Of a DNA stretch of 64,000 bases, positions 1 through 64,000 are shown piece after piece. The translations under genes and the position numbers were made by a program. The first letter of the stretch is position 1. Every line of letters begins with the position of its first letter. The stretch covers positions 32,020-96,019 of IMG/VR virus record IMGVR_UViG_3300038468_000170. The stretch is one strand, 5' to 3'. The notes beneath the pieces were generated by a model. The model had not been told where the DNA came from. It made no database searches and saw nothing but the letters and a program-made list of their open reading frames with translations. Source of the DNA: a virus.

Positions 1-443
1 CTGGCGGACCGACGGGGCCAACGGGCCCCACTGGGCCACAAGGGCCGACCGGGCCGGCGCCTACAGTAACAGCTCTAGTAGGACCGGCAGTTACGGCGGC
101 GCTTCCGGGCAACAACACCTCCTTCATGCGGTTTGGGATCCAAACAGTCACGGCAACAGAGACCAATGCTCAGTTCAACTTCGGATCTCAAAGCGTCACT
201 CTCTACGGAATTTCAATTGTCATTCCGCTCGGCACAACGACCGATAACATTACTCTCACCATTAACAAGAACTTAGTTGCCACGGCGATCACGGTGACTT
301 TGCCTGTAGGGAACATCGTAGCATCCGCTGTTTTCTCTCCTGGTGTCACTTTCTCGCCGACAGATCTCGCGTCGATTCACATCACACAAAGCGGCACGGA
401 AACCAGCGCCGTCAACATGAAATGCATGCTGTCTGTTAAGTAG
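1..443 (+). CDS. Collagen-like fibre protein, 3' part (truncated by window edge)
   Basis: The reading frame is open from base 3 to the TAG at 441-443, so the true start lies outside the window. The first ~20 visible codons are Gly-Pro-Thr type collagen triplets. They are followed by a ~120-residue, Thr/Val/Ile-rich C-terminal domain that looks all-beta. This is the usual plan of a phage or spore collagen-like fibre: a triple-helical stalk plus a trimeric head. The ATG at 126 is internal and should not be used as the start. It is followed 6 bp later by a second collagen-like gene. Confidence 0.8.
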   Translation, partial: GGPTGPTGPTGPQGPTGPAPTVTALVGPAVTAALPGNNTSFMRFGIQTVTATETNAQFNFGSQSVTLYGISIVIPLGTTTDNITLTINKNLVATAITVTLPVGNIVASAVFSPGVTFSPTDLASIHITQSGTETSAVNMKCMLSVK

Positions 444-449
444 CGCGTC

Positions 450-1100
450 ATGGCCTACATCATCGGTCAAGGACGCCATGCGCGCGAAACCTACCCTGAG
501 CCGCACGGCCCCGGAGGAGGCAGAGTTGGACCTACTGGTCCCACTGGACCGCCCGGAACAGAGGGGCCAACCGGTCCCTTCGGCGGCCCGACGGGTCCTG
601 CTGGACCTCCAGGACCAGAGGGGCCATCCGGATCACAAGGCCCAAGTGGGCCACGCGGAAACGACGGACCCCAGGGACCCATAGGTCCTACTGGCCCAGG
701 CGGCGGCCCGCCCGGCCCGGCCGGACCAACAGGGCCGGCTGGTACAGGTGGCACCGCGATCAACGTGACGACGACCGACGGTACGCCAACGCTACTCCTC
801 GCCTTTCCTTTCGTGAACAACACAACGTACAGCTTCCAGATTGCGATCTCGGCTAGACAAACAGCCGGAGGCGTAGGACGCGCGACCTTCGTACGTTGGT
901 GGAGCGCGTATCGAGAAGGTGGCGGCGCGGCGACGCTCCTTGGTACGCCCGCAAACCCGATCACGGACAATAAGAGCGTCCTAGACGGATCCGCAGCATG
1001 GGACGTGCTCGTCGACACCGACGGCAAGCTCTACGTGCAGGGCGAAGACGGAAAAACGATCAATTGGTCAGGCACATACTTCGTAACGGCGGCAACATGA
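450..1100 (+). CDS. Collagen-like fibre protein with ETYP N-terminal tag
   Basis: 216 residues. Residues ~1-20 carry an Arg-rich stretch ending in RETYPEP. Residues ~23-100 are Gly-X-Y triplets dominated by GPT, GPS and GPA. Residues ~101-216 form a head domain with no family I recognise. The ETYP tag reappears at the N-terminus of the genes at 13603 and 14228, which suggests a common virion attachment site. The stop (1098-1100) overlaps the ATG of the next gene in an ATGA arrangement, so the fibre genes are translationally coupled. The triplet threonines are possible O-glycan acceptors (see the glycan genes at 5752-10494). Confidence 0.85.
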
Positions 1101-1369
1101 CCATCTATGTGGACGAACTCGTGTCCTGGGATACCCTCAACCGACACATCGGTTGTCGGCTTTTCACGAACCCATTCGTGGAAGATCCGGAAAGCACGGA
1201 AGAGCTCCACCGAATCGCGGCGTCGCTCGGCCTATCGCCCGACCTCCATTTCGTGCGTGGCACCTATCTTCTCGTGAAGGCGCGCCGCCAAATGGCGATC
1301 GAGCGCGGCGCCGTCGACATCGCTGAAAACTCGATCTTCAGATTCGTGGAGCCGACCGATGGCGGGTAG
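1097..1369 (+). CDS. DUF4031 domain protein
   Basis: 90 residues, starting at the ATG that overlaps the previous stop (ATGA). The sequence follows the DUF4031 pattern: MTIYVDE start, a Thr-Glu-Glu-Leu-His segment near residue 35, a central FVRGTYLLV strand and a C-terminal RGAVDI. DUF4031 proteins are small, common in phages and bacteria, and of unknown function. The gene overlaps the next one by 11 bases, so it belongs to the fibre operon. A chaperone or assembly role is possible, but nothing in the sequence shows it. Confidence 0.75.
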
Positions 1370-4300
1370 CTGGACGCATACCTTTTCGGCACCAGCCGGG
1401 GCGGCGTTTCCTGTCGGGATAATGCTCTCGGACGGACGGATCCTGTTCGGGGATGACGCCGGGCTACCGTCAACACCCACCGTGCCGGCGGTTTTCACGG
1501 CGCCATTCAACTGGTGGATCCTGACTCCCGACTCGAACGGAAACTATCACACGGGCACGTTCGCGCGGGTGCGCACGAGCTTCGGAGCGCACCTCTACTC
1601 GCCGCTTGCGCTCGCGAACGACGGAGAGTTCTACGTGTTCGGCGGCGAGTATCAGATGTCCTCGCCGTTTTTCAATACGTGCGAGCTCTTTCGGACCCGC
1701 TCGAACGTGTGGGAACTTTTGCCGAACCCACCATGGCCTGGAAACCGAAACGGTGACGATGCGGGCCAGGTACTGAATGACGGCCGCCTCTTCGTCGTAG
1801 CGATCGGGGCCGGCTCGGCCATATTCGATCCGGCGACGGGGACCTGGACTAGCGCGGCATCTCAGCCGGTGTCGCTCGACGAAGCATCGAATGTACTCCT
1901 CCCGAACGGCGCGATGCCGTTCACGGACTGCTTCAATCCTCCGGCGACGTACCGATACGATCCGGGAACCAACACATGGTTCGCCGATGCGAACACGACC
2001 ACGGATCTCATTCGCACCCTGACCGCAGAAATCGGACCGTGGATCCTCTTACCAGACGGGCGGGCGTGGCTCATCGGGGGGAACGGCCACACGAACTACT
2101 ACACGCCGAACGCTTCGCCGCTCCTCGCTGGCACATTCGCCGCCGGTCCGGACCTCCCGATCGATCCGCTCACCGGCGCGCTCATGCAGATCAACGACGG
2201 AGACGGCCTTTTACAAGTCGACGGCACGATCTTCTTTTTCGCCGGCCCGAACGGAGACACTCCCCCGGTCGGTCCCGGCGCGGCGTTTCCGTCACCTGCC
2301 TACACTCTCGTCGGCGATCCGATCGGCAACACGGTGACGCGCGTCGCCGATGCGCCGGGAGGACTCGCGTCGAACCCATCGCTTGCGCTCCGGACGATCA
2401 TGCTGCCGACGGGCGACATTCTCGTGTTCTTTCAGGGCACGCTCGCCATCTGGAACACAGGGGCCGGACCGAACAACGCCTGGCGGCCGACGATCACGAA
2501 GTGTCCAAAAGGACTCCAGGGCGGCCAGACGTACTCACTTACCGGCACGCAATTGAACGGCATCGCCCGCTCGAACTCCGGAGGCGACGACTACTGGCAA
2601 AACCAGTTGCCGCTCATCAGAATCACGCACGTCGCAAGCGGCACAGTGACCTATTGCCGGAGTTACGGGCTCTCGACACTTGCCGTAGCAACGGGCGGCG
2701 CGCCCATCACGATGAAATTCACGGTGCCGCTCGGGATCCCGCTCGGACCGAGCACGCTCGAGGTGGTCTCGAACGGCATCGCGAATCAGACGCCGGTCGC
2801 GGTGACGGTGTTCCCGCAAACGCGGTTTGGCGTATCGGGGATCGGCATCGACTCGGATCATTCAGTGCCGGCAAATGTCGAGGTCGCGGAGCTACAGGTT
2901 GCCCGCGGAGCGATCTCGTGGCCGGCGGACGGACCCGGCCCGGCACTCACCCAGGACACGACAACCACCGGATCAGGTCGCACCGCGCAGCTTGCGCCGC
3001 AATGCTCGACGGTTGCGCAAGGGGGCGCGACAGCCGTGCCGAGCGCGCCGTTTTCGGGGGGCATCACGCCCGGAGCCCCGGTGCTCTCGATTGCAGGAGA
3101 CGGCGCTGGAAGCGGCGGGGCAGGTGGTCAGTTCCAAGCGCAAGGTGGACGAGGGTCCCCGAGCGGCACATCGGCGGGAGGCGCTGCCGCGGTAATCGGC
3201 GGTGACGGCGGATTCAATCTCGGTGCTGGCGGTACAGGCACGATCAGCGGTGGCAACAGCGCTTCGAAATCCGCGGGCGGAAACGCAGTCGCTCACGGAG
3301 GCCAGAACATCCCTGGTACCGGTAACCCCGGCATCGTGCGACTCGATCGCAGCGCAGAGATACTCATGACCGGAGTCGGTGCCGTGCCGGTGGCTCCGAT
3401 CGCTGGCTCCCATCAGGTTGCAATCTACGCAAAGAACACAAACCCATCCGAGCTCCACGTCGTGGAAGATGACGGCACGGACTTTACGATCGGTGGCACG
3501 GGAGCACGCTTACTCGGCGACTTCAACACAGCGGGCGTCTACAACGTCACGGTGCCCGCGAATGTGAGCCGCATCTGGGGCCAAATCAGAAACGGTGCCG
3601 GAGGCGGCGCGGGCGGTGGAAGCGGAGCCGGCGGACAACAAGGAGGCGCAGCTCAGACCGGTGGCGGTGGTGGTGGCCCGGGGGGCAACGGCATGAACTG
3701 CGCCTCCGAGGCCATGCCCGCGTGTCTCGTGACCCCTGGCGATAGCCTGACCATTACGGTTGGCGCGGGCGGCACGGGCGGCACGGGCGGCGCGGCCGTT
3801 GCTTTCGATACCGACGGCAACGGAGGCGCGGGAGGTAAGGCCGGTGGGATCACGAGCATATTCAACGCCACGACCGGAAAGTTTCTCATCAAGGGCGCTA
3901 ACAACACGGGCGGCGGACTCGGGCCGAATACTGCTGCGCTGTCCGGTACGCACGGCGGAAACGGTGGTCAAGTACCGTCGACGATGCGCGGCGTCTGGGG
4001 TCAGAACGCGCTACCAGGTACGGCGGTTGGAATCGTTGGCCCGGCGGGCGGGGCAGGAGGGCTCAGCGCGAACGGTACTAATTCGATCACACTCACGGCT
4101 CTCCTAAATACGTTCGCGGTCGGATCAGATCCTCACACGCCGGTCGAGCAACTGACATTCGGCGGGATCTCTGCCGGCACCACGCAGGTGCAACGTGGAA
4201 ACACGGGAGCGGGTGGTGCGGTACTCGGATTTTCGGGCGGCGGAGGCGGCGGGTGTCCAGGATTCTCGAGCGGCACAGGTGACGAAGCAACGATCGATGG

Positions 4301-4541
4301 TGTGGTCGCTCCTCTCCCAACTGACGGTCGTGGCGGAGACGGAGGCAATGGCGGCTCCCAAATCGGACCGACCTTGCCTGTCGCCGGAGGTAACGGAACC
4401 AACGGAATAGATGGCCGAGGTGGAGGCGGGGGAGGCGGAGGCGGGGGAGGTTCGGCAGGAAACCCAATCGGCCAAGGGGGCGCAGCAGGCGGAAATGGCG
4501 GCAACGGCTCGGACGGTCGCGCCGTGCTGTTTGTCGCCTAG
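1359..4541 (+). CDS. Kelch / galactose-oxidase-like propeller protein with glycine-rich tail
   Basis: 1060 residues. Residues ~1-370 contain repeated D-G-R-x-hydrophobic motifs (DGRILFGDD, NDGRLFVV, LPDGRAWLIGG) typical of Kelch or glyoxal/galactose oxidase beta-propellers. Residues ~375-485 resemble the E-set domain that follows such propellers (LTGTQLNGI and DDYWQNQLPLIRIT segments). Residues ~530 to the end are rich in Gly-Gly-Ala and Gly-Gly-Asn runs, as in the polyglycine tips of phage tail fibres. I see no clear copper-ligand set, so a binding role such as receptor or polysaccharide recognition is more likely than oxidase activity. Its place among the collagen fibres supports a virion adhesin. 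Confidence 0.7.
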   Translation: MAGSWTHTFSAPAGAAFPVGIMLSDGRILFGDDAGLPSTPTVPAVFTAPFNWWILTPDSNGNYHTGTFARVRTSFGAHLYSPLALANDGEFYVFGGEYQMSSPFFNTCELFRTRSNVWELLPNPPWPGNRNGDDAGQVLNDGRLFVVAIGAGSAIFDPATGTWTSAASQPVSLDEASNVLLPNGAMPFTDCFNPPATYRYDPGTNTWFADANTTTDLIRTLTAEIGPWILLPDGRAWLIGGNGHTNYYTPNASPLLAGTFAAGPDLPIDPLTGALMQINDGDGLLQVDGTIFFFAGPNGDTPPVGPGAAFPSPAYTLVGDPIGNTVTRVADAPGGLASNPSLALRTIMLPTGDILVFFQGTLAIWNTGAGPNNAWRPTITKCPKGLQGGQTYSLTGTQLNGIARSNSGGDDYWQNQLPLIRITHVASGTVTYCRSYGLSTLAVATGGAPITMKFTVPLGIPLGPSTLEVVSNGIANQTPVAVTVFPQTRFGVSGIGIDSDHSVPANVEVAELQVARGAISWPADGPGPALTQDTTTTGSGRTAQLAPQCSTVAQGGATAVPSAPFSGGITPGAPVLSIAGDGAGSGGAGGQFQAQGGRGSPSGTSAGGAAAVIGGDGGFNLGAGGTGTISGGNSASKSAGGNAVAHGGQNIPGTGNPGIVRLDRSAEILMTGVGAVPVAPIAGSHQVAIYAKNTNPSELHVVEDDGTDFTIGGTGARLLGDFNTAGVYNVTVPANVSRIWGQIRNGAGGGAGGGSGAGGQQGGAAQTGGGGGGPGGNGMNCASEAMPACLVTPGDSLTITVGAGGTGGTGGAAVAFDTDGNGGAGGKAGGITSIFNATTGKFLIKGANNTGGGLGPNTAALSGTHGGNGGQVPSTMRGVWGQNALPGTAVGIVGPAGGAGGLSANGTNSITLTALLNTFAVGSDPHTPVEQLTFGGISAGTTQVQRGNTGAGGAVLGFSGGGGGGCPGFSSGTGDEATIDGVVAPLPTDGRGGDGGNGGSQIGPTLPVAGGNGTNGIDGRGGGGGGGGGGGSAGNPIGQGGAAGGNGGNGSDGRAVLFVA

Positions 4542-4588
4542 TGAGGCACTAAGAAGATTACAATCCCGAGACAGATACGAGACAATCA

Positions 4589-5287
4589 ATGAGCCCTTTA
4601 CGCTGCTGCGGGGTCACGGGACCTACCGGGCCCGCCGGATTTGGGCCCACCGGACCGACGGGACCGGGTGGCGGAGGGGTTGGACCCACTGGACCGACAG
4701 GACCTAGTGGCGATCCTGGCCCTATCGGACCAAGCGGTCCTGCTGGACCCACCGGGCCTCAGGGACCCACAGGACCTGGCGGACCGACGGGGCCACAAGG
4801 GCCAAGCGGTCCTTCCGGACCGACAGGACCGGGAGGAGCAGCCGGACCGACGGGGCCACAGGGACCCACCGGGCCTCAGGGACCGACGGGACCTGGCGGA
4901 CCGACGGGGCCGACGGGCCCCACTGGGCCAGCCGGACAAAGCTTTCTCTCCTTCGGAGAATCCGGTCCGACGGTCGCGAACGCTTTCCTCGGTGCGTGGA
5001 ACATCAACGGCAACGCGACCGAGAACGTGCAGAAGTACCCGGCGCCCTTCACCGGGAACCTCTCGAACACCACGGTCTACTCTACGAGCGGTAACTTCAG
5101 CGGTAACTGCACTTATACGCTCCGCGTGAACGGAGTGAACTCCGCCATCACCATCAACGTCACGAACGCCGCCTCAAGCTTCTCCGACACACATACGGTC
5201 GCGGTCACTCGAGGAAACCTGCTCTCGGTGCAAGAGAGCGCCGTCATCAACAACTCCGCCATTTGGTTCAACATGAGATACACATGA
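4589..5287 (+). CDS. Collagen-like fibre protein, GPT-rich
   Basis: 232 residues. After MSPLRCCGV, residues ~10-115 are almost pure Gly-X-Y with about 15 GPT triplets by my count. A C-terminal head of ~115 residues is rich in Asn, Ser and Thr. The two adjacent cysteines near the N-terminus could cross-link the trimer. The stop overlaps the next ATG (ATGA at 5284). The GPT bias matches the glycosylated collagen region of Bacillus BclA. The four glycan genes that follow make glycosylation of these threonines plausible but unproven. Confidence 0.85.
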
Positions 5288-5709
5288 CCTATTACGCACA
5301 GCTCGGAGCTCGCGACCTCGTCATGAACATCATCGAGGATCACGAGGAGCGCACTCCCGCAGGGATCTGGGATCTCATTCACCGAGGCGTGCGGCTCGTC
5401 GCCCTTCCGGACGGCGTTCGGCATCCACTCCCGGGCGAGCGGTACGAAGGGGCAGTAACGTTCGTGGAAGACCACGAGTGGCTCTCGACCGACGCCATCC
5501 CGCACGCCGAGATGGCCGTCGAGCACCATCGGCGCGTTCGTGACGTTGCCCGAAGAGCGCTAAACCGGATCGCGAAAGTGCCGGACGCCTTCAACTGGGA
5601 AGAAGAGGAGGCGCAGATGAAGCTCCAAAAAAGCGAGACACAACTTGAGCGAGAAACCCGCTCGCTCGTCGCTCTGAAGGAGCGACTCGGACGCGCAAAA
5701 ACCGCCTAG
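5284..5709 (+). CDS. Hypothetical protein, C-terminal coiled coil
   Basis: 141 residues, starting at the ATG that overlaps the preceding TGA. An upstream in-frame ATG at 5263 lies inside the fibre gene and is less likely. The N-terminal ~75 residues are mixed. The C-terminal ~65 (from [11 protein letters not shown]) are Glu/Lys/Leu-rich with heptad spacing, so a coiled coil is likely. I recognise no family. It is the last gene of the fibre operon, which suggests a small tail-fibre chaperone or connector by position only. Confidence 0.65.
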
Positions 5710-5712
5710 GTC

Positions 5713-5741
5713 TTGACGTATCCTTTTCGTTAGCACATCAT
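5713..5741 (+). promoter_or_regulatory. Candidate sigma-70-type promoter for the glycan operon
   Basis: TTGACG at 5713-5718 is followed after exactly 17 bases by CATCAT at 5736-5741 (four of six matches to TATAAT). The ATG at 5752 lies 10 bases further on, so the leader would be only a few bases long. This is the only gap (42 bp) between the fibre operon and the glycan genes. Confidence 0.4.
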
Positions 5742-5751
5742 CCTCCCCACA

Positions 5752-7779
5752 ATGCCCGGCCTCCGAAAGGAAGAGGCGCTGGTTCTTCGTGTTTTCAGCG
5801 TCACAATCACAGACAGCAAGGAGAACATCATCGGCGACGCAATTCGAAGCGTTGTCGACCACGTCGATCGCGTTCTCCTCGTCGACACTGGTATCACCGA
5901 CCAGACCATCGAACGCGCCAGAGAAGTCGCCGGTGACAAGCTCATAGTCACCAAGCACAAGTGGGTCGACTTCTCGACCGCCCGCAACTTCGGCATCGAC
6001 GTCGCTCGACGTAGAGGAGCCACTTGGATCGTCATCGTCGATTCTGACGAACGGCTCAACCTCTGTTTGGATTTGCGAAGTGCGCTCGCGAATGTACGAA
6101 AAGACATAGTGCGCATCGAATCGGACGACGGGCATTACCCGAAAGAGAAGATCCTACGTGCCGCGTCCGGGGTTCATTACTTCGGGCCGACTCACGAAGT
6201 GATGATCGGAGGCGAACGCGAAACGCTCGCAGGTGCGACATTCTCCGAGCTGCCGAAGTCCGCCGAGCAGTACAGACACAAGTTCGAACGCGACGTGAAG
6301 CTCCTGACCGAATTCGTCAAGAAACACCCCGACGATCCACGCTGGTGGTACTACCTCGGCGCATCGTACGAGGGACTCGGAGAACACGTACTCGCAGCCG
6401 AGGCATTCAGGGAATGCGTCGTGCGAAGAAGGTTCGGCGATGAAGCGGCTTGGGCCGCATACAAGCAGGCCGAGCAACTCTTCATGCTCGATCGATTCGA
6501 GGAAGCCATCATGGCGGCTGCTCGAGGAATGGGCGCGAACGCCACCTTCGCCGAGTGCGCATGGATCGCCGCCGTGTCCGCGACGCGGTTGGGCCGTAAC
6601 GATCAGGCAATTGCCTGGGCGCGCATCTCTGAAGCAGTCGGTCGATACAAAGGATGCGGTACAGCCAGGGAATACTTCCGCTATATGCCAGCGCTGTACG
6701 AGCTTCCGTACGATGTCTTGAGATTCGTGCTTCCAGATGAAGCGAGCCAAGAGAAAGCAGATGCCGATTTTCACGCAGCCAAGCGCGCCCGCGTGGGGGC
6801 AACCGACGAATCCGATTTAGACCGCCTAAGCGTGTCTCGATCAGCATCCTGGCCGAGCCGAGACGAAGCGCGGTCGATGCTCAGGCCGCTGCCACTCTCG
6901 AGCATGTGCCCAAGCGCACGTGCCGTTCAGATACAGTTCACAGCCCCGGATGGGTGGCACCCTATGAACCCAAGCATCTGCTTGCACAAAGGCAAGATGA
7001 TGTGCGTGGTACGGACCGTCAACTACTCACTGAACGGCAGGCAGTACACCATCAACGACCCGGAGAACGTCGTCCGCACCGAAAACTATCTCGGAGAACT
7101 CGGTCCAAACGGAGAATTCCTCCATCCGACGCTGATGCGCGACCTAGACACGTCCCCCAGACAGCCGTCGCAAATCGTTGGGTACGAGGACATCCGCTTG
7201 GTCTCGATCAAGGGATCCGATGGCGACGACGTACTAGCGGGAAGCTCGACGGTCTGCGACCGCGATCCGGCACGACGGATGATCGCTCGGCTCGATTTCG
7301 ATCGCGACGGAAACATAGAACGAGCCGTCGTACAGCCGACCAATCAACAACACGAGAAGAACTGGATGCCCCTCTCGGTGGGTGGCGAGTTCGCTTACAT
7401 CTACTCGCTAGACCCGACGGCCATCCTACCGGGCCCCCTGCGGTCTTGTCCGTTCGCCCTCGAACACCTGCGCGGCAGCGCCGCAATCACCTTCAACGAC
7501 GAATACCTGTGCGTCATGCACGAAACCATCGAGGCGAACGAAAGCCGGATCTACCTGCACCGGTTCGTGCGACTCGATGCAAAGTTCAACGTGACGGCCG
7601 TCTCGCCGGCTTGGATTTTCTCGCACTACGGCATCGAGTTCTGCGCAGGGCTCGTGCTCGACGGCGCCACCCTCGTTCTTTCCTATGGAATCACCGATCG
7701 GGAAGCGTGGATCATGCGAGTCGATGCGAGAGAGGTCGAAGCGATGCGGTGGATCACGCCAAAAGGACCCAACACATGA
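5752..7779 (+). CDS. Family 2 glycosyltransferase with helical-repeat and GH130-like propeller domains
   Basis: 675 residues in three parts. Residues ~12-160 are a GT-A glycosyltransferase with the nucleotide-sugar motif IVIVDSDERL (Asp-x-Asp). Residues ~165-330 are helical and TPR-like. Residues ~385-670 resemble the five-bladed propeller of GH130/GH43-type proteins, with the motifs GYEDIR, EKNWMP, FCAGLV and ITDREAWIMRVD. The protein probably builds or trims a glycan in the cytoplasm. The stop overlaps the next ATG (ATGA), so all four glycan genes form one operon. Whether the propeller is a phosphorylase, a hydrolase or a binding domain cannot be told from sequence alone. Confidence 0.8.
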   Translation: MPGLRKEEALVLRVFSVTITDSKENIIGDAIRSVVDHVDRVLLVDTGITDQTIERAREVAGDKLIVTKHKWVDFSTARNFGIDVARRRGATWIVIVDSDERLNLCLDLRSALANVRKDIVRIESDDGHYPKEKILRAASGVHYFGPTHEVMIGGERETLAGATFSELPKSAEQYRHKFERDVKLLTEFVKKHPDDPRWWYYLGASYEGLGEHVLAAEAFRECVVRRRFGDEAAWAAYKQAEQLFMLDRFEEAIMAAARGMGANATFAECAWIAAVSATRLGRNDQAIAWARISEAVGRYKGCGTAREYFRYMPALYELPYDVLRFVLPDEASQEKADADFHAAKRARVGATDESDLDRLSVSRSASWPSRDEARSMLRPLPLSSMCPSARAVQIQFTAPDGWHPMNPSICLHKGKMMCVVRTVNYSLNGRQYTINDPENVVRTENYLGELGPNGEFLHPTLMRDLDTSPRQPSQIVGYEDIRLVSIKGSDGDDVLAGSSTVCDRDPARRMIARLDFDRDGNIERAVVQPTNQQHEKNWMPLSVGGEFAYIYSLDPTAILPGPLRSCPFALEHLRGSAAITFNDEYLCVMHETIEANESRIYLHRFVRLDAKFNVTAVSPAWIFSHYGIEFCAGLVLDGATLVLSYGITDREAWIMRVDAREVEAMRWITPKGPNT

Positions 7780-9035
7780 ATCGGATAATGCTAGGAACCC
7801 CTTGTTTCGCGGAAGAGTACGAGATACTTCGCCGCGCATTGAGATCCTTCCAAGAGCCAGACGTCGACGTGGTTGCGATCGACAATGGCGGCTCGTTAGA
7901 CGTCAAGCGCGCGATCAGCGACGAATTCGAAGCAACAGGTGCCATCGAGATCATCCGTAACGAACGCAACGTGTACGTCAACCCGGCTTGGAACCAACTC
8001 GCCACACGATTTCTAGATTCGGACGCAGAGATTCTCGTCGTAGCTAACGCCGACCTAGTTGTGGCTCCCGGCTGGTCGAAGACGCTGTTAGCGAGACATC
8101 AATGGGCAGCGCTCGCTAAGCAACGAGAACTGTGGTTCGGCAGAGCGACGCCTTCGATCGAGGAAGCATCCAATGCGCATCCTAGCTCAATAGAGACAAC
8201 CGTTGAAGCTGCCGGGGATCGAAGCACGTTTGGATCATTTTTCGCTATGCCCAGAGCTGGCGTGCGGATTGCGTTCCCTATCCCGTCTGAACTTCTTATT
8301 TGGTACGGAGACGGCTGGATCCACAACATTTTGTCGGAGGCGGGCTACCATAACGTGATCTTACGAAACGTGGTCTGCTGGCACAAAGGCGGAATGAGCT
8401 CAGAACGGGTTCCCGAACGCACACAAATCACCGCTCGTGAAAAGATCGTCTGGGACAGTTACCTAGGTAACGTGTGCCGCACCATCGGCGCCAAAACAGG
8501 GAACGAGAATATGGATGAGATTGAACGGCAATTCACGGTTTTTCGCGACACCCCCGCGGACATCAACGAACACATGCAGAAGCTATGCGACTACGCGAGG
8601 GAGTGCGAACACGTCACCGAATTCGGCACCGGTCGCTCTACGTGGGCGTTTCTAAACGCTCGACCAAAAACGCTACGGTGCTACGACATCGGGGGCGGCG
8701 ATTTCTTGAGGCAGGAGCGTGTTGCCGCCGAAGCCGGCATCGATTTCCGCTTCGAACAAGCGGATACTGGCGAGTTGACCATCGAACCTACGGATCTCTT
8801 GTTCATCGATACGTATCACGTCTACCGACAACTACGAACGGAACTCGAACTACACGGCCACAAAGCGAGGAAATACATCCTCATGCATGACACGGAAATT
8901 TTCGGCGACCGTAGTGAAGATGGATCGGTTCCTGGTCTGTGGGAGGCCATAGAGGAGTTCGTCACGAACCATCCGGAGTGGCGAGTCGTCGAGAGACTTG
9001 CAAACAACAACGGGCTCACCGTTTTAAAGCGCTGA
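7776..9035 (+). CDS. Glycosyltransferase-methyltransferase fusion
   Basis: 419 residues from the ATG that overlaps the previous stop. Residues ~1-230 are GT-A-like: an N-terminal IDNGGS strand, then VVANADLVVAPGW in the nucleotide-sugar position and a later WHKGG. Residues ~255-419 look like a SAM-dependent methyltransferase of the CmcI/rhamnosyl-O-methyltransferase type, with EFGTGRSTWAFL as glycine motif and LLFIDTYHVYRQL as acidic motif. The fusion suggests one polypeptide adds a sugar and a neighbouring activity O-methylates it. Any upstream in-frame start would lie inside the preceding gene and is not supported. Confidence 0.75.
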   Translation: MNRIMLGTPCFAEEYEILRRALRSFQEPDVDVVAIDNGGSLDVKRAISDEFEATGAIEIIRNERNVYVNPAWNQLATRFLDSDAEILVVANADLVVAPGWSKTLLARHQWAALAKQRELWFGRATPSIEEASNAHPSSIETTVEAAGDRSTFGSFFAMPRAGVRIAFPIPSELLIWYGDGWIHNILSEAGYHNVILRNVVCWHKGGMSSERVPERTQITAREKIVWDSYLGNVCRTIGAKTGNENMDEIERQFTVFRDTPADINEHMQKLCDYARECEHVTEFGTGRSTWAFLNARPKTLRCYDIGGGDFLRQERVAAEAGIDFRFEQADTGELTIEPTDLLFIDTYHVYRQLRTELELHGHKARKYILMHDTEIFGDRSEDGSVPGLWEAIEEFVTNHPEWRVVERLANNNGLTVLKR

Positions 9036-9037
9036 AA

Positions 9038-9613
9038 ATGGACATCGAACACGTTGTTTCTACGGCGGAACAAATCCACGGGTGGATGAGCAAGGAAGAA
9101 CTACGGTGGCTCGCAGAAACGGCAGCCGAGAGAAAACTGATCGTCGAAGTAGGATCTTGGCGCGGCAGATCAACCAAAGCTCTCGCCATGACGACACCTG
9201 GCCGCGTTTTTGCGGTCGACCACTGGTCCGGCTCGGTCTCTGAGCGAGACAGTGTGCATCGTGAAGCAGTCGAGCTCGGCGCAGACGAAATATTCCGACA
9301 ATTCTGCGCGAACCTAGCCCCAGAAATTCGCAAAGGCTGCCTGGTTCCATTGCGTCAAGACAGCACCGTCGCCGCTGCCACACTTCTCCCTGTGCTGGTC
9401 CCTCCAGGCGCCGACATGATTTTCATCGACGCCGAGCACACCTTCGAGTCCGTGCGACGAGACATCGTCAGCTTTTTACCTCTTTGCGCCAACGGCGCAG
9501 TCTTGTGCGGACACGACTACGGACACGAACCAGTCACTCGCGCCGTCAGAGAAACGCTCGGCAGATTTGAGGTCCGTGTCGTCGCCGGTAGTATTTGGGC
9601 GGTCACTGTATGA
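9038..9613 (+). CDS. Class I SAM-dependent methyltransferase (Methyltransf_24-like)
   Basis: 191 residues, starting 2 bases after the previous stop. Motif I is EVGSWRGRSTKAL (residues ~34-46) and the later acidic motif is MIFIDAEHTFESVRRDI (near residues 126-142). The fold type is shared with sugar and small-molecule O-methyltransferases. Its position between two glycosyltransferases suggests it methylates the same glycan. The stop overlaps the next start (ATGATG at 9610). Confidence 0.8.
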   Translation: MDIEHVVSTAEQIHGWMSKEELRWLAETAAERKLIVEVGSWRGRSTKALAMTTPGRVFAVDHWSGSVSERDSVHREAVELGADEIFRQFCANLAPEIRKGCLVPLRQDSTVAAATLLPVLVPPGADMIFIDAEHTFESVRRDIVSFLPLCANGAVLCGHDYGHEPVTRAVRETLGRFEVRVVAGSIWAVTV

Positions 9614-10494
9614 TGCAAAAAATAGCCGTAGTCTCCGGAGGTAGCCCCGACTACTTGGTCGACATCGTTGCAGACGGATTGATTCGACTCTTAGGGCGAG
9701 ACAAGGTCCATCTTCGGTTCAATCAGTTCGCACCTTGGCCGGGGTTCGCGCAAACACTACACGGATTTGAATCCGATGCATCTACTATCGACGAATGCGG
9801 AGTTCTGATCGCATCCGTTCGAAGTGATCTAGACGCACTGCTCAAATCACGAGCCGGCAAACTAGTAGCAGTAATCGACGGCGAAGACGACGCGCACCTG
9901 CGATCAAAATGGATCGAATTTTCTGATCTGTACTTCAAGCGTGAATGCCTGAGAGGGGAATCACTCCCGCCCAAAGTGAGATCTCTATCGTTCGCGGCCG
10001 TCCCCGAAGAAATAGAAAGAGCGAAGGACCGTGATGTTGAGGTCTTCTTCGCCTCGGGAGACAGTCACGAAGATCGAAAGACAGTGCGTCGAATTCTTTC
10101 GCAAGAAAAAATGTGGAACACCAGCGTCGGCCATCTTTACGAATACACGCACGAGGCATACATGACGATGCTAGGTCGTTCTCGTATCGGGGTGAACGTA
10201 AGAGGCGCTGGTTGGGACACGTACCGATATTGGGAAATCGCATGGTCCGGTGCGCTCTTGCTGTCGCAACGGTTGGGCATACAGATCGACGATGATTTCG
10301 TACCGAACGTGGAAGCGGTCTACTTCAACGGCGCTGAAGACTGTGTACGGATCGCAAAGACACTTCTCACGGATGAGGCACGTCGTACGGACATTGCTGC
10401 GCGCGGGCTAGAAGCAGTAAGAACGCGGCACTTGTCAACCCATCGCGCCACGAAAGTTCTAGACATGCTGTCATCGGTCCGATCCGGCACGTAA
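9610..10494 (+). CDS. CgeB-like glycosyltransferase (GT-B, GT1 C-terminal domain)
   Basis: 294 residues from the ATGATG that overlaps the previous stop. The C-terminal half has the pattern of CgeB/YkvP spore-surface glycosyltransferases: a YTHEAYMTMLGRSRIGVNVRG stretch, YRYWEIAWSGALLL, and a final helix with TRHLSTHRA. The N-terminal half has alternating strands and helices consistent with a GT-B acceptor domain. In Bacillus, CgeB is linked to spore-surface glycosylation, which fits a virion-fibre glycosylation role here. It is the last gene of the glycan operon. Confidence 0.75.
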   Translation: MMQKIAVVSGGSPDYLVDIVADGLIRLLGRDKVHLRFNQFAPWPGFAQTLHGFESDASTIDECGVLIASVRSDLDALLKSRAGKLVAVIDGEDDAHLRSKWIEFSDLYFKRECLRGESLPPKVRSLSFAAVPEEIERAKDRDVEVFFASGDSHEDRKTVRRILSQEKMWNTSVGHLYEYTHEAYMTMLGRSRIGVNVRGAGWDTYRYWEIAWSGALLLSQRLGIQIDDDFVPNVEAVYFNGAEDCVRIAKTLLTDEARRTDIAARGLEAVRTRHLSTHRATKVLDMLSSVRSGT

Positions 10495-10528
10495 ATAACC
10501 AGTGTTTTCGGGGGGTATCAACTTCGAG

Positions 10529-10534
10529 TAGAAT
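10529..10534 (+). promoter_or_regulatory. TAGAAT box, candidate -10 element
   Basis: TAGAAT lies 9 bases upstream of the ATG at 10544, in the 49-bp gap between the glycan operon and the next operon. I see no convincing -35. Similar TAnnnT boxes stand at the same distance before the genes at 13603, 17590, 21270 and 51487. Confidence 0.35.
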
Positions 10535-10543
10535 GGGAGCGCG

Positions 10544-11509
10544 ATGCCGCCCCAAACCCCTCCCTGGAAAGCCGTTGCGGTCGGCGGCCTCGTTCTCGGG
10601 GGCCTTGGCGCCCTCATGCTCCTCGGACGTCGCTCCGAGGCGGCTCCGGCGACGCCTAAGCGCGTGGCGCTCATCGGCGACTCGTACGCGGTCGGACTCG
10701 GTCCGGAGCTGGCGAAACTGCTTGCTGGATTTCAGTGCCAGGGGGACGGGTTCACATGCACCGGGGCAAGCTGCGAGGGGCACGCTGGAACGAACACCGC
10801 GCAATGGTCCACGCACGCGAAGGAGTGCGGCCATTGCGGCGACTGGCTCACCGCGTTCAAGCCCGACGTCGTGCTCGTCTCCCTCGGCGTGAACGACGGC
10901 AGCGCTCCGAATCCGGCGAACTACCAGAGCATCGTGAGCGCTCTTCACGGGATCGGGGCGCGCGTGATCTGGATCGAGCCTCCGGCGGGAGTAAAGACGC
11001 CCTCACGCGCCATCATCCGGTCGCTGGGGGTGCCGACCGTGCCAGGTACAGCAACGCCGCTTGCGTCGGACGGTTTGCATCCTACGAGCTACCAGATGTG
11101 GGCGCGAGAGGTTGCACAAGCGCTTACGCAGGCGCCGAACAACGAATCCTCAAACGTGGCAAGCCTCGTCGGGCCTAACTATCCGGTGAAGTACAATGCC
11201 CAAGCGCTTCAAGTAGCCGCAGCACCAGATCCAAAGAATCCCGTTATGTTGTGTAGCTACGCCGCATTCGCGCAACTAGAGTCGCCTGATCTTGCAACGG
11301 GATGGGTAAATCTCTGGTCGCTCAAAGCCAAGTATGAGACCGCACCCGAAGCGCTCTACCGGATGATCGGAAGGCAACGGATCGTACGACTCGTGAAACG
11401 GTACTTCGATCCGAAAACATTCGCCGAACTACCGCCTGACATTCTCTACGAGAGCGATCAGAAGTTTCCGATCCCGACAGCCCCGGATCGAGGAGTGCCT
11501 TGCGGATGA
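10544..11509 (+). CDS. Membrane-anchored SGNH/GDSL-type hydrolase
   Basis: 321 residues. Residues ~9-28 form a hydrophobic anchor followed by Arg-Arg. An SGNH hydrolase domain covers ~38-195, with block I GDSY (Ser47), GVND (Asn117) and DGLHP (Asp176, His179), so the catalytic set is complete. Such enzymes remove acyl or acetyl groups from polysaccharides, peptidoglycan or lipids. The C-terminal ~120 residues match nothing I know. An SGNH enzyme in a virion block could de-acetylate host surface glycan during entry. The last codons overlap the next ATG. Confidence 0.75.
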   Translation: MPPQTPPWKAVAVGGLVLGGLGALMLLGRRSEAAPATPKRVALIGDSYAVGLGPELAKLLAGFQCQGDGFTCTGASCEGHAGTNTAQWSTHAKECGHCGDWLTAFKPDVVLVSLGVNDGSAPNPANYQSIVSALHGIGARVIWIEPPAGVKTPSRAIIRSLGVPTVPGTATPLASDGLHPTSYQMWAREVAQALTQAPNNESSNVASLVGPNYPVKYNAQALQVAAAPDPKNPVMLCSYAAFAQLESPDLATGWVNLWSLKAKYETAPEALYRMIGRQRIVRLVKRYFDPKTFAELPPDILYESDQKFPIPTAPDRGVPCG

Positions 11510-12045
11510 AAACTTGCTGGATCCCCATCAATCCGGACACGTCCGGAAACTATCTCGCGACGCCGGGCAACCACTACGCCGTACTCCTCAGCGTCGACTC
11601 ACGCGCGTCAATGAAAGACGTGACCGACGAGCTCAACAAGAACGAGCTCTCGGTCATCTACGGATGGCAGAGCGGACAGCAAACCCGAAAACGGTTCGCC
11701 ATCGACCGGTGGCTGGAGATGCTTCCCCCACCGGCCGACGGAACGGTTTGGATGTACTTCGAGCTCGCCTACACAGGGTCGACGCCGAAGACGCTCGCGC
11801 GACACGTCGAGAAGTGCGTGCTGTTCATCTGCGGCAGCGTGGACATCACCTACGCCTTCGAAGCGCAGCAAAAACCGGACGACTACGCGCCGTGCAGCCC
11901 CGGGGAATCAGGCGGAGCATCGATTCCGCCTCCGTGTCCGCAGTGCCCTCGTCCAAACACAATGAAACCGTTCCTGGTTGGCGCCGGAATCGGCGGATCG
12001 GCAACGCTTGCCGCCTTCTGGCTGTGGAAGGTGTTTCATGGCTGA
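11506..12045 (+). CDS. Hypothetical protein with C-terminal transmembrane segment
   Basis: 179 residues from the ATG overlapping the previous stop (ATGA). A TTG two codons upstream is the weaker choice. Residues ~1-125 look globular. A Pro/Cys-rich linker (PPPCPQCPRP) precedes a C-terminal hydrophobic segment (residues ~155-176). No family is recognised. It is one of six membrane-anchored products in this block. The next gene starts inside its last codons. Confidence 0.7.
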   Translation: MKTCWIPINPDTSGNYLATPGNHYAVLLSVDSRASMKDVTDELNKNELSVIYGWQSGQQTRKRFAIDRWLEMLPPPADGTVWMYFELAYTGSTPKTLARHVEKCVLFICGSVDITYAFEAQQKPDDYAPCSPGESGGASIPPPCPQCPRPNTMKPFLVGAGIGGSATLAAFWLWKVFHG

Positions 12046-12310
12046 GACGATCCAACGTAACGGCCGTCAAGTGCCAGGTTTCGCACTCGGCGACGACGAT
12101 CCTGAACACTTCCGCGTGCTGATAGGCAAAGTCCTCGAGAAGGTCGAGAGCTTCTCTCATGGTCTGACGCATCGCGAGCTGGCCATCCTGCGGCTCGGGC
12201 TCATGGCGAGCCACATGGAAGAAAGCATCGCGCAAGGCGACTGGAAAAGAGCGGACGCGCACGCGGACAACGTCGCGCAGCTATTGCGACAGCTCGAGGC
12301 GACACGCTGA
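12038..12310 (+). CDS. Small hypothetical protein with GFALGDDD tag
   Basis: 90 residues, with an ATG 8 bases before the end of the preceding gene. The N-terminal RQVPGFALGDDDP resembles RPVLGFSLGADDS in the next gene. The remainder is helical and rich in Glu, His and Leu, with no transmembrane segment. No family is recognised. The shared tag suggests that both products dock to the same partner, which is an inference. Confidence 0.65.
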   Translation: MAETIQRNGRQVPGFALGDDDPEHFRVLIGKVLEKVESFSHGLTHRELAILRLGLMASHMEESIAQGDWKRADAHADNVAQLLRQLEATR

Positions 12311-12326
12311 TCAAGGAGCACTTACG

Positions 12327-12533
12327 ATGGAGAGAATCTATCTACATGCGCGTCCGGTGCTCGGTTTCTCGCTTGGAGCAGATGATTCAAGTCCGATGGA
12401 TCTGGTGCGTTGCTCCGACGGCAGCGTTCATCGCGCCGGGCAATGCCCGATGAGTACCGGCGCGAAAGTCGCGATCGGCGGCGGAATTGTCGCCGCAACA
12501 AGTCTGGTGATCTGGTTGGTGTCTCGTGGCTGA
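12327..12533 (+). CDS. Small single-span membrane protein with GFSLGADD tag
   Basis: 68 residues with RBS AAGGAG 10 bases upstream. The N-terminal half carries the GFSLGADD tag and two cysteines (VRCSDG and AGQCPM). Residues ~47-66 are a glycine-rich transmembrane helix ending in Arg. The gene overlaps the tail lysozyme start by 8 bases. This close pairing with a lysozyme would fit a holin-like or entry-pore role, but no holin family signature is visible. Confidence 0.6.
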   Translation: MERIYLHARPVLGFSLGADDSSPMDLVRCSDGSVHRAGQCPMSTGAKVAIGGGIVAATSLVIWLVSRG

Positions 12534-13140
12534 CCTAGGTGGTTCTTCGAACGCAGCCATTGCGTTCGATTTCCTCGTAAGCAAGGGACTCAGTTGCGAG
12601 CAAGCGGCTGCGGTCGTCGGAAACCTGCAAGTAGAATCCTATCTCAATCCCAAAAACGACGTCCCGGATCCAAAGAAAAACGATCCTTCGGCACGCGGAC
12701 GAGGGATCGCATCTTGGGATCCAACCCGTTGGCAAAACTTGCTTACGTTCGCGGCCGGGAGAGATCCGCTCTCGCTTGGAGTGCAGCTCGAGTTTTTGTG
12801 GCACGAGCTCCCTTCCAACGGACTGGCGCAGCTTGCCTCAACAACTCGCCTGGAAGATGCGGTAGTAGTCTTTCAAAATCTCTTCGAACGCCCGCGCGTG
12901 GCGCACACCGACAAACGCATCGCGGCAGCACAAGCCGCGCTCTATTACTGCCAGACCATCATCGTACCGAAAAAGAGCACCTCGATCTGGGTCGCAGCAG
13001 GCGCACTCGCTCTCGGCGCTCTCGCCGCAATCGGGATCTACAAGGCGAAGAAACGGCCTCCTGCCTACGAAATCGAGCGGTTCGATCGCTATCCTCCACC
13101 AGACCGATGGGAACCCGAACCGGATCGGTGGGAACCGTGA
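12526..13140 (+). CDS. Membrane-anchored phage tail lysozyme
   Basis: 204 residues from a GTG that overlaps the previous stop. Residues ~8-130 match the phage tail lysozyme family: FLVSKGLSCEQAAAVVGNL, then QVES with the likely catalytic Glu37, GIASWDPTRW, and a VQLEFLWHEL helix. Residues ~153-172 form a transmembrane helix, and the tail is Pro/Arg/Trp-rich (PPDRWEPEPDRWEP). The enzyme would cleave peptidoglycan during virion entry. A C-terminal anchor is unusual for this family and suggests it is held in a membrane or packed hydrophobically in the tail. Confidence 0.8.
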   Translation: MADLGGSSNAAIAFDFLVSKGLSCEQAAAVVGNLQVESYLNPKNDVPDPKKNDPSARGRGIASWDPTRWQNLLTFAAGRDPLSLGVQLEFLWHELPSNGLAQLASTTRLEDAVVVFQNLFERPRVAHTDKRIAAAQAALYYCQTIIVPKKSTSIWVAAGALALGALAAIGIYKAKKRPPAYEIERFDRYPPPDRWEPEPDRWEP

Positions 13141-13538
13141 ATCCGTTACTACGCGCCGCCGCGATCGGCGCCGGGGTCGTTGGAGTGTTCGGGGTGCTCC
13201 TCCTCTTCGAGAAGAAGGCCAAGGCTGCGCCGCTCTTGCCGCAACAACCTTCGCCAACGACTTATGGCGAAACGACGCGCGTTTCATTGCCGGTTCCGGA
13301 TGGTTGGCGCCGGGCGACGAACACCGACCTTCAGAGCGCGTCCGATCTCGCCTCACATGCGGTTGCTTTACGCAACACACCAGGCTTCACATCGATGCCG
13401 TACGGCACACTGAGCCCGTTCGTCGCGAGCGACGGCAAAACGTACGCAACGTGGGTCGAGCAACACTATCACGAACCCGGCGGACCGATGAAACCGTGGG
13501 GGCTACATCACGGCGTCACGTTGCTGGCTAAGGTTTGA
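13137..13538 (+). CDS. Hypothetical protein with N-terminal anchor
   Basis: 133 residues from the GTG that overlaps the preceding stop (GTGA). Residues ~5-25 form a Gly/Val/Leu transmembrane segment followed by Lys-Lys and an AAPLLP segment. The same plan occurs in the SGNH hydrolase at 10544 (hydrophobic segment, Arg-Arg, AAPATP). The remaining ~95 residues are polar and rich in Thr, Trp, Tyr and His. No family is recognised. Confidence 0.65.
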   Translation: MNPLLRAAAIGAGVVGVFGVLLLFEKKAKAAPLLPQQPSPTTYGETTRVSLPVPDGWRRATNTDLQSASDLASHAVALRNTPGFTSMPYGTLSPFVASDGKTYATWVEQHYHEPGGPMKPWGLHHGVTLLAKV

Positions 13539-13588
13539 GATTCCGATAGGTTAGGAAACAGATCTAGCGCCCCGTGTGACAGGGCTGA

Positions 13589-13594
13589 TAGTCT
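13589..13594 (+). promoter_or_regulatory. TAGTCT box, candidate -10 element
   Basis: TAGTCT lies 8 bases upstream of the ATG at 13603, in the only gap (64 bp) of this stretch. No clear -35 is visible. Confidence 0.3.
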
Positions 13595-13602
13595 TTCCCT
13601 CG

Positions 13603-14217
13603 ATGTCCAGAATCGCCGGTACGAGAAAAGGTGAAACATATCCGGACCGTTCACCCGGTGCGGGCGGGTTCGGCGGACTCCTACAACTCGGATCTGACGC
13701 ACCCACGGAAGACGTGGCCTACTCTTCGTCGGGTCCGCTCACGATGGTGCGAGACAATTCGGGACCACCCGCGAACGAAATCTCGATCCCGATGCGGAAC
13801 TTCAAGTCTGGGAACCTGCTCGTCGTGATGTGGGCCGTCTACGCACAAGAAGATCCGGACTCGCCGGGCGCCATCACCATATTCAACGTTCAGCCGTTCC
13901 TCGACGAAACCCCTTCTGGCGGTGGTTTACAAACGATTTCGGGCGCAGACCTCACGAGCCCGGTGCAACTCATCCCCGACATCTCGCAATTCGGCAGAAG
14001 CGCAATCGTGTCGGTTCGCGTCTCGGGATTTCCGAACTTCAACGTCCGGTTCAACATAGAAAACACGTCTGGAACGAACATCATCGTTCCTTCAGCGCTG
14101 GGCGTTCTCGACGTCGAACACGGAACGACACCCGGCAATACCCACTTCGTCGCATTCGAAATCGACGCCTCGATCGTCTCGCAGTTCTCGCCGAATATTC
14201 TCGTCGACGTTCCTTGA
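13603..14217 (+). CDS. Virion fibre-like protein with RIAGTRKGETYP tag
   Basis: 204 residues. I start it at the ATG at 13603 rather than the GTG at 13576, because the product then begins MSRIAGTRKGETYP, parallel to MRIAGTRRGETYP of the next gene. After the tag comes a Gly-rich hinge, GLLQLGSD, and a ~160-residue beta-rich region with Thr, Val and Asn-rich strands. It has no catalytic motifs. It resembles a short fibre or decoration protein, and its tag also matches the collagen-like protein at 450. Confidence 0.7.
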   Translation: MSRIAGTRKGETYPDRSPGAGGFGGLLQLGSDAPTEDVAYSSSGPLTMVRDNSGPPANEISIPMRNFKSGNLLVVMWAVYAQEDPDSPGAITIFNVQPFLDETPSGGGLQTISGADLTSPVQLIPDISQFGRSAIVSVRVSGFPNFNVRFNIENTSGTNIIVPSALGVLDVEHGTTPGNTHFVAFEIDASIVSQFSPNILVDVP

Positions 14218-14227
14218 AGGAGATCCC

Positions 14228-14782
14228 ATGCGCATCGCGGGCACCAGAAGAGGCGAAACGTATCCAAAGCCGCCTCAGTCCGGGAATGCTCAAGGACTTT
14301 TGGAAGTGCGATCGGATGCGGTTCAAATCACTCATTTTACAGGAAATACAGATACGGCCGTCTTCGTTACTCGAAACGCGGGCGGTGACCCTCTCGAAGT
14401 CGTCTTTTCAAATTGGGCTACCGGCGACGTGCTCGAGGTTCAATACAACTTCATTCAAGACGGAGACGAAATATTCGATTCTGTGAACGTGTCAGTGTGC
14501 GCTGTCGTTTCGATAGATGGCGGTGCAACATGGAAACACCTTTCGCCAAGCGGCATACGAAACTTCTCCGATCAAGGTCCGTGCGCGGTAACGGTTTCGG
14601 CTGTTCTCAACGCTGCTCCTCGGGTGCGTTTATGGATCCAGCCCATCATTCCGGTACAAATTCGAGGAGTTGGTGAGCCCGCAACCAACGATAAAGCTGT
14701 CTACCTGCAATGCGCTCGCTATTCGGGCTCGATCTTTCCAGATGGAGCTTCCGGACAGCTTACCGAACAAGTAAGCCCATGA
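14228..14782 (+). CDS. Virion fibre-like protein with RIAGTRRGETYP tag (paralogue of previous)
   Basis: 184 residues with the RBS AAGGAG 6 bases upstream. The first ~30 residues closely follow the preceding gene (tag, Pro-rich hinge, GLLEVRSD), while the rest is diverged and beta-rich. The pair looks like duplicated fibre subunits that kept only the attachment end. The stop overlaps the phosphatase start (ATGA at 14779). Confidence 0.7.
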   Translation: MRIAGTRRGETYPKPPQSGNAQGLLEVRSDAVQITHFTGNTDTAVFVTRNAGGDPLEVVFSNWATGDVLEVQYNFIQDGDEIFDSVNVSVCAVVSIDGGATWKHLSPSGIRNFSDQGPCAVTVSAVLNAAPRVRLWIQPIIPVQIRGVGEPATNDKAVYLQCARYSGSIFPDGASGQLTEQVSP

Positions 14783-15207
14783 AGGTCGGAGGATACACAT
14801 ATCTAACCAACGACGGATTGCTTGCACAAGGCAGTGTACCCCCGACGAACGTGTCACTTCCGTTCGACACGATCGTGCTCGCTGCACGAGAACATCAGTT
14901 TCGAATGCCCAAGTTCACAGGCGAAGTGATCTACGCGCCGCTCGACGACAGCGGCCCGCCACCGACCTTAGCCGAACGTGAGCTCATCAAACGGACCGCG
15001 AGCCGTGTCGCCCAACGAATCCGAGCCAAGCGGCGCGTCCTTGTGACGTGCCACCAGGGGCGCAACCGTTCTGGGGTCATCGCGGGGCTTGCGCTCGTAG
15101 AGCTCGGCCTGCCTGGCCCTCGAGCGGCAGAGCGAATCAAACGGATTCGGAACGGTCTCACCAACCGCTACTTCCATGAGATGGTGGTAGGAGGACGACG
15201 ACTATGA
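14779..15207 (+). CDS. Dual-specificity / tyrosine phosphatase-like protein
   Basis: 142 residues from the ATG overlapping the previous stop. The signature CHQGRNRSG (Cys91, Arg97) is the CX5R(S/T) loop of cysteine phosphatases. An Asp pair in APLDDSGPP (residues ~53-61) sits where the general acid is expected. The short length fits an atypical dual-specificity phosphatase. It is coupled on both sides to virion genes, so it may be a virion protein or act on a phosphorylated glycan or assembly factor. An upstream in-frame start at 14710 lies inside the fibre gene and is less likely. Confidence 0.75.
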   Translation: MKVGGYTYLTNDGLLAQGSVPPTNVSLPFDTIVLAAREHQFRMPKFTGEVIYAPLDDSGPPPTLAERELIKRTASRVAQRIRAKRRVLVTCHQGRNRSGVIAGLALVELGLPGPRAAERIKRIRNGLTNRYFHEMVVGGRRL

Positions 15208-17447
15208 CCCAAGCTCACGGAACGTTCCGATATCTCGAGCACATCTTCGGCGTCGGTGACGCGAGCTCGAACCTCATCGCTGCGGCGCTCAAGGCGAGCA
15301 TGCCGAAGCAAGATCTATCGACGCCTCCGCCTGGCGCAAAGGTCTGGCCGGCGGCCGACTGGCAGAGCGGCGCAGCTCAGAAAAAGGGCGCGAAGATCGG
15401 CGACTACATTGACTGGGGGCCGAATCACACCGTGCTCACCCCATTGCCAGGCGGCGGCTACGCGAACGTACCCACGCCTCGCTACGCGCTCATCACGCCG
15501 CATCAAGAAGGGATCTTCGACAAAGTAGGTAGCACCATCGAAGGGGTCGGCCGTGCAGTAGGAAACGCCGTGACTTCGGCCGGACAAGCCGCCGGACAAG
15601 CCGCTGGCACCGTTGCGAAGATCGCCGGTAGCGCCGCGCAGGAGACACAGAAGGCCCTCACGTCAGGCGCGAAGTTCGTCGCGAAAGCCGGCGGCGACGT
15701 CGGCAAGTTCGTTGCGGAACAAGCACAGAACTTCGCAAAGGACCCGATTGGACAGCTCACGAAGGTCGCGACGACCGGAGGTCTTAGTCTCGTCGGCGTG
15801 CATCCCGAAGAAATCCTGAACAAGGCTGGCATCCCCTCGCCCGATCAAATCCTGCAACACCTCGGCCTGCCGCCGACCTCGGCGATCGTCCACGAGGTCT
15901 ACACGGACGTCACACAGCCTCAGGTACTCCTGCAAAAGATCCCTGGGATCGGAAAGCTCGCGAAGTTCATTCCTGCGATGCCGGATCCCACGCAGATCGC
16001 CGGTAACCTCGTCAATTCCGCACTCTCGGGCGACATCCAGGCGGTCAAGACGCAAGCGCTCGAAGTCGGGCACCAGATCGCCGACGCTATCACGATGGTG
16101 CCGGGCGTCGGCAACGCCATCGGGGCGCCGCTCGCCGCAGCGATCGAGCTCATCGAGACCGGCAGCGCCCTCAAGGCAGCACTCGAACTCCTGCTCTCGC
16201 AAGTGCCCGGCATCCCGCCGCCGGTCCGCGACATCCTCCGCGCAACGCTCGATGGCATCGCCGACATCATCGAACAGGAGAAGGCCGTCACCGACGTCCT
16301 CATCGCTCAGTTCAAACAGGGCGTTCTCGATCAAGTGAAGAAAACGGGAGTCCCTGACGAGGTCTCCGGACTCGTCAACAACATACTCGACGGCGCCGTG
16401 CAGGTGATCCTCCACCACAAGCCGCTCGACCGCGCTGCACTCGATCTTGCCGAAACGGGGATCAAGAAAGCCGTGAGCAAGCTCGGCGCGACTCCCGAGG
16501 TGCAGCAAGCACAGAAAGCGCTCGCGGATCTGAAGAACGTCTACAAGGGAATCGACACTATCCACGCGCTCACGCAGGGGATCGTCCAGCTCGAGAAGCA
16601 GGACGCTCAGAAGAAAGACCCCGTCGTCCAGAAGAAGATTGCCGACATCAAAGCGGCCATCGAGGGGCAGAGGCTCCTTACGCAGGCCGCCGCCAAGCAA
16701 GCCAAAAGCAAGCCCCCTGCGTTGCGCTCTGCGGCGCCTTCGAAGGTGCCCCCGGCGCTGCGGTCTGCCGCACCTGCCCCGCCCGCCGTCCCGACGCTCC
16801 CTGTGCCCCCGCCGGCCCCTCAAGCGTCGACAGGGCCGACCTACGGCCCCTATCCTCCCATGAAGCCCGGCGTCCACGGGCTTGGCGCGAGCGACGCCTG
16901 GCGTTGGTTCGCGCTCTTCTCGAACGGGGCGCTCATCGCCGAACAGGGCCCCCTGTGGCTTTCCGACACCGACGCCGAACGCACCGCGGCAGATTGGCTG
17001 GAAGCGTCTCAAGGCAGGGGCTACATCGGCACCGTGTCGCGGTGGGACTGGGATGGCAAGAGCTGGCGGCAAGCGTCCGGTGCACTCAGCGCTCCGCCGC
17101 CGCACCCACACGGCGGTGGAGGCCATCACGGAGGAGGAGGCCACCATGGCGGTGGCGGACATGGCGGAGCCCGTGTCTTCCGCGGGGGCAGAGCGATCCC
17201 CGGATGGTGGGGGCCGTGGTGGGGCACCCCCTGGTCCCCCGAAGTCGTCACGACGACCGAGACCTGCCAGACCTGGGGCGACCCCATCGAGATGCCGCCC
17301 GCGATGCAGAGGGCGGCACGCGCGGCGCTCGGCGCCTCGAAAGGAAACCCGACGGCGGTACGAGGCCCGGACAACGTCCTCTACTTGTTCGCGTTCGAGG
17401 GCAACGACGTAACGGCGCGGCCCTGCGCGGCTGTAGCGACTTCCTGA
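15204..17447 (+). CDS. Large hypothetical virion-associated protein with His/Gly-rich segment
   Basis: 747 residues, ATG overlapping the preceding stop. Residues ~1-95 are soluble. Residues ~98-330 are rich in Ala, Gly, Val and Gln with long amphipathic or weakly hydrophobic helices. Residues ~330-500 are helical with Glu/Lys/Gln heptads. Then come a Pro/Ala linker, a conserved-looking block around WRWFALFSNGALIAEQGP (~565-615), a His/Gly-rich repeat (~635-655) and a Trp-rich patch (WWGPWWGTPW). The plan fits a protein that inserts into or crosses membranes during ejection, such as an internal virion or tape-like protein, but I recognise no domain. The 3' end overlaps a convergent small ORF at 17381-17569. 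Confidence 0.65.
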   Translation: MTQAHGTFRYLEHIFGVGDASSNLIAAALKASMPKQDLSTPPPGAKVWPAADWQSGAAQKKGAKIGDYIDWGPNHTVLTPLPGGGYANVPTPRYALITPHQEGIFDKVGSTIEGVGRAVGNAVTSAGQAAGQAAGTVAKIAGSAAQETQKALTSGAKFVAKAGGDVGKFVAEQAQNFAKDPIGQLTKVATTGGLSLVGVHPEEILNKAGIPSPDQILQHLGLPPTSAIVHEVYTDVTQPQVLLQKIPGIGKLAKFIPAMPDPTQIAGNLVNSALSGDIQAVKTQALEVGHQIADAITMVPGVGNAIGAPLAAAIELIETGSALKAALELLLSQVPGIPPPVRDILRATLDGIADIIEQEKAVTDVLIAQFKQGVLDQVKKTGVPDEVSGLVNNILDGAVQVILHHKPLDRAALDLAETGIKKAVSKLGATPEVQQAQKALADLKNVYKGIDTIHALTQGIVQLEKQDAQKKDPVVQKKIADIKAAIEGQRLLTQAAAKQAKSKPPALRSAAPSKVPPALRSAAPAPPAVPTLPVPPPAPQASTGPTYGPYPPMKPGVHGLGASDAWRWFALFSNGALIAEQGPLWLSDTDAERTAADWLEASQGRGYIGTVSRWDWDGKSWRQASGALSAPPPHPHGGGGHHGGGGHHGGGGHGGARVFRGGRAIPGWWGPWWGTPWSPEVVTTTETCQTWGDPIEMPPAMQRAARAALGASKGNPTAVRGPDNVLYLFAFEGNDVTARPCAAVATS

Positions 17448-17569
17448 CGAGGGCGCTCCATGGTGCGGAGCTCTACGGTGCAGCCGTCGCAATAGCCGCT
17501 GTAGGGGCGCGCGCTGTCGAAGTACCGCAACCGGTGGCAGCGCCGGCAGATCGATCGCCTTTTCGCCAT
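17381..17569 (-). CDS. Small zinc-ribbon-like protein, antisense overlap
   Basis: 62 residues. CRRC (near residue 8) and CDGC (near residue 27) are spaced like a zinc ribbon. A TAGGAT box stands 9 bases upstream of the ATG on the minus strand, interleaved with the TATCCT box of the divergent gene at 17590. The last ~67 bases run antisense to the 3' end of 15204-17447. There is no good RBS, so the call rests on the Cys pattern and the divergent arrangement. Confidence 0.4.
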   Translation of the reverse strand: MAKRRSICRRCHRLRYFDSARPYSGYCDGCTVELRTMERPRQEVATAAQGRAVTSLPSNANK

Positions 17570-17577
17570 CGGTCCGC

Positions 17578-17583
17578 TATCCT
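17578..17583 (+). promoter_or_regulatory. TATCCT box, candidate -10, divergent with TAGGAT
   Basis: TATCCT lies 6 bases before the ATG at 17590. On the opposite strand an overlapping TAGGAT precedes the small minus gene that starts at 17569, so this may be a compact divergent promoter. Confidence 0.3.
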
Positions 17584-17589
17584 ATCCCC

Positions 17590-17793
17590 ATGGCCAGGAA
17601 GAGCAAACACCACGCGCCCGGATGGCTCCCGTTCGCGTTGGCAGCGTCGGCCGTGACGGCGCTCGTTGCCGGGGCGCGCGCCGGCTGGAAGCTCTCTGGC
17701 GAGGCAAAGGCTCCGGCACCAGCATCGCCCTCGAGCACGCAGAAGGCGGGCGTCTTGCAAGACTGGGCGAGCGGCGTCGTCTATCGGGCCTGA
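17590..17793 (+). CDS. Small single-span membrane protein
   Basis: 67 residues. A basic start (MARKSKHH) is followed by an Ala/Leu/Val transmembrane segment (~11-30) and an Ala/Pro/Ser-rich exterior. It resembles the other anchored proteins of the 10.5-17.8 kb block in layout but not in sequence. It has no recognisable RBS and a candidate -10 only 6 bases away, which suggests a leaderless transcript. It ends just before a hairpin. Confidence 0.55.
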   Translation: MARKSKHHAPGWLPFALAASAVTALVAGARAGWKLSGEAKAPAPASPSSTQKAGVLQDWASGVVYRA

Positions 17794-17797
17794 AAGC

Positions 17798-17826
17798 GAA
17801 ACGGCCCGGGATCTCCGAGCCGTTTC
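17798..17826 (+). terminator. Hairpin after the virion block
   Basis: An 8-bp perfect stem (GAAACGGC at 17798-17805, GCCGTTTC at 17819-17826) with a 13-base loop starts 4 bases after the stop codon of 17590-17793. There is no long T run. It lies between convergent gene groups and may serve either strand. Confidence 0.5.
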
Positions 17827-17855
17827 AGGGGCGAAGGACTGTCGGGCCCTTCTGC

Positions 17856-17887
17856 CTCCACCACGCCCCAGGAAAGGGGCGGTGGAG
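17856..17887 (+). terminator. Second strong hairpin
   Basis: A 12-13-bp GC-rich stem (left arm 17856-17869, right arm 17876-17887, one bulged A) with a 6-base loop. With the hairpin at 17798 it forms a tandem structure between convergent transcription units. Confidence 0.5.
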
Positions 17888-18316
17888 CCGCCGGGTAGCG
17901 AGCCCGGGTCCGCGAGATGTCCAGACGATCTTCGTTCACGTGCCGTAGCCGATGAACGTCACCGGCACCGTTGCTCGCCCCGTATCGCGGGAGACAAGCG
18001 TTCCTCGTGGCCTTCATTACCGATCGGACGACAGCCTAGCGTTATCCCAAGTGGGCGCCTTCGTACGATCCGGGCTCGTGAGGTTCGTGCCGGCGAGCTA
18101 CTCGAGCTCCTCGCTCGCCAACAGATCAGGCCGCCACGCGGACGGACGGATCGATTGCGTTGTCGTTCGCAACTGACGTTTGCCCTCGTGAAGTGAGCGG
18201 CATCCCTGGCACGCAGACCTTCCTTTCATTCCCACGTCGAATCAATTCGGCCCCGTAGGTAATTCGAAGCGTAGATCTAGCGAGTTCGTGATGCAAGTCG
18301 CGCGCAAATCCGCAGC
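17888..18316. other. Gene-free stretch between convergent operons
   Basis: About 430 bases hold no reading frame I can support. A 74-codon frame at 17952-18176 has no RBS, family motif or coupling. I see no tRNA-like T-loop or acceptor pairing and no tandem repeat. The position between convergent operons fits a terminator region or a remnant. Confidence 0.5.
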
Positions 18317-18601
18317 TCACAGCTTCGGTTTCTCGAAACGGACGTTGCCGTCATCCTCGCCCCAAACGCGCTTGTACGTGAACAGCACTGCTTTCAGGCC
18401 CTCTTTCTTTTGCCGTTCGAAGCAGGCAGCGCAGAACACCAAGTAGTGCACCTCGCCGACGTCCGGTACGTTCAACGCCTCTGGGTAGTACAGCACGTCG
18501 TTCACGAGTATGTCGGGTCCGTGCTCGCAGCCGAGCATCACATCTCCGACTTTCGGCTGCACGTTGGACATCCGATGCTTTTGCAAAAACCCCCAGCTCA
18601 T
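18317..18601 (-). CDS. Small hypothetical protein with Cys pairs
   Basis: 94 residues. I use the ATG at 18601, which overlaps the previous stop (ATGA), rather than the GTG at 18610. The product has a CEH and later CAACF, compatible with a metal site, and a conserved-looking GDVMLGCEHGPD stretch. No family is recognised. It is the last gene of a three-gene minus operon. Confidence 0.6.
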   Translation of the reverse strand: MSWGFLQKHRMSNVQPKVGDVMLGCEHGPDILVNDVLYYPEALNVPDVGEVHYLVFCAACFERQKKEGLKAVLFTYKRVWGEDDGNVRFEKPKL

Positions 18602-18936
18602 TTTTCCCACGGTAGCCTCACCTTCGCCGCCCTCTCGCGCATCTCCGTCTGCCGTGCCGGCGACAGTTTCGAGAACAGGTTCGCCGGCTTCTCGTCTGGT
18701 CGCTCACGCTTTCGTAGATCGACCGCGTGCCAGATGTCCTTGATCTTCGCGCGCTGTTTCTCCGAAAACTCGAGCGTGCGGTCGTGTTGCTCACGGACGC
18801 TCTTGATGAACTCACGCTCCCAGTCCGAGAAGTAGACGCCGCCACGTTCGGGCGGAACGTCGACCAGCTCTTCGAGATCGGAGAGCTCCTTCAGCGCGGC
18901 CGTGTCTTTCCGGAGTTCGAGGATGGTGTCGGTCAC
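18598..18936 (-). CDS. Small hypothetical helical protein
   Basis: 112 residues, coupled to its neighbours on both sides by 4-bp overlaps. It is mostly charged and helical, with a GVYFSDWEREFIKSVREQH segment near residues 32-50 and an Arg/Glu-rich second half. No motif or family is recognised. Confidence 0.6.
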   Translation of the reverse strand: MTDTILELRKDTAALKELSDLEELVDVPPERGGVYFSDWEREFIKSVREQHDRTLEFSEKQRAKIKDIWHAVDLRKRERPDEKPANLFSKLSPARQTEMRERAAKVRLPWEK

Positions 18937-19250
18937 GGCTTGATCTCCTCACATCCGCACTTCTCGATGCCGACGCCGCTGCTCGAGAGCCACGTGTCGA
19001 GGAACGCTTCGGCCGCCCTGAGCGCCTGAGCGAGACCTTCGTACTTGTCCCCAATGATCTTGTGCGAGTGGTTACCGAACACCGAGTCGAGCGTTGCTGG
19101 TCCGTTGTTGACGTCCGTTTCGAGAGCGACGGCGACCCACTCTAGCTTGTTCATGCGCTGCACAATCAAGCCGAGCGTTTTTCCGTCGGCGCGTATCGCC
19201 GTCTTGCGTAAAACAGCGTCCTGTTCCCAGTCCGTGATCGACATCTTCAT
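18933..19250 (-). CDS. Small hypothetical protein
   Basis: 105 residues, or 103 if started at the second Met. A mixed alpha/beta composition ends with a CGCEE motif. It is the first gene of the coupled three-gene operon 19250-18317. No family is recognised. Confidence 0.55.
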   Translation of the reverse strand: MKMSITDWEQDAVLRKTAIRADGKTLGLIVQRMNKLEWVAVALETDVNNGPATLDSVFGNHSHKIIGDKYEGLAQALRAAEAFLDTWLSSSGVGIEKCGCEEIKP

Positions 19251-19314
19251 CTTCGCTGCTCCCTAGCGCATTGCCATATTACGCAGAGGCGATCGAACCA
19301 ACTCTCGCCCTGAT

Positions 19315-19551
19315 TCATGACGACAGCTCCACGACCATGCGCGCGATCTCCTTTTCAGTGCGAGCTCGACCACCGCTCAAGACGTTGCCGATCGTGTTCG
19401 GATCGCGCAGCGCTTCGCGAAATGCCTCGGCATGTCGCGTGCAACGACGGCCCATGACCGTTTCATGCGTTGCAGGTTCCTGACAGCGAGGGCCGCCGAG
19501 CGATGCGCCGTCACGAAGGGCCATGCAGCGGGAGCGGTCGATCTTCGTCAT
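19315..19551 (-). CDS. Small hypothetical Cys/His protein
   Basis: 78 residues from the ATG at 19551. The N-terminal part holds a C-x8-C...H pattern (SRCMALRDG, GPRCQEPATHETV, GRRCTRHAE), typical of small phage zinc-binding proteins. The C-terminus is helical. A longer frame reaching 19791 overlaps the next gene and is unlikely. Confidence 0.55.
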   Translation of the reverse strand: MTKIDRSRCMALRDGASLGGPRCQEPATHETVMGRRCTRHAEAFREALRDPNTIGNVLSGGRARTEKEIARMVVELSS

Positions 19552-19555
19552 GGTG

Positions 19556-19969
19556 TTAATCTCCCGCGAACCGTTTGTATCGCTCCACCTTTTGGAAGTG
19601 TTCCTCGCAGATACGGAGCTTGTGCCCATTGGAATCGACCGTGCGTGTAGCTTGGTTCGGGCACGGCCGCCATCGCTTCGCGCCGTCCACGCCGACATGC
19701 GGCTTGTCGATCGGATCCATGCAGAGTTCGCACTTGCTGTCTTGAAACACGGCCTCCGACCCGACCTTGAGACCAAGCGCGAACGGATCATCGGTGGGGG
19801 TGCCTACGAGCGCATGCCGCGAGTCTTCCCGGTCGAGTGCGTCTCGGAGCAGCTTGCGCAATGGCGGTGAGTGGCGCATCACCAAATTGATCAGCTTCAC
19901 GCCGAAGAGCGCTGTCAGCGCAATGCCCCCGAAGAACGCGATGAGCAGCGCAAGGATTTTTTCGGCCAT
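19556..19969 (-). CDS. Membrane-anchored protein with Cys-rich domain
   Basis: 137 residues. A GTG one codon upstream is an alternative start. Residues ~3-25 form a hydrophobic helix. The C-terminal half has CELCMDP, PCPN and a late CEEHF, a likely zinc-binding motif. It lies directly downstream of the recombinase gene (7-bp gap), which suggests co-transcription. No family is recognised. Confidence 0.6.
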   Translation of the reverse strand: MAEKILALLIAFFGGIALTALFGVKLINLVMRHSPPLRKLLRDALDREDSRHALVGTPTDDPFALGLKVGSEAVFQDSKCELCMDPIDKPHVGVDGAKRWRPCPNQATRTVDSNGHKLRICEEHFQKVERYKRFAGD

Positions 19970-19976
19970 CACTTAT

Positions 19977-21068
19977 TTACCTCTCGTTCATCCGGGCCAC
20001 GAGCCCCTTCACATTACGCATCTTCTCGAAGATCGAGTTCTTGTCTCGCTTGTCATATCGCGCGGTCGTCTCTGGCGACTCGTGCCCCATGAGTACTTGC
20101 ACCAGACGAATATCGAACCCTTCGTCGAGTAGCCGTGTCGCGAACGTTCTCCGAAAATCGTGCGGCCCAGTGACTACCTGAAGACAGCGACATCCCTTGT
20201 TACACTTCTTGCGGTCGCCAAATGCGAGATGAGACCCGTCTCGCACGAGCGCCCAGAAGCTCCATGGCGAGAGTTGCCTCTCTGGAAGTTCTGGGGAACA
20301 GAACACGGAGTCGTGCATCGGAGCGAGATCCGTACGCTTCTCGAGCCACTCCTCCATGGCCTCCTGAACCTCGGCGATGATGGGCACCTCGCGCTGCTTG
20401 TTGCCCTTGCCGATGATCGAGAGATTCTCCGGGCCAAAACCTTCGAGCGTCAGACGACCCACCTCTTCACGCCTGAGACCGGTACCGATCGACGTCGCCA
20501 CGGTGGCATCCAGAAGCGCGCCCCGATACCCGCTTAGATCACGCGCGACCTCGCGCAGACGCTTTTCCTCCGTCAGTGTGAGTGCGCGCCCTCGCGGCAC
20601 GCGAGACCCCGGGATCCGTTTCAGGACGCCCCTGGAATCGACGAGCTTGTACTGATCGCTCGTGATCATCTTCATGCCGTCCAACGTACGAATAAGTCCT
20701 CGCAAATGACTCAGCGTGAGGTTCGCTGTCCCGGGCGAGATCTCGCCGGCAAGTGTTGCGTCGTACAGCAATACTCGAATTCTGGTGGCGAGCGCGTAGT
20801 CGATGAGAGGCCACGGGAACAACTCCACGTTCCCGTTACCCCCCATCAGAAGCCGTGCGAGTCGCCGGAGCGCATCCAACGCCGTCTGCTTACTGCGAGG
20901 GGAGAGCTGCCCCCTGACGTACTCCCGAACGGCCTTTGCCCCGCGGTGAGCGGCTTCTTCTAGCGTCGACAGGTCCAAGCGCGCGTCGAAGCGTTCGACG
21001 AGTTCGATCGCCCCGCCGGGGGACAGGACGACGTCGTCGACCGGAGGTTTACCTACATCACCTGACAC
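19977..21068 (-). CDS. Tyrosine recombinase / integrase
   Basis: 363 residues. An N-terminal core-binding domain spans ~60-150 and the catalytic domain ~165-350. The active-site set is complete: Arg in GTGLRREE (~199), Lys in the GKGNKQR hairpin (~221-224), HDFRRTF (His303, Arg306), LMGHESPETT (His329) and the nucleophile in ARYDK (Tyr338). A Cys cluster KKCNKGCRCLQ (289, 293, 295) lies just before the HxxR box, as in integrases that bind a metal there. It could integrate a prophage, resolve dimers or invert DNA. It is followed by small genes rather than an excisionase. Confidence 0.9.
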   Translation of the reverse strand: MSGDVGKPPVDDVVLSPGGAIELVERFDARLDLSTLEEAAHRGAKAVREYVRGQLSPRSKQTALDALRRLARLLMGGNGNVELFPWPLIDYALATRIRVLLYDATLAGEISPGTANLTLSHLRGLIRTLDGMKMITSDQYKLVDSRGVLKRIPGSRVPRGRALTLTEEKRLREVARDLSGYRGALLDATVATSIGTGLRREEVGRLTLEGFGPENLSIIGKGNKQREVPIIAEVQEAMEEWLEKRTDLAPMHDSVFCSPELPERQLSPWSFWALVRDGSHLAFGDRKKCNKGCRCLQVVTGPHDFRRTFATRLLDEGFDIRLVQVLMGHESPETTARYDKRDKNSIFEKMRNVKGLVARMNER

Positions 21069-21257
21069 GGCCCAATCTTAGTGTGCAAAGGTTGGCGGGT
21101 CAAGAGCGATCTGAGGCTCCCCCACACCCGTCGCGTGCACATCGCGACGCGCGCCATAGCCGGTTCGTCGGAGGGGTTTCGCGGGGAAAATGAGAGGTCC
21201 GCACAGGGCGAACGAAAGGACCCGTCCCTCAAGCAGACGAAGACAGGGTCCTCGGTG

Positions 21258-21263
21258 TACTCT
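21258..21263 (+). promoter_or_regulatory. TACTCT box, candidate -10 element
   Basis: TACTCT lies 6 bases before the ATG at 21270, in the ~200-bp gap between divergent genes. No clear -35 is visible. The pattern matches the boxes before 10544, 13603 and 17590. Confidence 0.3.
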
Positions 21264-21269
21264 TTCCCC

Positions 21270-22733
21270 ATGCCGAATCAGATCGTTCTCGCGTGGACCG
21301 TCGACACCACGAACACTCCTCTCGGCCCCGCCGGGGCAGCGACGGCCCTCGGAGCCGTACCACTCTACGTCGATACCACGACCGACCCAGTTCTCGGTCA
21401 ACTTTACGGGCTCACCGTCGCGAGCGACGTATCGGCGCCGTCCGGACCGACGCAAGCGACGCGCACGCTGACGCTCAACATAGACTCCGGACACGTTCCG
21501 GCAGCACCGCCGCCGTTTCCGTGTCACCCGCGCACTTCGACGCCGCCCGTCTTGCCGTATCCGCTTCGCGCCACGAAAACGCTCCCGGGATCGTTCTTCG
21601 TTCAAACCGGGTCGATGGTCGTAGCCGTTTCACAGACTCAGATCCCGTCGCTCTCTATCGGCGACAACATTCAGTTCCTCTCCGAGGAAGGAGTCTTCTA
21701 CGTGGTCGGGGCGGTTGGCTCGACGTCGATCGGAATCACGACGCCGTACACCGGCGTGTCGGCAAACACGAGCGCGTTCAAAGAGGTCGTTGCCCCCGCG
21801 AAGATCGCGGCAGTCTTCTCAACGTCGCCGCTCGACACCGCTGGAGTCGCGACCGTGCCAGCGATTCCGGTTGGCCCCGGTGCGCAATCAGTCACGCTGA
21901 CCTACAAAGACTCGAACGGCGTCTCCAACACGCTCGTCATTCCGCTGACCGGTAGACGCCCAGCACTTATCGCGCTCCCGACTGCTCCGGCCGCAGGCTT
22001 CGACATCGCCGAGATCGACAGCTTCACCGTCTCTGCTGCGGGTACTTTCGGAAGCAGCGTAGGACAGATCACGCTCGTTTCGCTCGAGAGCGCACTCCCG
22101 GCAATCCCGTCGAACGCAACTCCCACCGACTTCAAAGGGCCGCTCACCGACGAGGCACAGATGCTCATCGACCGAGCGCTCGTCTATTTGCCGCCGAGCT
22201 ACTTCTCGCTCGCTGGGCAACAAGCAAGCACGCCGCAACTTGCTGGAGACTTCATCGTCACGACCGGCTCGACGAGCGTGCCTACGACGGTCGACCAGAC
22301 CGGTGCACTCGCTCCAGGAGACATCATCCAGTTCGCTTCGCAACTCGACGTGTTCTACACCATCGCCACGGTGGCCCCGGGACTCGTGAAGCTCACGACG
22401 CCGTACACCGGCATCGACGACAACTTCACCGGAACAAACAATGAAGGGACCAACAGCAACCGAGGGACCATGGGTAACCTCGGAGACAAGGTCACCAAGA
22501 CGACGGGAGCGTTCCTCGTGAACCCGTCGCCGGCCGCTCCACCAAGCAACACCGAGCTCGCGGAGCCGCTCGGACAGTTCGTCGCGCTCGAGACGGCGGG
22601 ACCCCCTCCGAATCCGCCGCTCGATCCGGCGACGGTGCCGGTGCCGACATTCCTCTCCGGACTCTTCACGCGAACGCTTCAGGTCGCGCTCGCGGGGGTG
22701 CCGGTCGTGCCGCAGACCATCACGTTCGTCTGA
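21270..22733 (+). CDS. Structural protein with internally duplicated beta module
   Basis: 487 residues. I choose the ATG at 21270 because the upstream frame is Arg/Lys-rich and unlike protein. Two ~65-residue segments match each other: near residues 105-170 (IGDNIQF...GVFYVVG...TTPYTGV) and near 330-395 (PGDIIQF...DVFYTIATV...TTPYTGI). The product is Thr/Pro/Val-rich and probably all-beta, with Pro-rich linkers. This is typical of phage fibre or baseplate proteins. It is transcribed alone between minus-strand operons and ends 18 bp from a convergent gene. Confidence 0.65.
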   Translation: MPNQIVLAWTVDTTNTPLGPAGAATALGAVPLYVDTTTDPVLGQLYGLTVASDVSAPSGPTQATRTLTLNIDSGHVPAAPPPFPCHPRTSTPPVLPYPLRATKTLPGSFFVQTGSMVVAVSQTQIPSLSIGDNIQFLSEEGVFYVVGAVGSTSIGITTPYTGVSANTSAFKEVVAPAKIAAVFSTSPLDTAGVATVPAIPVGPGAQSVTLTYKDSNGVSNTLVIPLTGRRPALIALPTAPAAGFDIAEIDSFTVSAAGTFGSSVGQITLVSLESALPAIPSNATPTDFKGPLTDEAQMLIDRALVYLPPSYFSLAGQQASTPQLAGDFIVTTGSTSVPTTVDQTGALAPGDIIQFASQLDVFYTIATVAPGLVKLTTPYTGIDDNFTGTNNEGTNSNRGTMGNLGDKVTKTTGAFLVNPSPAAPPSNTELAEPLGQFVALETAGPPPNPPLDPATVPVPTFLSGLFTRTLQVALAGVPVVPQTITFV

Positions 22734-22751
22734 CGTCTGACATACACAGGA

Positions 22752-23243
22752 CTACTTTCCTTCTCGCTCACCTAGCAGAGCTAGGATTGCATCTCGACAC
22801 GCCATCGCCATGGACTGATCTCGCGCGTACGTAGCGATCTCGTTTCGGTTGATCGCTTTCTCTCGGTCTAACTTCGCAAGCTGCGCGAAGTGATCACACA
22901 CGTTTGCGGCCGAACGAAATGCGGCATCTACTTTGGCAGCCATCGGCTCTTTCGTATGCGTGTGTGGCGCACCGATACGCTCCGACCTTCCGTCCGGCCG
23001 CGGGCCGTCGCCCTTCTCGCAAAGTTCGAAGAAGTGGCGAAGCCTCCGGACATCTAACGCCCCGCACTTTACCGCCTCTTCGAGAAGTAGTGCGACCCAG
23101 TGCTCCGCACCGGTCTGGAATTCGAGACTCGCACAAAGGTATCGGTAATCGACCTCGAGTCTGCCAGAGAACCATCGCGAGCTTTCAGACTCGCCAGGGA
23201 GGAACTGGATCCGGACCTGCGTGTGTTCTGTTCGATCGATCAT
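22752..23243 (-). CDS. Hypothetical protein
   Basis: 163 residues from the ATG at 23243, which overlaps the upstream stop (ATGA). The N-terminal ~75 residues look alpha/beta. The C-terminal part is helical and contains DHFAQLAKLDREKAINRNE. There are no transmembrane or metal motifs. It is the last gene of the long minus run 33394-22752. No family is recognised. Confidence 0.6.
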   Translation of the reverse strand: MIDRTEHTQVRIQFLPGESESSRWFSGRLEVDYRYLCASLEFQTGAEHWVALLLEEAVKCGALDVRRLRHFFELCEKGDGPRPDGRSERIGAPHTHTKEPMAAKVDAAFRSAANVCDHFAQLAKLDREKAINRNEIATYARDQSMAMACRDAILALLGEREGK

Positions 23244-23446
23244 AGCGGATGGTCCTCCTCTCCCGGATCGGGCACTGGAAGTCCAGCTTGCAAAAGATTG
23301 TCTAGCACAGCGCCAGCCGCACCCAGACCGCCAGCGAACACGCACAACTCGATCGTGGGCGCCTCTTTGAGCACGGCTTCGGCAAGCGTATCTACTTCGG
23401 AACGAATCTTCTTGACGCAATCGTAAAACTCTTCGGCCTTTGACAT
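23240..23446 (-). CDS. Small hypothetical protein
   Basis: 68 residues with an upstream RBS (GGAAGGAA). It has a helical N-terminus (AEEFYDCVKKIRSEVDTL) and a Gly/Ala-rich hydrophobic middle (CVFAGGLGAAGAV). It is coupled to the next gene. No family is recognised. Confidence 0.55.
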   Translation of the reverse strand: MSKAEEFYDCVKKIRSEVDTLAEAVLKEAPTIELCVFAGGLGAAGAVLDNLLQAGLPVPDPGEEDHPL

Positions 23447-23475
23447 TGGCTAGTTCCTTCCTATTTCCCTCCCGA

Positions 23476-24333
23476 TCAAGGAAGGGCATCTTGCATCCAC
23501 GGCTGCGGGAACAACCCCGGCCACCTCTCTACGCAGATCCGTTTCCACTTCCGAGCAAGCCGCAGGTACTCGAGATCGGCAGCCTCGTGATCACGCTCTC
23601 GGAACATCTTCGCAAGCGCGATCGGGTTCGTCGTCCAAATGAATGACGTCTCGCAGGCGTGCGACAGATACGGGCTCGCGCTCTCGAAGATACGTTTGCG
23701 AGCTATGCCCTTCGGCGCTTCACCGTGCATCGCGGTGTGCTCGACCGTACGGCGCGTGATGTAGTCGCGATACTCGGCGTAGTTGCGGATCATTGCACTC
23801 GCGAAACACATGAGCTCGTCTTGGTTGTCCAAGATCGCCGGATGCGCGACGTAACAGCCCGAGTGCTCCACGTACCGCGTCGACTCCTGAGACGGCGAGC
23901 CCTCTTCGGTCCGGTCGGCGCCAACGTAGTGCCGGATGAGCTCGTGCGACACACGCCGCGAGATACCGGCGATAAAGAAGCTCATCTTCGCGTGGTACAT
24001 GATGCTCGCGTGCGGGACGTCGCCTGACTGCGTGTTCGCGATGTACTCGGCGTTCGACTTCTTCCCCGCCTTGAGGCCGAAGCTGTCGTAGCACTTGCGA
24101 CCGGCGAGCTCGACGAGGAGTTCGTTATCCGTAATCACCCGCCCATTCTCTTCACGCGGATGCGGGAGAAGGGCGTCAAGACGCGCGGAAGCGAAGTCCG
24201 GCACGTACTCTTCCGGTACGCATTCGGGACGCCGAGAACGTACCCACTGAAGCATGTCGAAAACTCCGGACGGATCGATCGACATCTCCGCGATCACAGA
24301 GACAACAGGTTCTTCTTTGAGAATCTTCACCAT
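23476..24333 (-). CDS. thyX: FAD-dependent thymidylate synthase ThyX
   Basis: 285 residues. The ThyX signature is present as ELIRH followed by SPSQESTRYVE, with the substrate region KAGKKSNAEY and C-terminal LEYLRLARKW. Compared with the common RHRxxSxNExSxR motif, the third residue is Tyr (RHY) and about six extra residues separate RH from SxSQES. The enzyme makes dTMP from dUMP using methylene-tetrahydrofolate and FAD. It sits beside dCTP deaminase and dNMP kinase in a thymidine nucleotide set. Confidence 0.88.
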   Translation of the reverse strand: MVKILKEEPVVSVIAEMSIDPSGVFDMLQWVRSRRPECVPEEYVPDFASARLDALLPHPREENGRVITDNELLVELAGRKCYDSFGLKAGKKSNAEYIANTQSGDVPHASIMYHAKMSFFIAGISRRVSHELIRHYVGADRTEEGSPSQESTRYVEHSGCYVAHPAILDNQDELMCFASAMIRNYAEYRDYITRRTVEHTAMHGEAPKGIARKRIFESASPYLSHACETSFIWTTNPIALAKMFRERDHEAADLEYLRLARKWKRICVERWPGLFPQPWMQDALP

Positions 24334-24336
24334 GGT

Positions 24337-24876
24337 TCACGTTTTCCTTTCGAACTGCTTCCAGACGCGCGACGGCTGCGGTCCCCGCGAATACTCTTCG
24401 CAGTAGTTTCCGTCATAGAGCTCGACGTCACCCTGAATCGTGTGAAACCGGATCTGCGCGAACCGCATCCCTGCGTAAACCACGGTCGGGTACGTCGCGA
24501 GCACCTCGAGCGTGTACTGTCCGTCGAATCCCGGGTCTCCGTATCCGGCCGTCACGTGGACGAAGACACCGAGGCGACCAATCGAGCTTTTGCCGTCGAC
24601 GATCGGCACGAAGTGGTCCGTGCGGACGCGCTCGACCGTGTGCATCAAGTAGAGGCGTCCGGGGAACAGTACAAAGTCGTCGCTGATTTCGAATTGAGTA
24701 GTGGCTTGTGCACGAGCGCAATCGAGCCAAGGAGGTCCGCTGATCTCGTACATCACGACGGACCGACCAAGACGCAAGTCGTAGCTCGCCGGATTGACCT
24801 GAGCGTCGTCGAAGGACTCAATCAGGATGCGCCCTTCGACGAGCTGCTTTCGGATTTCCGGACCGGAGAGGATCAT
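24337..24876 (-). CDS. dcd: dCTP deaminase
   Basis: 179 residues, the usual length. The active-site block is GKSSIGRLGVFVHVTAGYGD followed by PGFDGQYTLEV, with the catalytic Glu in the final part. The N-terminal QVNPASYDLRLG is also diagnostic. The product converts dCTP to dUTP, or directly to dUMP if bifunctional, and so feeds ThyX. The start overlaps the stop of the upstream 66-residue gene. Confidence 0.92.
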   Translation of the reverse strand: MILSGPEIRKQLVEGRILIESFDDAQVNPASYDLRLGRSVVMYEISGPPWLDCARAQATTQFEISDDFVLFPGRLYLMHTVERVRTDHFVPIVDGKSSIGRLGVFVHVTAGYGDPGFDGQYTLEVLATYPTVVYAGMRFAQIRFHTIQGDVELYDGNYCEEYSRGPQPSRVWKQFERKT

Positions 24877-25073
24877 GGCTTCTCTTGTTTCGGATCGTAG
24901 CGTCTGTTATTGAGCAAATTCCAGGCGGCTCTATCGTTGCTGTCTAAAAAACGCACCCAGACACGTCCATTTTTGTCCAATCCGTAAACGTTGGTGGGGG
25001 AGGTCGCAATCTGTACGAACGGAGGCGCAACCGACATATCGATCTTCGATTTCTTCTTACCGATTTTCGACAT
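24873..25073 (-). CDS. Small basic hypothetical protein
   Basis: 66 residues with a Lys-rich N-terminus (MSKIGKKKSKID) and an alternating-strand region (VYGLDKNGRVWVRFLD) that looks like a small beta hairpin unit. It is coupled to dcd by a 4-bp overlap. No family is recognised. Confidence 0.55.
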   Translation of the reverse strand: MSKIGKKKSKIDMSVAPPFVQIATSPTNVYGLDKNGRVWVRFLDSNDRAAWNLLNNRRYDPKQEKP

Positions 25074-25099
25074 AGAGATACTCCTTCGAATAGTGATTC

Positions 25100-25810
25100 T
25101 CAGTCTTCTTTCGTCTCCGCGACGAACGCGCGCACCTTCTGTTCGAGTTCCTCGAGCGTGCCGTTGTTCACGATGACCGCGTCGAATGCGCTGTCTAGGA
25201 TGCTCTCTTGTTCGGTCTCGCTCACGTGCCGTCCATCGATGCCGGCGCCTGAACGCACGATGCGCACGAGCTTCGCGCCGGCCCTGCGGAAAGCGTCGAC
25301 CTCATTCTTGAACCGAAGATCGGGAACGACGACGCTCCTTCCCGCGGCCATGTATAGCAGGCGCGTCAACCCGAAGTTGGCGCTATACGAGTAGTCACCT
25401 TCGGCGAGCTTCTTGGCGACACGGAGCGCGTAGTCGATCCACACGTTCGGGTAGCAGTTGCGGCCCCATTCCGTGCCAAGCTGTTGGAGCGCGTAGCGGG
25501 GCGTCAAGAAGCATACATCGCTGGCTGTACCAACGGCGGCGCTACGCATGCCGCAACACAGGCACGTGGCGTGACCATCGCCAATAGATCCCCAAGTGTG
25601 CCGACGCGGGTAACGTTCATCCGGCGCGTTCCGCATCTCACTCGGCCCCCAAAGTTGCTCCGCCGTGAAGTCGAACACGTCACGAGCCAATCTCTTGAGC
25701 GGGTCCGCGAGCGCGACTTTCACGAAGCGGTGATCGCGTACGAGAATGTCCGCGACCGTGTCCTTTCCGCTCCCGGCTACGCCGGAGATGCCTACGAGAA
25801 CGGCGTTCAT
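25100..25810 (-). CDS. Deoxynucleoside monophosphate kinase
   Basis: 236 residues. The P-loop GVAGSGKDT is at residues ~9-17. ALADPLKRLARDVF, LTPRYALQQLGTEWGR and VVVPDLRFKNEVDAFR are typical of phage dNMP kinases. A short insertion with CLCCGM (~80-84) may bind zinc. The enzyme phosphorylates dNMPs for replication and completes the dcd-thyX-kinase route. The start overlaps the stop of a small membrane-protein gene (ATGA). Confidence 0.88.
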   Translation of the reverse strand: MNAVLVGISGVAGSGKDTVADILVRDHRFVKVALADPLKRLARDVFDFTAEQLWGPSEMRNAPDERYPRRHTWGSIGDGHATCLCCGMRSAAVGTASDVCFLTPRYALQQLGTEWGRNCYPNVWIDYALRVAKKLAEGDYSYSANFGLTRLLYMAAGRSVVVPDLRFKNEVDAFRRAGAKLVRIVRSGAGIDGRHVSETEQESILDSAFDAVIVNNGTLEELEQKVRAFVAETKED

Positions 25811-25965
25811 TGTAGCTTCCGTGCCTCCGCCACTGAGTAGTCGATCAAAGTTACGATCACGGACACAACCAGCATCACACTAACGTACTGCCAACCGTGA
25901 AAAAATGTCCACAAAGACAAGGCTGTCACAAGCTGCGCGAAGAGTATTCGAATCGCTTGTCTCAT
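25807..25965 (-). CDS. Very small membrane protein
   Basis: 52 residues. The ATG at 25965 shares its A with the upstream TGA (TGATG), and the stop overlaps the kinase start. Two hydrophobic segments (~6-21 and ~26-43) are followed by a charged tail ARKLQ. The tight coupling on both sides supports it as real despite the length. Function unknown. Confidence 0.6.
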   Translation of the reverse strand: MRQAIRILFAQLVTALSLWTFFHGWQYVSVMLVVSVIVTLIDYSVAEARKLQ

Positions 25966-26390
25966 CACCGTGGCCTCCCCGACCGCGCGAACTTCTCCTG
26001 CGCCTCGATGGCTAGGTCGAGGCACTCGAGCACGTCGAGACCGAGGTCGTCGATCCAGCGAATCGTCGAGAAGAGGACGTTGCCTAGCTCTTTCTTGAGC
26101 TCTATGGTCTGCAACGGTTCCGAACACTCACGAATGCGTCGGTAGCCCATACCCGCAGGCGGAAGCGGCCCGCTGTTCTCTCCTTCGATGATGGGCGGCC
26201 CGTACCACGGACCGTTGCCGTGGTCTCGAACGATGCGCGCGATGTTGCCGACGCTAACCATGAGCCGCACTGCGATCTCCGTTAACGACAACTCGGTGCC
26301 CCAGATTTGCCACCCTTGAACCCGAAGCGCCGAGAGCCCGGCGTGCACCTGCTCTCGAATTTGCGGGTGTATTCGCATGTCGACTTGCAT
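25965..26390 (-). CDS. MazG-like nucleotide pyrophosphohydrolase domain protein
   Basis: 141 residues from the ATG at 26390. The C-terminal ELKKELGNVLF...IDDLGLDVLECLD...AQEKFARSGRPR follows the ELGDvL and DLGLDLeev pattern of MazG-type all-alpha NTP pyrophosphatases. The usual first EExxE helix is not clear, and the N-terminal ~85 residues look like an unrelated HTH-like part (LTEIAVRLMVSVGNIARIV). Its place with other nucleotide genes fits a dNTP house-cleaning role. Activity is uncertain. Confidence 0.5.
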   Translation of the reverse strand: MQVDMRIHPQIREQVHAGLSALRVQGWQIWGTELSLTEIAVRLMVSVGNIARIVRDHGNGPWYGPPIIEGENSGPLPPAGMGYRRIRECSEPLQTIELKKELGNVLFSTIRWIDDLGLDVLECLDLAIEAQEKFARSGRPR

Positions 26391-26539
26391 CACTTCTGCT
26401 CCTTTTCCGGCGCGCTCTTCGTGATTCGCAACGACTCCAACGTCTTCTGCATTTCCCGAAAAGCTCGTTCAGCGGAAACTTCGAGCGCCTCGATCAGTTG
26501 TTCACGGGTCGTCTCGCCTTTGAAATACTGGTCGTTCAT
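26390..26539 (-). CDS. 49-residue internally deleted paralogue of the gene at 27424
   Basis: ATG at 26539 overlaps the upstream stop (ATGA) and the TGA shares its A with the next ATG. The sequence is MNDQYFKGETTREQLIEAL, then REMQKTLESLR and APEKEQK. These match the first ~20 and last ~27 residues of the 100-residue protein at 27424-27726, whereas ~50 middle residues are missing. DNA similarity in both ends is high, so the deletion is recent relative to other paralogues here. Confidence 0.65.
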   Translation of the reverse strand: MNDQYFKGETTREQLIEALEVSAERAFREMQKTLESLRITKSAPEKEQK

Positions 26540-26850
26540 TCGCGCACCTTGTTCGCATCGTGCCAGAGCTTCTTATCGAGCATGGCAGAACCGAGTTCGA
26601 CTAGTACATGTCCGAGGGCGATTGCTTGCCGACCAATTAGTTGGCCGGAAAATTCTGGATCCCCATAAGCATCGTACGAACGCGGAACCTCGAGATAGAT
26701 GACGCGCACGGCATGATCCTCCGTGTCAGCTACGCCCATCACACGGACGCCATGAAGCTCGGCGAGTTTGAAAATCTGTTTCATGTCTATCCGGTTAACT
26801 CCCAAGCCCCCAACCCCTTGGGGTCCGCCTGATTCCAGCCGGACCGTCAC
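26536..26850 (-). CDS. Small hypothetical protein
   Basis: 104 residues. The GTG at 26850 overlaps the upstream stop (GTGA), so I prefer it to the internal ATG at 26784. The conserved-looking core is FKLAELHGVRVMGVADTEDHAV. The C-terminus is helical (LGHVLVELGSAMLDKKLW). No family is recognised. Confidence 0.55.
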   Translation of the reverse strand: MTVRLESGGPQGVGGLGVNRIDMKQIFKLAELHGVRVMGVADTEDHAVRVIYLEVPRSYDAYGDPEFSGQLIGRQAIALGHVLVELGSAMLDKKLWHDANKVRE

Positions 26851-27011
26851 TTGATCCCCGGGTATATAAGGTCACGCATCTGCGCTTCCTTCTCGGCCTT
26901 TTCTCTCCGAACGGCTTCGTTCCACCGTAGTTTGAAAGCAAAGCCCCACGCAGCGAGCGCCGGAACCCCAATGAGCCCCCAGACAAGCCACCCAATGTGC
27001 TGTTCTGTCAC
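26847..27011 (-). CDS. Small single-span membrane protein
   Basis: 54 residues. GTG at 27011, coupled at its end to the next gene (GTGA). An N-terminal TEQHIGW leads into a Trp/Leu/Val/Ala transmembrane segment (~8-26), then a charged helix KLRWNEAVRREKAEKEAQM. The layout resembles small phage accessory membrane proteins. Function unknown. Confidence 0.55.
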   Translation of the reverse strand: MTEQHIGWLVWGLIGVPALAAWGFAFKLRWNEAVRREKAEKEAQMRDLIYPGIK

Positions 27012-27022
27012 TTTCTGAACTC

Positions 27023-27118
27023 CTATCCCGGCCCACGCTCCGAGAAACAGCGTGGCGCCGACTCGTCAGGGAAGAGCCGCTGGAAGTCGGGGAGGGATTC
27101 GGGGAATTCAAGTTTCAC
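27023..27118 (-). CDS. 31-residue ORF resembling the start of an IS1595-type transposase
   Basis: GTG at 27118 overlaps the upstream stop (GTGA). The peptide contains LPDFQRLFPDESAPRCFSER, which resembles the segment just before the zinc ribbon of IS1595-family transposases (F-x-x-x-FPDE...), and then stops. No zinc ribbon, catalytic domain or terminal repeats follow. It is either a chance likeness or a remnant kept as a coupled leader. Confidence 0.35.
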   Translation of the reverse strand: MKLEFPESLPDFQRLFPDESAPRCFSERGPG

Positions 27119-27387
27119 TGTGGATCACCGTCGTTGCGAACGTCCGCGTTTTTACCCGCCAACATCCCCTTCCACATCGTAACAGCTTTGCTCACGTTTC
27201 CCGGCGTTAGCGCGATTGCCAGTAGGCCGGCAACCCCCACGTGTGCTGCGGTGAAGTAGTGGCCGTCTTCGTCGTGGTACAAGGAGCGCATGGCGCCGCA
27301 TAGTATCCAAAAGCCGGTTCCGGCGGCGCCGCAAACCAGAACGAACAGCGTCAAGTCCGGCACGGACAAGTGTCGTCCTCTACGCAT
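27115..27387 (-). CDS. Small membrane protein
   Basis: 90 residues from the ATG at 27387. A TTG at 27408 is an alternative. Two hydrophobic segments (~10-30, ~51-65) flank a short HDEDGHYF loop. The C-terminus is polar. It overlaps the next small ORF by 4 bases. No family is recognised. Confidence 0.55.
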   Translation of the reverse strand: MRRGRHLSVPDLTLFVLVCGAAGTGFWILCGAMRSLYHDEDGHYFTAAHVGVAGLLAIALTPGNVSKAVTMWKGMLAGKNADVRNDGDPQ

Positions 27388-27423
27388 TGCCGTGCCCCAC
27401 AAGAGCAATATCGACGTCTGTGT

Positions 27424-27726
27424 TCATTTTGGCTCCTTTTCCGGCGCTCTCTCGTGGTGTCGCAACGACTCCAACGTCTTCTGCATTTCCCGAAGAGCCC
27501 GTCCAGCGAGCTCGACAGCGGCGTCTCGTTCGGCGCGTAGTTTCTCTACTTCGCCTTTGAAATCGGGCGTCAGATCGGGGAACGTGAACACCTGATTGGG
27601 GCCTTCGTCAAGATACGCATCGAGCGCGTCCACGACGTCGTGCGCCTGTGCGTCTGTCATCACGGCCTTGAGCGTCTCGATCAGTTGCTCACGGGCCGTC
27701 TCGCCCCTGAAATACTGGTCGTTCAC
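27424..27726 (-). CDS. Hypothetical helical protein (full-length paralogue)
   Basis: 100 residues from a GTG at 27726 that overlaps the ParB-like stop (GTGA). The parts are NDQYFRGETAREQLIETL (1-20), an acidic middle ending PDLTPDFKGE, and a long helix with REMQKTLESLR and APEKEPK. A shortened copy lies at 26390-26539. It is charged and probably coiled-coil. Function unknown. Confidence 0.6.
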   Translation of the reverse strand: MNDQYFRGETAREQLIETLKAVMTDAQAHDVVDALDAYLDEGPNQVFTFPDLTPDFKGEVEKLRAERDAAVELAGRALREMQKTLESLRHHERAPEKEPK

Positions 27727-28580
27727 GACTTCTCCCGAACCTTCCTCCACTCCCCGGTTCGAATCTGCTTCAGTAGCGACGCAGGAACGTCGCTCCAGGC
27801 TTGGTCGATCCACGCCGCGATATCCGTAGCCACCGCGTCTTCGGCCTTCTTGCTGATGTGTCCGTTCCTCTGTCCGTTGACGATCTCGCGCGCCTTGCCC
27901 GCGTTCCCACGACGCTTCTTGCCCGGCGCCCGAGGGGCGTTCTCGACGAGCTCCGTGACCTTGCTCTTGGCTTCCTCCGGCTCGAGTTTCGAGAGCTTGT
28001 AGCCCTCGCTCGCGGTGATCTTGCCGGCCTCGACCGCGTTCCTCACCGCTGCCGGCGCATCGAGCAGCGACAGCAGGTTCTTCACCGAGGTCACACTGAT
28101 TCCGAACAGCACCGCGATCTCCGCCTCGTCCCGGCCGAGATCGAGGTAGCGCTGCGCCTTCTTCGCACGCCCGAGCGGCGTGTCGTCCTGGCGGTGCTCG
28201 TTCTCGCTGATAAGGATCCCCATCGCGCCGTGCGAATTCGTACGGCGGACCATCGCCGGGACCCTGATCGGCTCGAGACCTTTCTTCTTCAAGCGTCGGT
28301 TCGCCTCACGGGCGGCCTTCACGCGCTGCCTGCCGACGACCACCTCGATCTTGCCCGTCTCTTGGTTTCGGGCGACCGTGACAGGCTCGAGGACGCCCTG
28401 AGGCACGCCGTCAGGGGCGTGCAACATGTTCAAGACGAGCGACTCGCTCACCGGCAAGTGCACGCGCTCGTCGTAGAGCGGGGACTTCTCGTCCGTGACC
28501 AAGACGAGGTCATCAGGGTCGAACATGTAGGCGTCTCGTTTGCCCTTCGCATTGAGAGCGTCTCTGGATGCTTTCGGCAT
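27723..28580 (-). CDS. ParB-like nuclease/partition domain protein
   Basis: 285 residues from the ATG at 28580, preceded by tandem GAAAGGAAA ribosome-binding sequences. The N-terminal ParB/Srx-type domain has VVVGRQRVKAAREA (the G-x-R-R box equivalent) and ISENEHRQDDTPLGRA. A central HTH follows (AVLFGISVTSVKNLLSLL). The C-terminal ~90 residues are basic and unlike chromosomal ParB dimerisation domains. I see no ParA nearby, so it may be a stand-alone phage ParB-like DNA-binding or CTP-binding protein. A 22-bp inverted repeat lies just upstream. Confidence 0.8.
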   Translation of the reverse strand: MPKASRDALNAKGKRDAYMFDPDDLVLVTDEKSPLYDERVHLPVSESLVLNMLHAPDGVPQGVLEPVTVARNQETGKIEVVVGRQRVKAAREANRRLKKKGLEPIRVPAMVRRTNSHGAMGILISENEHRQDDTPLGRAKKAQRYLDLGRDEAEIAVLFGISVTSVKNLLSLLDAPAAVRNAVEAGKITASEGYKLSKLEPEEAKSKVTELVENAPRAPGKKRRGNAGKAREIVNGQRNGHISKKAEDAVATDIAAWIDQAWSDVPASLLKQIRTGEWRKVREKS

Positions 28581-28610
28581 GGGGGTTTCCTTTCGATTTC
28601 CTTTCGTTCG

Positions 28611-28680
28611 GCCAAGCAAGGCCGGTAGCGCCTAAGGACTGGAGGGGGGATCAGTCGCGGCGCTACCGACCTTGCTGGGC
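28611..28680. repeat. Inverted repeat upstream of the parB-like gene
   Basis: Arms at 28611-28632 and 28659-28680 match at 20 of 22 positions by eye, with GGTAGCGCC and GGCGCTACC at the inner ends, and are separated by 26 bases. The repeat sits between the KGG-type gene and the parB-like start. It could be an autoregulatory or parS-like binding site, or an RNA hairpin that separates the two genes. Confidence 0.65.
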
Positions 28681-28693
28681 CGTCGTAAAGAGG

Positions 28694-28843
28694 TCACTTT
28701 TTTGCCCATCGCGCCCGCGCAGCCTTCCGTGCGATGTCGGAGCGCTTCTTCGGCGAGAGCACTCGGGCCCGGGCCACGCCCCCCTTCGAGCCTCCGAGCT
28801 TGCCTAGAGCAACGGCGGCGGGATTCTTCTTGGGCTTGGCCAT
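28694..28843 (-). CDS. Small basic KGG-type protein
   Basis: 49 residues from the ATG at 28843. It is almost entirely Lys, Arg, Ala and Gly: KKNPAAVALGKLGGSKGG followed by SPKKRSDIARKAARARWAKK. This matches a widespread small family with GGxKGG and IArkAAxARW motifs. Its members are thought to bind nucleic acid, but function is not established. A longer frame to 28888 adds an unlikely Cys/Tyr start. Confidence 0.75.
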   Translation of the reverse strand: MAKPKKNPAAVALGKLGGSKGGVARARVLSPKKRSDIARKAARARWAKK

Positions 28844-28888
28844 GGCCGGTCTATAGCAGCTCGTTCGTGCGCGGGCAAGCACTTTCAC

Positions 28889-30253
28889 TTACCTCAACAC
28901 CGTGAGCTTCTTCGACGCGCGCGTTACGGCCGTGTAGAGCCAACGCTTCCAATCTTCATTGTCCATGTAGCCGCCGCGCTCGGCGCAGACGACAAGATCG
29001 TCGAACTGCGAACCTTGCATCTTGTGCACAGTCATCGCGTAACCGAAGTCGAAGAGCGCACCCGCTTCGGAGAACGAACGAAGACCCGTCTCGCGCGAAA
29101 GTTCTTCGACGGACGAGAACGTCTTCTCGCGCCTGAATTGCTGATAAAGCATCTCGTAGGTGTGCGCTTTGATCTCGTCTTCAGGAAACGCGATCGAGCC
29201 CACGATATGTGTCTCGCTCTCTTCTCCTTTGTGGTTCTTCTTTATTTTCACATCGCTCTGGAGCACGCCGCGCATCCCATTGGCGATTGGCTGACGACCA
29301 CCCTCGGCCTTCATGTTGCGAAGACAGATGACGTGCTCGCCGGCAGAAAAAGGACCGCCTACGGTCCCTCGAGCGCGCCGTACCGCATCGTTCAAGCCGA
29401 CTCGTCGACGATTCGTGTAGCAAGCAAGACCCATCTCGAGAAGTCGTTCGGGCGATGCGTCCGCGTAGCGCTCTTCGATGAGCTCGTTGACGAATCGAAG
29501 CTGCCCGAAGCACACAGCGTCGCCACCGTCGAATATCTCCGGAAGCCGACCTTCCTCTCGGATCATCTTCGAGAGTGCGATGATCGGATTGCCTTCAGCC
29601 TGCCGATGAATCTTCTCAAGCCGCAGGTTCGGGTTCTTCATGAGCGAACCCGTGCCGCTGACGGGCGGAAGCTGTCCGTGGTCACCGACCGCAAGGATCG
29701 GCACGCCGTAACCGCGCAAGTCAGCGAGCATCCCATCGTCGACCATCGAAGCCTCGTCGACGATGATGAGTCCGTAGCTCCGATCGAGCGCTTCGCGACG
29801 GTGCCACCCTTTGCCACCGCACTCGACGCAGTTGCCGTTCTCGTCCTTCTCAGGATAGATGAACTTCTTCGTCACCTTGCCGTTCTCGTCGACGTCTTCG
29901 ACCACCTCCGGTTCGAGACACTCGCACGCCGCGTAAATGAGTTGATGGATCGTTCCACAGAAGGGTTTGTTGCTAGGCTCGCCATACATGCCGCGCTGCC
30001 GCTGCGCGAGGACGGTCTCGGTTCCTGCTGTTCGGAGTTTGCGACGAAGCACCGACGTCGCCTTGCCCGTGAAAGCGCAAAACGCCGGGAGCTCGATCTC
30101 GTTCGCAACAAGAGACACGAGCGTCGACTTGCCGCTGCCGGCGTAACCACCGAGCGAGAGCAAAGGTAGGTTAGGGTTGCTCACCCACCGCATGATGCTG
30201 TCGTAGGCGTTACGTTGATCGTTCGAGAGATTTTCGACGGTGATGTTGTTCAC
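28889..30253 (-). CDS. SF1 DNA helicase, RecD2/Dda-like
   Basis: 454 residues. I use the GTG at 30253, which has AGGAAGGA 7 bases upstream and overlaps the previous stop (GTGA). Motifs are I GGYAGSGKST, Ia FTGKATSVL, II IIVDEASMV, III AVGDHGQLPPV, IV IHRQ, V YAMTVHKMQGSQFD and VI YTAVTRASKKL. A Cys pair in VECGGKGW is an insertion between motifs Ia and II. The enzyme would unwind DNA 5'-3' in phage replication. It lies two genes downstream of the prim-pol. Confidence 0.92.
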   Translation of the reverse strand: MNNITVENLSNDQRNAYDSIMRWVSNPNLPLLSLGGYAGSGKSTLVSLVANEIELPAFCAFTGKATSVLRRKLRTAGTETVLAQRQRGMYGEPSNKPFCGTIHQLIYAACECLEPEVVEDVDENGKVTKKFIYPEKDENGNCVECGGKGWHRREALDRSYGLIIVDEASMVDDGMLADLRGYGVPILAVGDHGQLPPVSGTGSLMKNPNLRLEKIHRQAEGNPIIALSKMIREEGRLPEIFDGGDAVCFGQLRFVNELIEERYADASPERLLEMGLACYTNRRRVGLNDAVRRARGTVGGPFSAGEHVICLRNMKAEGGRQPIANGMRGVLQSDVKIKKNHKGEESETHIVGSIAFPEDEIKAHTYEMLYQQFRREKTFSSVEELSRETGLRSFSEAGALFDFGYAMTVHKMQGSQFDDLVVCAERGGYMDNEDWKRWLYTAVTRASKKLTVLR

Positions 30254-30735
30254 GATGAAATCCTTCCTGCACATACTGGGCCTAAGCCACTAGAAATCGA
30301 TTCCGGCGTGGTCAGCCGACGTCCACAAGCTCCGCAGCGCCCCTCATGGTAGACGGCAAGCTCCGGGTGCATCTTGCCGCTGATGAGCGTCTTCCAGACC
30401 CACGTGAACGCGACGGCGCTCGGTGCGTCGGAAGCGATGCGGCTCTTCTTACCGTGCGAGTACGTCGAGCGACCGAAGATGCATCCGAGATAGGTGTAGT
30501 CGCCATCGTTGTTCGAACCCGTGAGGACGGATACGAAGTGAGGAGACGGCCTGGTGTCGCCCTGACGGGCCTCGGCGAGTACGACGCGATAGGTGAACCG
30601 AGCACCCGTCTTGCGGCTCTGGAAAGTCACGTGAGCGTTGCCGGCGAGCAGAAACCGGACGGTCGCGGCAGGGTCGAGGAGTTCGGCGCGGGGGCCCGGG
30701 ACCTCATCTGGATTTTCTTGGAAAGCCGTCATCAT
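30250..30735 (-). CDS. DUF6011-like zinc-ribbon protein
   Basis: 161 residues from ATGATG at 30735. A TTG at 30771 would add 12 residues. The C-terminus has GRCGACGRRLTTPESISSG and GPVCAG, the Cys-rich ending of DUF6011-type phage proteins. The ~110 N-terminal residues (FTYRVVLAEAR, TYLGCIFG) look beta-rich. It is coupled to the helicase gene, so a role in replication or DNA binding is likely, but the family has no known function. Confidence 0.65.
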   Translation of the reverse strand: MMTAFQENPDEVPGPRAELLDPAATVRFLLAGNAHVTFQSRKTGARFTYRVVLAEARQGDTRPSPHFVSVLTGSNNDGDYTYLGCIFGRSTYSHGKKSRIASDAPSAVAFTWVWKTLISGKMHPELAVYHEGRCGACGRRLTTPESISSGLGPVCAGRISS

Positions 30736-30820
30736 GTTTGGTTGGACGAAGGGACGGTATTTTCGATTCAATTAATTCGTTAAATCAAGACTGGAACTCG
30801 TCGCGTACGACTGGAAAGAA

Positions 30821-30995
30821 GTGACGATGGTGACCCAAATGACGATGTTTCAGCCGTCAGCCCCAAAAAATCTAGGTGACGATGGTGACGATACCCCCCA
30901 TCAATTCTAAATGCGGGGAAAAATATTTTGGATGAGGGGCCCGAAAAATTCTGGGCCGACGGCTGAAACATCGTCATTTGGGTCACCATCGTCAC
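30821..30995. repeat. 43-bp inverted repeat with 14-bp iterons (candidate origin or regulatory hairpin)
   Basis: Arms 30821-30863 and 30953-30995 match at 42 of 43 positions by eye. The 14-mer GTGACGATGGTGAC occurs at 30821-30834, again at 30876-30889 inside the loop, and inverted at 30982-30995. The 89-base loop is AT-richer than its surroundings. It begins 8 bases after the prim-pol stop codon. Iterons next to a primase gene suggest an origin; a long RNA hairpin between two genes is the other reading. Confidence 0.7.
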
Positions 30996-31003
30996 CTTGC
31001 TCC

Positions 31004-33394
31004 TCACCAGGAGATGCGGCTGACGAACCACGGGGTGCCGCCTCCTTGTTTGGGCTTGTGGTCGAACCGTCGGCCCCCGACGTTCTTCTTCTTATACTTC
31101 CGGAGCTGCATGCTGATGAGCTTCGTCGTGAGCTTGTCGGGCGAACATTCACAGAGCTCCGCGAGGGCTTCCTTGAGCGCGGCGTGGGCGAACGCCCCGA
31201 CATGCATCTCGGCGAGGAGGTCTGAGACGAGCATGGGCTTGCCGAGCTTCTCCCATTCAATGAGCACGCGCTCGAGGACACCTAGCTCTGAATCTCCGCT
31301 CTCGACGAGTTCTCTGCGGCCATTGATCGGGTCCGGCATGCCGGCCCATACGAGCGCGCCTCGTACGATCCGGCTCCATTGCTCGAAGGAGCCCCACGAT
31401 GTCAACCTTTGATCAGGACAGCCTGCGGCGAAATAACCTCGTAACACGGTCAGGACGGCGCTCGCGAGCTTCGGCCGTTCGCGGTGCACGTGTGGGAGGA
31501 TTGGATCGTACTTGAAACCGGTTCGGTGCTCGGGATGCTCGAATGCGGTTTCTAGACGAACATGTAGAGCTCGACCGACGAGCTCGTTCGACAGGATGAG
31601 GTTTTGCGCTGTCACGAGCCAAAGCGCACGCATCGGCATCGCCACCATTTCGGTGACTCCGAGTCGTCGATCTAAAACAGCCATGCTCGTGATCACTCCT
31701 GCGAGCGTCGATGAATCGAGAACCCCTTCGACGTTGTCGAGTAGGATGATCGGATCTCCCGAGATCGCGAGCGACAAAATCCGCTTCCTCATTTCTTCCT
31801 CGTTCGTCTTCGACGTCCTAGGAAGGGATCTGCCGGAATAGATCTCCCCGATGATGTCTGCGAGATATGTTGCGCCGACCCGGCGTGCGTTCTTGTCGAG
31901 CACGCCAAACGGCACGCAGCCGTCGATCGTCGGGCGAGCGAACGGCGTGAAGAGCAAGGCCATCCACGCAGAGAAGTGCTCCTGGCTCACGAACGGGAAG
32001 TCCTGAACAATGTCGAACAAGGTCGCGATGGCCGTCGTTGCGTCGTCCAGGGTCGGCTCGGACGGGATCGGCGGGAAGTCGACGTTCGGTTCGTAGAAAA
32101 GCCCCGTCGCACGATCGTAGCCGGGTGTGTCGAGTATCGTTCCGTCTGGACGAAGCACCGGGCACTCGGTGATGCCTTCCAAGAACTTGACCCCGGGCCA
32201 TTCTCCGCGACAATGCAGCTCCGTGAGAGGATCGTCCGGAACGCCGCACGAGACCAACGTGGATTCTCCGCTGCTTGTTGTCTTCCAGCGTTGAAACGCA
32301 CAAGCGTGCGAAATGAGCCCGCGTGTTCGTGCTCTCGACATTTCGGAGATGATCGGAGCGTTCGCTTCTCGGCGGATTGGTTCTTCGTCTTTGCTTTTGT
32401 TCGGGTCACGAAGGATCTGCACGAGCTTCCAGCCTCTGTTGAACACGTTCGGTAGGCTCGCGAGTGCCGGGAGCATCTGATCGGCGACCTCGAGTTCGTC
32501 GAAGCCGCAGATGATGATTACGCGGTCGCCTGTTGGTTCTTTTCTGGCGGGGAGCCACTTCCTCGCCCGTGACACGAGCTTCTTGCCGCCCACTCCACCG
32601 CCTAACGGACGATCGGCGATGAGTTCCGTCACGCGGTTCCAGCTTGTGATCGGCTCTCCAGCGGCGAGCTTCTCGGCCGTTCCTTTGACTGTCGCCGCGC
32701 GCGCTCTCGGATTGTCCGAGCCACCTGCCCACGCTACGAGCCCTACGAACAGTTCGGCGTTCTCGGCGGACCATCCGTCTCGCAGAAGTCCTCCGCCGAG
32801 CGCGAGGCAGAAGTCGTGACGTCCTTTCTTGGGGAAGTACCGGGCGAGGAGGCACGCTGCCGCGAGTACGCCGACGGCGGCTTCTAAGGTGGCGCGTTCT
32901 ATATGTGGGATCTGTGCCGGGTCGGCGCCGTCCTCGAAATCTATGTATTCGCCGCTGACGTGGTGGCTCCCGGGGAAGACGGTCTGGACGCCGCCCGTAC
33001 GGAGCTCGACGATCGTCTTGCCGGCTCCGTCGATGTTCGGGTCCTCGAACTTCAGGTGTTTCGGGACGTCGGAGACGTAGAGCCAGTGCGACGCGCGCTT
33101 GCTCGGGCGGCCGAAGCGCCCCGGCGTCGCGGGCAGGAGATGAGGCGCCAGGGCGAGTGCCTCGGGGCAATCGATGTCGACGTCGACGAGATTTTTGGAC
33201 GCCTCCCCGAGAATGATCCCGATGTTCTGCGGCGCACCGTTGAAATAATGTGGCGCCGTCTCGTGCGTGATCCGCAGGTTCGTCCAGTTCGGGATCGTCG
33301 GCCCCTTCTCTCGATACGGAACCGGAATCGGTTGCCACCCTAGGTTGATGTACTCGAGCGCGAGATCAAAAACCGTGATGGGTGGTAACGACAC
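31004..33394 (-). CDS. Prim-pol with C-terminal helicase-like domain lacking a normal Walker A
   Basis: 796 residues. The N-terminal AEP primase-polymerase domain has DVDID (Asp71, Asp73), SHW (Ser102, His103) and VELR (Glu130). The C-terminal AAA-like domain (~470-700) has a clear Walker B IILLDN (~549-554), a sensor WLVTAQN, and VGRALHVRLE as a likely arginine finger. The expected GxxxxGKT at ~499-509 reads LDKNARRVGAT, with Ala in place of the Lys. The GTG start has GGAGGG upstream. It would prime replication, but helicase activity is doubtful. Confidence 0.85.
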   Translation of the reverse strand: MSLPPITVFDLALEYINLGWQPIPVPYREKGPTIPNWTNLRITHETAPHYFNGAPQNIGIILGEASKNLVDVDIDCPEALALAPHLLPATPGRFGRPSKRASHWLYVSDVPKHLKFEDPNIDGAGKTIVELRTGGVQTVFPGSHHVSGEYIDFEDGADPAQIPHIERATLEAAVGVLAAACLLARYFPKKGRHDFCLALGGGLLRDGWSAENAELFVGLVAWAGGSDNPRARAATVKGTAEKLAAGEPITSWNRVTELIADRPLGGGVGGKKLVSRARKWLPARKEPTGDRVIIICGFDELEVADQMLPALASLPNVFNRGWKLVQILRDPNKSKDEEPIRREANAPIISEMSRARTRGLISHACAFQRWKTTSSGESTLVSCGVPDDPLTELHCRGEWPGVKFLEGITECPVLRPDGTILDTPGYDRATGLFYEPNVDFPPIPSEPTLDDATTAIATLFDIVQDFPFVSQEHFSAWMALLFTPFARPTIDGCVPFGVLDKNARRVGATYLADIIGEIYSGRSLPRTSKTNEEEMRKRILSLAISGDPIILLDNVEGVLDSSTLAGVITSMAVLDRRLGVTEMVAMPMRALWLVTAQNLILSNELVGRALHVRLETAFEHPEHRTGFKYDPILPHVHRERPKLASAVLTVLRGYFAAGCPDQRLTSWGSFEQWSRIVRGALVWAGMPDPINGRRELVESGDSELGVLERVLIEWEKLGKPMLVSDLLAEMHVGAFAHAALKEALAELCECSPDKLTTKLISMQLRKYKKKNVGGRRFDHKPKQGGGTPWFVSRISW

Positions 33395-33581
33395 GCGGGG
33401 CGGCCCTCCGACGACGAGAAGTTTCCCTCGGCTCCGTCACTTACCGCACGAGGTACCAGCACAGGCTCATGACGGACCGAGGGATTTACGGAGGTACACG
33501 AGAAACGAAACCGAGTCCAGAAATTCTCTGGCAACAGAGAAAAAACTTGACCGGCTCTTCGACTTGAGCGAGATTCGTCTC
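33395..33581. promoter_or_regulatory. Divergent intergenic region between prim-pol and nuclease operons
   Basis: 187 bases separate the minus replication operon and the plus operon. It holds CCAGA-aattc-TCTGG and an overlapping TCTCTG-gcaa-CAGAGA stem near 33520-33540, then an A-run and TTGACC. Promoters for both directions must lie here, but I cannot fix them with confidence. Confidence 0.4.
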
Positions 33582-35036
33582 GTGGGTGCGCTCTTCGTCT
33601 CAGCGTCCGAGATCGAACTCTACGATCTCTGCCCTCGTAAGTGGGCCTTCGTCTACATCGAGAACAAGCGCCCGCCGCCGAACGACAGCGCCGCGCTCGG
33701 CACGCGCGTTCACAAGATTCTCGAGCAATGGCTGAAAGACGGGACGGCTCCCGACACGTGGACGCCTGAAGGAGAGATCGCCGCGAGTGGCCTTCATCTT
33801 TTGCCGCCACCCCGGACGCCGACGCTCGTCACCGAAGAGCAGTTCAGCTTCACGTCCAGGCGTGCGTGGTATCTGGGATACAAAGATTTCCGGTACCGTG
33901 ACGCCAACGGGCTCCTACATGTGGGGGATCACAAAACAACAAAATCGATGGTTTGGGCGAAGTCAACTGATGAAATTCTCGCTCATCCCCAAGCCTTGAT
34001 CTACGCCGTCGACGAATTTTTCAAGAACCCGAACGACGACCGCCTGGCCCTCGATTGGATCTACTACAAGACGACAGGTTCACGGAAAGCCGAGCCGCGT
34101 TTCCAGATTGTGACCAAAGACGTGGTCGCCGAGATGTTCTTCGAGCACGTCGATCCTGTCGCCGGTGAGATCACGCAGCTTCATCACGAAGTTCCGGTCG
34201 GCACGTCCGCGCTTGATTTTCGTCCAGACTTCCGAGCCTGTGATGCGTTCGGAGGCTGTGCCTTTCTTTCGATCTGCAACCCAACCCCAACACAGAGAGT
34301 GCAAGCAACAATGACCCAGGCAGGACTATCTTTGACCGACAAGCTCAAGGCCATGAAGGCCGGCCGTGCCCCGAGCCCGATCCATCCTCCGGAGGCGTAC
34401 CAGGCGCCTGTGGCTACGCCAGCGCCATCGGTGCCGGCGTTCAGTTTGCCGGTCCCTCAGGGCGCCCCAGTGTCTCAGGCGGTAGCCGCCCCGGTGTCCC
34501 AGGCTGCTTCGGTACCTGTTCCGATGCCTCAGGCCGTTCCGGCGCCCGCCCAAGTGCCCCAGGCCGTCAGCTATATCCCGGCGGCATCCCAGGACGTTCC
34601 GGTGCTCGCGCTTCAGCCGTTGGCTCAGGCACCTCAGGCCGTTCCGGTGTCAGCCGAGCCAGCCCCGGCCACCAAGAAGCCCCGCGGACGGCCGCCGAAG
34701 GCGACGTCGGTATCCGAGCCCCATATCAACGGAGCGGGCTTCACGCTCTACGTCGGCTGCGCGCCGATCGGCTGCAACGTGACGAACGCCCTCGACTACG
34801 TGAACGCCGCGCACGATCAGTTGCGGCAAGCTCGTGGCATCACCCATTATCGGGAAGTGGAATTCGGCAGGGGGCCCGGCGAGCTCTGCGCGGCGCTCGA
34901 GGTGCTTCTCGCACTCTGTGAAGGAACCGAGAACGCGCCTTCGGGTGACGTCGTGCTCGGCGGTGCTCAGATCGAGGAAGACACGGCTTCGGTTTGGTTC
35001 TCGAAGGCGGCGAAGGTCGTGAGGGCGTTTCGGTGA
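33582..35036 (+). CDS. PD-(D/E)XK nuclease (RecB/Cas4-like) with Cys cluster, Pro/Gln/Ala linker and AT-hook
   Basis: 484 residues from the GTG at 33582. A TTG at 33564 is possible, and the open frame further upstream lacks protein character. The nuclease domain (~6-245) starts SASEIELYDLCPRKW. It has KDFRYRD and VGDHKTT (Asp116, Lys118) as catalytic region and ends with GGCAFLSIC. Cys17 plus the late Cys residues fit an Fe-S cluster. Residues ~275-385 are PQAV/PVSQ repeats, followed by KKPRGRPPK (AT-hook-like) and a C-terminal domain of ~110 residues. The domain order suggests a recombination exonuclease tethered to DNA. Confidence 0.8.
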   Translation: MGALFVSASEIELYDLCPRKWAFVYIENKRPPPNDSAALGTRVHKILEQWLKDGTAPDTWTPEGEIAASGLHLLPPPRTPTLVTEEQFSFTSRRAWYLGYKDFRYRDANGLLHVGDHKTTKSMVWAKSTDEILAHPQALIYAVDEFFKNPNDDRLALDWIYYKTTGSRKAEPRFQIVTKDVVAEMFFEHVDPVAGEITQLHHEVPVGTSALDFRPDFRACDAFGGCAFLSICNPTPTQRVQATMTQAGLSLTDKLKAMKAGRAPSPIHPPEAYQAPVATPAPSVPAFSLPVPQGAPVSQAVAAPVSQAASVPVPMPQAVPAPAQVPQAVSYIPAASQDVPVLALQPLAQAPQAVPVSAEPAPATKKPRGRPPKATSVSEPHINGAGFTLYVGCAPIGCNVTNALDYVNAAHDQLRQARGITHYREVEFGRGPGELCAALEVLLALCEGTENAPSGDVVLGGAQIEEDTASVWFSKAAKVVRAFR

Positions 35037-35113
35037 GCGAAGAATTTGTGCATGAGATCGCGCAAGAGCTCGGAGAGAGCGATTTGGAACCAGTAGAGAG
35101 CGTGAGATCATGA
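35033..35113 (+). CDS. 26-residue coupled small ORF
   Basis: GTG at 35033 overlaps the previous TGA (GTGA), and its own TGA overlaps the next ATG (ATGA at 35110). The peptide is acidic (MSEEFVHEIAQELGESDLE). Overlap at both ends suggests it is translated, perhaps mainly to carry ribosomes across the gap. Confidence 0.5.
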   Translation: MSEEFVHEIAQELGESDLEPVESVRS

Positions 35114-35541
35114 ACCGTAGGGAACGAAGAGCTCAAGCCAGTTACCAGACGGCGAACAACCGGAAAACGAACGCCGAGTCGCAAGTGTTTTTCAGAGAGG
35201 TGGTGACAGAGTTGTGTCTTGCAGCAAAGGAAGCAAGAGATCCAGATCCGAATAACGTCAAAAATTCCGATGCCGCCGACTGCATTCGTTTCATTAACAA
35301 GGAACGTCTGCCAGGAGGGGAGTTGTTCGGTACGCACCTGCTTGGCATTGCTAATGCTATGGGGTGTCTAAGTAACGGTGAGGCGTTCACGGCGGAACAG
35401 TTCGGGGAAATCATGCACACGAACCCCAGTGAAGAGCCGACGATGCCGGCTCCGCCTGGTTATGTGTATGCGTGGATGCCAGACACAGGTTCCTTCGTAC
35501 TCGTGTCGTTAAGAAAAAAGAAGAAAGAGGAGTTTTCATGA
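35110..35541 (+). CDS. Hypothetical protein
   Basis: 143 residues, with the start overlapping the small upstream ORF. It has a basic N-terminus (MNRRERRAQ), a helical middle, a GYVYAWMPDTGSFVLVSL segment near the end and a Lys-rich tail. Its codon use is somewhat less GC-rich than the neighbours. No family is recognised. Coupled to the next gene (ATGA). Confidence 0.6.
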   Translation: MNRRERRAQASYQTANNRKTNAESQVFFREVVTELCLAAKEARDPDPNNVKNSDAADCIRFINKERLPGGELFGTHLLGIANAMGCLSNGEAFTAEQFGEIMHTNPSEEPTMPAPPGYVYAWMPDTGSFVLVSLRKKKKEEFS

Positions 35542-36074
35542 CACTCGAGCAAGCCGCGAAAGTTTTGAAGGTTAGTTTGGAAGAGGTTCAAGATCTTTTC
35601 AACGCAATCGGGGGCGCTGATCCGAAAGCTGTTGGTCCTCTTGATCTTTTGGAAATGCGAGCGTTATTGGACGAGGCAGAAACCGAAATCGTAAATGCTC
35701 CGGCTAATGGGCTGTTGTCTACTGCGCAGGTCGTACAAAAAGCCGCGGTAGATGGTCCTTGTGAGGTGACCGAAGATAAAGCCCGTGAATGGGCTAAGGA
35801 CAACGGCGTCGTATGCGTTGATGGCATGTTCGTGTGGACGACGAAGGCCTTCGATAATTTTTTGGACTATTTGATCGACAACACACCTCATGTTTGTGAC
35901 GTGTGCCAAGAAGAGACGTTAGAACACCCGGCAGAGAGCGGATGGATCGATGTGCACGTTGAAAAAGACGATGACTCCCTTTCTGTTTATTTTTGTGACG
36001 AGTGTGCGAAGTCAGACGAAAAATTGAGGGCCGGTTTTGAAACGTTCTTGGTTGAGTACCGAAAGTTGATTTGA
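35538..36074 (+). CDS. Hypothetical zinc-binding protein
   Basis: 178 residues from the ATG overlapping the previous stop. The N-terminal ~25 residues (LEQAAKVLKVSLEEVQDLF) resemble an HTH start. The C-terminal part has CDVC and CDEC about 40 residues apart, a treble-clef or ribbon-like pair. The gene is visibly more AT-rich than its surroundings. No family is recognised. Confidence 0.6.
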   Translation: MTLEQAAKVLKVSLEEVQDLFNAIGGADPKAVGPLDLLEMRALLDEAETEIVNAPANGLLSTAQVVQKAAVDGPCEVTEDKAREWAKDNGVVCVDGMFVWTTKAFDNFLDYLIDNTPHVCDVCQEETLEHPAESGWIDVHVEKDDDSLSVYFCDECAKSDEKLRAGFETFLVEYRKLI

Positions 36075-37858
36075 TGCCTGATCCTATCGATCTCTCCAAC
36101 ATCTTCGCCGCCGTCGCGGAGGCCACGAACGGTGCGCGGCGAGGTACCGCCCTTGGCAAGCTCCGAGAAGCCGAGGGCGTTCGGCACACGCCCGAGCTCG
36201 ATAGGATCATGATGATTCCACGGCGCGCGCCGCTCACGCCCGACGAAGAAGCCGAGCGGATCGATTTGCTCACGAACCACCTCCGTACGCCAGGCGGCAC
36301 GATGCAGCTTCGTCCGGTGCAGGCCCAGGCCCTCTTCGAAGCGCACGACTACCAGGGGCTCTTCGGTCCGATTCGCGTCTCCGGAGGAAAGACGCTCATC
36401 AGCCTTCTTGCCCCTGTCGTCCTCGAAGCCCGAGCTCCGATGCTCATCGTCCCCGCGGCGCTCATCGAAAAGACACGCACCGAAGCTCGGAAGCTCGCTC
36501 AGCACTGGAAGCTACCTACCTTCTTGCATATCGTCAGTTACCAGGCCCTCGGCCGTGTCTCCGGGGCAGGTACGCTCGAGAACCTTCGGCCAGACCTCAT
36601 CATCTGCGACGAGGCTCACAAGCTCAAAAACAAGCGAGCGGCCGTCACGAAGCGCGTCGCTCGGTACATGCACGACCATCCAGAGACGCGCATGGTCATC
36701 TTGACCGGCACGATTTCGAAGCGGTCCTTGCACGATTTCGCGCACCTGCTCGCGTGGTCCCTGAAGCTCCGTACGCCGCTCCCGAGGCAATACAACGAGC
36801 TCGAGGCGTGGGCGCTCGCGATCGATGAGCGTCCGAACGCAATCGTTCCACCTTTGCACCCTGGGGCAATCCTGAAGCTCGCGACCGAAGAAGATACCGG
36901 AGGCCCGACGCAACGTGCACGGATCGCTGTTCGTCGACGAATCAATGACACGCCCGGGGTCGTGACGGCTTCGGGAGAGGGTTGCAACGTCAGCCTGCGC
37001 GTGCAGGGGCACGTCGTCGAGACAACGGAAGTGACGACGAAAGCGTTCGAACGACTCCGTGAGAGGTGGGAGACGCCCGACGGCTGGCCCCTCAGCGACG
37101 GCTTCGCAATTTGGCGTCATGCGCGCGAGCTCTCGCTCGGTTTCTACTATCGGTGGCAACCCCGACCTCCCGACGAGTGGCTCGAGGCGCGCAAGCTCTG
37201 GTCCGCGTTCTGTCGCAAGGTTCTGAAAGACAACCGGCGGAACCTCGACTCTGAGATGCAGGTTGCGCTTGCGTGCAAGGAGCATCCTGAGTGGTACGGT
37301 GACGAAGAGTACAAAGCCTGGATCGCAATCCGTGATACGTTCAAGCCGTACACTGTCGCGGTTCCGTTCGACGATTCCGTGTTGCGTTACTGCGAGCACT
37401 GGGCCGAAAAGCACGGTGGGCTCATCTGGTGCGAGCACATCGACTTCGCCCAGCGCTTGTCGGCGAGTACGGGGTTGCCCTACTTCGCGGGTGAAGGTCT
37501 TGACGCTCAAGGAAACTCGATCGAGGACTTCGCGGGCACGTCGGCGATCCTTTCGATTGAAGCGAATCGCGAAGGACGGAACCTTCAGCGCTTCTCGAAG
37601 AACCTCGTCGTTTCCCCGCCGCAACAGGGCGACCGGTGGCAACAGCTTTTGGCTCGTACGCACCGAGACGGACAAGAAGCGGATGAGGTGATCTGCGACG
37701 TCGTGCTCTCGTGCGCCGAACACGTGGACGCGATGCGCATCATGCAGAGCGATGCGCAGTACCAAGAGGACATCACCGGGGACCGACAGAAACTTCAACT
37801 CGCAGACATCGTTATACCGGATACGACGCACTTGAAAGGAGCGGTTTGGAACAGATGA
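36074..37858 (+). CDS. SF2 helicase of the SNF2/DEAH type
   Basis: 594 residues from the ATG at 36074 (TGATG with the previous stop). Q-like region LRPVQAQAL, motif I VSGGKTLIS (~92-100), Ia MLIVPAALIEKT, II ICDEAHKL, III ILTGTI, V-like SANREGRNLQRF region and VI LLARTHRDGQ. The P-loop is short (SGGKT) but has the needed Gly-Lys-Thr. Phage enzymes of this type unwind or remodel forked DNA. It is coupled to the following gene (ATGA). Confidence 0.88.
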   Translation: MPDPIDLSNIFAAVAEATNGARRGTALGKLREAEGVRHTPELDRIMMIPRRAPLTPDEEAERIDLLTNHLRTPGGTMQLRPVQAQALFEAHDYQGLFGPIRVSGGKTLISLLAPVVLEARAPMLIVPAALIEKTRTEARKLAQHWKLPTFLHIVSYQALGRVSGAGTLENLRPDLIICDEAHKLKNKRAAVTKRVARYMHDHPETRMVILTGTISKRSLHDFAHLLAWSLKLRTPLPRQYNELEAWALAIDERPNAIVPPLHPGAILKLATEEDTGGPTQRARIAVRRRINDTPGVVTASGEGCNVSLRVQGHVVETTEVTTKAFERLRERWETPDGWPLSDGFAIWRHARELSLGFYYRWQPRPPDEWLEARKLWSAFCRKVLKDNRRNLDSEMQVALACKEHPEWYGDEEYKAWIAIRDTFKPYTVAVPFDDSVLRYCEHWAEKHGGLIWCEHIDFAQRLSASTGLPYFAGEGLDAQGNSIEDFAGTSAILSIEANREGRNLQRFSKNLVVSPPQQGDRWQQLLARTHRDGQEADEVICDVVLSCAEHVDAMRIMQSDAQYQEDITGDRQKLQLADIVIPDTTHLKGAVWNR

Positions 37859-38190
37859 AAATGTTGCAGGCGTTGTTATGGGATCATTGGGAACAGATTG
37901 AAGCCTCGCTCGAGGGTTTTGCTAGTACACCCGACGAGATCAGAGAGCTTGGTATTGAGGAGCTAATCGAGCTCGTTCGGTTTCAAGATGAAATGGAGCT
38001 CACAGCGAAGGGGCTCAAACGTCTGCTTCATGCCGCAGCAAATGGGGATAGTGCTTACGATCCGAAACCTCAGAGCGATCGGCGCATCACATCACTTGAC
38101 CATCCTGTGCTCGTTAAGTTGCGAAAAAAGGCAGAAGGCTTTCGCGCGCTCGCATTGAAGATCCTTCATACTAATTGGGGAATCAATTGA
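37855..38190 (+). CDS. Small hypothetical helical protein
   Basis: 111 residues, ATG overlapping the helicase stop. It is mostly helical and acidic in the first half (DEIRELGIEELIELVRFQDEMEL), basic in the second. It has no motif or family. The last gene before a terminator. Confidence 0.55.
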   Translation: MKMLQALLWDHWEQIEASLEGFASTPDEIRELGIEELIELVRFQDEMELTAKGLKRLLHAAANGDSAYDPKPQSDRRITSLDHPVLVKLRKKAEGFRALALKILHTNWGIN

Positions 38191-38201
38191 GGAAACCTGA
38201 T

Positions 38202-38247
38202 CGCGACCTGCGCACGAACCGATCGCGCACAGGTCGCGGGAATTTTT
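38202..38247 (+). terminator. Rho-independent terminator
   Basis: Stem CGCGACCTG (38202-38210) with CAGGTCGCG (38230-38238), 19-base loop, followed by AATTTTT. It lies 12 bases after the end of 37855-38190 and closes the nuclease-helicase operon. Confidence 0.75.
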
Positions 38248-38282
38248 CCCGTCTCTGAATCTCAAACAAGGAACAAGAAACA

Positions 38283-39017
38283 ATGCCCCCCATCGATTGG
38301 TCCCAAATTGGAGCTGCGCCGATTTTCGAACGTGGAAACTACTTCAACCCAGGAAGGTACAAGCTCCGCTTGCTCCGGTGCCTGAGCAAGCAGACGCAGA
38401 AATCCGGAATGGCGTTCATCGCCGAGTTCGAGGTCTTGGAGAGTGACAACCCCGCGCACCCGATCGGGAGCAAAGGGACGTTCTTCGTCAAGATGGCCCA
38501 GCAGCAGCAAGCGTTCTCCAACATCCTCGAGATGATGGCGGCGCTTCTCGGCTTCGATATCACGAACAGAGATCACGTCACGCAAATCGATCAGCAACTG
38601 CGACCCCAGCTCGCCGGGCTCATGACGGCTCTCGAGACGCAGGGCACGGCCGTGCTCGGTGGACGCGAGACCGTTTCCGTCGAGTGTCGGATCAAGCTGA
38701 CTCAGCGCGGTACGGAGTTCACGCTTCACACGTGGGCCCCGTGGACTCCCCCGCAGGGCTGGCAACCGGCTCCGACGCCGGCAACGGCCCAAATGCCCCA
38801 GAGGACGGTGGCGCAACCCGCTGCCGCTCCTCAAGGGTATCCGGCGGCGTACGCCCCACCGGCGTTCGCTCCGGCCGCTCTGCCTCAGGCGGCGCCTCCG
38901 GCCTACGCCCCGCCCGTGCAGGCACCTGCACCGGCGCCTGGCATGACACAAGCCCCCTACGGGCAACCCGGCATGCCTCCGGCTGTCGTGTTGCCGTCGT
39001 GGATGGGCCCGAAGTGA
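38283..39017 (+). CDS. Candidate ssDNA-binding / DUF669-like replication protein
   Basis: 244 residues. The N-terminal ~155 residues are beta-rich (FNPGRYKLRLLRC, GMAFIAEFEVLES, GSKGTFFVKM) and look like the DUF669-type proteins that phages place with replication genes. The C-terminal ~90 residues are a Pro/Ala/Gln/Tyr-rich disordered tail, as in many SSBs, but without the acidic tip. It stands alone between two terminators just before the DNA polymerase. SSB function is an inference. Confidence 0.5.
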   Translation: MPPIDWSQIGAAPIFERGNYFNPGRYKLRLLRCLSKQTQKSGMAFIAEFEVLESDNPAHPIGSKGTFFVKMAQQQQAFSNILEMMAALLGFDITNRDHVTQIDQQLRPQLAGLMTALETQGTAVLGGRETVSVECRIKLTQRGTEFTLHTWAPWTPPQGWQPAPTPATAQMPQRTVAQPAAAPQGYPAAYAPPAFAPAALPQAAPPAYAPPVQAPAPAPGMTQAPYGQPGMPPAVVLPSWMGPK

Positions 39018-39027
39018 AATGAAAGAA

Positions 39028-39059
39028 GCCCCGCTCCGGACCGTGACCCGGAGCGGGGC
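39028..39059 (+). terminator. Strong GC hairpin terminator
   Basis: A perfect 12-bp stem (39028-39039 with 39048-39059) and 8-base loop fills the 51-bp gap between the candidate SSB and polymerase genes. Only a short T run follows (GAGTTTCC), so it may only attenuate. Confidence 0.65.
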
Positions 39060-39068
39060 GAGTTTCCG

Positions 39069-40922
39069 ATGCAAGCTTTCGACACAGAAACTTTCCTAAT
39101 CGCGGACGGCAACCTCGCCCCTGATCTGGTTTGCGTTTCGTACGCCGGTCCGGATTACAGCGCCCGGCTGTATCACGCGATCGATGGGTCCCCGACGTTT
39201 CGTGCGATGGCTGACTGCGCCTTGGGTAACAACACTCCGGTGATCGGCGCGAACGTCGCCTACGACATGGGCGTCATGCTCGCGCACGATCCGTCGCTCG
39301 AGGATCGTATTTGGACGCTGTACGATCGTGGTCTCGTGCGTGACGTGATCATGCGCCAGAAGATGATCGATATCGCGATGGGCTGCTATGGCGGCTTCAG
39401 GCGTGGTGAGGACGGTAAGACGTACAAAATCGGGTACAGTCTGGCTGAGCTCGTAAAGCGACACCTCGGTCACGAGCTCGACAAAGGCGCGGACACCTGG
39501 CGCCTCAGGTACTCCGAGCTCTACGAAGTACCTTTGTACGAGTGGCCCAAGGAAGCACGTCAGTACGCTGAAGACGACGCAGTCGCGACGATGGGCGTCT
39601 ACCAGGTGCAAGAAGAGCACGCGGCGCTCCTTCTCGACGAGCCTGCACGGTGTCGCACGGCGTGGATGCTCCACCTCATGTCTTGCTATGGAATCAAGAC
39701 GGATCCGGAAGCCGTTCGGGCGTTCGTCGCAGTGACAGAGCGGAGTGTCGAGGAGGTCAAGGCGCTTCTCGAGCAACACGGGCTCGTGCGCGCAAGTGGC
39801 ACACGAGACACCAAGGCTGCGAAGGCTCGCATGGTGCAGGTTTGCCAAGAGAAAGGTTTGGAGATCGCATCGACCGATGGCGGGGACGTCGCGCTCGACG
39901 ACGCTACGTGCAAGGCGACCGGAGATCCGATCCTTTGCGCGTACGCGAACTTCTCGAGTCTTGCGAAGGTCGTCTCGACAGATTTGCCGATCCTCATGAA
40001 AGGTATCGACAAACCAATCCAGACGCGCTTCGAGCCGCTTCTCGAAACCGGGCGCACGTCATCGAGTAACCCCAACATCCAGAACATCAAACGCCTCGTT
40101 GGGATGCGTGAGTGCTTCCGTCCGCGCCCTGGGTACGTCTATGTCGACGCTGACTATGCGATGCTCGAACTTTGTACGTGGGCGCAGACTTGTCTTTGGG
40201 CCCTAGGACGCTCGAGGCTCGCGGAGGTTCTGAACGCCGGTCAGGATCCACATCTCGACTTCGCGGCCCAGATCCTCGGTATCACGTACGACGAAGCGAA
40301 GGCGCGACGCAAAGCTGGCGACAAGGAGGTCGAACAGCGCCGTCTAGTGGCCAAGGTTGGGAACTTTGGTTTTCCTGGTGGCCTCGGTGCGGACAGTTTC
40401 GTCGAATACGCCGCGAGCTCGTACAAGGTGAACCTGACTGTTGAGCAGGCCAAGGATCTGAAACGTTTCTGGTTAGCGTCGTGGCCGGAAGCTCGGGCAT
40501 ATTTCAATTGGATTGCGAGCAAAGAGGTGGACGGTAAGACGTCCCTTCAACGCTTCGTCGTAGGTTCCTGGCGTTCCGGCATGAGGTACACGGTCGCGTG
40601 CAACGACCCGTTCCAGAGTTTGGGCGCGACGGCCGCAACGTGGGCCGGGTACGACCTTGCTAGGGCTTGCTATCACGAACGAGACCACGTGCTTTTCGGC
40701 TCGAGGCCCGTCAATTTCATTCATGACCAGTACCTTGTCGAGGTACCTGATGACGAGCGTGCGCACGATCGTGCAATGGCCGTGGCGAGCATCATGGTCG
40801 CAGCCGCGAAGCGCGCAATCCCTGATGTGACACCGAAGGTCGAGCCGCTTCTGTGCAGGTACTGGAGCAAGGACGCAAAGGCCGTCTACAAGGATGGGAG
40901 GCTCGTTCCGTGGCCCTCGTAG
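39069..40922 (+). CDS. Family A DNA polymerase with 3'-5' exonuclease
   Basis: 617 residues, without a 5'-3' exonuclease domain, as in phages. Exonuclease motifs: FDTET, ANVAYDMGVM and YAEDDAVAT. Polymerase motifs: LLETGRTSSSNPNIQNI, motif A DADYAMLELCTWAQ, motif B RRLVAKVGNFGFPGG, and motif C FIHDQYLVEV. In most family A enzymes motif C is HDE, and here Gln replaces the Glu. It is the replicative polymerase of the element, beside the resolvase, helicases and prim-pol. The 3' end overlaps the resolvase start by 13 bases. Confidence 0.93.
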   Translation: MQAFDTETFLIADGNLAPDLVCVSYAGPDYSARLYHAIDGSPTFRAMADCALGNNTPVIGANVAYDMGVMLAHDPSLEDRIWTLYDRGLVRDVIMRQKMIDIAMGCYGGFRRGEDGKTYKIGYSLAELVKRHLGHELDKGADTWRLRYSELYEVPLYEWPKEARQYAEDDAVATMGVYQVQEEHAALLLDEPARCRTAWMLHLMSCYGIKTDPEAVRAFVAVTERSVEEVKALLEQHGLVRASGTRDTKAAKARMVQVCQEKGLEIASTDGGDVALDDATCKATGDPILCAYANFSSLAKVVSTDLPILMKGIDKPIQTRFEPLLETGRTSSSNPNIQNIKRLVGMRECFRPRPGYVYVDADYAMLELCTWAQTCLWALGRSRLAEVLNAGQDPHLDFAAQILGITYDEAKARRKAGDKEVEQRRLVAKVGNFGFPGGLGADSFVEYAASSYKVNLTVEQAKDLKRFWLASWPEARAYFNWIASKEVDGKTSLQRFVVGSWRSGMRYTVACNDPFQSLGATAATWAGYDLARACYHERDHVLFGSRPVNFIHDQYLVEVPDDERAHDRAMAVASIMVAAAKRAIPDVTPKVEPLLCRYWSKDAKAVYKDGRLVPWPS

Positions 40923-41368
40923 CGATCGACCCGGGCAAGACAACGGGTGTGGCGGTGTTCTTAGGTGACGTGCTGCACCTCGCCATGGTCTGTGACGAAG
41001 AGCAGTGCCTGATGCACATCGAGAACTACGCACCTGTTCGACAAGGAAAGCCCGCGGGAGACTGCATCATCGAGGTGCCCCAAGTTTACCCAGGCCAGCA
41101 ACAGAAGGGCGATCAGAACGACCTAATCAAGTTGGCTGTCATGGTCGGTCGATACGCCGATCGTGCAACGGCTTGTGGTTTTTGCATCAAGTTGGTCAAG
41201 CCGCGTGAGTGGAAGGGGCAGCTCCCTAAGGACGTGTGCTGGAAGCGTGTACGTGAGACGCTGACGTCTTTCGAGCTTACGAAACTCGCGAAGCTCCCAA
41301 AATCTCGTGCGCACAACATGCACGATGCGATCGGACTCGGAACGTGGTTCCAGAAAAGGTGGAGATAG
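40910..41368 (+). CDS. RuvC-like Holliday junction resolvase
   Basis: 152 residues from the GTG at 40910, with GGGAGG 8 bases upstream inside the polymerase gene. RNase H-fold acidic residues are visible in VAIDPGKTTGVAVF (Asp), CIIEVPQVYPGQQQKG (Glu) and NMHDAIGLGTW (Asp). It would cut branched DNA during replication or packaging. A start further upstream adds only a basic stretch that is antiparallel to the polymerase end. Confidence 0.85.
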   Translation: MALVAIDPGKTTGVAVFLGDVLHLAMVCDEEQCLMHIENYAPVRQGKPAGDCIIEVPQVYPGQQQKGDQNDLIKLAVMVGRYADRATACGFCIKLVKPREWKGQLPKDVCWKRVRETLTSFELTKLAKLPKSRAHNMHDAIGLGTWFQKRWR

Positions 41369-41391
41369 TGGCAACGAAAAAAAGAGGTGTC

Positions 41392-41607
41392 ATGACGCTG
41401 AAGGCGTGGTTCGAAAGCACGCTTCCACCAGGCATGACGAAGACGGCCTACGCCAAGTTCTTGGCGGAAAAGTCCGGTGGCAAGATCGGAATGTCGACGA
41501 TCCTGAACACGCTCAAGGGCCAGAGGCTCACCGGATACGCCAAAGGGCGTGCTTTGAGTGATTTGACGGGTGGCAAGGTTCCGCTCACGGAGATCGTGGA
41601 CACATGA
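41392..41607 (+). CDS. Small XRE/Cro-like HTH protein
   Basis: 71 residues from the ATG at 41392 (GAGG 4 bases upstream). A GTG at 41368 overlapping the previous TAG would give 79. Helices MTKTAYAKFLAEKSG, GMSTILNTLKGQ and the ending ALSDLTGGKVPLTEIVDT follow the Cro/C1-type phage repressor pattern, in which the final TGGKVPL is common. Its codon-level coupling with both neighbours argues against a classic immunity switch. It is a candidate binder of the 30-bp dyads at 42.2-46.9 kb. Confidence 0.6.
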   Translation: MTLKAWFESTLPPGMTKTAYAKFLAEKSGGKIGMSTILNTLKGQRLTGYAKGRALSDLTGGKVPLTEIVDT

Positions 41608-42197
41608 CTGAGTCAGTTGCCGTAGCAGACAGTGTTTGGGTGAAGCGCCCGCAAGACCTTGAGAGCAAGGAGGCACTCGCGGAGCTCTCCGCGTCTCTTC
41701 AGGATCTTCCGTGCGATGCTGTCACGTATCCGGGGATCTGCGATGCCCTGATCGACGTGAAGGCACGTGTGAAGAGTCTTACGGCGCAGCGTGAGACGGT
41801 GCTCGGGCCACTTCGGGAGGCCGAACGGGCGGTGCGAGAGTGGTTCCGAGCCCCGCTCGAGACGTACCAGACGATCGAAACGGTTCTCAAGGCCCGCGTG
41901 GCCGCCTACCAGGAGACGCTCCGTCAGGAGAAGCACGCGGCCATTGTCGCTGCGGGGCAGGCCCCTACGCCGTCGGCAATGGCCCAGTTGACGGCACTTG
42001 CCGTGCCCCCGACCCCTGCGGCCATCTCGTTTCGGAAGGTCTGGAAGGTCGAAATCACGGACCCGAATCTTGTGCCGCGGGAGTACCTGTTGATCGATAC
42101 GTCGGCGCTCCGGAAGGTTTGCCAGGCCACGGATGGCAAGGCTCAGATCCCGGGCGTTCGGTTCGTTCAGGAGCAGAGCGTGGCGGTTGGATCATGA
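41604..42197 (+). CDS. Conserved phage protein with coiled coil
   Basis: 197 residues, ATG overlapping the previous stop. Residues ~45-120 are a long helix (DALIDVKARVKSLTAQRETVL). The C-terminal KVWKVEITDPNLVPREYL...IPGVRFVQEQ pattern is shared by many phage proteins in replication or recombination regions, whose function is unknown to me. A dyad element begins 3 bases after the stop. Confidence 0.65.
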   Translation: MTESVAVADSVWVKRPQDLESKEALAELSASLQDLPCDAVTYPGICDALIDVKARVKSLTAQRETVLGPLREAERAVREWFRAPLETYQTIETVLKARVAAYQETLRQEKHAAIVAAGQAPTPSAMAQLTALAVPPTPAAISFRKVWKVEITDPNLVPREYLLIDTSALRKVCQATDGKAQIPGVRFVQEQSVAVGS

Positions 42198-42199
42198 AT

Positions 42200-42229
42200 C
42201 GCGGCATCGTAGGCTCCGCGTTGCCTTGG
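42200..42229 (-). repeat. 30-bp dyad element, copy A
   Basis: Read on the minus strand: CCAAGGCAA, then CGCGG-AGCCTACGATG-CCGCG. It begins 3 bases after the stop of 41604-42197 and faces it. The 5-bp inverted arms flank a TACGAT that resembles a -10 box. Two more copies lie at 44702 and 46851. Confidence 0.75.
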
Positions 42230-42320
42230 TCTGGAAAGCTGTACGTCTTTGCGTCTCTCGCAGAGGTTCCGGGGGCTCCCCGCGGCCTTGGGGCGTGCAG
42301 GCAGACGACGTGCTCGGGTC

Positions 42321-42503
42321 TCATCTGTACCCGACCTGTCTCGCGATCTTTCGAAGCTGCCTCTGGTTGCGCCCCCGCCCCGCGCGCGGCGGGTGGTTGG
42401 GGATTTCTATCCCACGAGAGAGCCGCTGGAACCGCCATGTGGCGTTCAGCATGGCCTCTTTGGTCATGATTTGCAGAAGCAAGAGTGAGCGTTGCGAAGC
42501 CAT
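42321..42503 (-). CDS. Small basic protein
   Basis: 60 residues. The ATG at 42503 shares its A with the upstream TGA (TGATG). The product is MASQRSLLLLQIMTKEAML followed by a basic C-terminus RAGRGRNQRQLRKIARQVGYR, which suggests nucleic-acid binding. A plus-strand frame (42194-42469) overlaps it. The coupling favours this one, but I cannot exclude the other. Confidence 0.45.
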   Translation of the reverse strand: MASQRSLLLLQIMTKEAMLNATWRFQRLSRGIEIPNHPPRAGRGRNQRQLRKIARQVGYR

Positions 42504-42784
42504 CAGTGGATCCCTTTCATGCGCCAAAGAATGAACGCTACAATCGCAGCGATCAGCAAGACCACCCATCGGTGCCGCCACGGAGGGCTCTCAGCCTCGT
42601 CGCCCTCGACGATCTCCGAGTAGTCGCACACCCAAACCCTCCCCGAGAGCATGGCGCGCTTGCCTGACTCCGTTTGCCCGAACACCTCAGCCTCGTGCGG
42701 TGTGAAAGGGCCAGCCTCGATCTCTTCGAGCTCGGGCGGGTCGGAGATCCCGCGGAATCTGAAGAGGTACCTGGACTTCTTCAC
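42503..42784 (-). CDS. Small protein with C-terminal transmembrane segment
   Basis: 93 residues from the GTG at 42784, overlapping the upstream stop (GTGA). Residues ~1-67 are polar (FRFRGISDPPELEEIEAGP). Then comes a Trp/Val/Leu/Ile/Ala transmembrane helix (~72-88) ending in WRMKGIH. No family is recognised. Confidence 0.6.
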   Translation of the reverse strand: MKKSRYLFRFRGISDPPELEEIEAGPFTPHEAEVFGQTESGKRAMLSGRVWVCDYSEIVEGDEAESPPWRHRWVVLLIAAIVAFILWRMKGIH

Positions 42785-43092
42785 GAGATCCCCACCTTCT
42801 GTTTGCCGAAGATGCGGTCGTAGCCGTCCCGATACGCCGGTGTCGTGACCTGCGCCGGGCCGCTTCTCTCGCCGCAGACGGACTCGAGTTTTCGCCAGTG
42901 TCCGCACTCGCAGCTCGAGTCACCGACGATTACGAGTTCCGATCCGGGTTGGATGGGTTTTCCGTCTTGCGCGAGTCGCACCAGAACGCGCTGGACTTCA
43001 CCGTTGCGTCGGCGAAGAGCGGCGTACACGCCGGGGGAGATTTCGGGGCCGATGGCGATCTCGTCTGGTGGTGCAGGTTTCTTCGGTGTCAC
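42781..43092 (-). CDS. Small hypothetical protein
   Basis: 103 residues. The start overlaps the upstream stop (ATGA). It has a beta-rich middle (QRVLVRLAQDGKPIQPGSELVIVG) and a CECGHW motif. No family is recognised. Confidence 0.6.
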   Translation of the reverse strand: MTPKKPAPPDEIAIGPEISPGVYAALRRRNGEVQRVLVRLAQDGKPIQPGSELVIVGDSSCECGHWRKLESVCGERSGPAQVTTPAYRDGYDRIFGKQKVGIS

Positions 43093-43439
43093 GGCGCGCC
43101 ACCATCGAGAGGCGGCGGCACGAACTCAGAGCAATCGCAACAGAAATTGCCGCCGTCTGGTCTCGGCCCAAACAGAACCATGCAGCCCGCGTTGTGCATG
43201 TGCCGAGGGTGACCGCAGTTTGCGCAAGACCACATCGGCACGTGGACCTTTGCGAAGCACTCGGGGCATAGCCCGATGCTGTTTTGCGAACGGAACGGGA
43301 ACCGGTCGCCACTGGCGTGAAGAACAACGGTTTGCAGACTTTCCTCACGTGAGATCAGTCTGCCGCATCCGTCGCATCGCTCTCGATCTTCGACGGCGTT
43401 TACGGCGCCGCAGTTGCGGCAGTGTCGCTCGTAGCTCAT
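43089..43439 (-). CDS. Multi-zinc-ribbon protein
   Basis: 116 residues with four Cys pairs: CRNCG, CDGCG, CPEC and CANCGHPRHMHNAGC, and a late CCDC. Three zinc sites are plausible. Phages often encode such ribbons, but no specific function follows. TGATG and ATGA overlaps join it to both neighbours. Confidence 0.7.
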   Translation of the reverse strand: MSYERHCRNCGAVNAVEDRERCDGCGRLISREESLQTVVLHASGDRFPFRSQNSIGLCPECFAKVHVPMWSCANCGHPRHMHNAGCMVLFGPRPDGGNFCCDCSEFVPPPLDGGAP

Positions 43440-43675
43440 CAGTTCGCCATTTTCTGAGACGATTTCTGCTTCGTCTGAAAGTAGGCTCGATCGTTCATCT
43501 GCCGGATCAGGTTCCGTTGTATGTTATTCTCTTCCTTTAGAGCTTCGATGAGAGCTTCGAGAGCCTTGACGTACGCGCGACGGCTCCGGTCAAGGGCGAC
43601 GGTTAACATGTATGCCAACTTGACACCGAGCATGGCGCTACAAAAGCAGGCGATATTGAGCAGGACGTTATGCAT
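43439..43675 (-). CDS. Small membrane protein with coiled coil
   Basis: 78 residues from the ATG at 43675 (TGATG with the upstream stop). A hydrophobic N-terminus (~4-27) is followed by a long charged helix (YVKALEALIEALKEENNIQRNLIRQMND). The layout resembles small spanin-like or antirepressor-associated membrane proteins, but no lysis neighbours support a spanin. Confidence 0.6.
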   Translation of the reverse strand: MHNVLLNIACFCSAMLGVKLAYMLTVALDRSRRAYVKALEALIEALKEENNIQRNLIRQMNDRAYFQTKQKSSQKMAN

Positions 43676-44004
43676 CACGGCGCGTGCGTCCCCTCGACCT
43701 CTCGCTCTTCGCGATCGGCCGTGCGCTTCTCGAGCCAGAGGAGCGCCGTCTCGAGGTGCGTGAGCGCGATGGCGTTTTCGCGGCACGAAAACTTGCCTCC
43801 CGCCGCCTTCTGGTAGAACTGGAGGCGGCCGATTGCTGCTTGCACGACGCCCTCGACGAAGGCGCCGTTCGGTTCCTTGCGGTCTGCACCGCGCCCGAGC
43901 GGGCCGTCTTGCCACTCGATACCGATGCCGGTACCGGTGGTTGAGCCGCCAGCGGGGTTACTGTTCTGATCGAGTACGTGTTTCTCTTCGAGTTTCTGTT
44001 TCAT
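43675..44004 (-). CDS. Phage protein with REnaLAlThLEeAllWL-type helix, possibly Acb2/Tad1-related
   Basis: 109 residues. The N-terminal ~40 residues are Gly/Asp-rich. Residues ~45-100 form a helical hairpin: NGAFVEGVVQAAIGRLQFYQ and CRENAIALTHLETALLWLEK, then RTADREEREVEGTH. The second helix is typical of a widespread phage family and resembles the helix in anti-CBASS cyclic-nucleotide sponges (Acb2/Tad1 hairpin). The relation is from memory of the pattern and needs a profile search. Confidence 0.55.
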   Translation of the reverse strand: MKQKLEEKHVLDQNSNPAGGSTTGTGIGIEWQDGPLGRGADRKEPNGAFVEGVVQAAIGRLQFYQKAAGGKFSCRENAIALTHLETALLWLEKRTADREEREVEGTHAP

Positions 44005-44020
44005 GGTTCGGTTCCTTTCA

Positions 44021-44509
44021 TCACCGAGACACCTCCGAGACCGCCGGCACCGAGAGCTTCCGTGCCGCCGCGATCACCGCCTCGATCGTGCGCTTGCGTC
44101 CTCGACCTCCTTCACGCTCGAGTTCTCGGACGAGCGCGCCGACGACGACTTGGGAATTGAGCAAACGCTGGTGCGCATCCTTGTCGAGCTCCGCGGCTTG
44201 GAGTTCTGATCGACGCGCCTCCCATGCGTTTGCGTCGCTCGCTCGAAACAGACGCGAGGTGAGAACTTCGTGCTGCCGTCCGGTATGCGGAGCCCGAACG
44301 AATGCGGACTCACCACGGAGGTGCCAACGCACGAACACGACCGGCACGCGACCGCGTTTCCCGCACGTCCACCAGAGCCAGGTACCGGGTTTCAGTAGCG
44401 AGACTACGTCTCCCAAAGGCCTCCTATGTTTCGACGGTTGAGGGACCGATGCTAGACCCGGGCAGCCGGCGCCGTCAAGAATCTTGTCAGACAACGTGAC
44501 GAGGGGCAT
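44021..44509 (-). CDS. Hypothetical protein
   Basis: 162 residues. The N-terminal ~80 residues look like a small beta barrel (PGTWLWWTCGKRGRVPVVFV). The C-terminal half is helical and charged with an Arg-rich patch. First gene of the minus operon 44509-42321. Its ATG lies only 13 bases from the divergent start at 44523, so the two promoters must overlap the neighbouring coding regions. Confidence 0.55.
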   Translation of the reverse strand: MPLVTLSDKILDGAGCPGLASVPQPSKHRRPLGDVVSLLKPGTWLWWTCGKRGRVPVVFVRWHLRGESAFVRAPHTGRQHEVLTSRLFRASDANAWEARRSELQAAELDKDAHQRLLNSQVVVGALVRELEREGGRGRKRTIEAVIAAARKLSVPAVSEVSR

Positions 44510-44522
44510 ACTGGAGGCCGGA

Positions 44523-44696
44523 ATGACTCAAGACGCCATCATCTATGCCCGAGTACCTCGTGAGCTACGCAAGGCGCTCGAACGCGAGCGGCAGCGAATG
44601 AGTCGCGCGTCGGGCGTCGAGGTGAAGACGAGCGCGGTCATCCGCTCGATCCTCGAACGAGCGTTGCGGAAGACGTCCCGTAGAGCGGTCGCATGA
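44523..44696 (+). CDS. Ribbon-helix-helix (CopG-like) DNA-binding protein
   Basis: 57 residues from the ATG at 44523 with GGAGG 7 bases upstream. The start at 44484 lacks an RBS. IIYARVPRELRKALERERQRM forms strand and helix 1, and TSAVIRSILERAL forms helix 2: the RHH plan. It is a likely dimeric repressor, placed at a divergent promoter. Dyad copy C begins 5 bases after its stop. Confidence 0.65.
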   Translation: MTQDAIIYARVPRELRKALERERQRMSRASGVEVKTSAVIRSILERALRKTSRRAVA

Positions 44697-44701
44697 GCTA
44701 T

Positions 44702-44731
44702 CCAAGGCAGCGCGAAGCCTACAATGTCGCG
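44702..44731 (+). repeat. 30-bp dyad element, copy C
   Basis: CCAAGGCAG, then CGCGA-AGCCTACAATG-TCGCG. Compared with copies A and B, both arms changed together (CGCGG/CCGCG to CGCGA/TCGCG), so pairing is kept. It lies in the only plus-strand position where a TACAAT -10 could drive a gene, the winged-helix gene at 44777. Confidence 0.75.
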
Positions 44732-44776
44732 ACGAAGGGCAGTGGCCGGATTTCGATTTCCAGCCGCGGAGGAACC

Positions 44777-45019
44777 ATGCGCGCCGCCGTGAAACGGAAT
44801 GAATTGGCGGAGTTCATCATCGACTACGTGCGGGGGCATCCCGGCGTGAGTGCGTACGCGGTGGCGCAGGCACACGAGGGGAGTTACGCGGCGACCTACC
44901 GCGCCGTCGATCGATTGGTGCGGGATGGGCGGTTGGTAGTGACCCTGCCGCCCGGTTTCTTCGCCGCTGGATCCCGACGATCTTATCGGTACAGGGTGAA
45001 CGAAGAAGAAGAGCAGTAA
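44777..45019 (+). CDS. Small winged-helix DNA-binding protein
   Basis: 80 residues from the ATG at 44777 with GCGGAGGAA upstream. An upstream in-frame start at 44693 would cross the dyad element. Helices FIIDYVRGHPGVSAYAVAQA and SYAATYRAVDRLVRDGRL followed by a hairpin LVVTLPPGF form the winged-helix plan. A regulator that might bind the dyad just upstream. Confidence 0.6.
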   Translation: MRAAVKRNELAEFIIDYVRGHPGVSAYAVAQAHEGSYAATYRAVDRLVRDGRLVVTLPPGFFAAGSRRSYRYRVNEEEEQ

Positions 45020-45057
45020 CGGCGTTACAAGCGTCACGCTCGGAAAGCGAAGACAGA

Positions 45058-45276
45058 ATGGCAAATCAACGATTGCTGCCTCGTAGTGGGTGCAAAGAAA
45101 TGGAGCGGCCAGCACGGACGCCGCTCACGTGGCCGGCATCCGCTGAGATTCAACGCCGAGCGTTGCTGCGACAACTTGAACGGCGACATCAATCCAGCGA
45201 TCGTCTGCGCATTATCGGACTACGTCCGGAGCCTCCGAAGAAGCGCCCGAGCGGGGCGGTCACCAGGAGGAAATAA
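45058..45276 (+). CDS. Doubtful small basic ORF
   Basis: 72 codons, Arg/Pro/Leu-rich, with a modest RBS (GAAGACAG). Another frame (45086-45658) crosses the same DNA and looks worse. There is no family motif. It is followed by three hairpins, so something on the plus strand may be transcribed here. Confidence 0.3.
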   Translation: MANQRLLPRSGCKEMERPARTPLTWPASAEIQRRALLRQLERRHQSSDRLRIIGLRPEPPKKRPSGAVTRRK

Positions 45277-45349
45277 CGAACAATTTCACGGCTACTCTCC
45301 CGCGTACGCCATTGAGTATTGCCCCGACCTTCGGCGTACGGTAGCCTGT

Positions 45350-45434
45350 CCCCTGTTCGTTCCGTTTGAGTTGAACAGGGGTCCAGACCTTCCCGGTCGG
45401 GACCTAGACCGGCCCCCGCTCCAACGGGGGTCGA
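45350..45434 (+). terminator. Three consecutive hairpins
   Basis: Stems: CCCCTGTTC/GAACAGGGG (45350-45381), CCGGTC/GACCGG (45393-45412) and CCCCCG/CGGGGG (45413-45430) followed by TCGAGTCGTTTT. They lie just before the 3' end of the minus gene at 45447, so they may stop transcription from both sides. Confidence 0.6.
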
Positions 45435-45446
45435 GTCGTTTTGGGG

Positions 45447-45641
45447 TTACTCGGTGGGTTTCGTGTGGACGATCTCCCATTTGCCGGGGGCAGGGTTCCT
45501 GGCACGTCCCTGGCGCTTCAAGGACCAGAGGATGGCTCGAATCCGATGGGTCGCGTCCGCGGCCTTCTCCTCGTTCGGGTAGACGAGTCTCGTCAGGTCA
45601 AGGATCGACATGCGTGGATGCGCTTCCAGAGCTTCGACCAC
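45447..45641 (-). CDS. Small winged-helix-like protein
   Basis: 64 residues from a GTG. Helices MSILDLTRLVYPN and ADATHRIRAILWSLKRQGRA lead into KWEIVHTKP, a plausible wing. No family is certain. Divergent from the gene at 45733. Confidence 0.5.
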   Translation of the reverse strand: MVEALEAHPRMSILDLTRLVYPNEEKAADATHRIRAILWSLKRQGRARNPAPGKWEIVHTKPTE

Positions 45642-45698
45642 TGCGTTGGTCTTGTTGACACGCAGAACGTATCGTGTGCGTCCATTTGCCGGTTTTTC

Positions 45699-45704
45699 TA
45701 GACT
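45699..45704 (+). promoter_or_regulatory. TAGACT box in divergent intergenic region
   Basis: TAGACT lies 28 bases before the ATG at 45733. TTGACA at 45655-45660 is upstream but too far for a standard spacer. The same hexamer occurs before 51487. Confidence 0.25.
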
Positions 45705-45732
45705 TCCAGAACCCGACGAAGAGGCTCTTCAC

Positions 45733-45903
45733 ATGATTTCCGCAACGTGGCTCGTCGATCTTGCCGAGCGAAAACTCGGTCCTGGTGCGATCATTCGCGT
45801 GACTGCCGAGGGGTGGGTTGCCGTACTCGGTGCCACGCGCGTTACGGCGAAGACGCGGGACACGTTGGTGTGGTTCCTCGAACAAATGCCAGATCGAAGT
45901 TGA
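45733..45903 (+). CDS. Small hypothetical protein
   Basis: 56 residues from the ATG at 45733 (GAAGAGG upstream). The product runs MISATWLVDLAERKLGPGA, a strand GWVAVLGATRV, and a helix TRDTLVWFLEQM. No family is recognised. Confidence 0.5.
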   Translation: MISATWLVDLAERKLGPGAIIRVTAEGWVAVLGATRVTAKTRDTLVWFLEQMPDRS

Positions 45904-45957
45904 CAACTTCCGGGCGGCGTCGCATCTTGGCGCGCGGACTCAGAAAGGAGAACTGTG

Positions 45958-46176
45958 ATGGCGAAGGTATCGGAGAAGACGAAAGAGCTGTGGGCGGGCT
46001 GGACGCGGGACGCGCTGAAAGGCTACTCGCCCCCCGACGACGCGAACAACGACGAGATCGTCGACGACATGGTCGAGATCTCGATCAAGTACGCCGACGA
46101 CATGCTCGAGGAGTACGAGGGGCGATTCGAGGGCGGAGACGGACGACGGCGGCGCAAGCCCGCCGACGATGACTGA
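45958..46176 (+). CDS. Small acidic protein
   Basis: 72 residues with AAAGGAGAA upstream of the ATG. Helical and strongly acidic (NNDEIVDDMVEISIKYADDMLEEY), ending in a basic patch GRRRRKP. No family is recognised. Confidence 0.6.
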   Translation: MAKVSEKTKELWAGWTRDALKGYSPPDDANNDEIVDDMVEISIKYADDMLEEYEGRFEGGDGRRRRKPADDD

Positions 46177-46190
46177 GAAAGGAAGGAAAG

Positions 46191-46403
46191 ATGGCAAAGA
46201 AGAAGATCCAGCGAGTCGTGGTGGACAAGACGTACCTCGAACTCCTCGAGAAGAAGGCGGAGCTGCTCGACGGCGTGTTCGTCGAGGGTGCCGTTTCGTT
46301 CTCCGTGGAGACCATCAAAGAGTACGCGCGAATCGAGAAAGCGTGGAACAAGGGTGACTTTCTCTGTACCGTCGAGCCGTACGAAGAGCCGAAGGAGAAG
46401 TGA
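46191..46403 (+). CDS. Small hypothetical protein
   Basis: 70 residues with GAAAGGAAAG upstream. The basic start KKKIQRVVVDKTYLELLEKK resembles the first helix of small DNA-binding proteins. The end is acidic (VEPYEEPKEK). No family is recognised. Confidence 0.6.
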   Translation: MAKKKIQRVVVDKTYLELLEKKAELLDGVFVEGAVSFSVETIKEYARIEKAWNKGDFLCTVEPYEEPKEK

Positions 46404-46406
46404 AGC

Positions 46407-46496
46407 GTGGCAACCAAGAAGAAGCCCAAGAAAGTCGTGCACCGCAAGTGCGGCGTGTGCGGCAAGCGCGGCCACAACCGGCGAAGTCACGGATGA
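46407..46496 (+). CDS. 29-residue zinc-knuckle peptide
   Basis: GTG at 46407 (RBS GGAG upstream inside the previous gene). The peptide is Lys/Arg-rich with CGVCGKRGHNRRSH, a C-x2-C-x4-H type zinc knuckle. Its TGA overlaps the next ATG (ATGA at 46493). Too short for usual gene callers, but the motif and coupling support it. Confidence 0.6.
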   Translation: MATKKKPKKVVHRKCGVCGKRGHNRRSHG

Positions 46497-46816
46497 CCCG
46501 GCGAACATCCCGGCGGTCCGAACGCACCACTCGAGGGGCCGAAGACCCTCGAGCGAAGGCGAAGAAGCTCATCGAGCTCGCCGTCGACAAGGAGACGCCG
46601 GAAAAAGAGGCGTTAAGCGCGGCGTGTAAGGCCGTCGACATCATCCACCGGTACGATCTACTCTCGAACCCCCTCGACGTCTTCGCCGAGAACAAGACGG
46701 TGAAGGCGGCGAAGAACGTCGTCGATACTCTCTCCGATCCGGGCCTGGTCGACAGCTTGAAGACGATCGGGGGGAGTTTGAGGGAGATCCGAGATCAGTT
46801 TTCGCGGCGTTCGTAA
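46493..46816 (+). CDS. DUF2786-like protein
   Basis: 107 residues from the ATG overlapping the knuckle peptide stop. KAKKLIELAVDKETPEKEALSAACKAVDIIHRYDLL follows the DUF2786 helical-hairpin pattern (KIrkLLaLA...EAaaAlakAqeLM.kY). The rest is helical. DUF2786 function is unknown. In many proteins it precedes a SprT-like domain, and a SprT-like gene lies convergent at 46889. Confidence 0.55.
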   Translation: MTRRTSRRSERTTRGAEDPRAKAKKLIELAVDKETPEKEALSAACKAVDIIHRYDLLSNPLDVFAENKTVKAAKNVVDTLSDPGLVDSLKTIGGSLREIRDQFSRRS

Positions 46817-46850
46817 GGTTCTGGTGGACTCTACTGGGTGGCTGGCCTCG

Positions 46851-46880
46851 CCAAGGCAGCGCGGAGCCTATGATGCCGCG
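46851..46880 (+). repeat. 30-bp dyad element, copy B
   Basis: CCAAGGCAG, then CGCGG-AGCCTATGATG-CCGCG. It lies in the 72-bp gap between the convergent genes ending at 46816 and 46889, with its TATGAT pointing into the 3' end of the SprT-like gene. Confidence 0.75.
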
Positions 46881-46888
46881 ACGATGTT

Positions 46889-47650
46889 CTACGTTGAGAC
46901 CTTTCTTGCAGCCTGTCGTTCGTAGTATCCGACCTTCTTCCGCCACTTCGTGAGCGCTCTCTGGGCTGCCTTCGCTCGCTTCTCGGCGCGGACGAGCATC
47001 TTAGCGGCGTGTTCGGCGCGCTTCTCGACGACTTTCGCCGTGAGTTCGGCGCGAGAAGGCTTCTCCGAGGGAGCCTTCGGGAACAGGTTGACCTCGCCAC
47101 GCGAGATTTTCTCCTTCAGCGCGGCGGTCGCGATCTGTCCCATGCCGTATGCGATGACTCCGCCGCTCGGGGGCGCATCGAGCGGCACATCGATATCCCA
47201 GAGCACTAGGCACGCCTTCCTGAACGTCAGCCGGAACCGCTCTCCGTGAGCGACGTCGCTCGGTACGGCGAGATGGCACATCTCGTGGACGAGCACCTCG
47301 AGCACCCGTTCGGGGGTCGCGTCGGGTCCGGCGGCGATGCGGAGTTTCCTCCGGACGGTGAACGCTGTCCCGCGCGTTCCGAGTTCGAGGCGATGGGCGA
47401 CCACGAGCTGGATCTTCCCGAGGTTCCCGATGAACGGCGGGAGCTTCCGGTATGCGGCAAACGCCTGGTCGAGGTCGACACCAGCGACGACGTGGCCGAG
47501 AGCCCGACGTCGGGCAACGTCGCGGCGCTGGGCAGGGCGGACGACGCACACGTAGCAGTCTGCGGGCTCCCAGGGGGACTCAGGGTCAGGTCGGTGAGCA
47601 CCGACGGACCGGCCGCAGTCGTTGCAGCGGAAGTCAGGGGCGTCGTTCAC
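46889..47650 (-). CDS. SprT-like zinc metalloprotease
   Basis: 253 residues from the GTG at 47650, overlapping the upstream stop (GTGA). It has an N-terminal zinc-ribbon pair CNDCGRS and CYVCVV, then the catalytic VLVHEMCHLAVPSDVAHGERF (HExxH plus a later His), as in SprT/Spartan-type proteases. The C-terminal ~75 residues form a long basic helix (RAEHAAKMLVRAEKRAKAAQRAL) that may bind DNA. Spartan proteins clear DNA-protein crosslinks, which would suit replication, though other roles are possible. Confidence 0.75.
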   Translation of the reverse strand: MNDAPDFRCNDCGRSVGAHRPDPESPWEPADCYVCVVRPAQRRDVARRRALGHVVAGVDLDQAFAAYRKLPPFIGNLGKIQLVVAHRLELGTRGTAFTVRRKLRIAAGPDATPERVLEVLVHEMCHLAVPSDVAHGERFRLTFRKACLVLWDIDVPLDAPPSGGVIAYGMGQIATAALKEKISRGEVNLFPKAPSEKPSRAELTAKVVEKRAEHAAKMLVRAEKRAKAAQRALTKWRKKVGYYERQAARKVST

Positions 47651-48036
47651 GGTTGCTTCTCCTGTGCCGCCACGAGCCCGAGCCGGAGCAGCCACGTGCT
47701 CAAGCCGAGCCCCTCTCGAGCAGCGGCAGCGTCGAGCGCGGCCTTCTGCTTCGTCGTGAGGCGTATGTTGATGCTCTCTTCCTTTGGTAACCGTATGTTT
47801 TCCTTCTTTCTCCTGGGAGATATTTCCGGGTGGAGCCTCAAGGCACGCTGCTCCAGCTCGTATATGGCAGCAGGTAGATCGTCGCGCCACTCGCTCGGCA
47901 GCCGATCGTTTTTGCTTGAGTTACACCTTCGACACGCCTGAAAAATGTTTTCGGGAATGTCGCGACCGCCTCGTTTACTGGGGATGAGATGTTCTGTTCC
48001 AAGGTTCTCGGTGTCACCACAGTACAGGCACGTCAT
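47647..48036 (-). CDS. HNH endonuclease fused to a ribbon-helix-helix domain
   Basis: 129 residues. HNH part (~1-45): CLYCG, TEHLIPSKRGG (His16), NIFQACRRCNSSKND, giving two Cys pairs for structural zinc and the H-N-N catalytic pattern. The C-terminal ~45 residues (ESINIRLTTKQKAALDAAAA...LSTWLLRLGL) form an RHH/Arc-like DNA-binding unit. It could be a homing-type or packaging nuclease. The RHH may set its target. Coupled at both ends. Confidence 0.8.
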   Translation of the reverse strand: MTCLYCGDTENLGTEHLIPSKRGGRDIPENIFQACRRCNSSKNDRLPSEWRDDLPAAIYELEQRALRLHPEISPRRKKENIRLPKEESINIRLTTKQKAALDAAAAREGLGLSTWLLRLGLVAAQEKQP

Positions 48037-48218
48037 CGCTTCTTCCTTCTTGCTTCAAGTACGGTGATGCCCTCGATTGCGGCAAGCCTTAACACTTCGG
48101 CGCGCGTGATACGCACCCCCATCTGCGACATGAACTTGGCGTGTGTGTCGAGCCGTTTCAAGAGCGGTGCGGGAAGCCGGATTGCCGTCTGGATCTGCTG
48201 GTCTTGCTTGGCGGTCAC
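48033..48218 (-). CDS. Ribbon-helix-helix protein
   Basis: 61 residues from the GTG at 48218 with GGAG upstream. QTAIRLPAPLLKRLDTHAKFM and RITRAEVLRLAAIEGITVL give the strand-helix-helix pattern of Arc/MetJ repressors. Overlaps the HNH start (ATGA). It may repress the HNH-protease operon. Confidence 0.65.
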   Translation of the reverse strand: MTAKQDQQIQTAIRLPAPLLKRLDTHAKFMSQMGVRITRAEVLRLAAIEGITVLEARRKKR

Positions 48219-48240
48219 AGTGTATCTCCATCGAATGGGC

Positions 48241-48639
48241 CTACTTTTGTACGCCGTTGGTTCTTTCGATTCCGAGTTCTTCGATACGCTTGCGCGCTTC
48301 TGCGAACCGATGTTGCGAGGAGGACGTGTACCCACCGTGGTCGGCGCACATGTCTCGTCCGATGACTGCGGTTCGCCAACACTGCGGGGCCGTGCACGGA
48401 GGAAGTGAATCGAGTAGTGCACGCACCGCAGCAGTGATCGCAGGGAGCTTTTTGTGGGCTGATTGCTCGGCATCGAGCTTCGGCATGAACGTGATCGCCC
48501 CAGAGAGTCGAAGCACGAGTCGGCACGCGAGGTCGGCGAAGGCGTCTTCGGGGTTATCCACGAGGTACGACTCGGGGGCTTCCCGGATGACGTCTCGGAG
48601 CCCGGCCGCGAGTTCGTCGAGCATTTCGTCGGGGGTCAT
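48241..48639 (-). CDS. Hypothetical protein with Cys-His motif
   Basis: 132 residues. The helical N-terminus (MLDELAAGLRDVIREA) is followed by CTAPQCWRT...CADHGG (C-x5-C and C-x2-H), a small zinc-binding motif also seen in the 78-residue gene at 19315. Coupled to the gene upstream by ATGA. No family is certain. Confidence 0.55.
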   Translation of the reverse strand: MTPDEMLDELAAGLRDVIREAPESYLVDNPEDAFADLACRLVLRLSGAITFMPKLDAEQSAHKKLPAITAAVRALLDSLPPCTAPQCWRTAVIGRDMCADHGGYTSSSQHRFAEARKRIEELGIERTNGVQK

Positions 48640-48794
48640 CGTACTTCCAGGCCGTCTTCGAGGGCCTGCCCTAGGGCTTCTGTCTCACGCGCTGCCGCAG
48701 AGACGGTTGCTTCTCGGGCAAGAGCGCGAAACTCGATAGCGCTTACGTGGCGGCGCGAGCGGACGGTGAGGGCTTTTGAGGGTTTTCGGGGCAT
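48636..48794 (-). CDS. Small basic protein
   Basis: 52 residues, AAAGGA 5 bases upstream of the ATG, and stop overlapping the next start. The basic N-terminus (MPRKPSKALTVRSRRHV) and one helix (EFRALAREATVSAAARETEAL) suggest an RHH-like or antitoxin-like protein. No family is certain. Confidence 0.5.
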   Translation of the reverse strand: MPRKPSKALTVRSRRHVSAIEFRALAREATVSAAARETEALGQALEDGLEVR

Positions 48795-48823
48795 GGGGTT
48801 CCTTTCAGGTGTTTTTGCAGAGA

Positions 48824-49381
48824 CTAAGTGGCCTCCAAGGCTTCGCTACCGACCGCTCGAAGACCCATGGCGACGCAAGATCCGAAGGCGAAGCCGCCGA
48901 GGTGCGCCCCGAATGAAACGTCCCCGCCGGTGCTCGAGATCGCGTGCCAGATTTCGATCCCGATGAAGACGCCAACGAACCCGAGGAGGCGCGGTCGGAG
49001 AACCGCTCCTACGGCGAAGAGGCCGCAGATTGCGCCCGAGGCCCCCACGAGAGGGTCGGTCGCCGCGGGGTTCACTGCGACATGAAGAAGCCCTCCGGCG
49101 GCCCCGGCCGCGAAGTAGACGGCCAGGAAGGGCAGGCTTCCGATGGCGCCCTCGACCAGGGCCCCGAAAAGGACCAAAAAAGCCATGTTTCCAGCGATAT
49201 GAGAAATCCCGGCCGGGTCGTGCAAGAAGAGGCTCGTGAAGAGGGGCTCGAGGCTTCCCGACCGAACGAACCGAGCCGGAACCAACCCCCAGGTGTTGCA
49301 GGCCGTCTGCCCACCGGCCCCGAGCTCGAGAAAATAGGCGATGATGTTCAGCGTCACGATAATGAGGGTTATGGGCCGCAT
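48824..49381 (-). CDS. Rhomboid intramembrane serine protease
   Basis: 185 residues, about six transmembrane helices. The catalytic pair is Ser115 in VGASGAICG and His160 in GAHLGGF. Asn65 in HIAGNM matches the conserved oxyanion residue. All key residues are present and the length is close to minimal bacterial rhomboids, so it should be active. It lies in the inner membrane and cuts transmembrane substrates. It is unusual in phage genomes. The several small membrane proteins of this element are possible substrates, but nothing shows that directly. Confidence 0.9.
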   Translation of the reverse strand: MRPITLIIVTLNIIAYFLELGAGGQTACNTWGLVPARFVRSGSLEPLFTSLFLHDPAGISHIAGNMAFLVLFGALVEGAIGSLPFLAVYFAAGAAGGLLHVAVNPAATDPLVGASGAICGLFAVGAVLRPRLLGFVGVFIGIEIWHAISSTGGDVSFGAHLGGFAFGSCVAMGLRAVGSEALEAT

Positions 49382-49440
49382 GTTAGGACAGACGAGAGCC
49401 TAGCACAAGGTATTCAACGGGGACCAGAAAGAAACGATGG

Positions 49441-49468
49441 TTGACTGTGAATACCGGTGGGGTACGAT
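49441..49468 (+). promoter_or_regulatory. Sigma-70-type promoter
   Basis: TTGACT (49441-49446), 16-base spacer, TACGAT (49463-49468). The ATG at 49483 is 14 bases later, so the leader is very short. It drives the plus operon 49483-50904. Confidence 0.55.
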
Positions 49469-49482
49469 GCGTCTGACCCGCC

Positions 49483-49740
49483 ATGGAAACTACGCTGATG
49501 GCTGATTTCTGTCAGAAGACGAACCTGACGGTCGAAGGGATGCGCCGCGACCTCGAAAACATCTCGAGCGAGTGCCGGGCGCAAGCGAAGGCGTCGAGCG
49601 GCGAGGAAGCCCGGCTTCTGGAGGAGATCGCCGTGTGCGCCGGCACGGCGAGGGAGAAACTGCTCGACATGGCGGTCGCGATGACGCGGTACGTAACGTA
49701 TTGCCTCGAGCAAGAGGAGAATTTCCGTGTCGATGACTGA
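49483..49740 (+). CDS. Small hypothetical helical protein
   Basis: 85 residues. Helical, with four Cys spread along the sequence and no clear ribbon. It contains VEGMRRDLENISSECRAQAK. First gene of a coupled operon (overlaps the next by 8 bases). No family is recognised. Confidence 0.6.
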   Translation: METTLMADFCQKTNLTVEGMRRDLENISSECRAQAKASSGEEARLLEEIAVCAGTAREKLLDMAVAMTRYVTYCLEQEENFRVDD

Positions 49741-49942
49741 ACATCTTCGCGCCCCGGGTGCCCCCTCCGCCCTCGATCGCGCCCTCAAGAAGAATGCCCC
49801 TCAGGCTTCCGCGAAGAAGGGCTACGACCTCGACGCCGAGGCCATCGCGAAAGTGCTCGTCAGGCACTACGGCGACGAGGCGGAGGCGGTGCTCGACCGA
49901 ACAAGGTTGCTGCTCGACAACGTGCGGAGGACGAAGCGATGA
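49733..49942 (+). CDS. Small hypothetical protein
   Basis: 69 residues from the ATG at 49733 (GTG at 49727 is an alternative). A Pro/Ala-rich start, then a helix DAEAIAKVLVRHYGDEAEAVL and a basic end. No family is recognised. Confidence 0.55.
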   Translation: MTEHLRAPGAPSALDRALKKNAPQASAKKGYDLDAEAIAKVLVRHYGDEAEAVLDRTRLLLDNVRRTKR

Positions 49943-49983
49943 TCTTGTGCGCCGAGAAAGTGCGCAGGGCGAGGCAAAAATGA
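49939..49983 (+). CDS. 14-residue coupling ORF
   Basis: ATG at 49939 overlaps the previous TGA, and its TGA (49981-49983) overlaps the next ATG at 49980. The peptide is MILCAEKVRRARQK. It is probably important only as a ribosome bridge. Confidence 0.4.
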   Translation: MILCAEKVRRARQK

Positions 49984-50228
49984 CGGCAGCAATCAAAGGC
50001 GGCTGGAAGAAGTGCTACCGAGGTCACGAGGGATACTCGGTCGAACCTCATCTCGACTTCTGCTTCGAGCACGCGCCGCCGGAGTACAAGGCGGCTTGGC
50101 TCAAGCATAACGGAGAGATTCGAGCGAAGGAGCAAGAACTCATCGACTACTTCGGGAAGGAGACTTTCGAGTGGGCGATGAAAAACTTGCGAGGGAGCCT
50201 TCGTTTACCGACGTCGGAAGAGAGGTGA
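49980..50228 (+). CDS. Small hypothetical protein
   Basis: 82 residues. KGGWKKCYRGHEGYSVEPHLDFC is followed by a helical part rich in Glu, Lys and Trp. One Cys/His group near the N-terminus might bind metal. No family is recognised. Confidence 0.55.
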   Translation: MTAAIKGGWKKCYRGHEGYSVEPHLDFCFEHAPPEYKAAWLKHNGEIRAKEQELIDYFGKETFEWAMKNLRGSLRLPTSEER

Positions 50229-50231
50229 ATC

Positions 50232-50435
50232 ATGTCTTTCGAGATGCGCCTTGTCCTCGCATGCAATTGTAAGTGCTGGCTCTGCGGCCAGAGTTACGAA
50301 CCCGACGAGGTAGACGAACGGCGCATCACCGCGGCCCTCTTCGGGCTCTCGGAGGACTGGTGCCCGGTGTGCATTCAGGCGATGACGTCGAAGCAACATG
50401 CGAAGGCGTGTCGAAAGTTAGGAAGGATCCGATGA
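50232..50435 (+). CDS. Small zinc-ribbon protein
   Basis: 67 residues, GAAGAGAGG upstream. CNCKCWLCGQSYEPDEVDER and, ~25 residues later, CPVC give a treble-clef-like double Cys pair. No function is implied. Coupled to the next gene (ATGA at 50432). Confidence 0.6.
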   Translation: MSFEMRLVLACNCKCWLCGQSYEPDEVDERRITAALFGLSEDWCPVCIQAMTSKQHAKACRKLGRIR

Positions 50436-50644
50436 AGAAGCATGTGATCTACACCATCGAAGGCTCGCACCTCGAGAGCCTCGAAGCCGTCGCTAGACGT
50501 CTCTACACCGGCGACCACATGACCGAGGGCGACATGCGCAACGCCGCGCACACCATCATGGTCGTCATCAAGTACGCCGAAGCGATCGAGGCGTTGCGGG
50601 GGCCAGGAGAGCCGTACGTGCACCTGACCCAGAAAGAAAAGTGA
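50432..50644 (+). CDS. Small hypothetical protein
   Basis: 70 residues, RBS AGGAAGGA upstream of the overlapping ATG. The first strand HVIYTIEGSHLE is followed by two helices. No family is recognised. Confidence 0.55.
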   Translation: MKKHVIYTIEGSHLESLEAVARRLYTGDHMTEGDMRNAAHTIMVVIKYAEAIEALRGPGEPYVHLTQKEK

Positions 50645-50904
50645 TGGACGACGACTACAATCAGGTGAAGAACGCAGCGCTTCGCATCGCGACGTTTATT
50701 GATCAGCGTATTCGTCCGGATGGAATCGGTCCGGCAGCTACCGTACTCGCGCTCATCGATGTGATTGTGCGCATCGGAGTAATCACGACGGACAGACCTA
50801 GGTCACATTTGCTTAGAGATCTTGCGGACGCTATTCGGGGCATGGCTGATGACGAAGAAGCGATCGAAAATCAAGAGAAGCTGAGATTGGTTCCGAGAGA
50901 GTAG
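50644..50904 (+). CDS. Small hypothetical helical protein
   Basis: 86 residues from the ATG at 50644 (TGATG with the previous stop). Helical, moderately hydrophobic in the middle (AATVLALIDVIVRIGVI) and acidic at the end. More AT-rich than its neighbours. No family is recognised. Confidence 0.5.
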   Translation: MDDDYNQVKNAALRIATFIDQRIRPDGIGPAATVLALIDVIVRIGVITTDRPRSHLLRDLADAIRGMADDEEAIENQEKLRLVPRE

Positions 50905-50907
50905 AAT
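50902..50907 (+). promoter_or_regulatory. TAGAAT box
   Basis: TAGAAT overlaps the stop codon of the previous gene and stands 8 bases before a TTG (50916) and 23 before the ATG at 50931. Confidence 0.25.
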
Positions 50908-50930
50908 CGGTTGCCTTGAGCCCTCGAATC

Positions 50931-51470
50931 ATGCTCAGCTTGGAACCCATGACCCGTACAGAAATCATCCTTCGCCTCTTGCTCTCGCTCACGCCCTACC
51001 GCGGCGACGTCGCCGAAGATCCGGCGGAACGTACCGCCCGGCTCACCGTCCTCGCCGAGGACATCGCGGATGCGACCCGCGACGACCATGAAGCGGCCCG
51101 TCTCGTAGCGCTCGGTGTCCACGAGACCCACTTCGCGCGGAACGTCCAGACCGGGCATTGCGAACTCATGCCGGCTGGCGAGCGCTGCGACCACGGGCGA
51201 GCCCGGGGCGTGTGGCAGTTCCACGCTCGGGCCTGTCCGACCTCCTACCAGTTCGCCGCCGGCACCCCCGAATCGTGGCGTGCGGAGGCCCTCTGCGCGG
51301 CACGGCTCATGCGTGGGTACGCCGCCGACGGGCGCGAGCTCTCCCTCACCCCAGATCATGCCGCTTTTGCCGGCATGGCCGCGCGCGCCTGGAACTGGCA
51401 AGGTGCCGAGACACGAGTGAAAACCCTCGTCACAATCGAGCGGCAGCTCGCCGCGCTCCGCGGGCAGTAG
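50931..51470 (+). CDS. Lytic transglycosylase-like protein
   Basis: 179 residues from the ATG at 50931 (TTG 50916 and ATG 50949 are alternatives). LVALGVHETHFAR places a Glu where SLT/lysozyme folds have the catalytic Glu-Ser. GERCDHGRARGVWQFHARACP matches the later Gly-x-x-Gln stretch, and AFAGMAARAWNWQGAETR the end of the fold. It has no signal peptide. It may act as virion or lysis muramidase. The call is by motif only. Confidence 0.6.
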   Translation: MLSLEPMTRTEIILRLLLSLTPYRGDVAEDPAERTARLTVLAEDIADATRDDHEAARLVALGVHETHFARNVQTGHCELMPAGERCDHGRARGVWQFHARACPTSYQFAAGTPESWRAEALCAARLMRGYAADGRELSLTPDHAAFAGMAARAWNWQGAETRVKTLVTIERQLAALRGQ

Positions 51471-51476
51471 TAGACT
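51471..51476 (+). promoter_or_regulatory. TAGACT box
   Basis: TAGACT directly follows the transglycosylase-like stop and lies 10 bases before the GTG at 51487. Confidence 0.25.
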
Positions 51477-51486
51477 CCCTCCCGGT

Positions 51487-51768
51487 GTGGACCGGCTGAC
51501 CCTCAACGAGAAAATCGCCCAAGTGCGGGGGATCCTGATCGACGCTCTCGATCAGTTCGATCGTGACCCTCGGCGCGTGCGGCCGTATCTTGCCCAAGCC
51601 GAGCGGATCCTCGGTGAGGTGCTCGACGTCACCCCTGTGCGACCTCCGTCTCGGACGGATATGCGTGCCGCGCGCGACAATGCCGATGCGTTCAGCGCCG
51701 AGAAGGTGCGCGAGATCCTCGAAGCAGGAAAGAAGGGCTCAGGGGAACCCGGCAGTGGTTCCGGTTGA
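51487..51768 (+). CDS. Small hypothetical protein
   Basis: 93 residues from a GTG. A helical core (KIAQVRGILIDALDQFDRD, VRPYLAQAERILGEVL) and a Gly/Ser-rich end. No family is recognised. Its 3' end overlaps the convergent gene at 51739-52026 by 30 bases. Confidence 0.5.
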   Translation: MDRLTLNEKIAQVRGILIDALDQFDRDPRRVRPYLAQAERILGEVLDVTPVRPPSRTDMRAARDNADAFSAEKVREILEAGKKGSGEPGSGSG

Positions 51769-52026
51769 GGTTTCGGCTTGGCGGGCCTTCCATGCGGCCC
51801 ACACGAGCACGAAGGCTTCGATGCCGAGTGCCCCGGCGATGGCGTTCCTGATGAGGTGCTCGCGTTCGCCACCGATGGCCATGCCAGTGCCGACGAGGAC
51901 GGACCGACCGAGCGTGTGCCCGATGACGCCGACGATGCCGCTCGGATCTCCGGTCATTAGGCGGTAGGCGCTCGTGCCCGACGGTAGTGCGGGGCAGACG
52001 ATCTGTTCGCCGAGGCCGATGTGCAT
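51739..52026 (-). CDS. Small membrane protein
   Basis: 95 residues. Two hydrophobic stretches (~31-52, ~62-81) with Gly-rich character (GIVGVIGHTLG, IAGALGIEAFVLVWAAW) and a polar C-terminus. Could be a holin-like protein near the transglycosylase-like gene, but the strands differ. No family is recognised. Confidence 0.5.
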   Translation of the reverse strand: MHIGLGEQIVCPALPSGTSAYRLMTGDPSGIVGVIGHTLGRSVLVGTGMAIGGEREHLIRNAIAGALGIEAFVLVWAAWKARQAETSTGTTAGFP

Positions 52027-52149
52027 GGGGGTTAGCCTAGCCTAGCATGGCGTGCCCGGCCGCCGTCGTCTTCCATACCGTCGACGCCCCGGGCTTCGAG
52101 CGCCGATCTTCCTCGCCGAAGGCTTCGAGGAGTTTGAGGTCGAGGTCGG

Positions 52150-54006
52150 TCAGCGGCGTCGTTTCGCTGACCGCACGGCTTTTGGGCGGCGACGAGGTTT
52201 CATCGATCCGGGAGCCGATTCCAGTTCCCAGTCGTAGAGCGAGTTACCGAACTGCTCGCCCGTAGCCTCGATCGCGAGGTCGTAGAGCGCGCTACCGCCC
52301 TCTGGATCGAATCCGGGGTGGTAGCCTTGCGGCTGCCCGCGCGAGAAGAACTCGCCGGACGGCATGTAAGCTGTCGAGACGTGCGTGACTTTGAACACGA
52401 TGCCCTGCCAGCGGTCGCCGTAGTTCTCAAGGGCGTCCGGAGACATGACGACGCGAGAGCCGACCCGGAAACGTTGTGTGAGTTTGGTTGCCTCCGAAAC
52501 GCGCTTCGACGGCACGAACTCGACCGTGCCACCGTTCCGGTCAGCTTCCTGCCTTGCGTCGCCGTAGCTCTTGAAGGGGCCGCCGAGAGTCCTTCCGCGG
52601 CGGTCGACGGCGATGTAGTCGCGGACGATTCCTTCCTTGATTTTGTACCCACGAGCGGCCCCGACTACTTCGACGACCGTGTATCCGTCGCGTGCGGCGA
52701 GAGATTTCGCTTGTTCGATCGCTCCTGCTTTGTCTCCTGATGGCGCCTGCACTCGATACTGTACCTGATGACGAAGAGACGGCCTTTCGGGCGACGTTAC
52801 CATGAGCGAAATTTGCCACACGTACGTGTGCTGTTCACGTGGAGCCTCCGTGTAGTCGCGGACGTGCTGACTGCGAGAGCGTTCGATGGTTCTACGTTCT
52901 CCCCCAATCGCCTGCGCACTCTCCGGCGGCCTCCTCACGATGACCCGCGACCCCGGCCCCTGCGTGTGCCAGTAGCCGTCTTTCTGCCAGACCTCGGACT
53001 TCTCGTACTGTCCGTCCCGGCGCTTGAAGTAGAGGTGCACCTCGTCGTCGATGCGGAGTACGTGCGTCGCGCCTTCTTGCCGTGCGTGCTCGATGAGGTC
53101 GTCGAGGGTATTGAAATCGGCGACGTGGTGAGCTTCCGAAACCGTTCCGTCCCCGCTCAGTCGGTCCCATTCGTAGGGGCCTCCTGGAATCGAGTCTCGG
53201 TGCCGATTCAGGAACGCTTTGACTGCGGCCTGATCCTCGGTGGACATGCTCCCCCACCATCCCGGAGACCCGAGCCAGATCCATCCTTTCGTGTTTCCTG
53301 CGCGCCACAAATCGCCCGGCTGCTGTCCGGGGCGCATTTCGTAGGGCACGCCGTAGAGCCCCATCGTGTCAGGGGCACGAAATAGAATTTTGATGTTGGC
53401 GAGCTCCCCTGAGATTTCGTCGAGTGACTCGCGTACGCCCGTGCCCTGCGGGTACGGCAGCACCTCGAACGTGTCGTCAGGGTTCAGCTCGCGCCATTTT
53501 CCCGCTTCGATGTCCGCCTTCGTTCTCGACTTGTACCTGGCGGGACTCTTGTCGACGGGGCTCTTCAACGGATCGGGGAGCCACGATTGTCGGGTGTGAT
53601 CCCAGATCCCCCAGGTGCTTACGCTGGGTTCGTGTACGCCGAGATGCTTGCGTAGCGCCTCGTAGTCCTCTGGCGTTTGTTTCTGCGGGCGGCTGCCTGA
53701 GCGCACCGCTTCAGCGTCGGCCAGAAGTCGACGCAGCTCGGCGGTCTTGTGCTCCATCCAACGTCGAGCTTGGCCGCGAGGTGCCGGAGACTGACTTTCG
53801 AAGTCCGCGAGCACTTTTCGGCCTCGCTCGAGGTACTGGTCGGCTTTTTCTGGCGACACCATGCGCCACTCGTGACCCGGAAGCTCGGGCGAGACCCCGG
53901 CGACACCGTCTAGGATGATTCCGACGAGCGCGTTGTGCACGCTGTTGTACTGGCGTTCGTTGAAGTCGGTGCCTTGCCACGGGCGTTGACCGGGTTTGCG
54001 AGCCAT
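52150..54006 (-). CDS. Large hypothetical protein with MARKPGQRPWQGTD tag
   Basis: 618 residues. The ATG at 54006 follows AAGGAGG; any longer frame crosses the next gene. The first 14 residues are identical in the gene at 54006-54491. The body has a Trp-rich middle (GLYGVPYEMRPGQQPGDLW, KGWIWLGSPGWWG), a region HVADFNTLDDLIEHARQEGATHVL, and several beta-rich segments near the C-terminus (RFRVGSRVVMSPDALENYG). The end is basic (RRRPKAVRSAKRRR). I recognise no domain. By size and tag it may be packaged in the virion, which is an inference. Confidence 0.6.
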   Translation of the reverse strand: MARKPGQRPWQGTDFNERQYNSVHNALVGIILDGVAGVSPELPGHEWRMVSPEKADQYLERGRKVLADFESQSPAPRGQARRWMEHKTAELRRLLADAEAVRSGSRPQKQTPEDYEALRKHLGVHEPSVSTWGIWDHTRQSWLPDPLKSPVDKSPARYKSRTKADIEAGKWRELNPDDTFEVLPYPQGTGVRESLDEISGELANIKILFRAPDTMGLYGVPYEMRPGQQPGDLWRAGNTKGWIWLGSPGWWGSMSTEDQAAVKAFLNRHRDSIPGGPYEWDRLSGDGTVSEAHHVADFNTLDDLIEHARQEGATHVLRIDDEVHLYFKRRDGQYEKSEVWQKDGYWHTQGPGSRVIVRRPPESAQAIGGERRTIERSRSQHVRDYTEAPREQHTYVWQISLMVTSPERPSLRHQVQYRVQAPSGDKAGAIEQAKSLAARDGYTVVEVVGAARGYKIKEGIVRDYIAVDRRGRTLGGPFKSYGDARQEADRNGGTVEFVPSKRVSEATKLTQRFRVGSRVVMSPDALENYGDRWQGIVFKVTHVSTAYMPSGEFFSRGQPQGYHPGFDPEGGSALYDLAIEATGEQFGNSLYDWELESAPGSMKPRRRPKAVRSAKRRR

Positions 54007-54491
54007 CATCGCCTCCTTCGAAGGCCGCGGGGGCCTCGAGCTTCTAACCTCGGACGCCGCCGGGCTTCTTCGAGACTCGACCAATCCGGCTCGATACCCT
54101 CGGCATCGATCTGCTGCCTGACGTCGCGTTCCATTGCCGCGAACGCGAGCGCCGCCCAGTTGAGCGAGTCGCCTTCCGCCGGCACCGAGCTGAAGTCCTC
54201 CATGTAGGCGTCGTGGTTGTCCGAGCACATGAGCACCTGGAAGTTCGCGTGCGTATAGATGACCCAGTACGAACCGTCGACCGACTCGTGGATCGCTTGT
54301 TCGAAGCCGTCCTGGTCGGTGATCTCGCCGTCCTTCACGCGGTTGACGAGCTCTTCGGCGATGCCTCGCACGTCTTGGTAGTATTCGGCGCGCAAGACGC
54401 GCATCGCGTCGTCATGTTGCTGCTCGGTGATGCGACCGTCGTTGCGGGGGTCGGTGCCTTGCCACGGGCGCTGACCGGGTTTGCGAGCCAT
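54006..54491 (-). CDS. Hypothetical protein with MARKPGQRPWQGTD tag and Arg-rich end
   Basis: 161 residues from the ATG at 54491 (TAATG with the previous stop). The tag, RBS and ~50 surrounding bases almost match those before 54006. The acidic middle is followed by LEEARRRPRLEARGPRGLRRRR. The last Arg residues are encoded by the next gene's AAGGAGG ribosome-binding site read in frame. No family is recognised. Confidence 0.6.
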   Translation of the reverse strand: MARKPGQRPWQGTDPRNDGRITEQQHDDAMRVLRAEYYQDVRGIAEELVNRVKDGEITDQDGFEQAIHESVDGSYWVIYTHANFQVLMCSDNHDAYMEDFSSVPAEGDSLNWAALAFAAMERDVRQQIDAEGIEPDWSSLEEARRRPRLEARGPRGLRRRR

Positions 54492-55066
54492 TATCGCCTC
54501 CTTTGTGCCATTGAGCGATGGCGACGAGCTTCTTCGAGGTTCTCTCCAGCCCACTCATCGATCGGCTCGCCGTTCTGAAACAACGTGACGGATTCGCCGG
54601 CCGCTCGACCCGTACCGGACTTCGATTGTTCCTTGTACTCTTTGAACGTGGCGCGGGCCTCGGGGCCTTCGGTGCCGCGGTAGACCGTCCCGATGTTGCC
54701 TACCACGACCTCGAACTCACCCTCGTCTTCGTCGGCGAGAAGCCCACGGATGAGGTCTTCGACGTCATCCTTGCCCTCGATGGCAGTAAGCATCCGACCG
54801 AGCTGGTCGGCCTCTTGCCATCCTAGGTTGAAAGGTTCGTACCCCATGTCTGCCGCCTCGTCGCCGTACGGCAAGCTCGCGAGGATGCGCCACACGAGCG
54901 TGGGGTAGTCGGCGGGGCCGTGGTCGTAGTTCGGGAGCCAGCTCCGTAGTTCGGCGATCATGTCGGCGATCGGAGGACGAGGGACACGCGCCCGAGGCGG
55001 TGGTTCTACTTCACGGCGTGGCTGGACCTTTGGGGCGCTGCGTCGTCTTGCGTTCATGTGTGCCAT
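54491..55066 (-). CDS. Hypothetical protein with Arg-rich end
   Basis: 191 residues from the second of two ATGs (55066). A basic, Pro-rich N-terminus (NARRRSAPKVQPRREVEPPP) and an alpha/beta middle (LPYGDEAADMGYEPFNLGWQ), then NLEEARRHRSMAQRRR. No family is recognised. Coupled to the gene on each side. Confidence 0.6.
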   Translation of the reverse strand: MAHMNARRRSAPKVQPRREVEPPPRARVPRPPIADMIAELRSWLPNYDHGPADYPTLVWRILASLPYGDEAADMGYEPFNLGWQEADQLGRMLTAIEGKDDVEDLIRGLLADEDEGEFEVVVGNIGTVYRGTEGPEARATFKEYKEQSKSGTGRAAGESVTLFQNGEPIDEWAGENLEEARRHRSMAQRRR

Positions 55067-55494
55067 CATCGTCTCCTTGTGCTTGCGCGTAAATTCGTTC
55101 TTGTCGGCATGCGGGATTCTTGCGCTGGCATCCGGCGGTGAGATTCTCGTTCATATGGCGCCTCGAAGTAGGCAATCCAGTCGTCGATGTTACGCATTGC
55201 ACTGGCGAGTGGAACGTCTTCGATTTCCATACCGATCAATCGATCGAGGCCGTGACCGTACTCTTGCATGGCAGAGATCCATCGCACCGCCGACACTGCT
55301 CTGACGTCCCAACGCAGATGAAGCACCGAATGCAAACGCCCTTCAGAACTCATGCCGCCGCCAAACAGCTTGTCAGCCTGGCGCATGCCCACCTCCAACG
55401 AGAACGCGCTTCGTGAGTATTCGGGTTGGAGATTGAACCGCCAGTAGTCTCCGGCGGCGGACGTAGGAACAAGCTCGAACACCAGATCCGCCAT
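55066..55494 (-). CDS. Hypothetical protein with Arg-rich end
   Basis: 142 residues, start preceded by AAGGAGGCGATGAAC. A beta-rich first half (LVFELVPTSAAGDYWRFNLQ), a helical second half, and ASTRRR at the end. No family is recognised. Confidence 0.6.
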   Translation of the reverse strand: MADLVFELVPTSAAGDYWRFNLQPEYSRSAFSLEVGMRQADKLFGGGMSSEGRLHSVLHLRWDVRAVSAVRWISAMQEYGHGLDRLIGMEIEDVPLASAMRNIDDWIAYFEAPYERESHRRMPAQESRMPTRTNLRASTRRR

Positions 55495-55497
55495 TGT

Positions 55498-55539
55498 TCA
55501 TCGCCTCCTTCGCGGCGCGCGACGCGCTTCTTCGGTCAC
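55498..55539 (-). CDS. 13-residue ORF MTEEARRAPRRRR
   Basis: GTG at 55539 overlaps the previous TGA (GTGA). The frame runs through the ribosome-binding site of the next gene, which encodes its Arg-Arg-Arg-Arg end. It repeats the EEARR...RRR ending of neighbouring genes without the body, so it looks like a leftover 3' cassette. Confidence 0.4.
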   Translation of the reverse strand: MTEEARRAPRRRR

Positions 55540-55877
55540 GGTACTCTCCCTGCATTGTTCACGGTGATGTTGTAGCGCTCGTAGACGCTCGCCTCAGGGT
55601 CCTCATTGTAGTAATCGACGGCATCGGATCCGCCGTACCATTCGGCGCCCTCTTCGCTCCAGATGAGCACGTCGAGGTCCGCCTCGCCGCGCGCTATCGC
55701 CTTGCCGAGCGCGAAGGCGGCGGCCTCGTCGAAGGTCTTGAAGATGCGCTCGTTGCCTTGGAAGTCATCGACCGCATATTCGACGTCGGGGTGCTTCTTT
55801 TCGTCTTCGGCGGTCTCGCTCAGATGATGGGGACGTTCCTTGCGTTGCCTGCGGCTCATTGCTTTTCGAGTTGCCAT
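55536..55877 (-). CDS. Hypothetical protein
   Basis: 113 residues from the ATG at 55877 (TGATG). A basic start (MATRKAMSRRQRKERPH), then an acidic middle (VEYAVDDFQGNERIFKTFDEA) and a strand-rich end. The FDEAAAFALGKAIARGE segment looks like a small ligand- or peptide-binding fold, but I cannot name it. Coupled to its neighbours. Confidence 0.6.
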   Translation of the reverse strand: MATRKAMSRRQRKERPHHLSETAEDEKKHPDVEYAVDDFQGNERIFKTFDEAAAFALGKAIARGEADLDVLIWSEEGAEWYGGSDAVDYYNEDPEASVYERYNITVNNAGRVP

Positions 55878-56500
55878 CACACCCTCGACTTGATCACGTT
55901 GCCGTCCATGTCGAGTAGATCGACATTTCCGTGATCGTTGACGTAGTAGATGTTGGGATAGAAGTTTTCGCGCTTCATCTCGGCCTCGATGGCCTCGAGC
56001 GCTTCGTCCATGTCCGCGTAGTGCCCGACGTGCTTGTGTTCGTGCCCGACGTCGTAGCCGCCTCGGCGCGCATCCGAGATCACGAAGCCTTCTTGCATTT
56101 CTTCGTCCGAGAAGACGTCGTCCTCGTCCTCGTCTTCGGGCTCTTCGTCCTCTTCGACGTCGGCTTCGATCTTGGCCCAATCTTCTTGAGCCTCTTTCAA
56201 ATCGTCGTACCAAGTCGCTTCGACGATGCCGTCACTGCGCTCGAAGAAAATGATCGCTTTACTCTCGTCGAGCAAGTCTTGCTCTTCGTCGGTGAGCTGA
56301 TCGCGATGTTCTTTCGCGATCTCGTGGACGCGATCTGCGAACGCTTCGTCGATCTCCATGAATCCGTACCAACCGTTTCCTTCTCCGAGGCTCACTTCTT
56401 CGTCGGCGCCACCATCGAGAGTAATCTCGTAGGCGTAGCTGTCGATGATATCGAAGAACTTGCCGGGCCCGTACGAACGAATTCCTTCTTCGGTTGCCAT
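55877..56500 (-). CDS. Acidic hypothetical protein
   Basis: 207 residues from the ATG at 56500. Strongly acidic, with a run of Glu/Asp (~105-130), which could be a DNA mimic or a disordered linker. The flanks are alpha/beta (GWYGFMEIDEAFADRVHEIA, VGHYADMDEALEAIEAEM). No family is recognised. Confidence 0.55.
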   Translation of the reverse strand: MATEEGIRSYGPGKFFDIIDSYAYEITLDGGADEEVSLGEGNGWYGFMEIDEAFADRVHEIAKEHRDQLTDEEQDLLDESKAIIFFERSDGIVEATWYDDLKEAQEDWAKIEADVEEDEEPEDEDEDDVFSDEEMQEGFVISDARRGGYDVGHEHKHVGHYADMDEALEAIEAEMKRENFYPNIYYVNDHGNVDLLDMDGNVIKSRV

Positions 56501-56886
56501 CACATCCTCCACTCTATCCATTCCCGCTCGACCTCGAGCGGTAACTCTGCCGTAGGTACGCCCACCGTCGTGAGCACCTTCCTGAGCACGCCCCACTCAT
56601 GCGCTGCAACTTGTTCGATGTACTCGTCGGCGTCGCTTTCGATCCCCCACGTGCCGCGACTCTCGAGCACCTGGATGGTGTCCTCGATCGCGACCTCGGC
56701 CTCGGCGTGGACGCCGACGAACTGAAATTCTCCGCGCTCGTACGCGGCGAGCCCTTCTTCGTGCAGGTAAGAGGTGTCCGGGTCGAGGTCCGGCTCGCAG
56801 ACCACGCGCACCGATCGGAGCTCGGCGGGTGGCTTGCGCGGGGTGGCCTCGACGACGCGACGGCGCGCTCGTACGGGGTCGGTCAT
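56500..56886 (-). CDS. Conserved phage-type hypothetical protein
   Basis: 128 residues from the ATG at 56886. VRVVCEPDLDPDTSYL, FQFVGVHAEAEVAIEDT and RGTWGIESDADEYIEQVAAHE give a pattern I associate with small proteins widespread in phage genomes. Function unknown. First gene of the minus operon to 52150. Confidence 0.6.
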   Translation of the reverse strand: MTDPVRARRRVVEATPRKPPAELRSVRVVCEPDLDPDTSYLHEEGLAAYERGEFQFVGVHAEAEVAIEDTIQVLESRGTWGIESDADEYIEQVAAHEWGVLRKVLTTVGVPTAELPLEVEREWIEWRM

Positions 56887-56899
56887 TCTTGTGAAGAGT

Positions 56900-56928
56900 A
56901 GTGTCGCGCGGGCGGGCGGGGGTGTCAA
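56900..56928 (-). promoter_or_regulatory. Sigma-70-type promoter for the 56886-52150 operon
   Basis: On the minus strand: TTGACA (56928-56923), 17-base spacer, GACACT (56905-56900). The ATG at 56886 follows 13 bases later, again a very short leader. Confidence 0.55.
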
Positions 56929-57052
56929 GGCCGAAGAAACGCCCTGGGTAGAGGGCTCGGCGAGGGTCCTCGACGGGGGCTTGCATGCCAGCAACGGAAG
57001 GTGTACAGACAGTGAATCCCACGATCCCCGAAGAAAGGAATTTTGATACCCC

Positions 57053-57589
57053 ATGGACATCTTCGATCCCGAGCGAACCACGCTCACGACACACGACCGC
57101 GGACGTCTGGAGTCCGCGATCACGGAAATCACGCCCTCCATCTGGACGCTCTATCACAGCGGCGGCTCCCCCTGCGACCTACGGATCCTCGAGCGGCGAA
57201 ACGAAGAGCTTACGCCCCCCGAACGCTTTTCGATCGAGCTCATCGATACCCTGGCGCATGCGCTTGTCCTCTCTTCGACGCCTGCCGAGGACGAGCACGG
57301 CCAACATTGGCTCACCGAGGTCGCGAGCGCGGTCAAGACTCCGCCGCTCACGCGGCGCGAGCGAGCGCGAGTCGACGCCTTCCTTCGTATCGCCTGGAGC
57401 GAATTTCTATTCGCGATCGACGGGATCCGGCCTTCTGAAGCGCATGCCTCGATCGAAACGATCTGGATGACGTACCGCGCCGGATACCAAGCGTGCATTG
57501 GCTCTGCGTCGCCAACGGCCTCTGCGGCGATTTTGCGTGTCGCCGGACTTGCCGGCCACGCCATGGTCGATTTACGGAGCTCGAAATGA
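57053..57589 (+). CDS. Hypothetical helical protein
   Basis: 178 residues with AAAGGAA upstream. Almost wholly helical (RGRLESAITEITPSIWTLYH, RRERARVDAFLRIAWSEFLF). No metal or catalytic motif. It is first in a plus operon and its stop overlaps a small ATGA-coupled frame at 57586. Confidence 0.55.
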   Translation: MDIFDPERTTLTTHDRGRLESAITEITPSIWTLYHSGGSPCDLRILERRNEELTPPERFSIELIDTLAHALVLSSTPAEDEHGQHWLTEVASAVKTPPLTRRERARVDAFLRIAWSEFLFAIDGIRPSEAHASIETIWMTYRAGYQACIGSASPTASAAILRVAGLAGHAMVDLRSSK

Positions 57590-57649
57590 AGCCGGACGCT
57601 ACTGAGGAGCTGGTTCCCGTGGAGCAGGTTCTTCAGGAGGCCAGAGAGT

Positions 57650-58063
57650 TTGTCCCTGAGCTTCGGGGAGTGCGGCCAGGCCGGGTGCCACGCCCGCGCG
57701 GACGTGGACGGCTGGTGCGACGAGCACTCAAACCAATTCAAACGGTTCGGAACCCATAATCCTGTTGGCCCGTATGGGCCAGGAAAACCTTGGCGAAACA
57801 TGAAACGCTCCTTCACCAAGTTCGTAGCGCGTCTCGATTCGATCGGGCTCCGCCCCGACGTCGAGAAGCGCTCGCTCTCGCATCACGTGTCGCTGCAAGA
57901 TCTCTACGAGGGCACCGACCGTGCGCCGTCGATCGTCGCCGCTAGGCGCGACGTCTACACGTGGCTCATGAAAAAGGGCAAGGGCAACAACGAGATCGCA
58001 CGGCTCTTCGACAGGGCGCCGAGCGGTGTGCAGAGGTTGACGCGGGGGAGAAACGGGGCGTGA
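57650..58063 (+). CDS. Hypothetical protein with zinc-like N-terminus and C-terminal HTH
   Basis: 137 residues from a TTG with GGAGG 8 bases upstream. The N-terminus has CGQAGCHARADVDGWCDEH (C-x4-C...C-x2-H). The C-terminus KGNNEIARLFDRAPSGVQRL resembles a resolvase-type HTH. A 57-codon frame starts at an ATGA-coupled ATG at 57586 and overlaps the 5' part in another frame; which one is translated is unclear. Confidence 0.5.
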   Translation: MSLSFGECGQAGCHARADVDGWCDEHSNQFKRFGTHNPVGPYGPGKPWRNMKRSFTKFVARLDSIGLRPDVEKRSLSHHVSLQDLYEGTDRAPSIVAARRDVYTWLMKKGKGNNEIARLFDRAPSGVQRLTRGRNGA

Positions 58064-58287
58064 CCGATCTGTTCGTCATGGTTCGCGACGACCCCCGCGT
58101 CTGGCGGCTGGTGTCGTACGACGATCTCAACTTGCGGCTCAGGTCGCTCGACGGACTCGAGCTCGAGACACCGAAGAGTCTATGCTGCGTGGGCGAAGTG
58201 AAGCACTGGTGCGGCTCACGGCGCTTCGGGGCCGCGTGGTTGGCGGGCGGCGGAGAACTGTTCATGAGAAACGCAGGTGCGGCGTGA
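58060..58287 (+). CDS. Small hypothetical protein
   Basis: 75 residues from a GTG overlapping the previous stop (GTGA). VMVRDDPRVWRLVSYDDLNL then a CCVGEVKHWCGSRR segment. It looks like a small fold with a Cys/His cluster. No family is recognised. Its stop overlaps the methylase start (GTGA at 58284). Confidence 0.5.
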   Translation: MTDLFVMVRDDPRVWRLVSYDDLNLRLRSLDGLELETPKSLCCVGEVKHWCGSRRFGAAWLAGGGELFMRNAGAA

Positions 58288-59135
58288 TCGCGCGTCCGTG
58301 TCTCAAATGGGCTGGCGGGAAGACCAAGCTCTTGTCGGAGATACTTCCTAGGCTTCCGAAGAAGATCGGCACCTATTACGAACCGTTCCTGGGCGGTGGC
58401 GCTGTTTTCTTTGCGCTCGTGGCGGAGGGGCACCGTGCCACTAACGGTCCAGACGCAATCACACGGTTCGAACGAGCCGTAGTTGGCGACACGAACGAAG
58501 AGCTCATGAACGTCTACGCACAGATTCGTGATGCCGCAGGTACGCTGTTGGTCTATCTAGATCACGACATCAAGCAAGACGAAAAGACGTACTACCAGAT
58601 CCGAGCGCAAGATCCGAGGTCATTGCCGCCTACAATGCGCGCAGCACGGACGATCTACTTGAACAAGGTCGGTTTCAACGGCATTTATCGTGTGAATCGT
58701 AAGGGGGCGTTCAACGTACCATGGGGCAAGCAAGAGGGGCGAGCGCTCTTCGACGAGGCGAATTTTCTGGGTTGCTCGCTTGCTCTCCAGTGCGCAACAC
58801 TCGTCTCGTTCGACTTCGAGAAAACGGTCGCTTCCGCGAAGAAGGGTGACGCGGTCTACTTCGACTCTCCATACGTTCCCGCGTCGGAGACGGCGAACTT
58901 CGTCGCCTACACCGCCGGAGGTTTCAGCGAGAACGATCAGATCCGACTCCGTAACGTCGCGAAGCGTCTCGTGGACCGCGGCGTCCACGTCCTTCTATCG
59001 AACAGCGACACGCCGCTCGTGCGGAAGCTCTACACGGGTTTCAAGGTTGATCGGGTAGAGGCGCCTCGACGGGTGAACTCGAAGGGCGACAAGCGCGGGA
59101 ACGTGGGAGAGCTACTTATCTCAGGGAGAGAATGA
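58284..59135 (+). CDS. dam: D12-class DNA adenine methyltransferase (Dam-type)
   Basis: 283 residues from the GTG at 58284. SAM-binding KWAGGK and YYEPFLGGGAVFFAL, followed by LNKVGFNGIYRVNRKG and the catalytic tetrapeptide as DSPY instead of the usual DPPY. The fold is complete, so N6-adenine methylation is likely, perhaps at GATC. The Pro-to-Ser change in the tetrapeptide is tolerated in some family members. It may protect phage DNA or control packaging. Confidence 0.88.
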   Translation: MIARPCLKWAGGKTKLLSEILPRLPKKIGTYYEPFLGGGAVFFALVAEGHRATNGPDAITRFERAVVGDTNEELMNVYAQIRDAAGTLLVYLDHDIKQDEKTYYQIRAQDPRSLPPTMRAARTIYLNKVGFNGIYRVNRKGAFNVPWGKQEGRALFDEANFLGCSLALQCATLVSFDFEKTVASAKKGDAVYFDSPYVPASETANFVAYTAGGFSENDQIRLRNVAKRLVDRGVHVLLSNSDTPLVRKLYTGFKVDRVEAPRRVNSKGDKRGNVGELLISGRE

Positions 59136-59138
59136 CAA

Positions 59139-61607
59139 ATGAAAGCAATCCGTAATTTCTTGTGCATGATCGTGGCCGTCGTGGCCGCCTGCGCGCCCAT
59201 CGCGAGCGATAGCGACGGGGCGAAGATCCATACCGAGACGGCGCGCCAAAGGCTCACGCCCGTCTATCCGCTGAAGCGGGCTCCGGGCGCGCGCTACATC
59301 ACGGACCAGGGCGGGACGCCCTTCTTGGTGAACGCCTGGACCGAGCACACCATCGTCACGAACATCCCCCCGAGCGCGTACGGGCAGATCATGTCGACGC
59401 GCGCCGCGCAGGGCTTCAACGCCGTGCAGGTGCAAGTGCTCGTGAACAACTACATCCACAACCCGAGCGCGTGTACGGACGACGGGATCTGTCCGTTCAC
59501 GACAGGAGGCTCCCAGCCCCAGCCTGCCGACCTATCGACTCCGAACGAGGCGTATTTCGCGCGGCTAGACCAGGTGATCTCGGCGGCCGCCGCCTCGAAC
59601 GTCGTCGTCTTCCTCACTCCGCTCGATGAGGGCGGCTGGGCGGATCCGGGTCAGAACAACACTCTCCACGCGAACAGTGCAGGCGGCGCGGGACATACGA
59701 AGCTCTACGGGTACGGGCAATACCTCAGTAACCGCTACAAGAACTCCCCGAATATCGTCTGGCAATTCGGCAACGACTTTCAGAACTGGTGCTCCTCTTC
59801 GACCACGAATGGCCTCACGGACGACCAGCTCGTCCTTGAGATCGGAAACGGCATTCGGAGCGCGGACACGATCCTCCCGAAGCCCGCGACGATCGAGCTT
59901 GCGTACCTCATCTCGAGCACAATCGATGACACGGCGATCTGGGGACCATTCTCCGACTTCAACGCGGTCTACACGTACGCGCCGATCTACTCGCGCGTGC
60001 ACCACGACTACGGCGCGGATAGCCGGCCGAGCCTCATGATCGAGAGCTTCTATAATGGCGAAGGGAATCCTCCAGCGAACTGGACGACCGCCGCGCACGA
60101 CGCAAGGAAGGAGGCTTGGTGGTCGATACTCGGCGGGGCGGCGGGCACGTTCTTCGGGAACAACGGCGACTACGATCCGAGCCATTCTCCGTCCTTCGAC
60201 CCGGTCGCGGCGCTCACCGATCCGAGCGCCGCGGAGGTCGGCTACATGAGCGGCTTTTTCGCGGCGCTTCCGTGGTGGACGCTCGTCCCGGATCGCAACG
60301 CGAATACGATCGTGACGGCCGGCTTCTGCCCGAGCGGCACGACCTGCTACGACACCACGGAAGACGGCTGCGACAACGGATGCGCCTCATGCGTCTTCGC
60401 GTCGCACTCTGCCCAGGTGAACTACTACGCAACAACCGCCAGGACGAGCGACGGCGCGTACATCGTCTCGTACATGCCATCGCCGCGTACGATCACGGTC
60501 GACCTCACGAAGATGAGCGTCTCGCCCTTCCAAGCGCGCTGGTTCAATCCGGCGGCGAACACGTACACGACAATCGGGACCTTCACGAACGTCGGGAGCC
60601 AGCAATTCACTCCGCCAGCGGCGACGCCCGAGCAGACCGCAAACTGTAACGACAGCGATCATTCGAAGTGCGCCGACTGGGTGCTCATTCTTTCGCCGCT
60701 CCCGGGCGATGGCGGCACCGGGACGGGAGGAGCCCCGGGGACCGGCGGGGCGCCCGCGACGGGTGGAGTGACTTCGACCGGAGGCGCGCCGAGCACGGGT
60801 GGAGTGACTTCGACCGGAGGCGTCACGTCTACGGGCGGCGACACGTCGACTGGAGGGACAACGGGAACGGGTGGCGACACATCGACCGGAGGGACAAGCT
60901 CGACCGGAGGGACAAGCTCGACCGGAGGAACGACGAGCACCGGCGGTACGACGGGCACGGGCGGCTCGACGGGCGGCACGACGCCGATCTTGTTCGTACA
61001 GGAGAACAACGCCGTGCCGCAATCGTCGCCGACCAGCGTCGCGGTGAAGTACACGCTCGCGCAAGCGGCGGGAGACCTCGACGTCATCGTGGTCGGCTGG
61101 AACGATTCGACGAGGCACGTCTCGAGCGTCGTCGACACGCAAGGGAACCCGTACGCGCTCGCGGTAGGTCCGACGGTCGTGAGCGGCACGCTTTCGCAGT
61201 CGATCTACTACGCCCCGAACATCGTCGCCGCTGCCGCGAACGCAAACACCGTGACCGTCACGTGGAACGGAGGGGCAGCGTTTCCGGACATCCGGATCCT
61301 AGAGTACAGTGGCATAGCGCCCGTCGCTCCCGTCGACGTGACGAAGGCGGCGACAGGCACCGGCACGAACTCGAACAGTGGGAGCGTCACCACTATGAAC
61401 GGCCACGACCTCCTCTTCGCTGCGAACACGATCACGACCACGACGAACGGCCCCGGATCTGGCTACACGAAGCGCGTCATCACGTGGCCGGACGGCGACG
61501 TCGCCGAGGATCGCGTAGTCTCGGCGACGGGGAGCTACAGCGCGACGGCGCCGATGAGCTCCGGCAAGTGGATCATGCAGCTCGTAGCCTTCAAAGGTGT
61601 GAATTGA
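59139..61607 (+). CDS. Apiosidase-like (DUF4038) lipoprotein with Thr/Ser-Gly-Gly linker
   Basis: 822 residues. A lipoprotein signal peptide ends in VAAC (Cys18). Residues ~50-400 match the DUF4038/GH140-like barrel: YITDQGGTPFLVNAWTE, GFNAVQVQVL, LYGYGQYLSNRYKNSPNIVW. Residues ~430-515 resemble the C-terminal collagen-binding-like beta domain that follows such enzymes. Residues ~522-615 are TGG repeats, and the rest (~616-822) is a beta-rich domain. The linker is typical of Polyangiales secreted proteins. It is the clearest host-like gene of the window, perhaps cargo; a pectin- or glycan-degrading role fits the family. Confidence 0.75.
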   Translation: MKAIRNFLCMIVAVVAACAPIASDSDGAKIHTETARQRLTPVYPLKRAPGARYITDQGGTPFLVNAWTEHTIVTNIPPSAYGQIMSTRAAQGFNAVQVQVLVNNYIHNPSACTDDGICPFTTGGSQPQPADLSTPNEAYFARLDQVISAAAASNVVVFLTPLDEGGWADPGQNNTLHANSAGGAGHTKLYGYGQYLSNRYKNSPNIVWQFGNDFQNWCSSSTTNGLTDDQLVLEIGNGIRSADTILPKPATIELAYLISSTIDDTAIWGPFSDFNAVYTYAPIYSRVHHDYGADSRPSLMIESFYNGEGNPPANWTTAAHDARKEAWWSILGGAAGTFFGNNGDYDPSHSPSFDPVAALTDPSAAEVGYMSGFFAALPWWTLVPDRNANTIVTAGFCPSGTTCYDTTEDGCDNGCASCVFASHSAQVNYYATTARTSDGAYIVSYMPSPRTITVDLTKMSVSPFQARWFNPAANTYTTIGTFTNVGSQQFTPPAATPEQTANCNDSDHSKCADWVLILSPLPGDGGTGTGGAPGTGGAPATGGVTSTGGAPSTGGVTSTGGVTSTGGDTSTGGTTGTGGDTSTGGTSSTGGTSSTGGTTSTGGTTGTGGSTGGTTPILFVQENNAVPQSSPTSVAVKYTLAQAAGDLDVIVVGWNDSTRHVSSVVDTQGNPYALAVGPTVVSGTLSQSIYYAPNIVAAAANANTVTVTWNGGAAFPDIRILEYSGIAPVAPVDVTKAATGTGTNSNSGSVTTMNGHDLLFAANTITTTTNGPGSGYTKRVITWPDGDVAEDRVVSATGSYSATAPMSSGKWIMQLVAFKGVN

Positions 61608-61665
61608 TGAGATGTCCACACCTCAAGATTGGAGCGGACGCTACGGAATCACGAAGGAGCAGAAC

Positions 61666-62013
61666 ATGAGCGAGCGCAACCCGGAGCCGGCGAATCTTTC
61701 GGCGAGTGTGCCACCTGATTCTCAGAGCGCACGGATGGACGTCCGGTGTCGCGAATCGACGTGGCGCATGTTGATGGAGGAGACGGTGACGATCGTGGGC
61801 CTCCACATTGTGGCGCCCACGCTGCCGCCGTGGACTGAAGTGAAATTGCGCCACAGCGCAGAGGAGTGGGTAGACTCCTCGCTCTCGAAGTGGGCGGCTG
61901 GTCTGGACCCGCGCTTGCGGGTGTGCGAGCGCAACGAAGTGATCGTCATGGTCGGCGGACTAGCTCAAAGCGTGACGTTAATGGTGGTTCGCGAAAAAGG
62001 GCCGCGCGAATGA
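61666..62013 (+). CDS. Hypothetical protein
   Basis: 115 residues from the ATG at 61666 with AAGGAG 7 bases upstream; an upstream ATG at 61612 lacks an RBS. It has a disordered start (NPEPANLSASVPPDSQSARM) and a mixed domain ending LMVVREKGPRE. No family is recognised. It leads the coupled series that follows. Confidence 0.5.
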   Translation: MSERNPEPANLSASVPPDSQSARMDVRCRESTWRMLMEETVTIVGLHIVAPTLPPWTEVKLRHSAEEWVDSSLSKWAAGLDPRLRVCERNEVIVMVGGLAQSVTLMVVREKGPRE

Positions 62014-62228
62014 AGCACGGATGTACGGCAGACCGCGCGGAGCGGGGCACGGGACCTATGAAGAAAGACGTAAGCACCAGCGCGCTAGCACTGTCTGTTG
62101 TACTGGCGATATTCGGTTTTTGCCTTACGAGTCACACGCAGTTCGGGCACGCGATCGATTTCGTGCTCGTGTTCGAGGCTGGCTTCTTGGGCGCATTCCT
62201 GGTTCAGCGAATCATGGCGCGAAGATGA
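62010..62228 (+). CDS. Small membrane protein with MKHGCTA start
   Basis: 72 residues, ATGA overlap at 62010. The first 22 bases from the ATG are identical to those at 63096. After ~20 residues comes a transmembrane segment (~24-42) and a second weak one (~47-68), ending MARR. No family is recognised. Confidence 0.5.
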   Translation: MKHGCTADRAERGTGPMKKDVSTSALALSVVLAIFGFCLTSHTQFGHAIDFVLVFEAGFLGAFLVQRIMARR

Positions 62229-62506
62229 AGCACGAGACTCAATCCGTCCTCGGGGCGACTCCGCCGGTCGATTCTGAGTTCTGCATCCGGTGCGGCTCCG
62301 ATCTGGAATGGGTCGACTGCTGGCAATGTGGTGGAGAGGGTGCGACGTTGCCGGGTGATCTATACGAAGAAGATCCGCTCTGGTATGCGCCCGATGACAC
62401 GGAACCTTGTCATATCTGCCTGGGCCGTGGTGGCTGGCAACTTTGCGCGAACCGCTGTGACGAGAAGCCGGCTGGAATCAGCGACGAGACTGGGGAGCAA
62501 AAATGA
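62225..62506 (+). CDS. Zinc-ribbon protein with MKHETQSV start
   Basis: 93 residues, ATGA overlap. It shares its start (MKHETQSV...PVDS) with the gene at 63296. The body has CIRCG, CWQCGGEG, CHICLGRGG and CANRC, a DnaJ-like series of Cys pairs. Function unknown. Confidence 0.55.
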   Translation: MKHETQSVLGATPPVDSEFCIRCGSDLEWVDCWQCGGEGATLPGDLYEEDPLWYAPDDTEPCHICLGRGGWQLCANRCDEKPAGISDETGEQK

Positions 62507-63099
62507 AGCAGGATGCCTCCGGGTCCCGGCGCCGTAATTCTGCGGAGTCCGTCTCGCGGACGGCGGTGCTGGTCGATTCTGTGCTCCGTGCCTGCGCGTA
62601 CTGGCGGTACGCGGAGAGCGGGAAGTTTGACGTCGATGGCGTTCGACTCGTGCGTGGGCACTACTCCCGCCGCAAGCCGGACTCGCCTCAATTCATGCCG
62701 CCAGGTGAGACCATCGTGCTCGTGACGGCAGACAAGACGGCCGTGTGGGGATGGTGGCGGCCTCATCCGGACAGCGGCATCGTCGCCATGAATGGGCGCG
62801 ACGGCTGGACGTGCAGCGTCTTCGCGAACCATGGCGGCGCGTTGTCGAGCGAGCTCGTACTGGACGCGGAGCGCGCTCTCGCGGCGCTCGACTCGGCCGG
62901 GCTCACCGCGGGCCCATGCGGCCCGGACGGTATGATGACCTACGTTTGGCGCTCGAAGGTGAAGAGCCCTAATCCTGGCTACTGCTACAAGGTCGCCGGC
63001 TGGGCGAAGATCGGGACGTGCGCGCGAGGCACCAAAGACCTGCTCGCGAAGCCGCTTTCGGTGGCCGGAATCAAACCCACACTCAAGAGGGCAAGATGA
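62503..63099 (+). CDS. Possible GNAT / Mom-like acetyltransferase-type protein
   Basis: 198 residues, ATGA overlap. It starts MKQDASG and repeats the VDS tag near residue 25. The body has FANHGGALSSELVLDAERALAAL and MMTYVWRSKVKSPNPGYCYKVAGWAKIG, a pattern I associate with phage proteins of GNAT shape whose last strand reads (N)PGxCyxxAGWxxxG. It might modify DNA bases as Mu Mom does, near the methylase. That is an inference from pattern memory. Confidence 0.4.
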   Translation: MKQDASGSRRRNSAESVSRTAVLVDSVLRACAYWRYAESGKFDVDGVRLVRGHYSRRKPDSPQFMPPGETIVLVTADKTAVWGWWRPHPDSGIVAMNGRDGWTCSVFANHGGALSSELVLDAERALAALDSAGLTAGPCGPDGMMTYVWRSKVKSPNPGYCYKVAGWAKIGTCARGTKDLLAKPLSVAGIKPTLKRAR

Positions 63100-63299
63100 A
63101 GCACGGATGTACGGCAGTCTCTTTGACGTGCGTGCCACCTAGCGAACGCTGTCCGGAGTGCATGGGAGATGGGTTCGAGATGGGACGCGACGGTCCATAT
63201 CCGTGCGTCGTTTGCAATTGGACCGGCTCTGTCTCACCCGAACGGCGCGAGTGGTGGGAGACGACAATTCAAGCTGAACGAATTGGAGCGCGCAAATGA
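63096..63299 (+). CDS. Small zinc-ribbon protein with MKHGCTA start
   Basis: 67 residues, ATGA overlap. The start matches 62010 exactly for 22 bases, but the body is unrelated to it: CPECMGDGFEMGRDGPYPCVVC, a DnaJ-like double Cys pair. Function unknown. Confidence 0.55.
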   Translation: MKHGCTAVSLTCVPPSERCPECMGDGFEMGRDGPYPCVVCNWTGSVSPERREWWETTIQAERIGARK

Positions 63300-63568
63300 A
63301 GCACGAGACTCAGTCCGTTCCAAGCGCGAGCGCGCCGGTCGATTCTGACCATGATGGTCATGTGCGAAAGTACCAGCGACAGCGTGCTATGCGGCACTCG
63401 GACATGATGCGCCCTAGGAAGTGCGATGCCTGTCACGGAGTAATCTGTTGCTATTACGGAGAAAAGACGGTCGAGAGTCCCGAGGCGCCATGCGGGGTTT
63501 GGATTCTGCATCCACTGTGTTCTCCTCCGAAGGTGGGCGTAATTATCGCCGAAGACTGGAGCGCCTAG
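63296..63568 (+). CDS. Hypothetical protein with MKHETQSV start
   Basis: 90 residues, ATGA overlap. The start matches 62225 (MKHETQSV...PVDS). The body has CDACHGVICCYYG and a late C, possibly a metal site. No family is recognised. Confidence 0.5.
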   Translation: MKHETQSVPSASAPVDSDHDGHVRKYQRQRAMRHSDMMRPRKCDACHGVICCYYGEKTVESPEAPCGVWILHPLCSPPKVGVIIAEDWSA

Positions 63569-63621
63569 ATGAAGCACCGTTGCCGAGTGAATAATTCGCC
63601 ACCGTGCTCCGTCCACCGGAC

Positions 63622-64000
63622 ATGTCGAATCGCAGTCTCGAAGACGCTTGTCACGCCTACGCCCAACACTCCCGCGCGCCGGGCACGCGCGCCTCGTACC
63701 TCCAGAAGATGGTTCCGTTCCGAGCGTTCTGCGCGGAGCGCGGCGTCAAAGCCGTGCCCGCCGATCCCGAGACGGTCCGTCTCTACCTCGCCAAGCTCGC
63801 GGAGGACGGCTTGAGCGTCTCGACCGTGAACCAGTTCCTCTCCGCCATCGGGGAGGCGCACGAGGCCGAGGGGCACCTCTCGCCGCGGTTCCACCCCGCC
63901 GTGCAGCAAGTCTGGCGCGGGATCCGTCGGACGAAGAAGGTCCGCGCCATCGGGATGAAGCCGCTCCTCGCCGAGCACATTCGGAAGATGCTCGCAGCGA
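63622..64000 (+). CDS. Tyrosine recombinase, N-terminal part (truncated by window edge)
   Basis: 126 visible residues. ATG at 63622 (a GTG at 63604 is possible). The N-terminal SAM-like core-binding domain has DACHAYAQHSRAPGTRASYL, FRAFCAERGVKAVPADPET and VSTVNQFLSAIGEAHE, followed by the linker VWRGIRRTKKVRA that usually precedes the catalytic domain. The catalytic residues lie outside the window. A second recombinase besides 19977-21068 suggests an integration or mobile end near here. Confidence 0.75.
   Translation, partial: MSNRSLEDACHAYAQHSRAPGTRASYLQKMVPFRAFCAERGVKAVPADPETVRLYLAKLAEDGLSVSTVNQFLSAIGEAHEAEGHLSPRFHPAVQQVWRGIRRTKKVRAIGMKPLLAEHIRKMLAA

What the first reader, a model, noticed from the sequence alone, without database searches (positions are those of the whole stretch)
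42200..46880. Three copies of a 30-bp dyad element at gene ends, with compensatory arm changes
Seen: CCAAGGCAR, CGCGR-AGCCTAYRATG-YCGCG occurs at 42200-42229 (minus), 44702-44731 (plus) and 46851-46880 (plus), about 2.5 and 2.1 kb apart. In the second copy both arms change together (CGCGA/TCGCG), keeping the dyad. Each copy abuts a stop codon, and each centres on a TAYRAT box. Known: mycobacteriophage stoperators are dispersed repressor sites in short intergenic gaps. Inference: repressor-bound promoter/stoperator sites, possibly for the HTH (41392), RHH (44523) or winged-helix (44777) protein.
Basis: partly seen in the sequence, partly recalled or inferred. Interest (0 to 1): 0.7.

Follow-up and report, generated by a model that had tools for sequence, protein, structure and literature searches.

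The report
Three-copy 30-bp dyad in phage island
A phage genome carries three near-identical copies of a 30-base, partly mirror-symmetric sequence at the ends of gene groups in one small accessory region; it is real and found nowhere else searched, and it is probably a phage-specific control site that a regulator binds, or that folds as RNA, to mark where transcription units end.

Summary
CCAAGGCAR-CGCGR-AGCCTAYRATG-YCGCG occurs exactly three times (25/30 invariant; 0.17 matches to the 21-bp core expected by chance, none of 100 shuffles reached three) in a near-complete ~96-kb phage. The next-best site has 8 mismatches. The compensated 5-bp dyad is unlikely by chance (about 0.2-0.3% of random 30-mers).
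No copy occurs in six related phage records, 2.9 million IMG/VR contigs, GTDB genomes or INPHARED phages. The copies sit in a 4.7-kb island of small genes. All are in sense with transcription leaving a divergent sigma-70-like promoter at 44449-44512. Copies 1 and 3 lie in convergent gaps, so 'promoter' is a poor reading; no -35 box exists at normal spacing.
The conserved HTH protein and the RHH protein (whose relatives keep a different promoter palindrome) occur in phages that lack the element. Only the winged-helix gene, 45 bp downstream of copy 2, is, like the element, unique to this phage.
Best reading: a regulator-binding boundary site (stoperator-like roadblock, autoregulatory at copy 2). 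Close rival: a sense-strand RNA H-type pseudoknot (AGGC/GCCU plus CGCGR/YCGCG) that also explains the conserved left third. Membership in the mycobacteriophage stoperator class is not met. Function is untested.

The parts
42200..42229 (-). copy 1, CCAAGGCAACGCGGAGCCTACGATGCCGCG; in the convergent gap between the exonuclease-like gene (+, stop at 42197) and the leftward small-gene operon (last supported gene ends at 42503)
   Evidence: exact match; gene calls
44702..44731 (+). copy 2, CCAAGGCAGCGCGAAGCCTACAATGTCGCG; 5 nt after the RHH stop, 45 nt before the winged-helix ATG; both dyad arms changed (CGCGA/TCGCG)
46851..46880 (+). copy 3, CCAAGGCAGCGCGGAGCCTATGATGCCGCG; in the 72-nt convergent gap between 46493-46816 (+) and the SprT-like gene 46889-47650 (-)
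44711..44731 (+). 21-bp dyad core of copy 2: arms 44711-44715 and 44727-44731 (same in copies 1 and 3), 11-bp spacer
   Evidence: dyad statistics; pair counts
44705..44720 (+). second short dyad AGGC-N8-GCCT (44705-44708 with 44717-44720), which with the 5-bp dyad gives an H-type pseudoknot in the sense RNA
   Evidence: found in all three copies, sense strand only under normal loop limits; no covariation
44449..44512 (.). divergent sigma-70-like promoter pair of the island: leftward TTGACG-18-TAGCAT, rightward TTGTCA-17-CATACT
   Evidence: similar spacing and hexamers upstream of RHH relatives in L042 and L043
44476..44486 (.). palindrome CAAGAATCTTG between the two -35 boxes; candidate operator of the RHH protein, a different sequence from the 30-bp element
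   Evidence: single site in window; CAAGATTCTTG at the same place in L042, partly kept in L043
44523..44696 (+). 57-aa RHH-like gene; relatives in L042 (67%) and L043 (59%), which lack the element
   Evidence: no family hit and no significant fold match, so the RHH label stays a sequence-based guess
44777..45019 (+). 80-aa winged-helix-like gene downstream of copy 2; candidate ligand
   Evidence: weak PHROG 142 (Ren-like) E 0.0014; low-confidence model whose insignificant PDB matches are mostly winged helices; no relative in IMG/VR or INPHARED
41392..41607 (+).
   Evidence: no Pfam or PHROG family
45410..45433 (+). intrinsic-terminator-like hairpin ending the RHH/winged-helix transcript (part of a structured stretch 45300-45450)

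Best explanation
The 30-bp element is a phage-specific, protein-binding DNA control site that marks the ends of transcription units in this accessory island and works like a stoperator. Shown: three exact sites in one orientation relative to island transcription; a conserved 5-bp dyad with a compensated change; two sites in convergent gaps without an intrinsic terminator and one just upstream of a winged-helix gene; and both element and winged-helix gene unique to this phage among the collections searched. Inferred: the winged-helix protein binds it. At copy 2 this would limit its own expression (autoregulation inside the RHH-winged-helix transcript). At copies 1 and 3 the bound protein would act as a roadblock that keeps island transcripts from running antisense into the replication gene at 41604-42197 and the SprT-like gene at 46889-47650.
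For: Three copies far above chance. Compensated dyad, 0.2-0.3% of random 30-mers. All copies are in sense with transcription from the promoter pair at 44449-44512. Copies 1 and 3 are in convergent gaps where no intrinsic terminator is found for the transcripts entering the gap. The winged-helix gene has no relative in IMG/VR, INPHARED or the fetched related phages, nor has the element. A tyrosine integrase and a ParB-like protein suggest a temperate or plasmid-like phase in which repression would be useful. Known stoperators likewise keep one orientation relative to transcription, and one site is proposed to serve repressor autoregulation (PMC6550527).
Against: Only three sites. No counterpart, even with another sequence, shows up as dispersed intergenic repeats in related phages. 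Arm centres are 16 bp apart (about 1.5 helical turns), unusual for a simple dimer. The fully conserved left third (CCAAGGCA) and most of the spacer are not explained by the dyad. The winged-helix assignment is weak (PHROG E 0.0014, pLDDT 56). The link to the winged-helix gene is one co-occurrence.
Confidence: 0.36

Rival explanations
1. The element acts as RNA. On the sense strand, AGGC (4-7) pairs with GCCU (16-19) and CGCGR (10-14) with YCGCG (26-30), a 27-nt H-type pseudoknot with loops AR, A and AYRAUG. It could block 3'-to-5' decay, serve as a protein-binding or processing signal at 3' ends, and at copy 2 act as a translational operator 45 nt upstream of the winged-helix start, laid out like T4 gene 32.
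For: It explains nearly all conserved bases, including the left third. The three uncompensated variable sites all fall in loops and the other two compensate. It forms within normal loop limits on the sense strand in all three copies and not on the antisense strand, and all copies are in sense. Summed stem energy is -18 to -20 kcal/mol before loop penalties, against -5 to -7 for nested folds. About 0.15% of genome 30-mers hold such a pseudoknot. The T4 gene 32 operator has a ~28-nt pseudoknot 5' of a >40-nt stretch with the RBS (PMC535899).
Against: Stem 1 shows no covariation, and about 5% of comparable hairpins in this record (16 of 319, three of them the copies themselves) have such a partner. 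The RNA reading of the dyad is not separable from the DNA reading. No Rfam match. No counterpart pseudoknot in sense at the same junctions in relatives.
Confidence: 0.29
2. The element is a recombination or cassette-junction scar: a short repeat carried along with exchanged small-gene modules and having no regulatory role.
For: Two of the copies sit at clear synteny breaks: relatives diverge right after the exonuclease-like gene and after the RHH gene. The island is hypervariable. The copies are very similar while flanks are unrelated.
Against: The compensated arm change and variation confined to spacer or loop positions are not expected of a neutral scar. No copy lies at similar breaks elsewhere in the genome or in relatives.
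Confidence: 0.17
3. Phage promoter: TAYRAT is a -10 box and CCAAGGCA an activator box, with the dyad an operator over the -10.
For: TACGAT, TACAAT and TATGAT match TATAAT at its strongest positions, and copy 2 is well placed for the winged-helix gene.
Against: No -35 at 15-18 bp; not reported by the promoter scan, which finds the island's promoter elsewhere. Copies 1 and 3 would only make antisense RNA into convergent genes. No sigma factor or RNA polymerase gene among the proteins searched.
Confidence: 0.1
4. Dispersed centromere (parS-like) bound by the phage's ParB-like protein at 27723-28580.
For: The phage encodes a ParB-like protein and the sites are dyads.
Against: The ParB-like protein is 77% identical over the part held in a related phage (L012 record) that lacks the element. 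The sites are 14-19 kb from the gene. No ParA was recognised among the proteins searched.
Confidence: 0.04

Closest known systems
Stoperators of cluster A mycobacteriophages (L5, Bxb1, Trixie)
   Same: Dispersed phage-specific sites, one orientation relative to transcription, one near the putative regulator gene, temperate-type phage with an integrase
   Different: Up to 30 sites of a 13-bp asymmetric core spread over the genome, with recognisable counterparts in relatives (PMC6550527; PMC9283540); here three 30-bp, partly symmetric sites in 4.7 kb and none in relatives
T4/RB69 gene 32 translational operator
   Same: ~28-nt 5' pseudoknot followed by >40 nt and the RBS (PMC535899), matching copy 2 in layout: 27-nt putative pseudoknot, 45 nt, start codon
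   Different: Single site in one leader; copies 1 and 3 here lie in convergent gaps with no start codon to control; no SSB link
ToxI antitoxin RNA and the phage PhiTE pseudo-ToxI repeats (type III toxin-antitoxin)
   Same: Short H-type pseudoknot RNA units encoded by a phage in intergenic DNA (PMC3475682; PMC5086642)
   Different: ToxI and pseudo-ToxI are tandem 36-nt repeats, and in type III systems a toxin gene follows after a terminator; here dispersed single 30-nt units and no tandem array
N15/F-type dispersed partition sites
   Same: Dyads in a phage with a ParB-like protein
   Different: Known to me from general knowledge only; the ParB-like protein is conserved in a related phage without the element

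Membership tests
Mycobacteriophage-type stoperators | many (tens of) copies across the genome | tested here: not met
   three copies in the whole 96-kb record, next best 8 mismatches
Mycobacteriophage-type stoperators | short asymmetric ~13-bp core | tested here: not met
   30-bp element, 25 of 30 invariant, with a 5-bp dyad
Mycobacteriophage-type stoperators | one orientation relative to transcription | tested here: met
   all three in sense with transcription leaving 44449-44512; only three sites, so weak
Mycobacteriophage-type stoperators | related phages carry counterpart sites | tested here: not met
   none in six related records; no dispersed intergenic repeat family in their place
Mycobacteriophage-type stoperators | bound by the immunity repressor and terminates elongation | not testable with these tools
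   needs gel shift and a read-through assay
Sigma-70-type promoter | -35 and -10 hexamers at 16-18 bp | tested here: not met
   no TTGACA-like hexamer upstream of TAYRAT; not reported by the scan
Sigma-70-type promoter | genes in sense downstream | tested here: not met
   true only for copy 2; copies 1 and 3 face convergent genes
Intrinsic terminator | GC-rich hairpin with short loop followed by a U run | tested here: not met
   11-nt loop, no U run; not reported by the scan
H-type RNA pseudoknot element | two interleaved helices with loops that can span the grooves | tested here: met
   S1 4 bp, S2 5 bp, loops 2/1/6 nt in all three copies, sense strand; this shows complementarity, not that the fold forms
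H-type RNA pseudoknot element | covariation in both helices | tested here: inconclusive
   one compensated pair in S2, none in S1; three sequences only
Type III antitoxin (ToxI-like) | tandem repeat array followed by terminator and toxin gene | tested here: not met
   copies 2.5 and 2.1 kb apart, singly placed
parS-type centromere | site kept with its ParB | tested here: not met
   ParB-like protein 77% identical in a related phage without the element

The most novel reading that the evidence does not exclude
The element is a new class of dispersed, phage-encoded 27-30-nt RNA pseudoknot at mRNA ends, acting as a trans-acting decoy or binding site for a host or phage RNA-binding protein (in the spirit of pseudo-ToxI), or as a combined 3'-end guard and translational operator.
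Probability: 0.1. Interest if true: 0.7.

Novelty: new member of a known kind. Interest (0 to 1): 0.36.

Why it matters
If the site is a roadblock operator, this phage offers a compact three-site, one-regulator system for testing how a phage isolates an accessory gene island from the replication genes around it. If the pseudoknot reading is right, it would be a dispersed phage RNA module of a kind not matched in Rfam, with a ready test by structure probing. Either way it shows that a striking phage repeat can be confined to one genome among relatives with 63-88% identical polymerases.

Tried and rejected
Coding origin: in all sense frames and the antisense frames examined, the differences include non-synonymous changes, and one sense frame has a stop (sequences, read by hand); rejected. 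Fourth or degenerate copy: none. Relatives of the element: one 21-bp match in another viral contig (L004/G001) is single, with unrelated flanks, and judged a chance match. Matches to the left or middle part show no dyad in tabulated hits; two genome-contig matches to the relaxed pattern were not examined further. Nested RNA hairpin: weak folds, -5 to -7 kcal/mol. Rfam: only the phage's tmRNA above threshold. Invertible-segment idea (copies 1 and 2 are inverted): no recombinase was recognised in the island, untested further. Fold searches for the two small regulators gave no significant match.
Full report
OBSERVATION. The three copies are exactly where stated. The window lies in a 96,019-bp virus record. 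Positions 2 and 95795 of that record start a 205-bp near-identical overlap, and a tyrosine-integrase ORF runs across it. The record is therefore probably a near-complete, circularly permuted genome of about 95.8 kb (inference). Over the whole record the 30-mer has three matches with 0 mismatches, then nothing until 8 mismatches. The 21-bp core with up to 3 mismatches is expected 0.17 times in the window. Twenty-five of 30 columns are invariant. The five variable columns are all transitions: 9, 21 and 22 vary alone; 14 and 26 vary together as G-C to A-T in copy 2. A simulation drawing genome 30-mers and giving them the same substitution pattern yields a conserved dyad of at least 5 bp with a compensatory change in 0.16-0.29% of cases. 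The dyad is therefore probably real, although with three sequences a column shuffle cannot show it.

SURROUNDINGS. The element lies in an island of small genes between replication genes (DNA polymerase A 39069-40922, resolvase-like 40910-41368, exonuclease-like 41604-42197) and a SprT-like gene (46889-47650). The only promoter-like sites in 41000-48500 are a divergent pair at 44449-44512 (2 found against 1.2 expected by shuffle). Similar hexamers and spacing are kept upstream of RHH relatives in two other phages. All three copies are in sense with transcription leaving that pair. Copy 1 is downstream of the leftward genes (last supported gene ends at 42503). Copy 2 is 5 nt after the RHH stop and 45 nt before the winged-helix start. 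Copy 3 is 34 nt after the 46493-46816 gene. Copies 1 and 3 are in convergent gaps with no terminator-like site for the incoming island transcript. The RHH/winged-helix transcript has its own terminator at 45410-45433 in a strongly folded stretch (z = -3.2).

RELATIVES. DNA polymerase retrieves seven related loci at 63-88% identity. Six of their records were searched whole without a single match to the core; the seventh, a 7.4-kb contig (L011), has none either. Dispersed repeats in five of these records look like paralogous or low-complexity coding repeats rather than an equivalent element. The element is absent from IMG/VR (the one hit is judged chance), from GTDB genomes in the form searched and from INPHARED. 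The 41392 protein and the RHH protein both occur in phages without the element, and the RHH promoter has its own palindrome. The winged-helix gene alone shares the element's restriction to this phage.

MECHANISM. A promoter is unlikely: no -35 box, and two of three copies face convergent genes. An intrinsic terminator is unlikely: 11-nt loop and no U run. Two readings remain close. (a) DNA: a regulator, most likely the winged-helix protein, binds the dyad, limits its own expression at copy 2 and blocks read-through at the convergent boundaries. (b) RNA: the sense strand can form an H-type pseudoknot using AGGC/GCCU and CGCGR/YCGCG with loops of 2, 1 and 6 nt. That model pairs the otherwise unexplained left third, puts every uncompensated change in a loop, and works within normal loop limits only on the strand that is transcribed. 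Its first stem, however, has no covariation and about a 5% chance of arising beside such a hairpin. I rank (a) slightly above (b) because operators near a local regulator are the commoner kind; this ranking is a judgement.

COMPARISON. The element works like a stoperator under (a) but fails membership on copy number, core length and symmetry, and presence in relatives (PMC6550527). Under (b) copy 2 is laid out like the T4 gene 32 operator (PMC535899), and the unit resembles ToxI-type pseudoknots in kind (PMC3475682; PMC5086642) but is not in tandem.

VERDICT. A real, compact, phage-specific repeat element, probably a boundary control site; function unproven; moderate interest.

Noticed in passing
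17880-18254 (-): Phage-borne tmRNA (RF00023, 50.4 bits) missed by ARAGORN; the tag reads ANDNAIDPSVRVAA-stop by hand. It lies about 1.7 kb from a tyrosine integrase (19977-21068, -).
   Followed up: partly
63776-64000 and record position 1 (L006:1-205): The record's ends overlap by 205 bp with a few mismatches, inside a second tyrosine-integrase ORF; the record looks circularly permuted and near-complete.
   Followed up: partly
L006:1405-5300 (several copies); window 62010 and 63096: Repeated ~60-nt modules encoding a mini-ORF like V/MKHPRxRSRADRSTREV, ending in a TGA next to the next gene start. The MKHGC.. version also appears as a 22-nt repeat in related phage G005.
   Followed up: partly
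45300-45450 (+): Strongly structured RNA (several hairpins, z = -3.2) ending in a terminator, downstream of the winged-helix gene; no significant Rfam match.
   Followed up: partly
43675-44004 (-): Small gene with a sub-threshold match to the Acb2/Tad1 hairpin domain (Pfam E 2.3e-4), kept in related phages at 56-79%; possible anti-CBASS/Thoeris sponge.
   Followed up: no
44476-44486: Palindrome CAAGAATCTTG between the -35 boxes of the divergent promoter, kept in one relative (L042) and partly in another; candidate RHH operator.
   Followed up: partly
27723-28580 (-): ParB-like partition protein in a phage that also has two tyrosine integrases.
   Followed up: no
59139-61607 (+): 822-aa apiosidase-like / collagen-binding-2 protein carried by the phage.
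   Followed up: no
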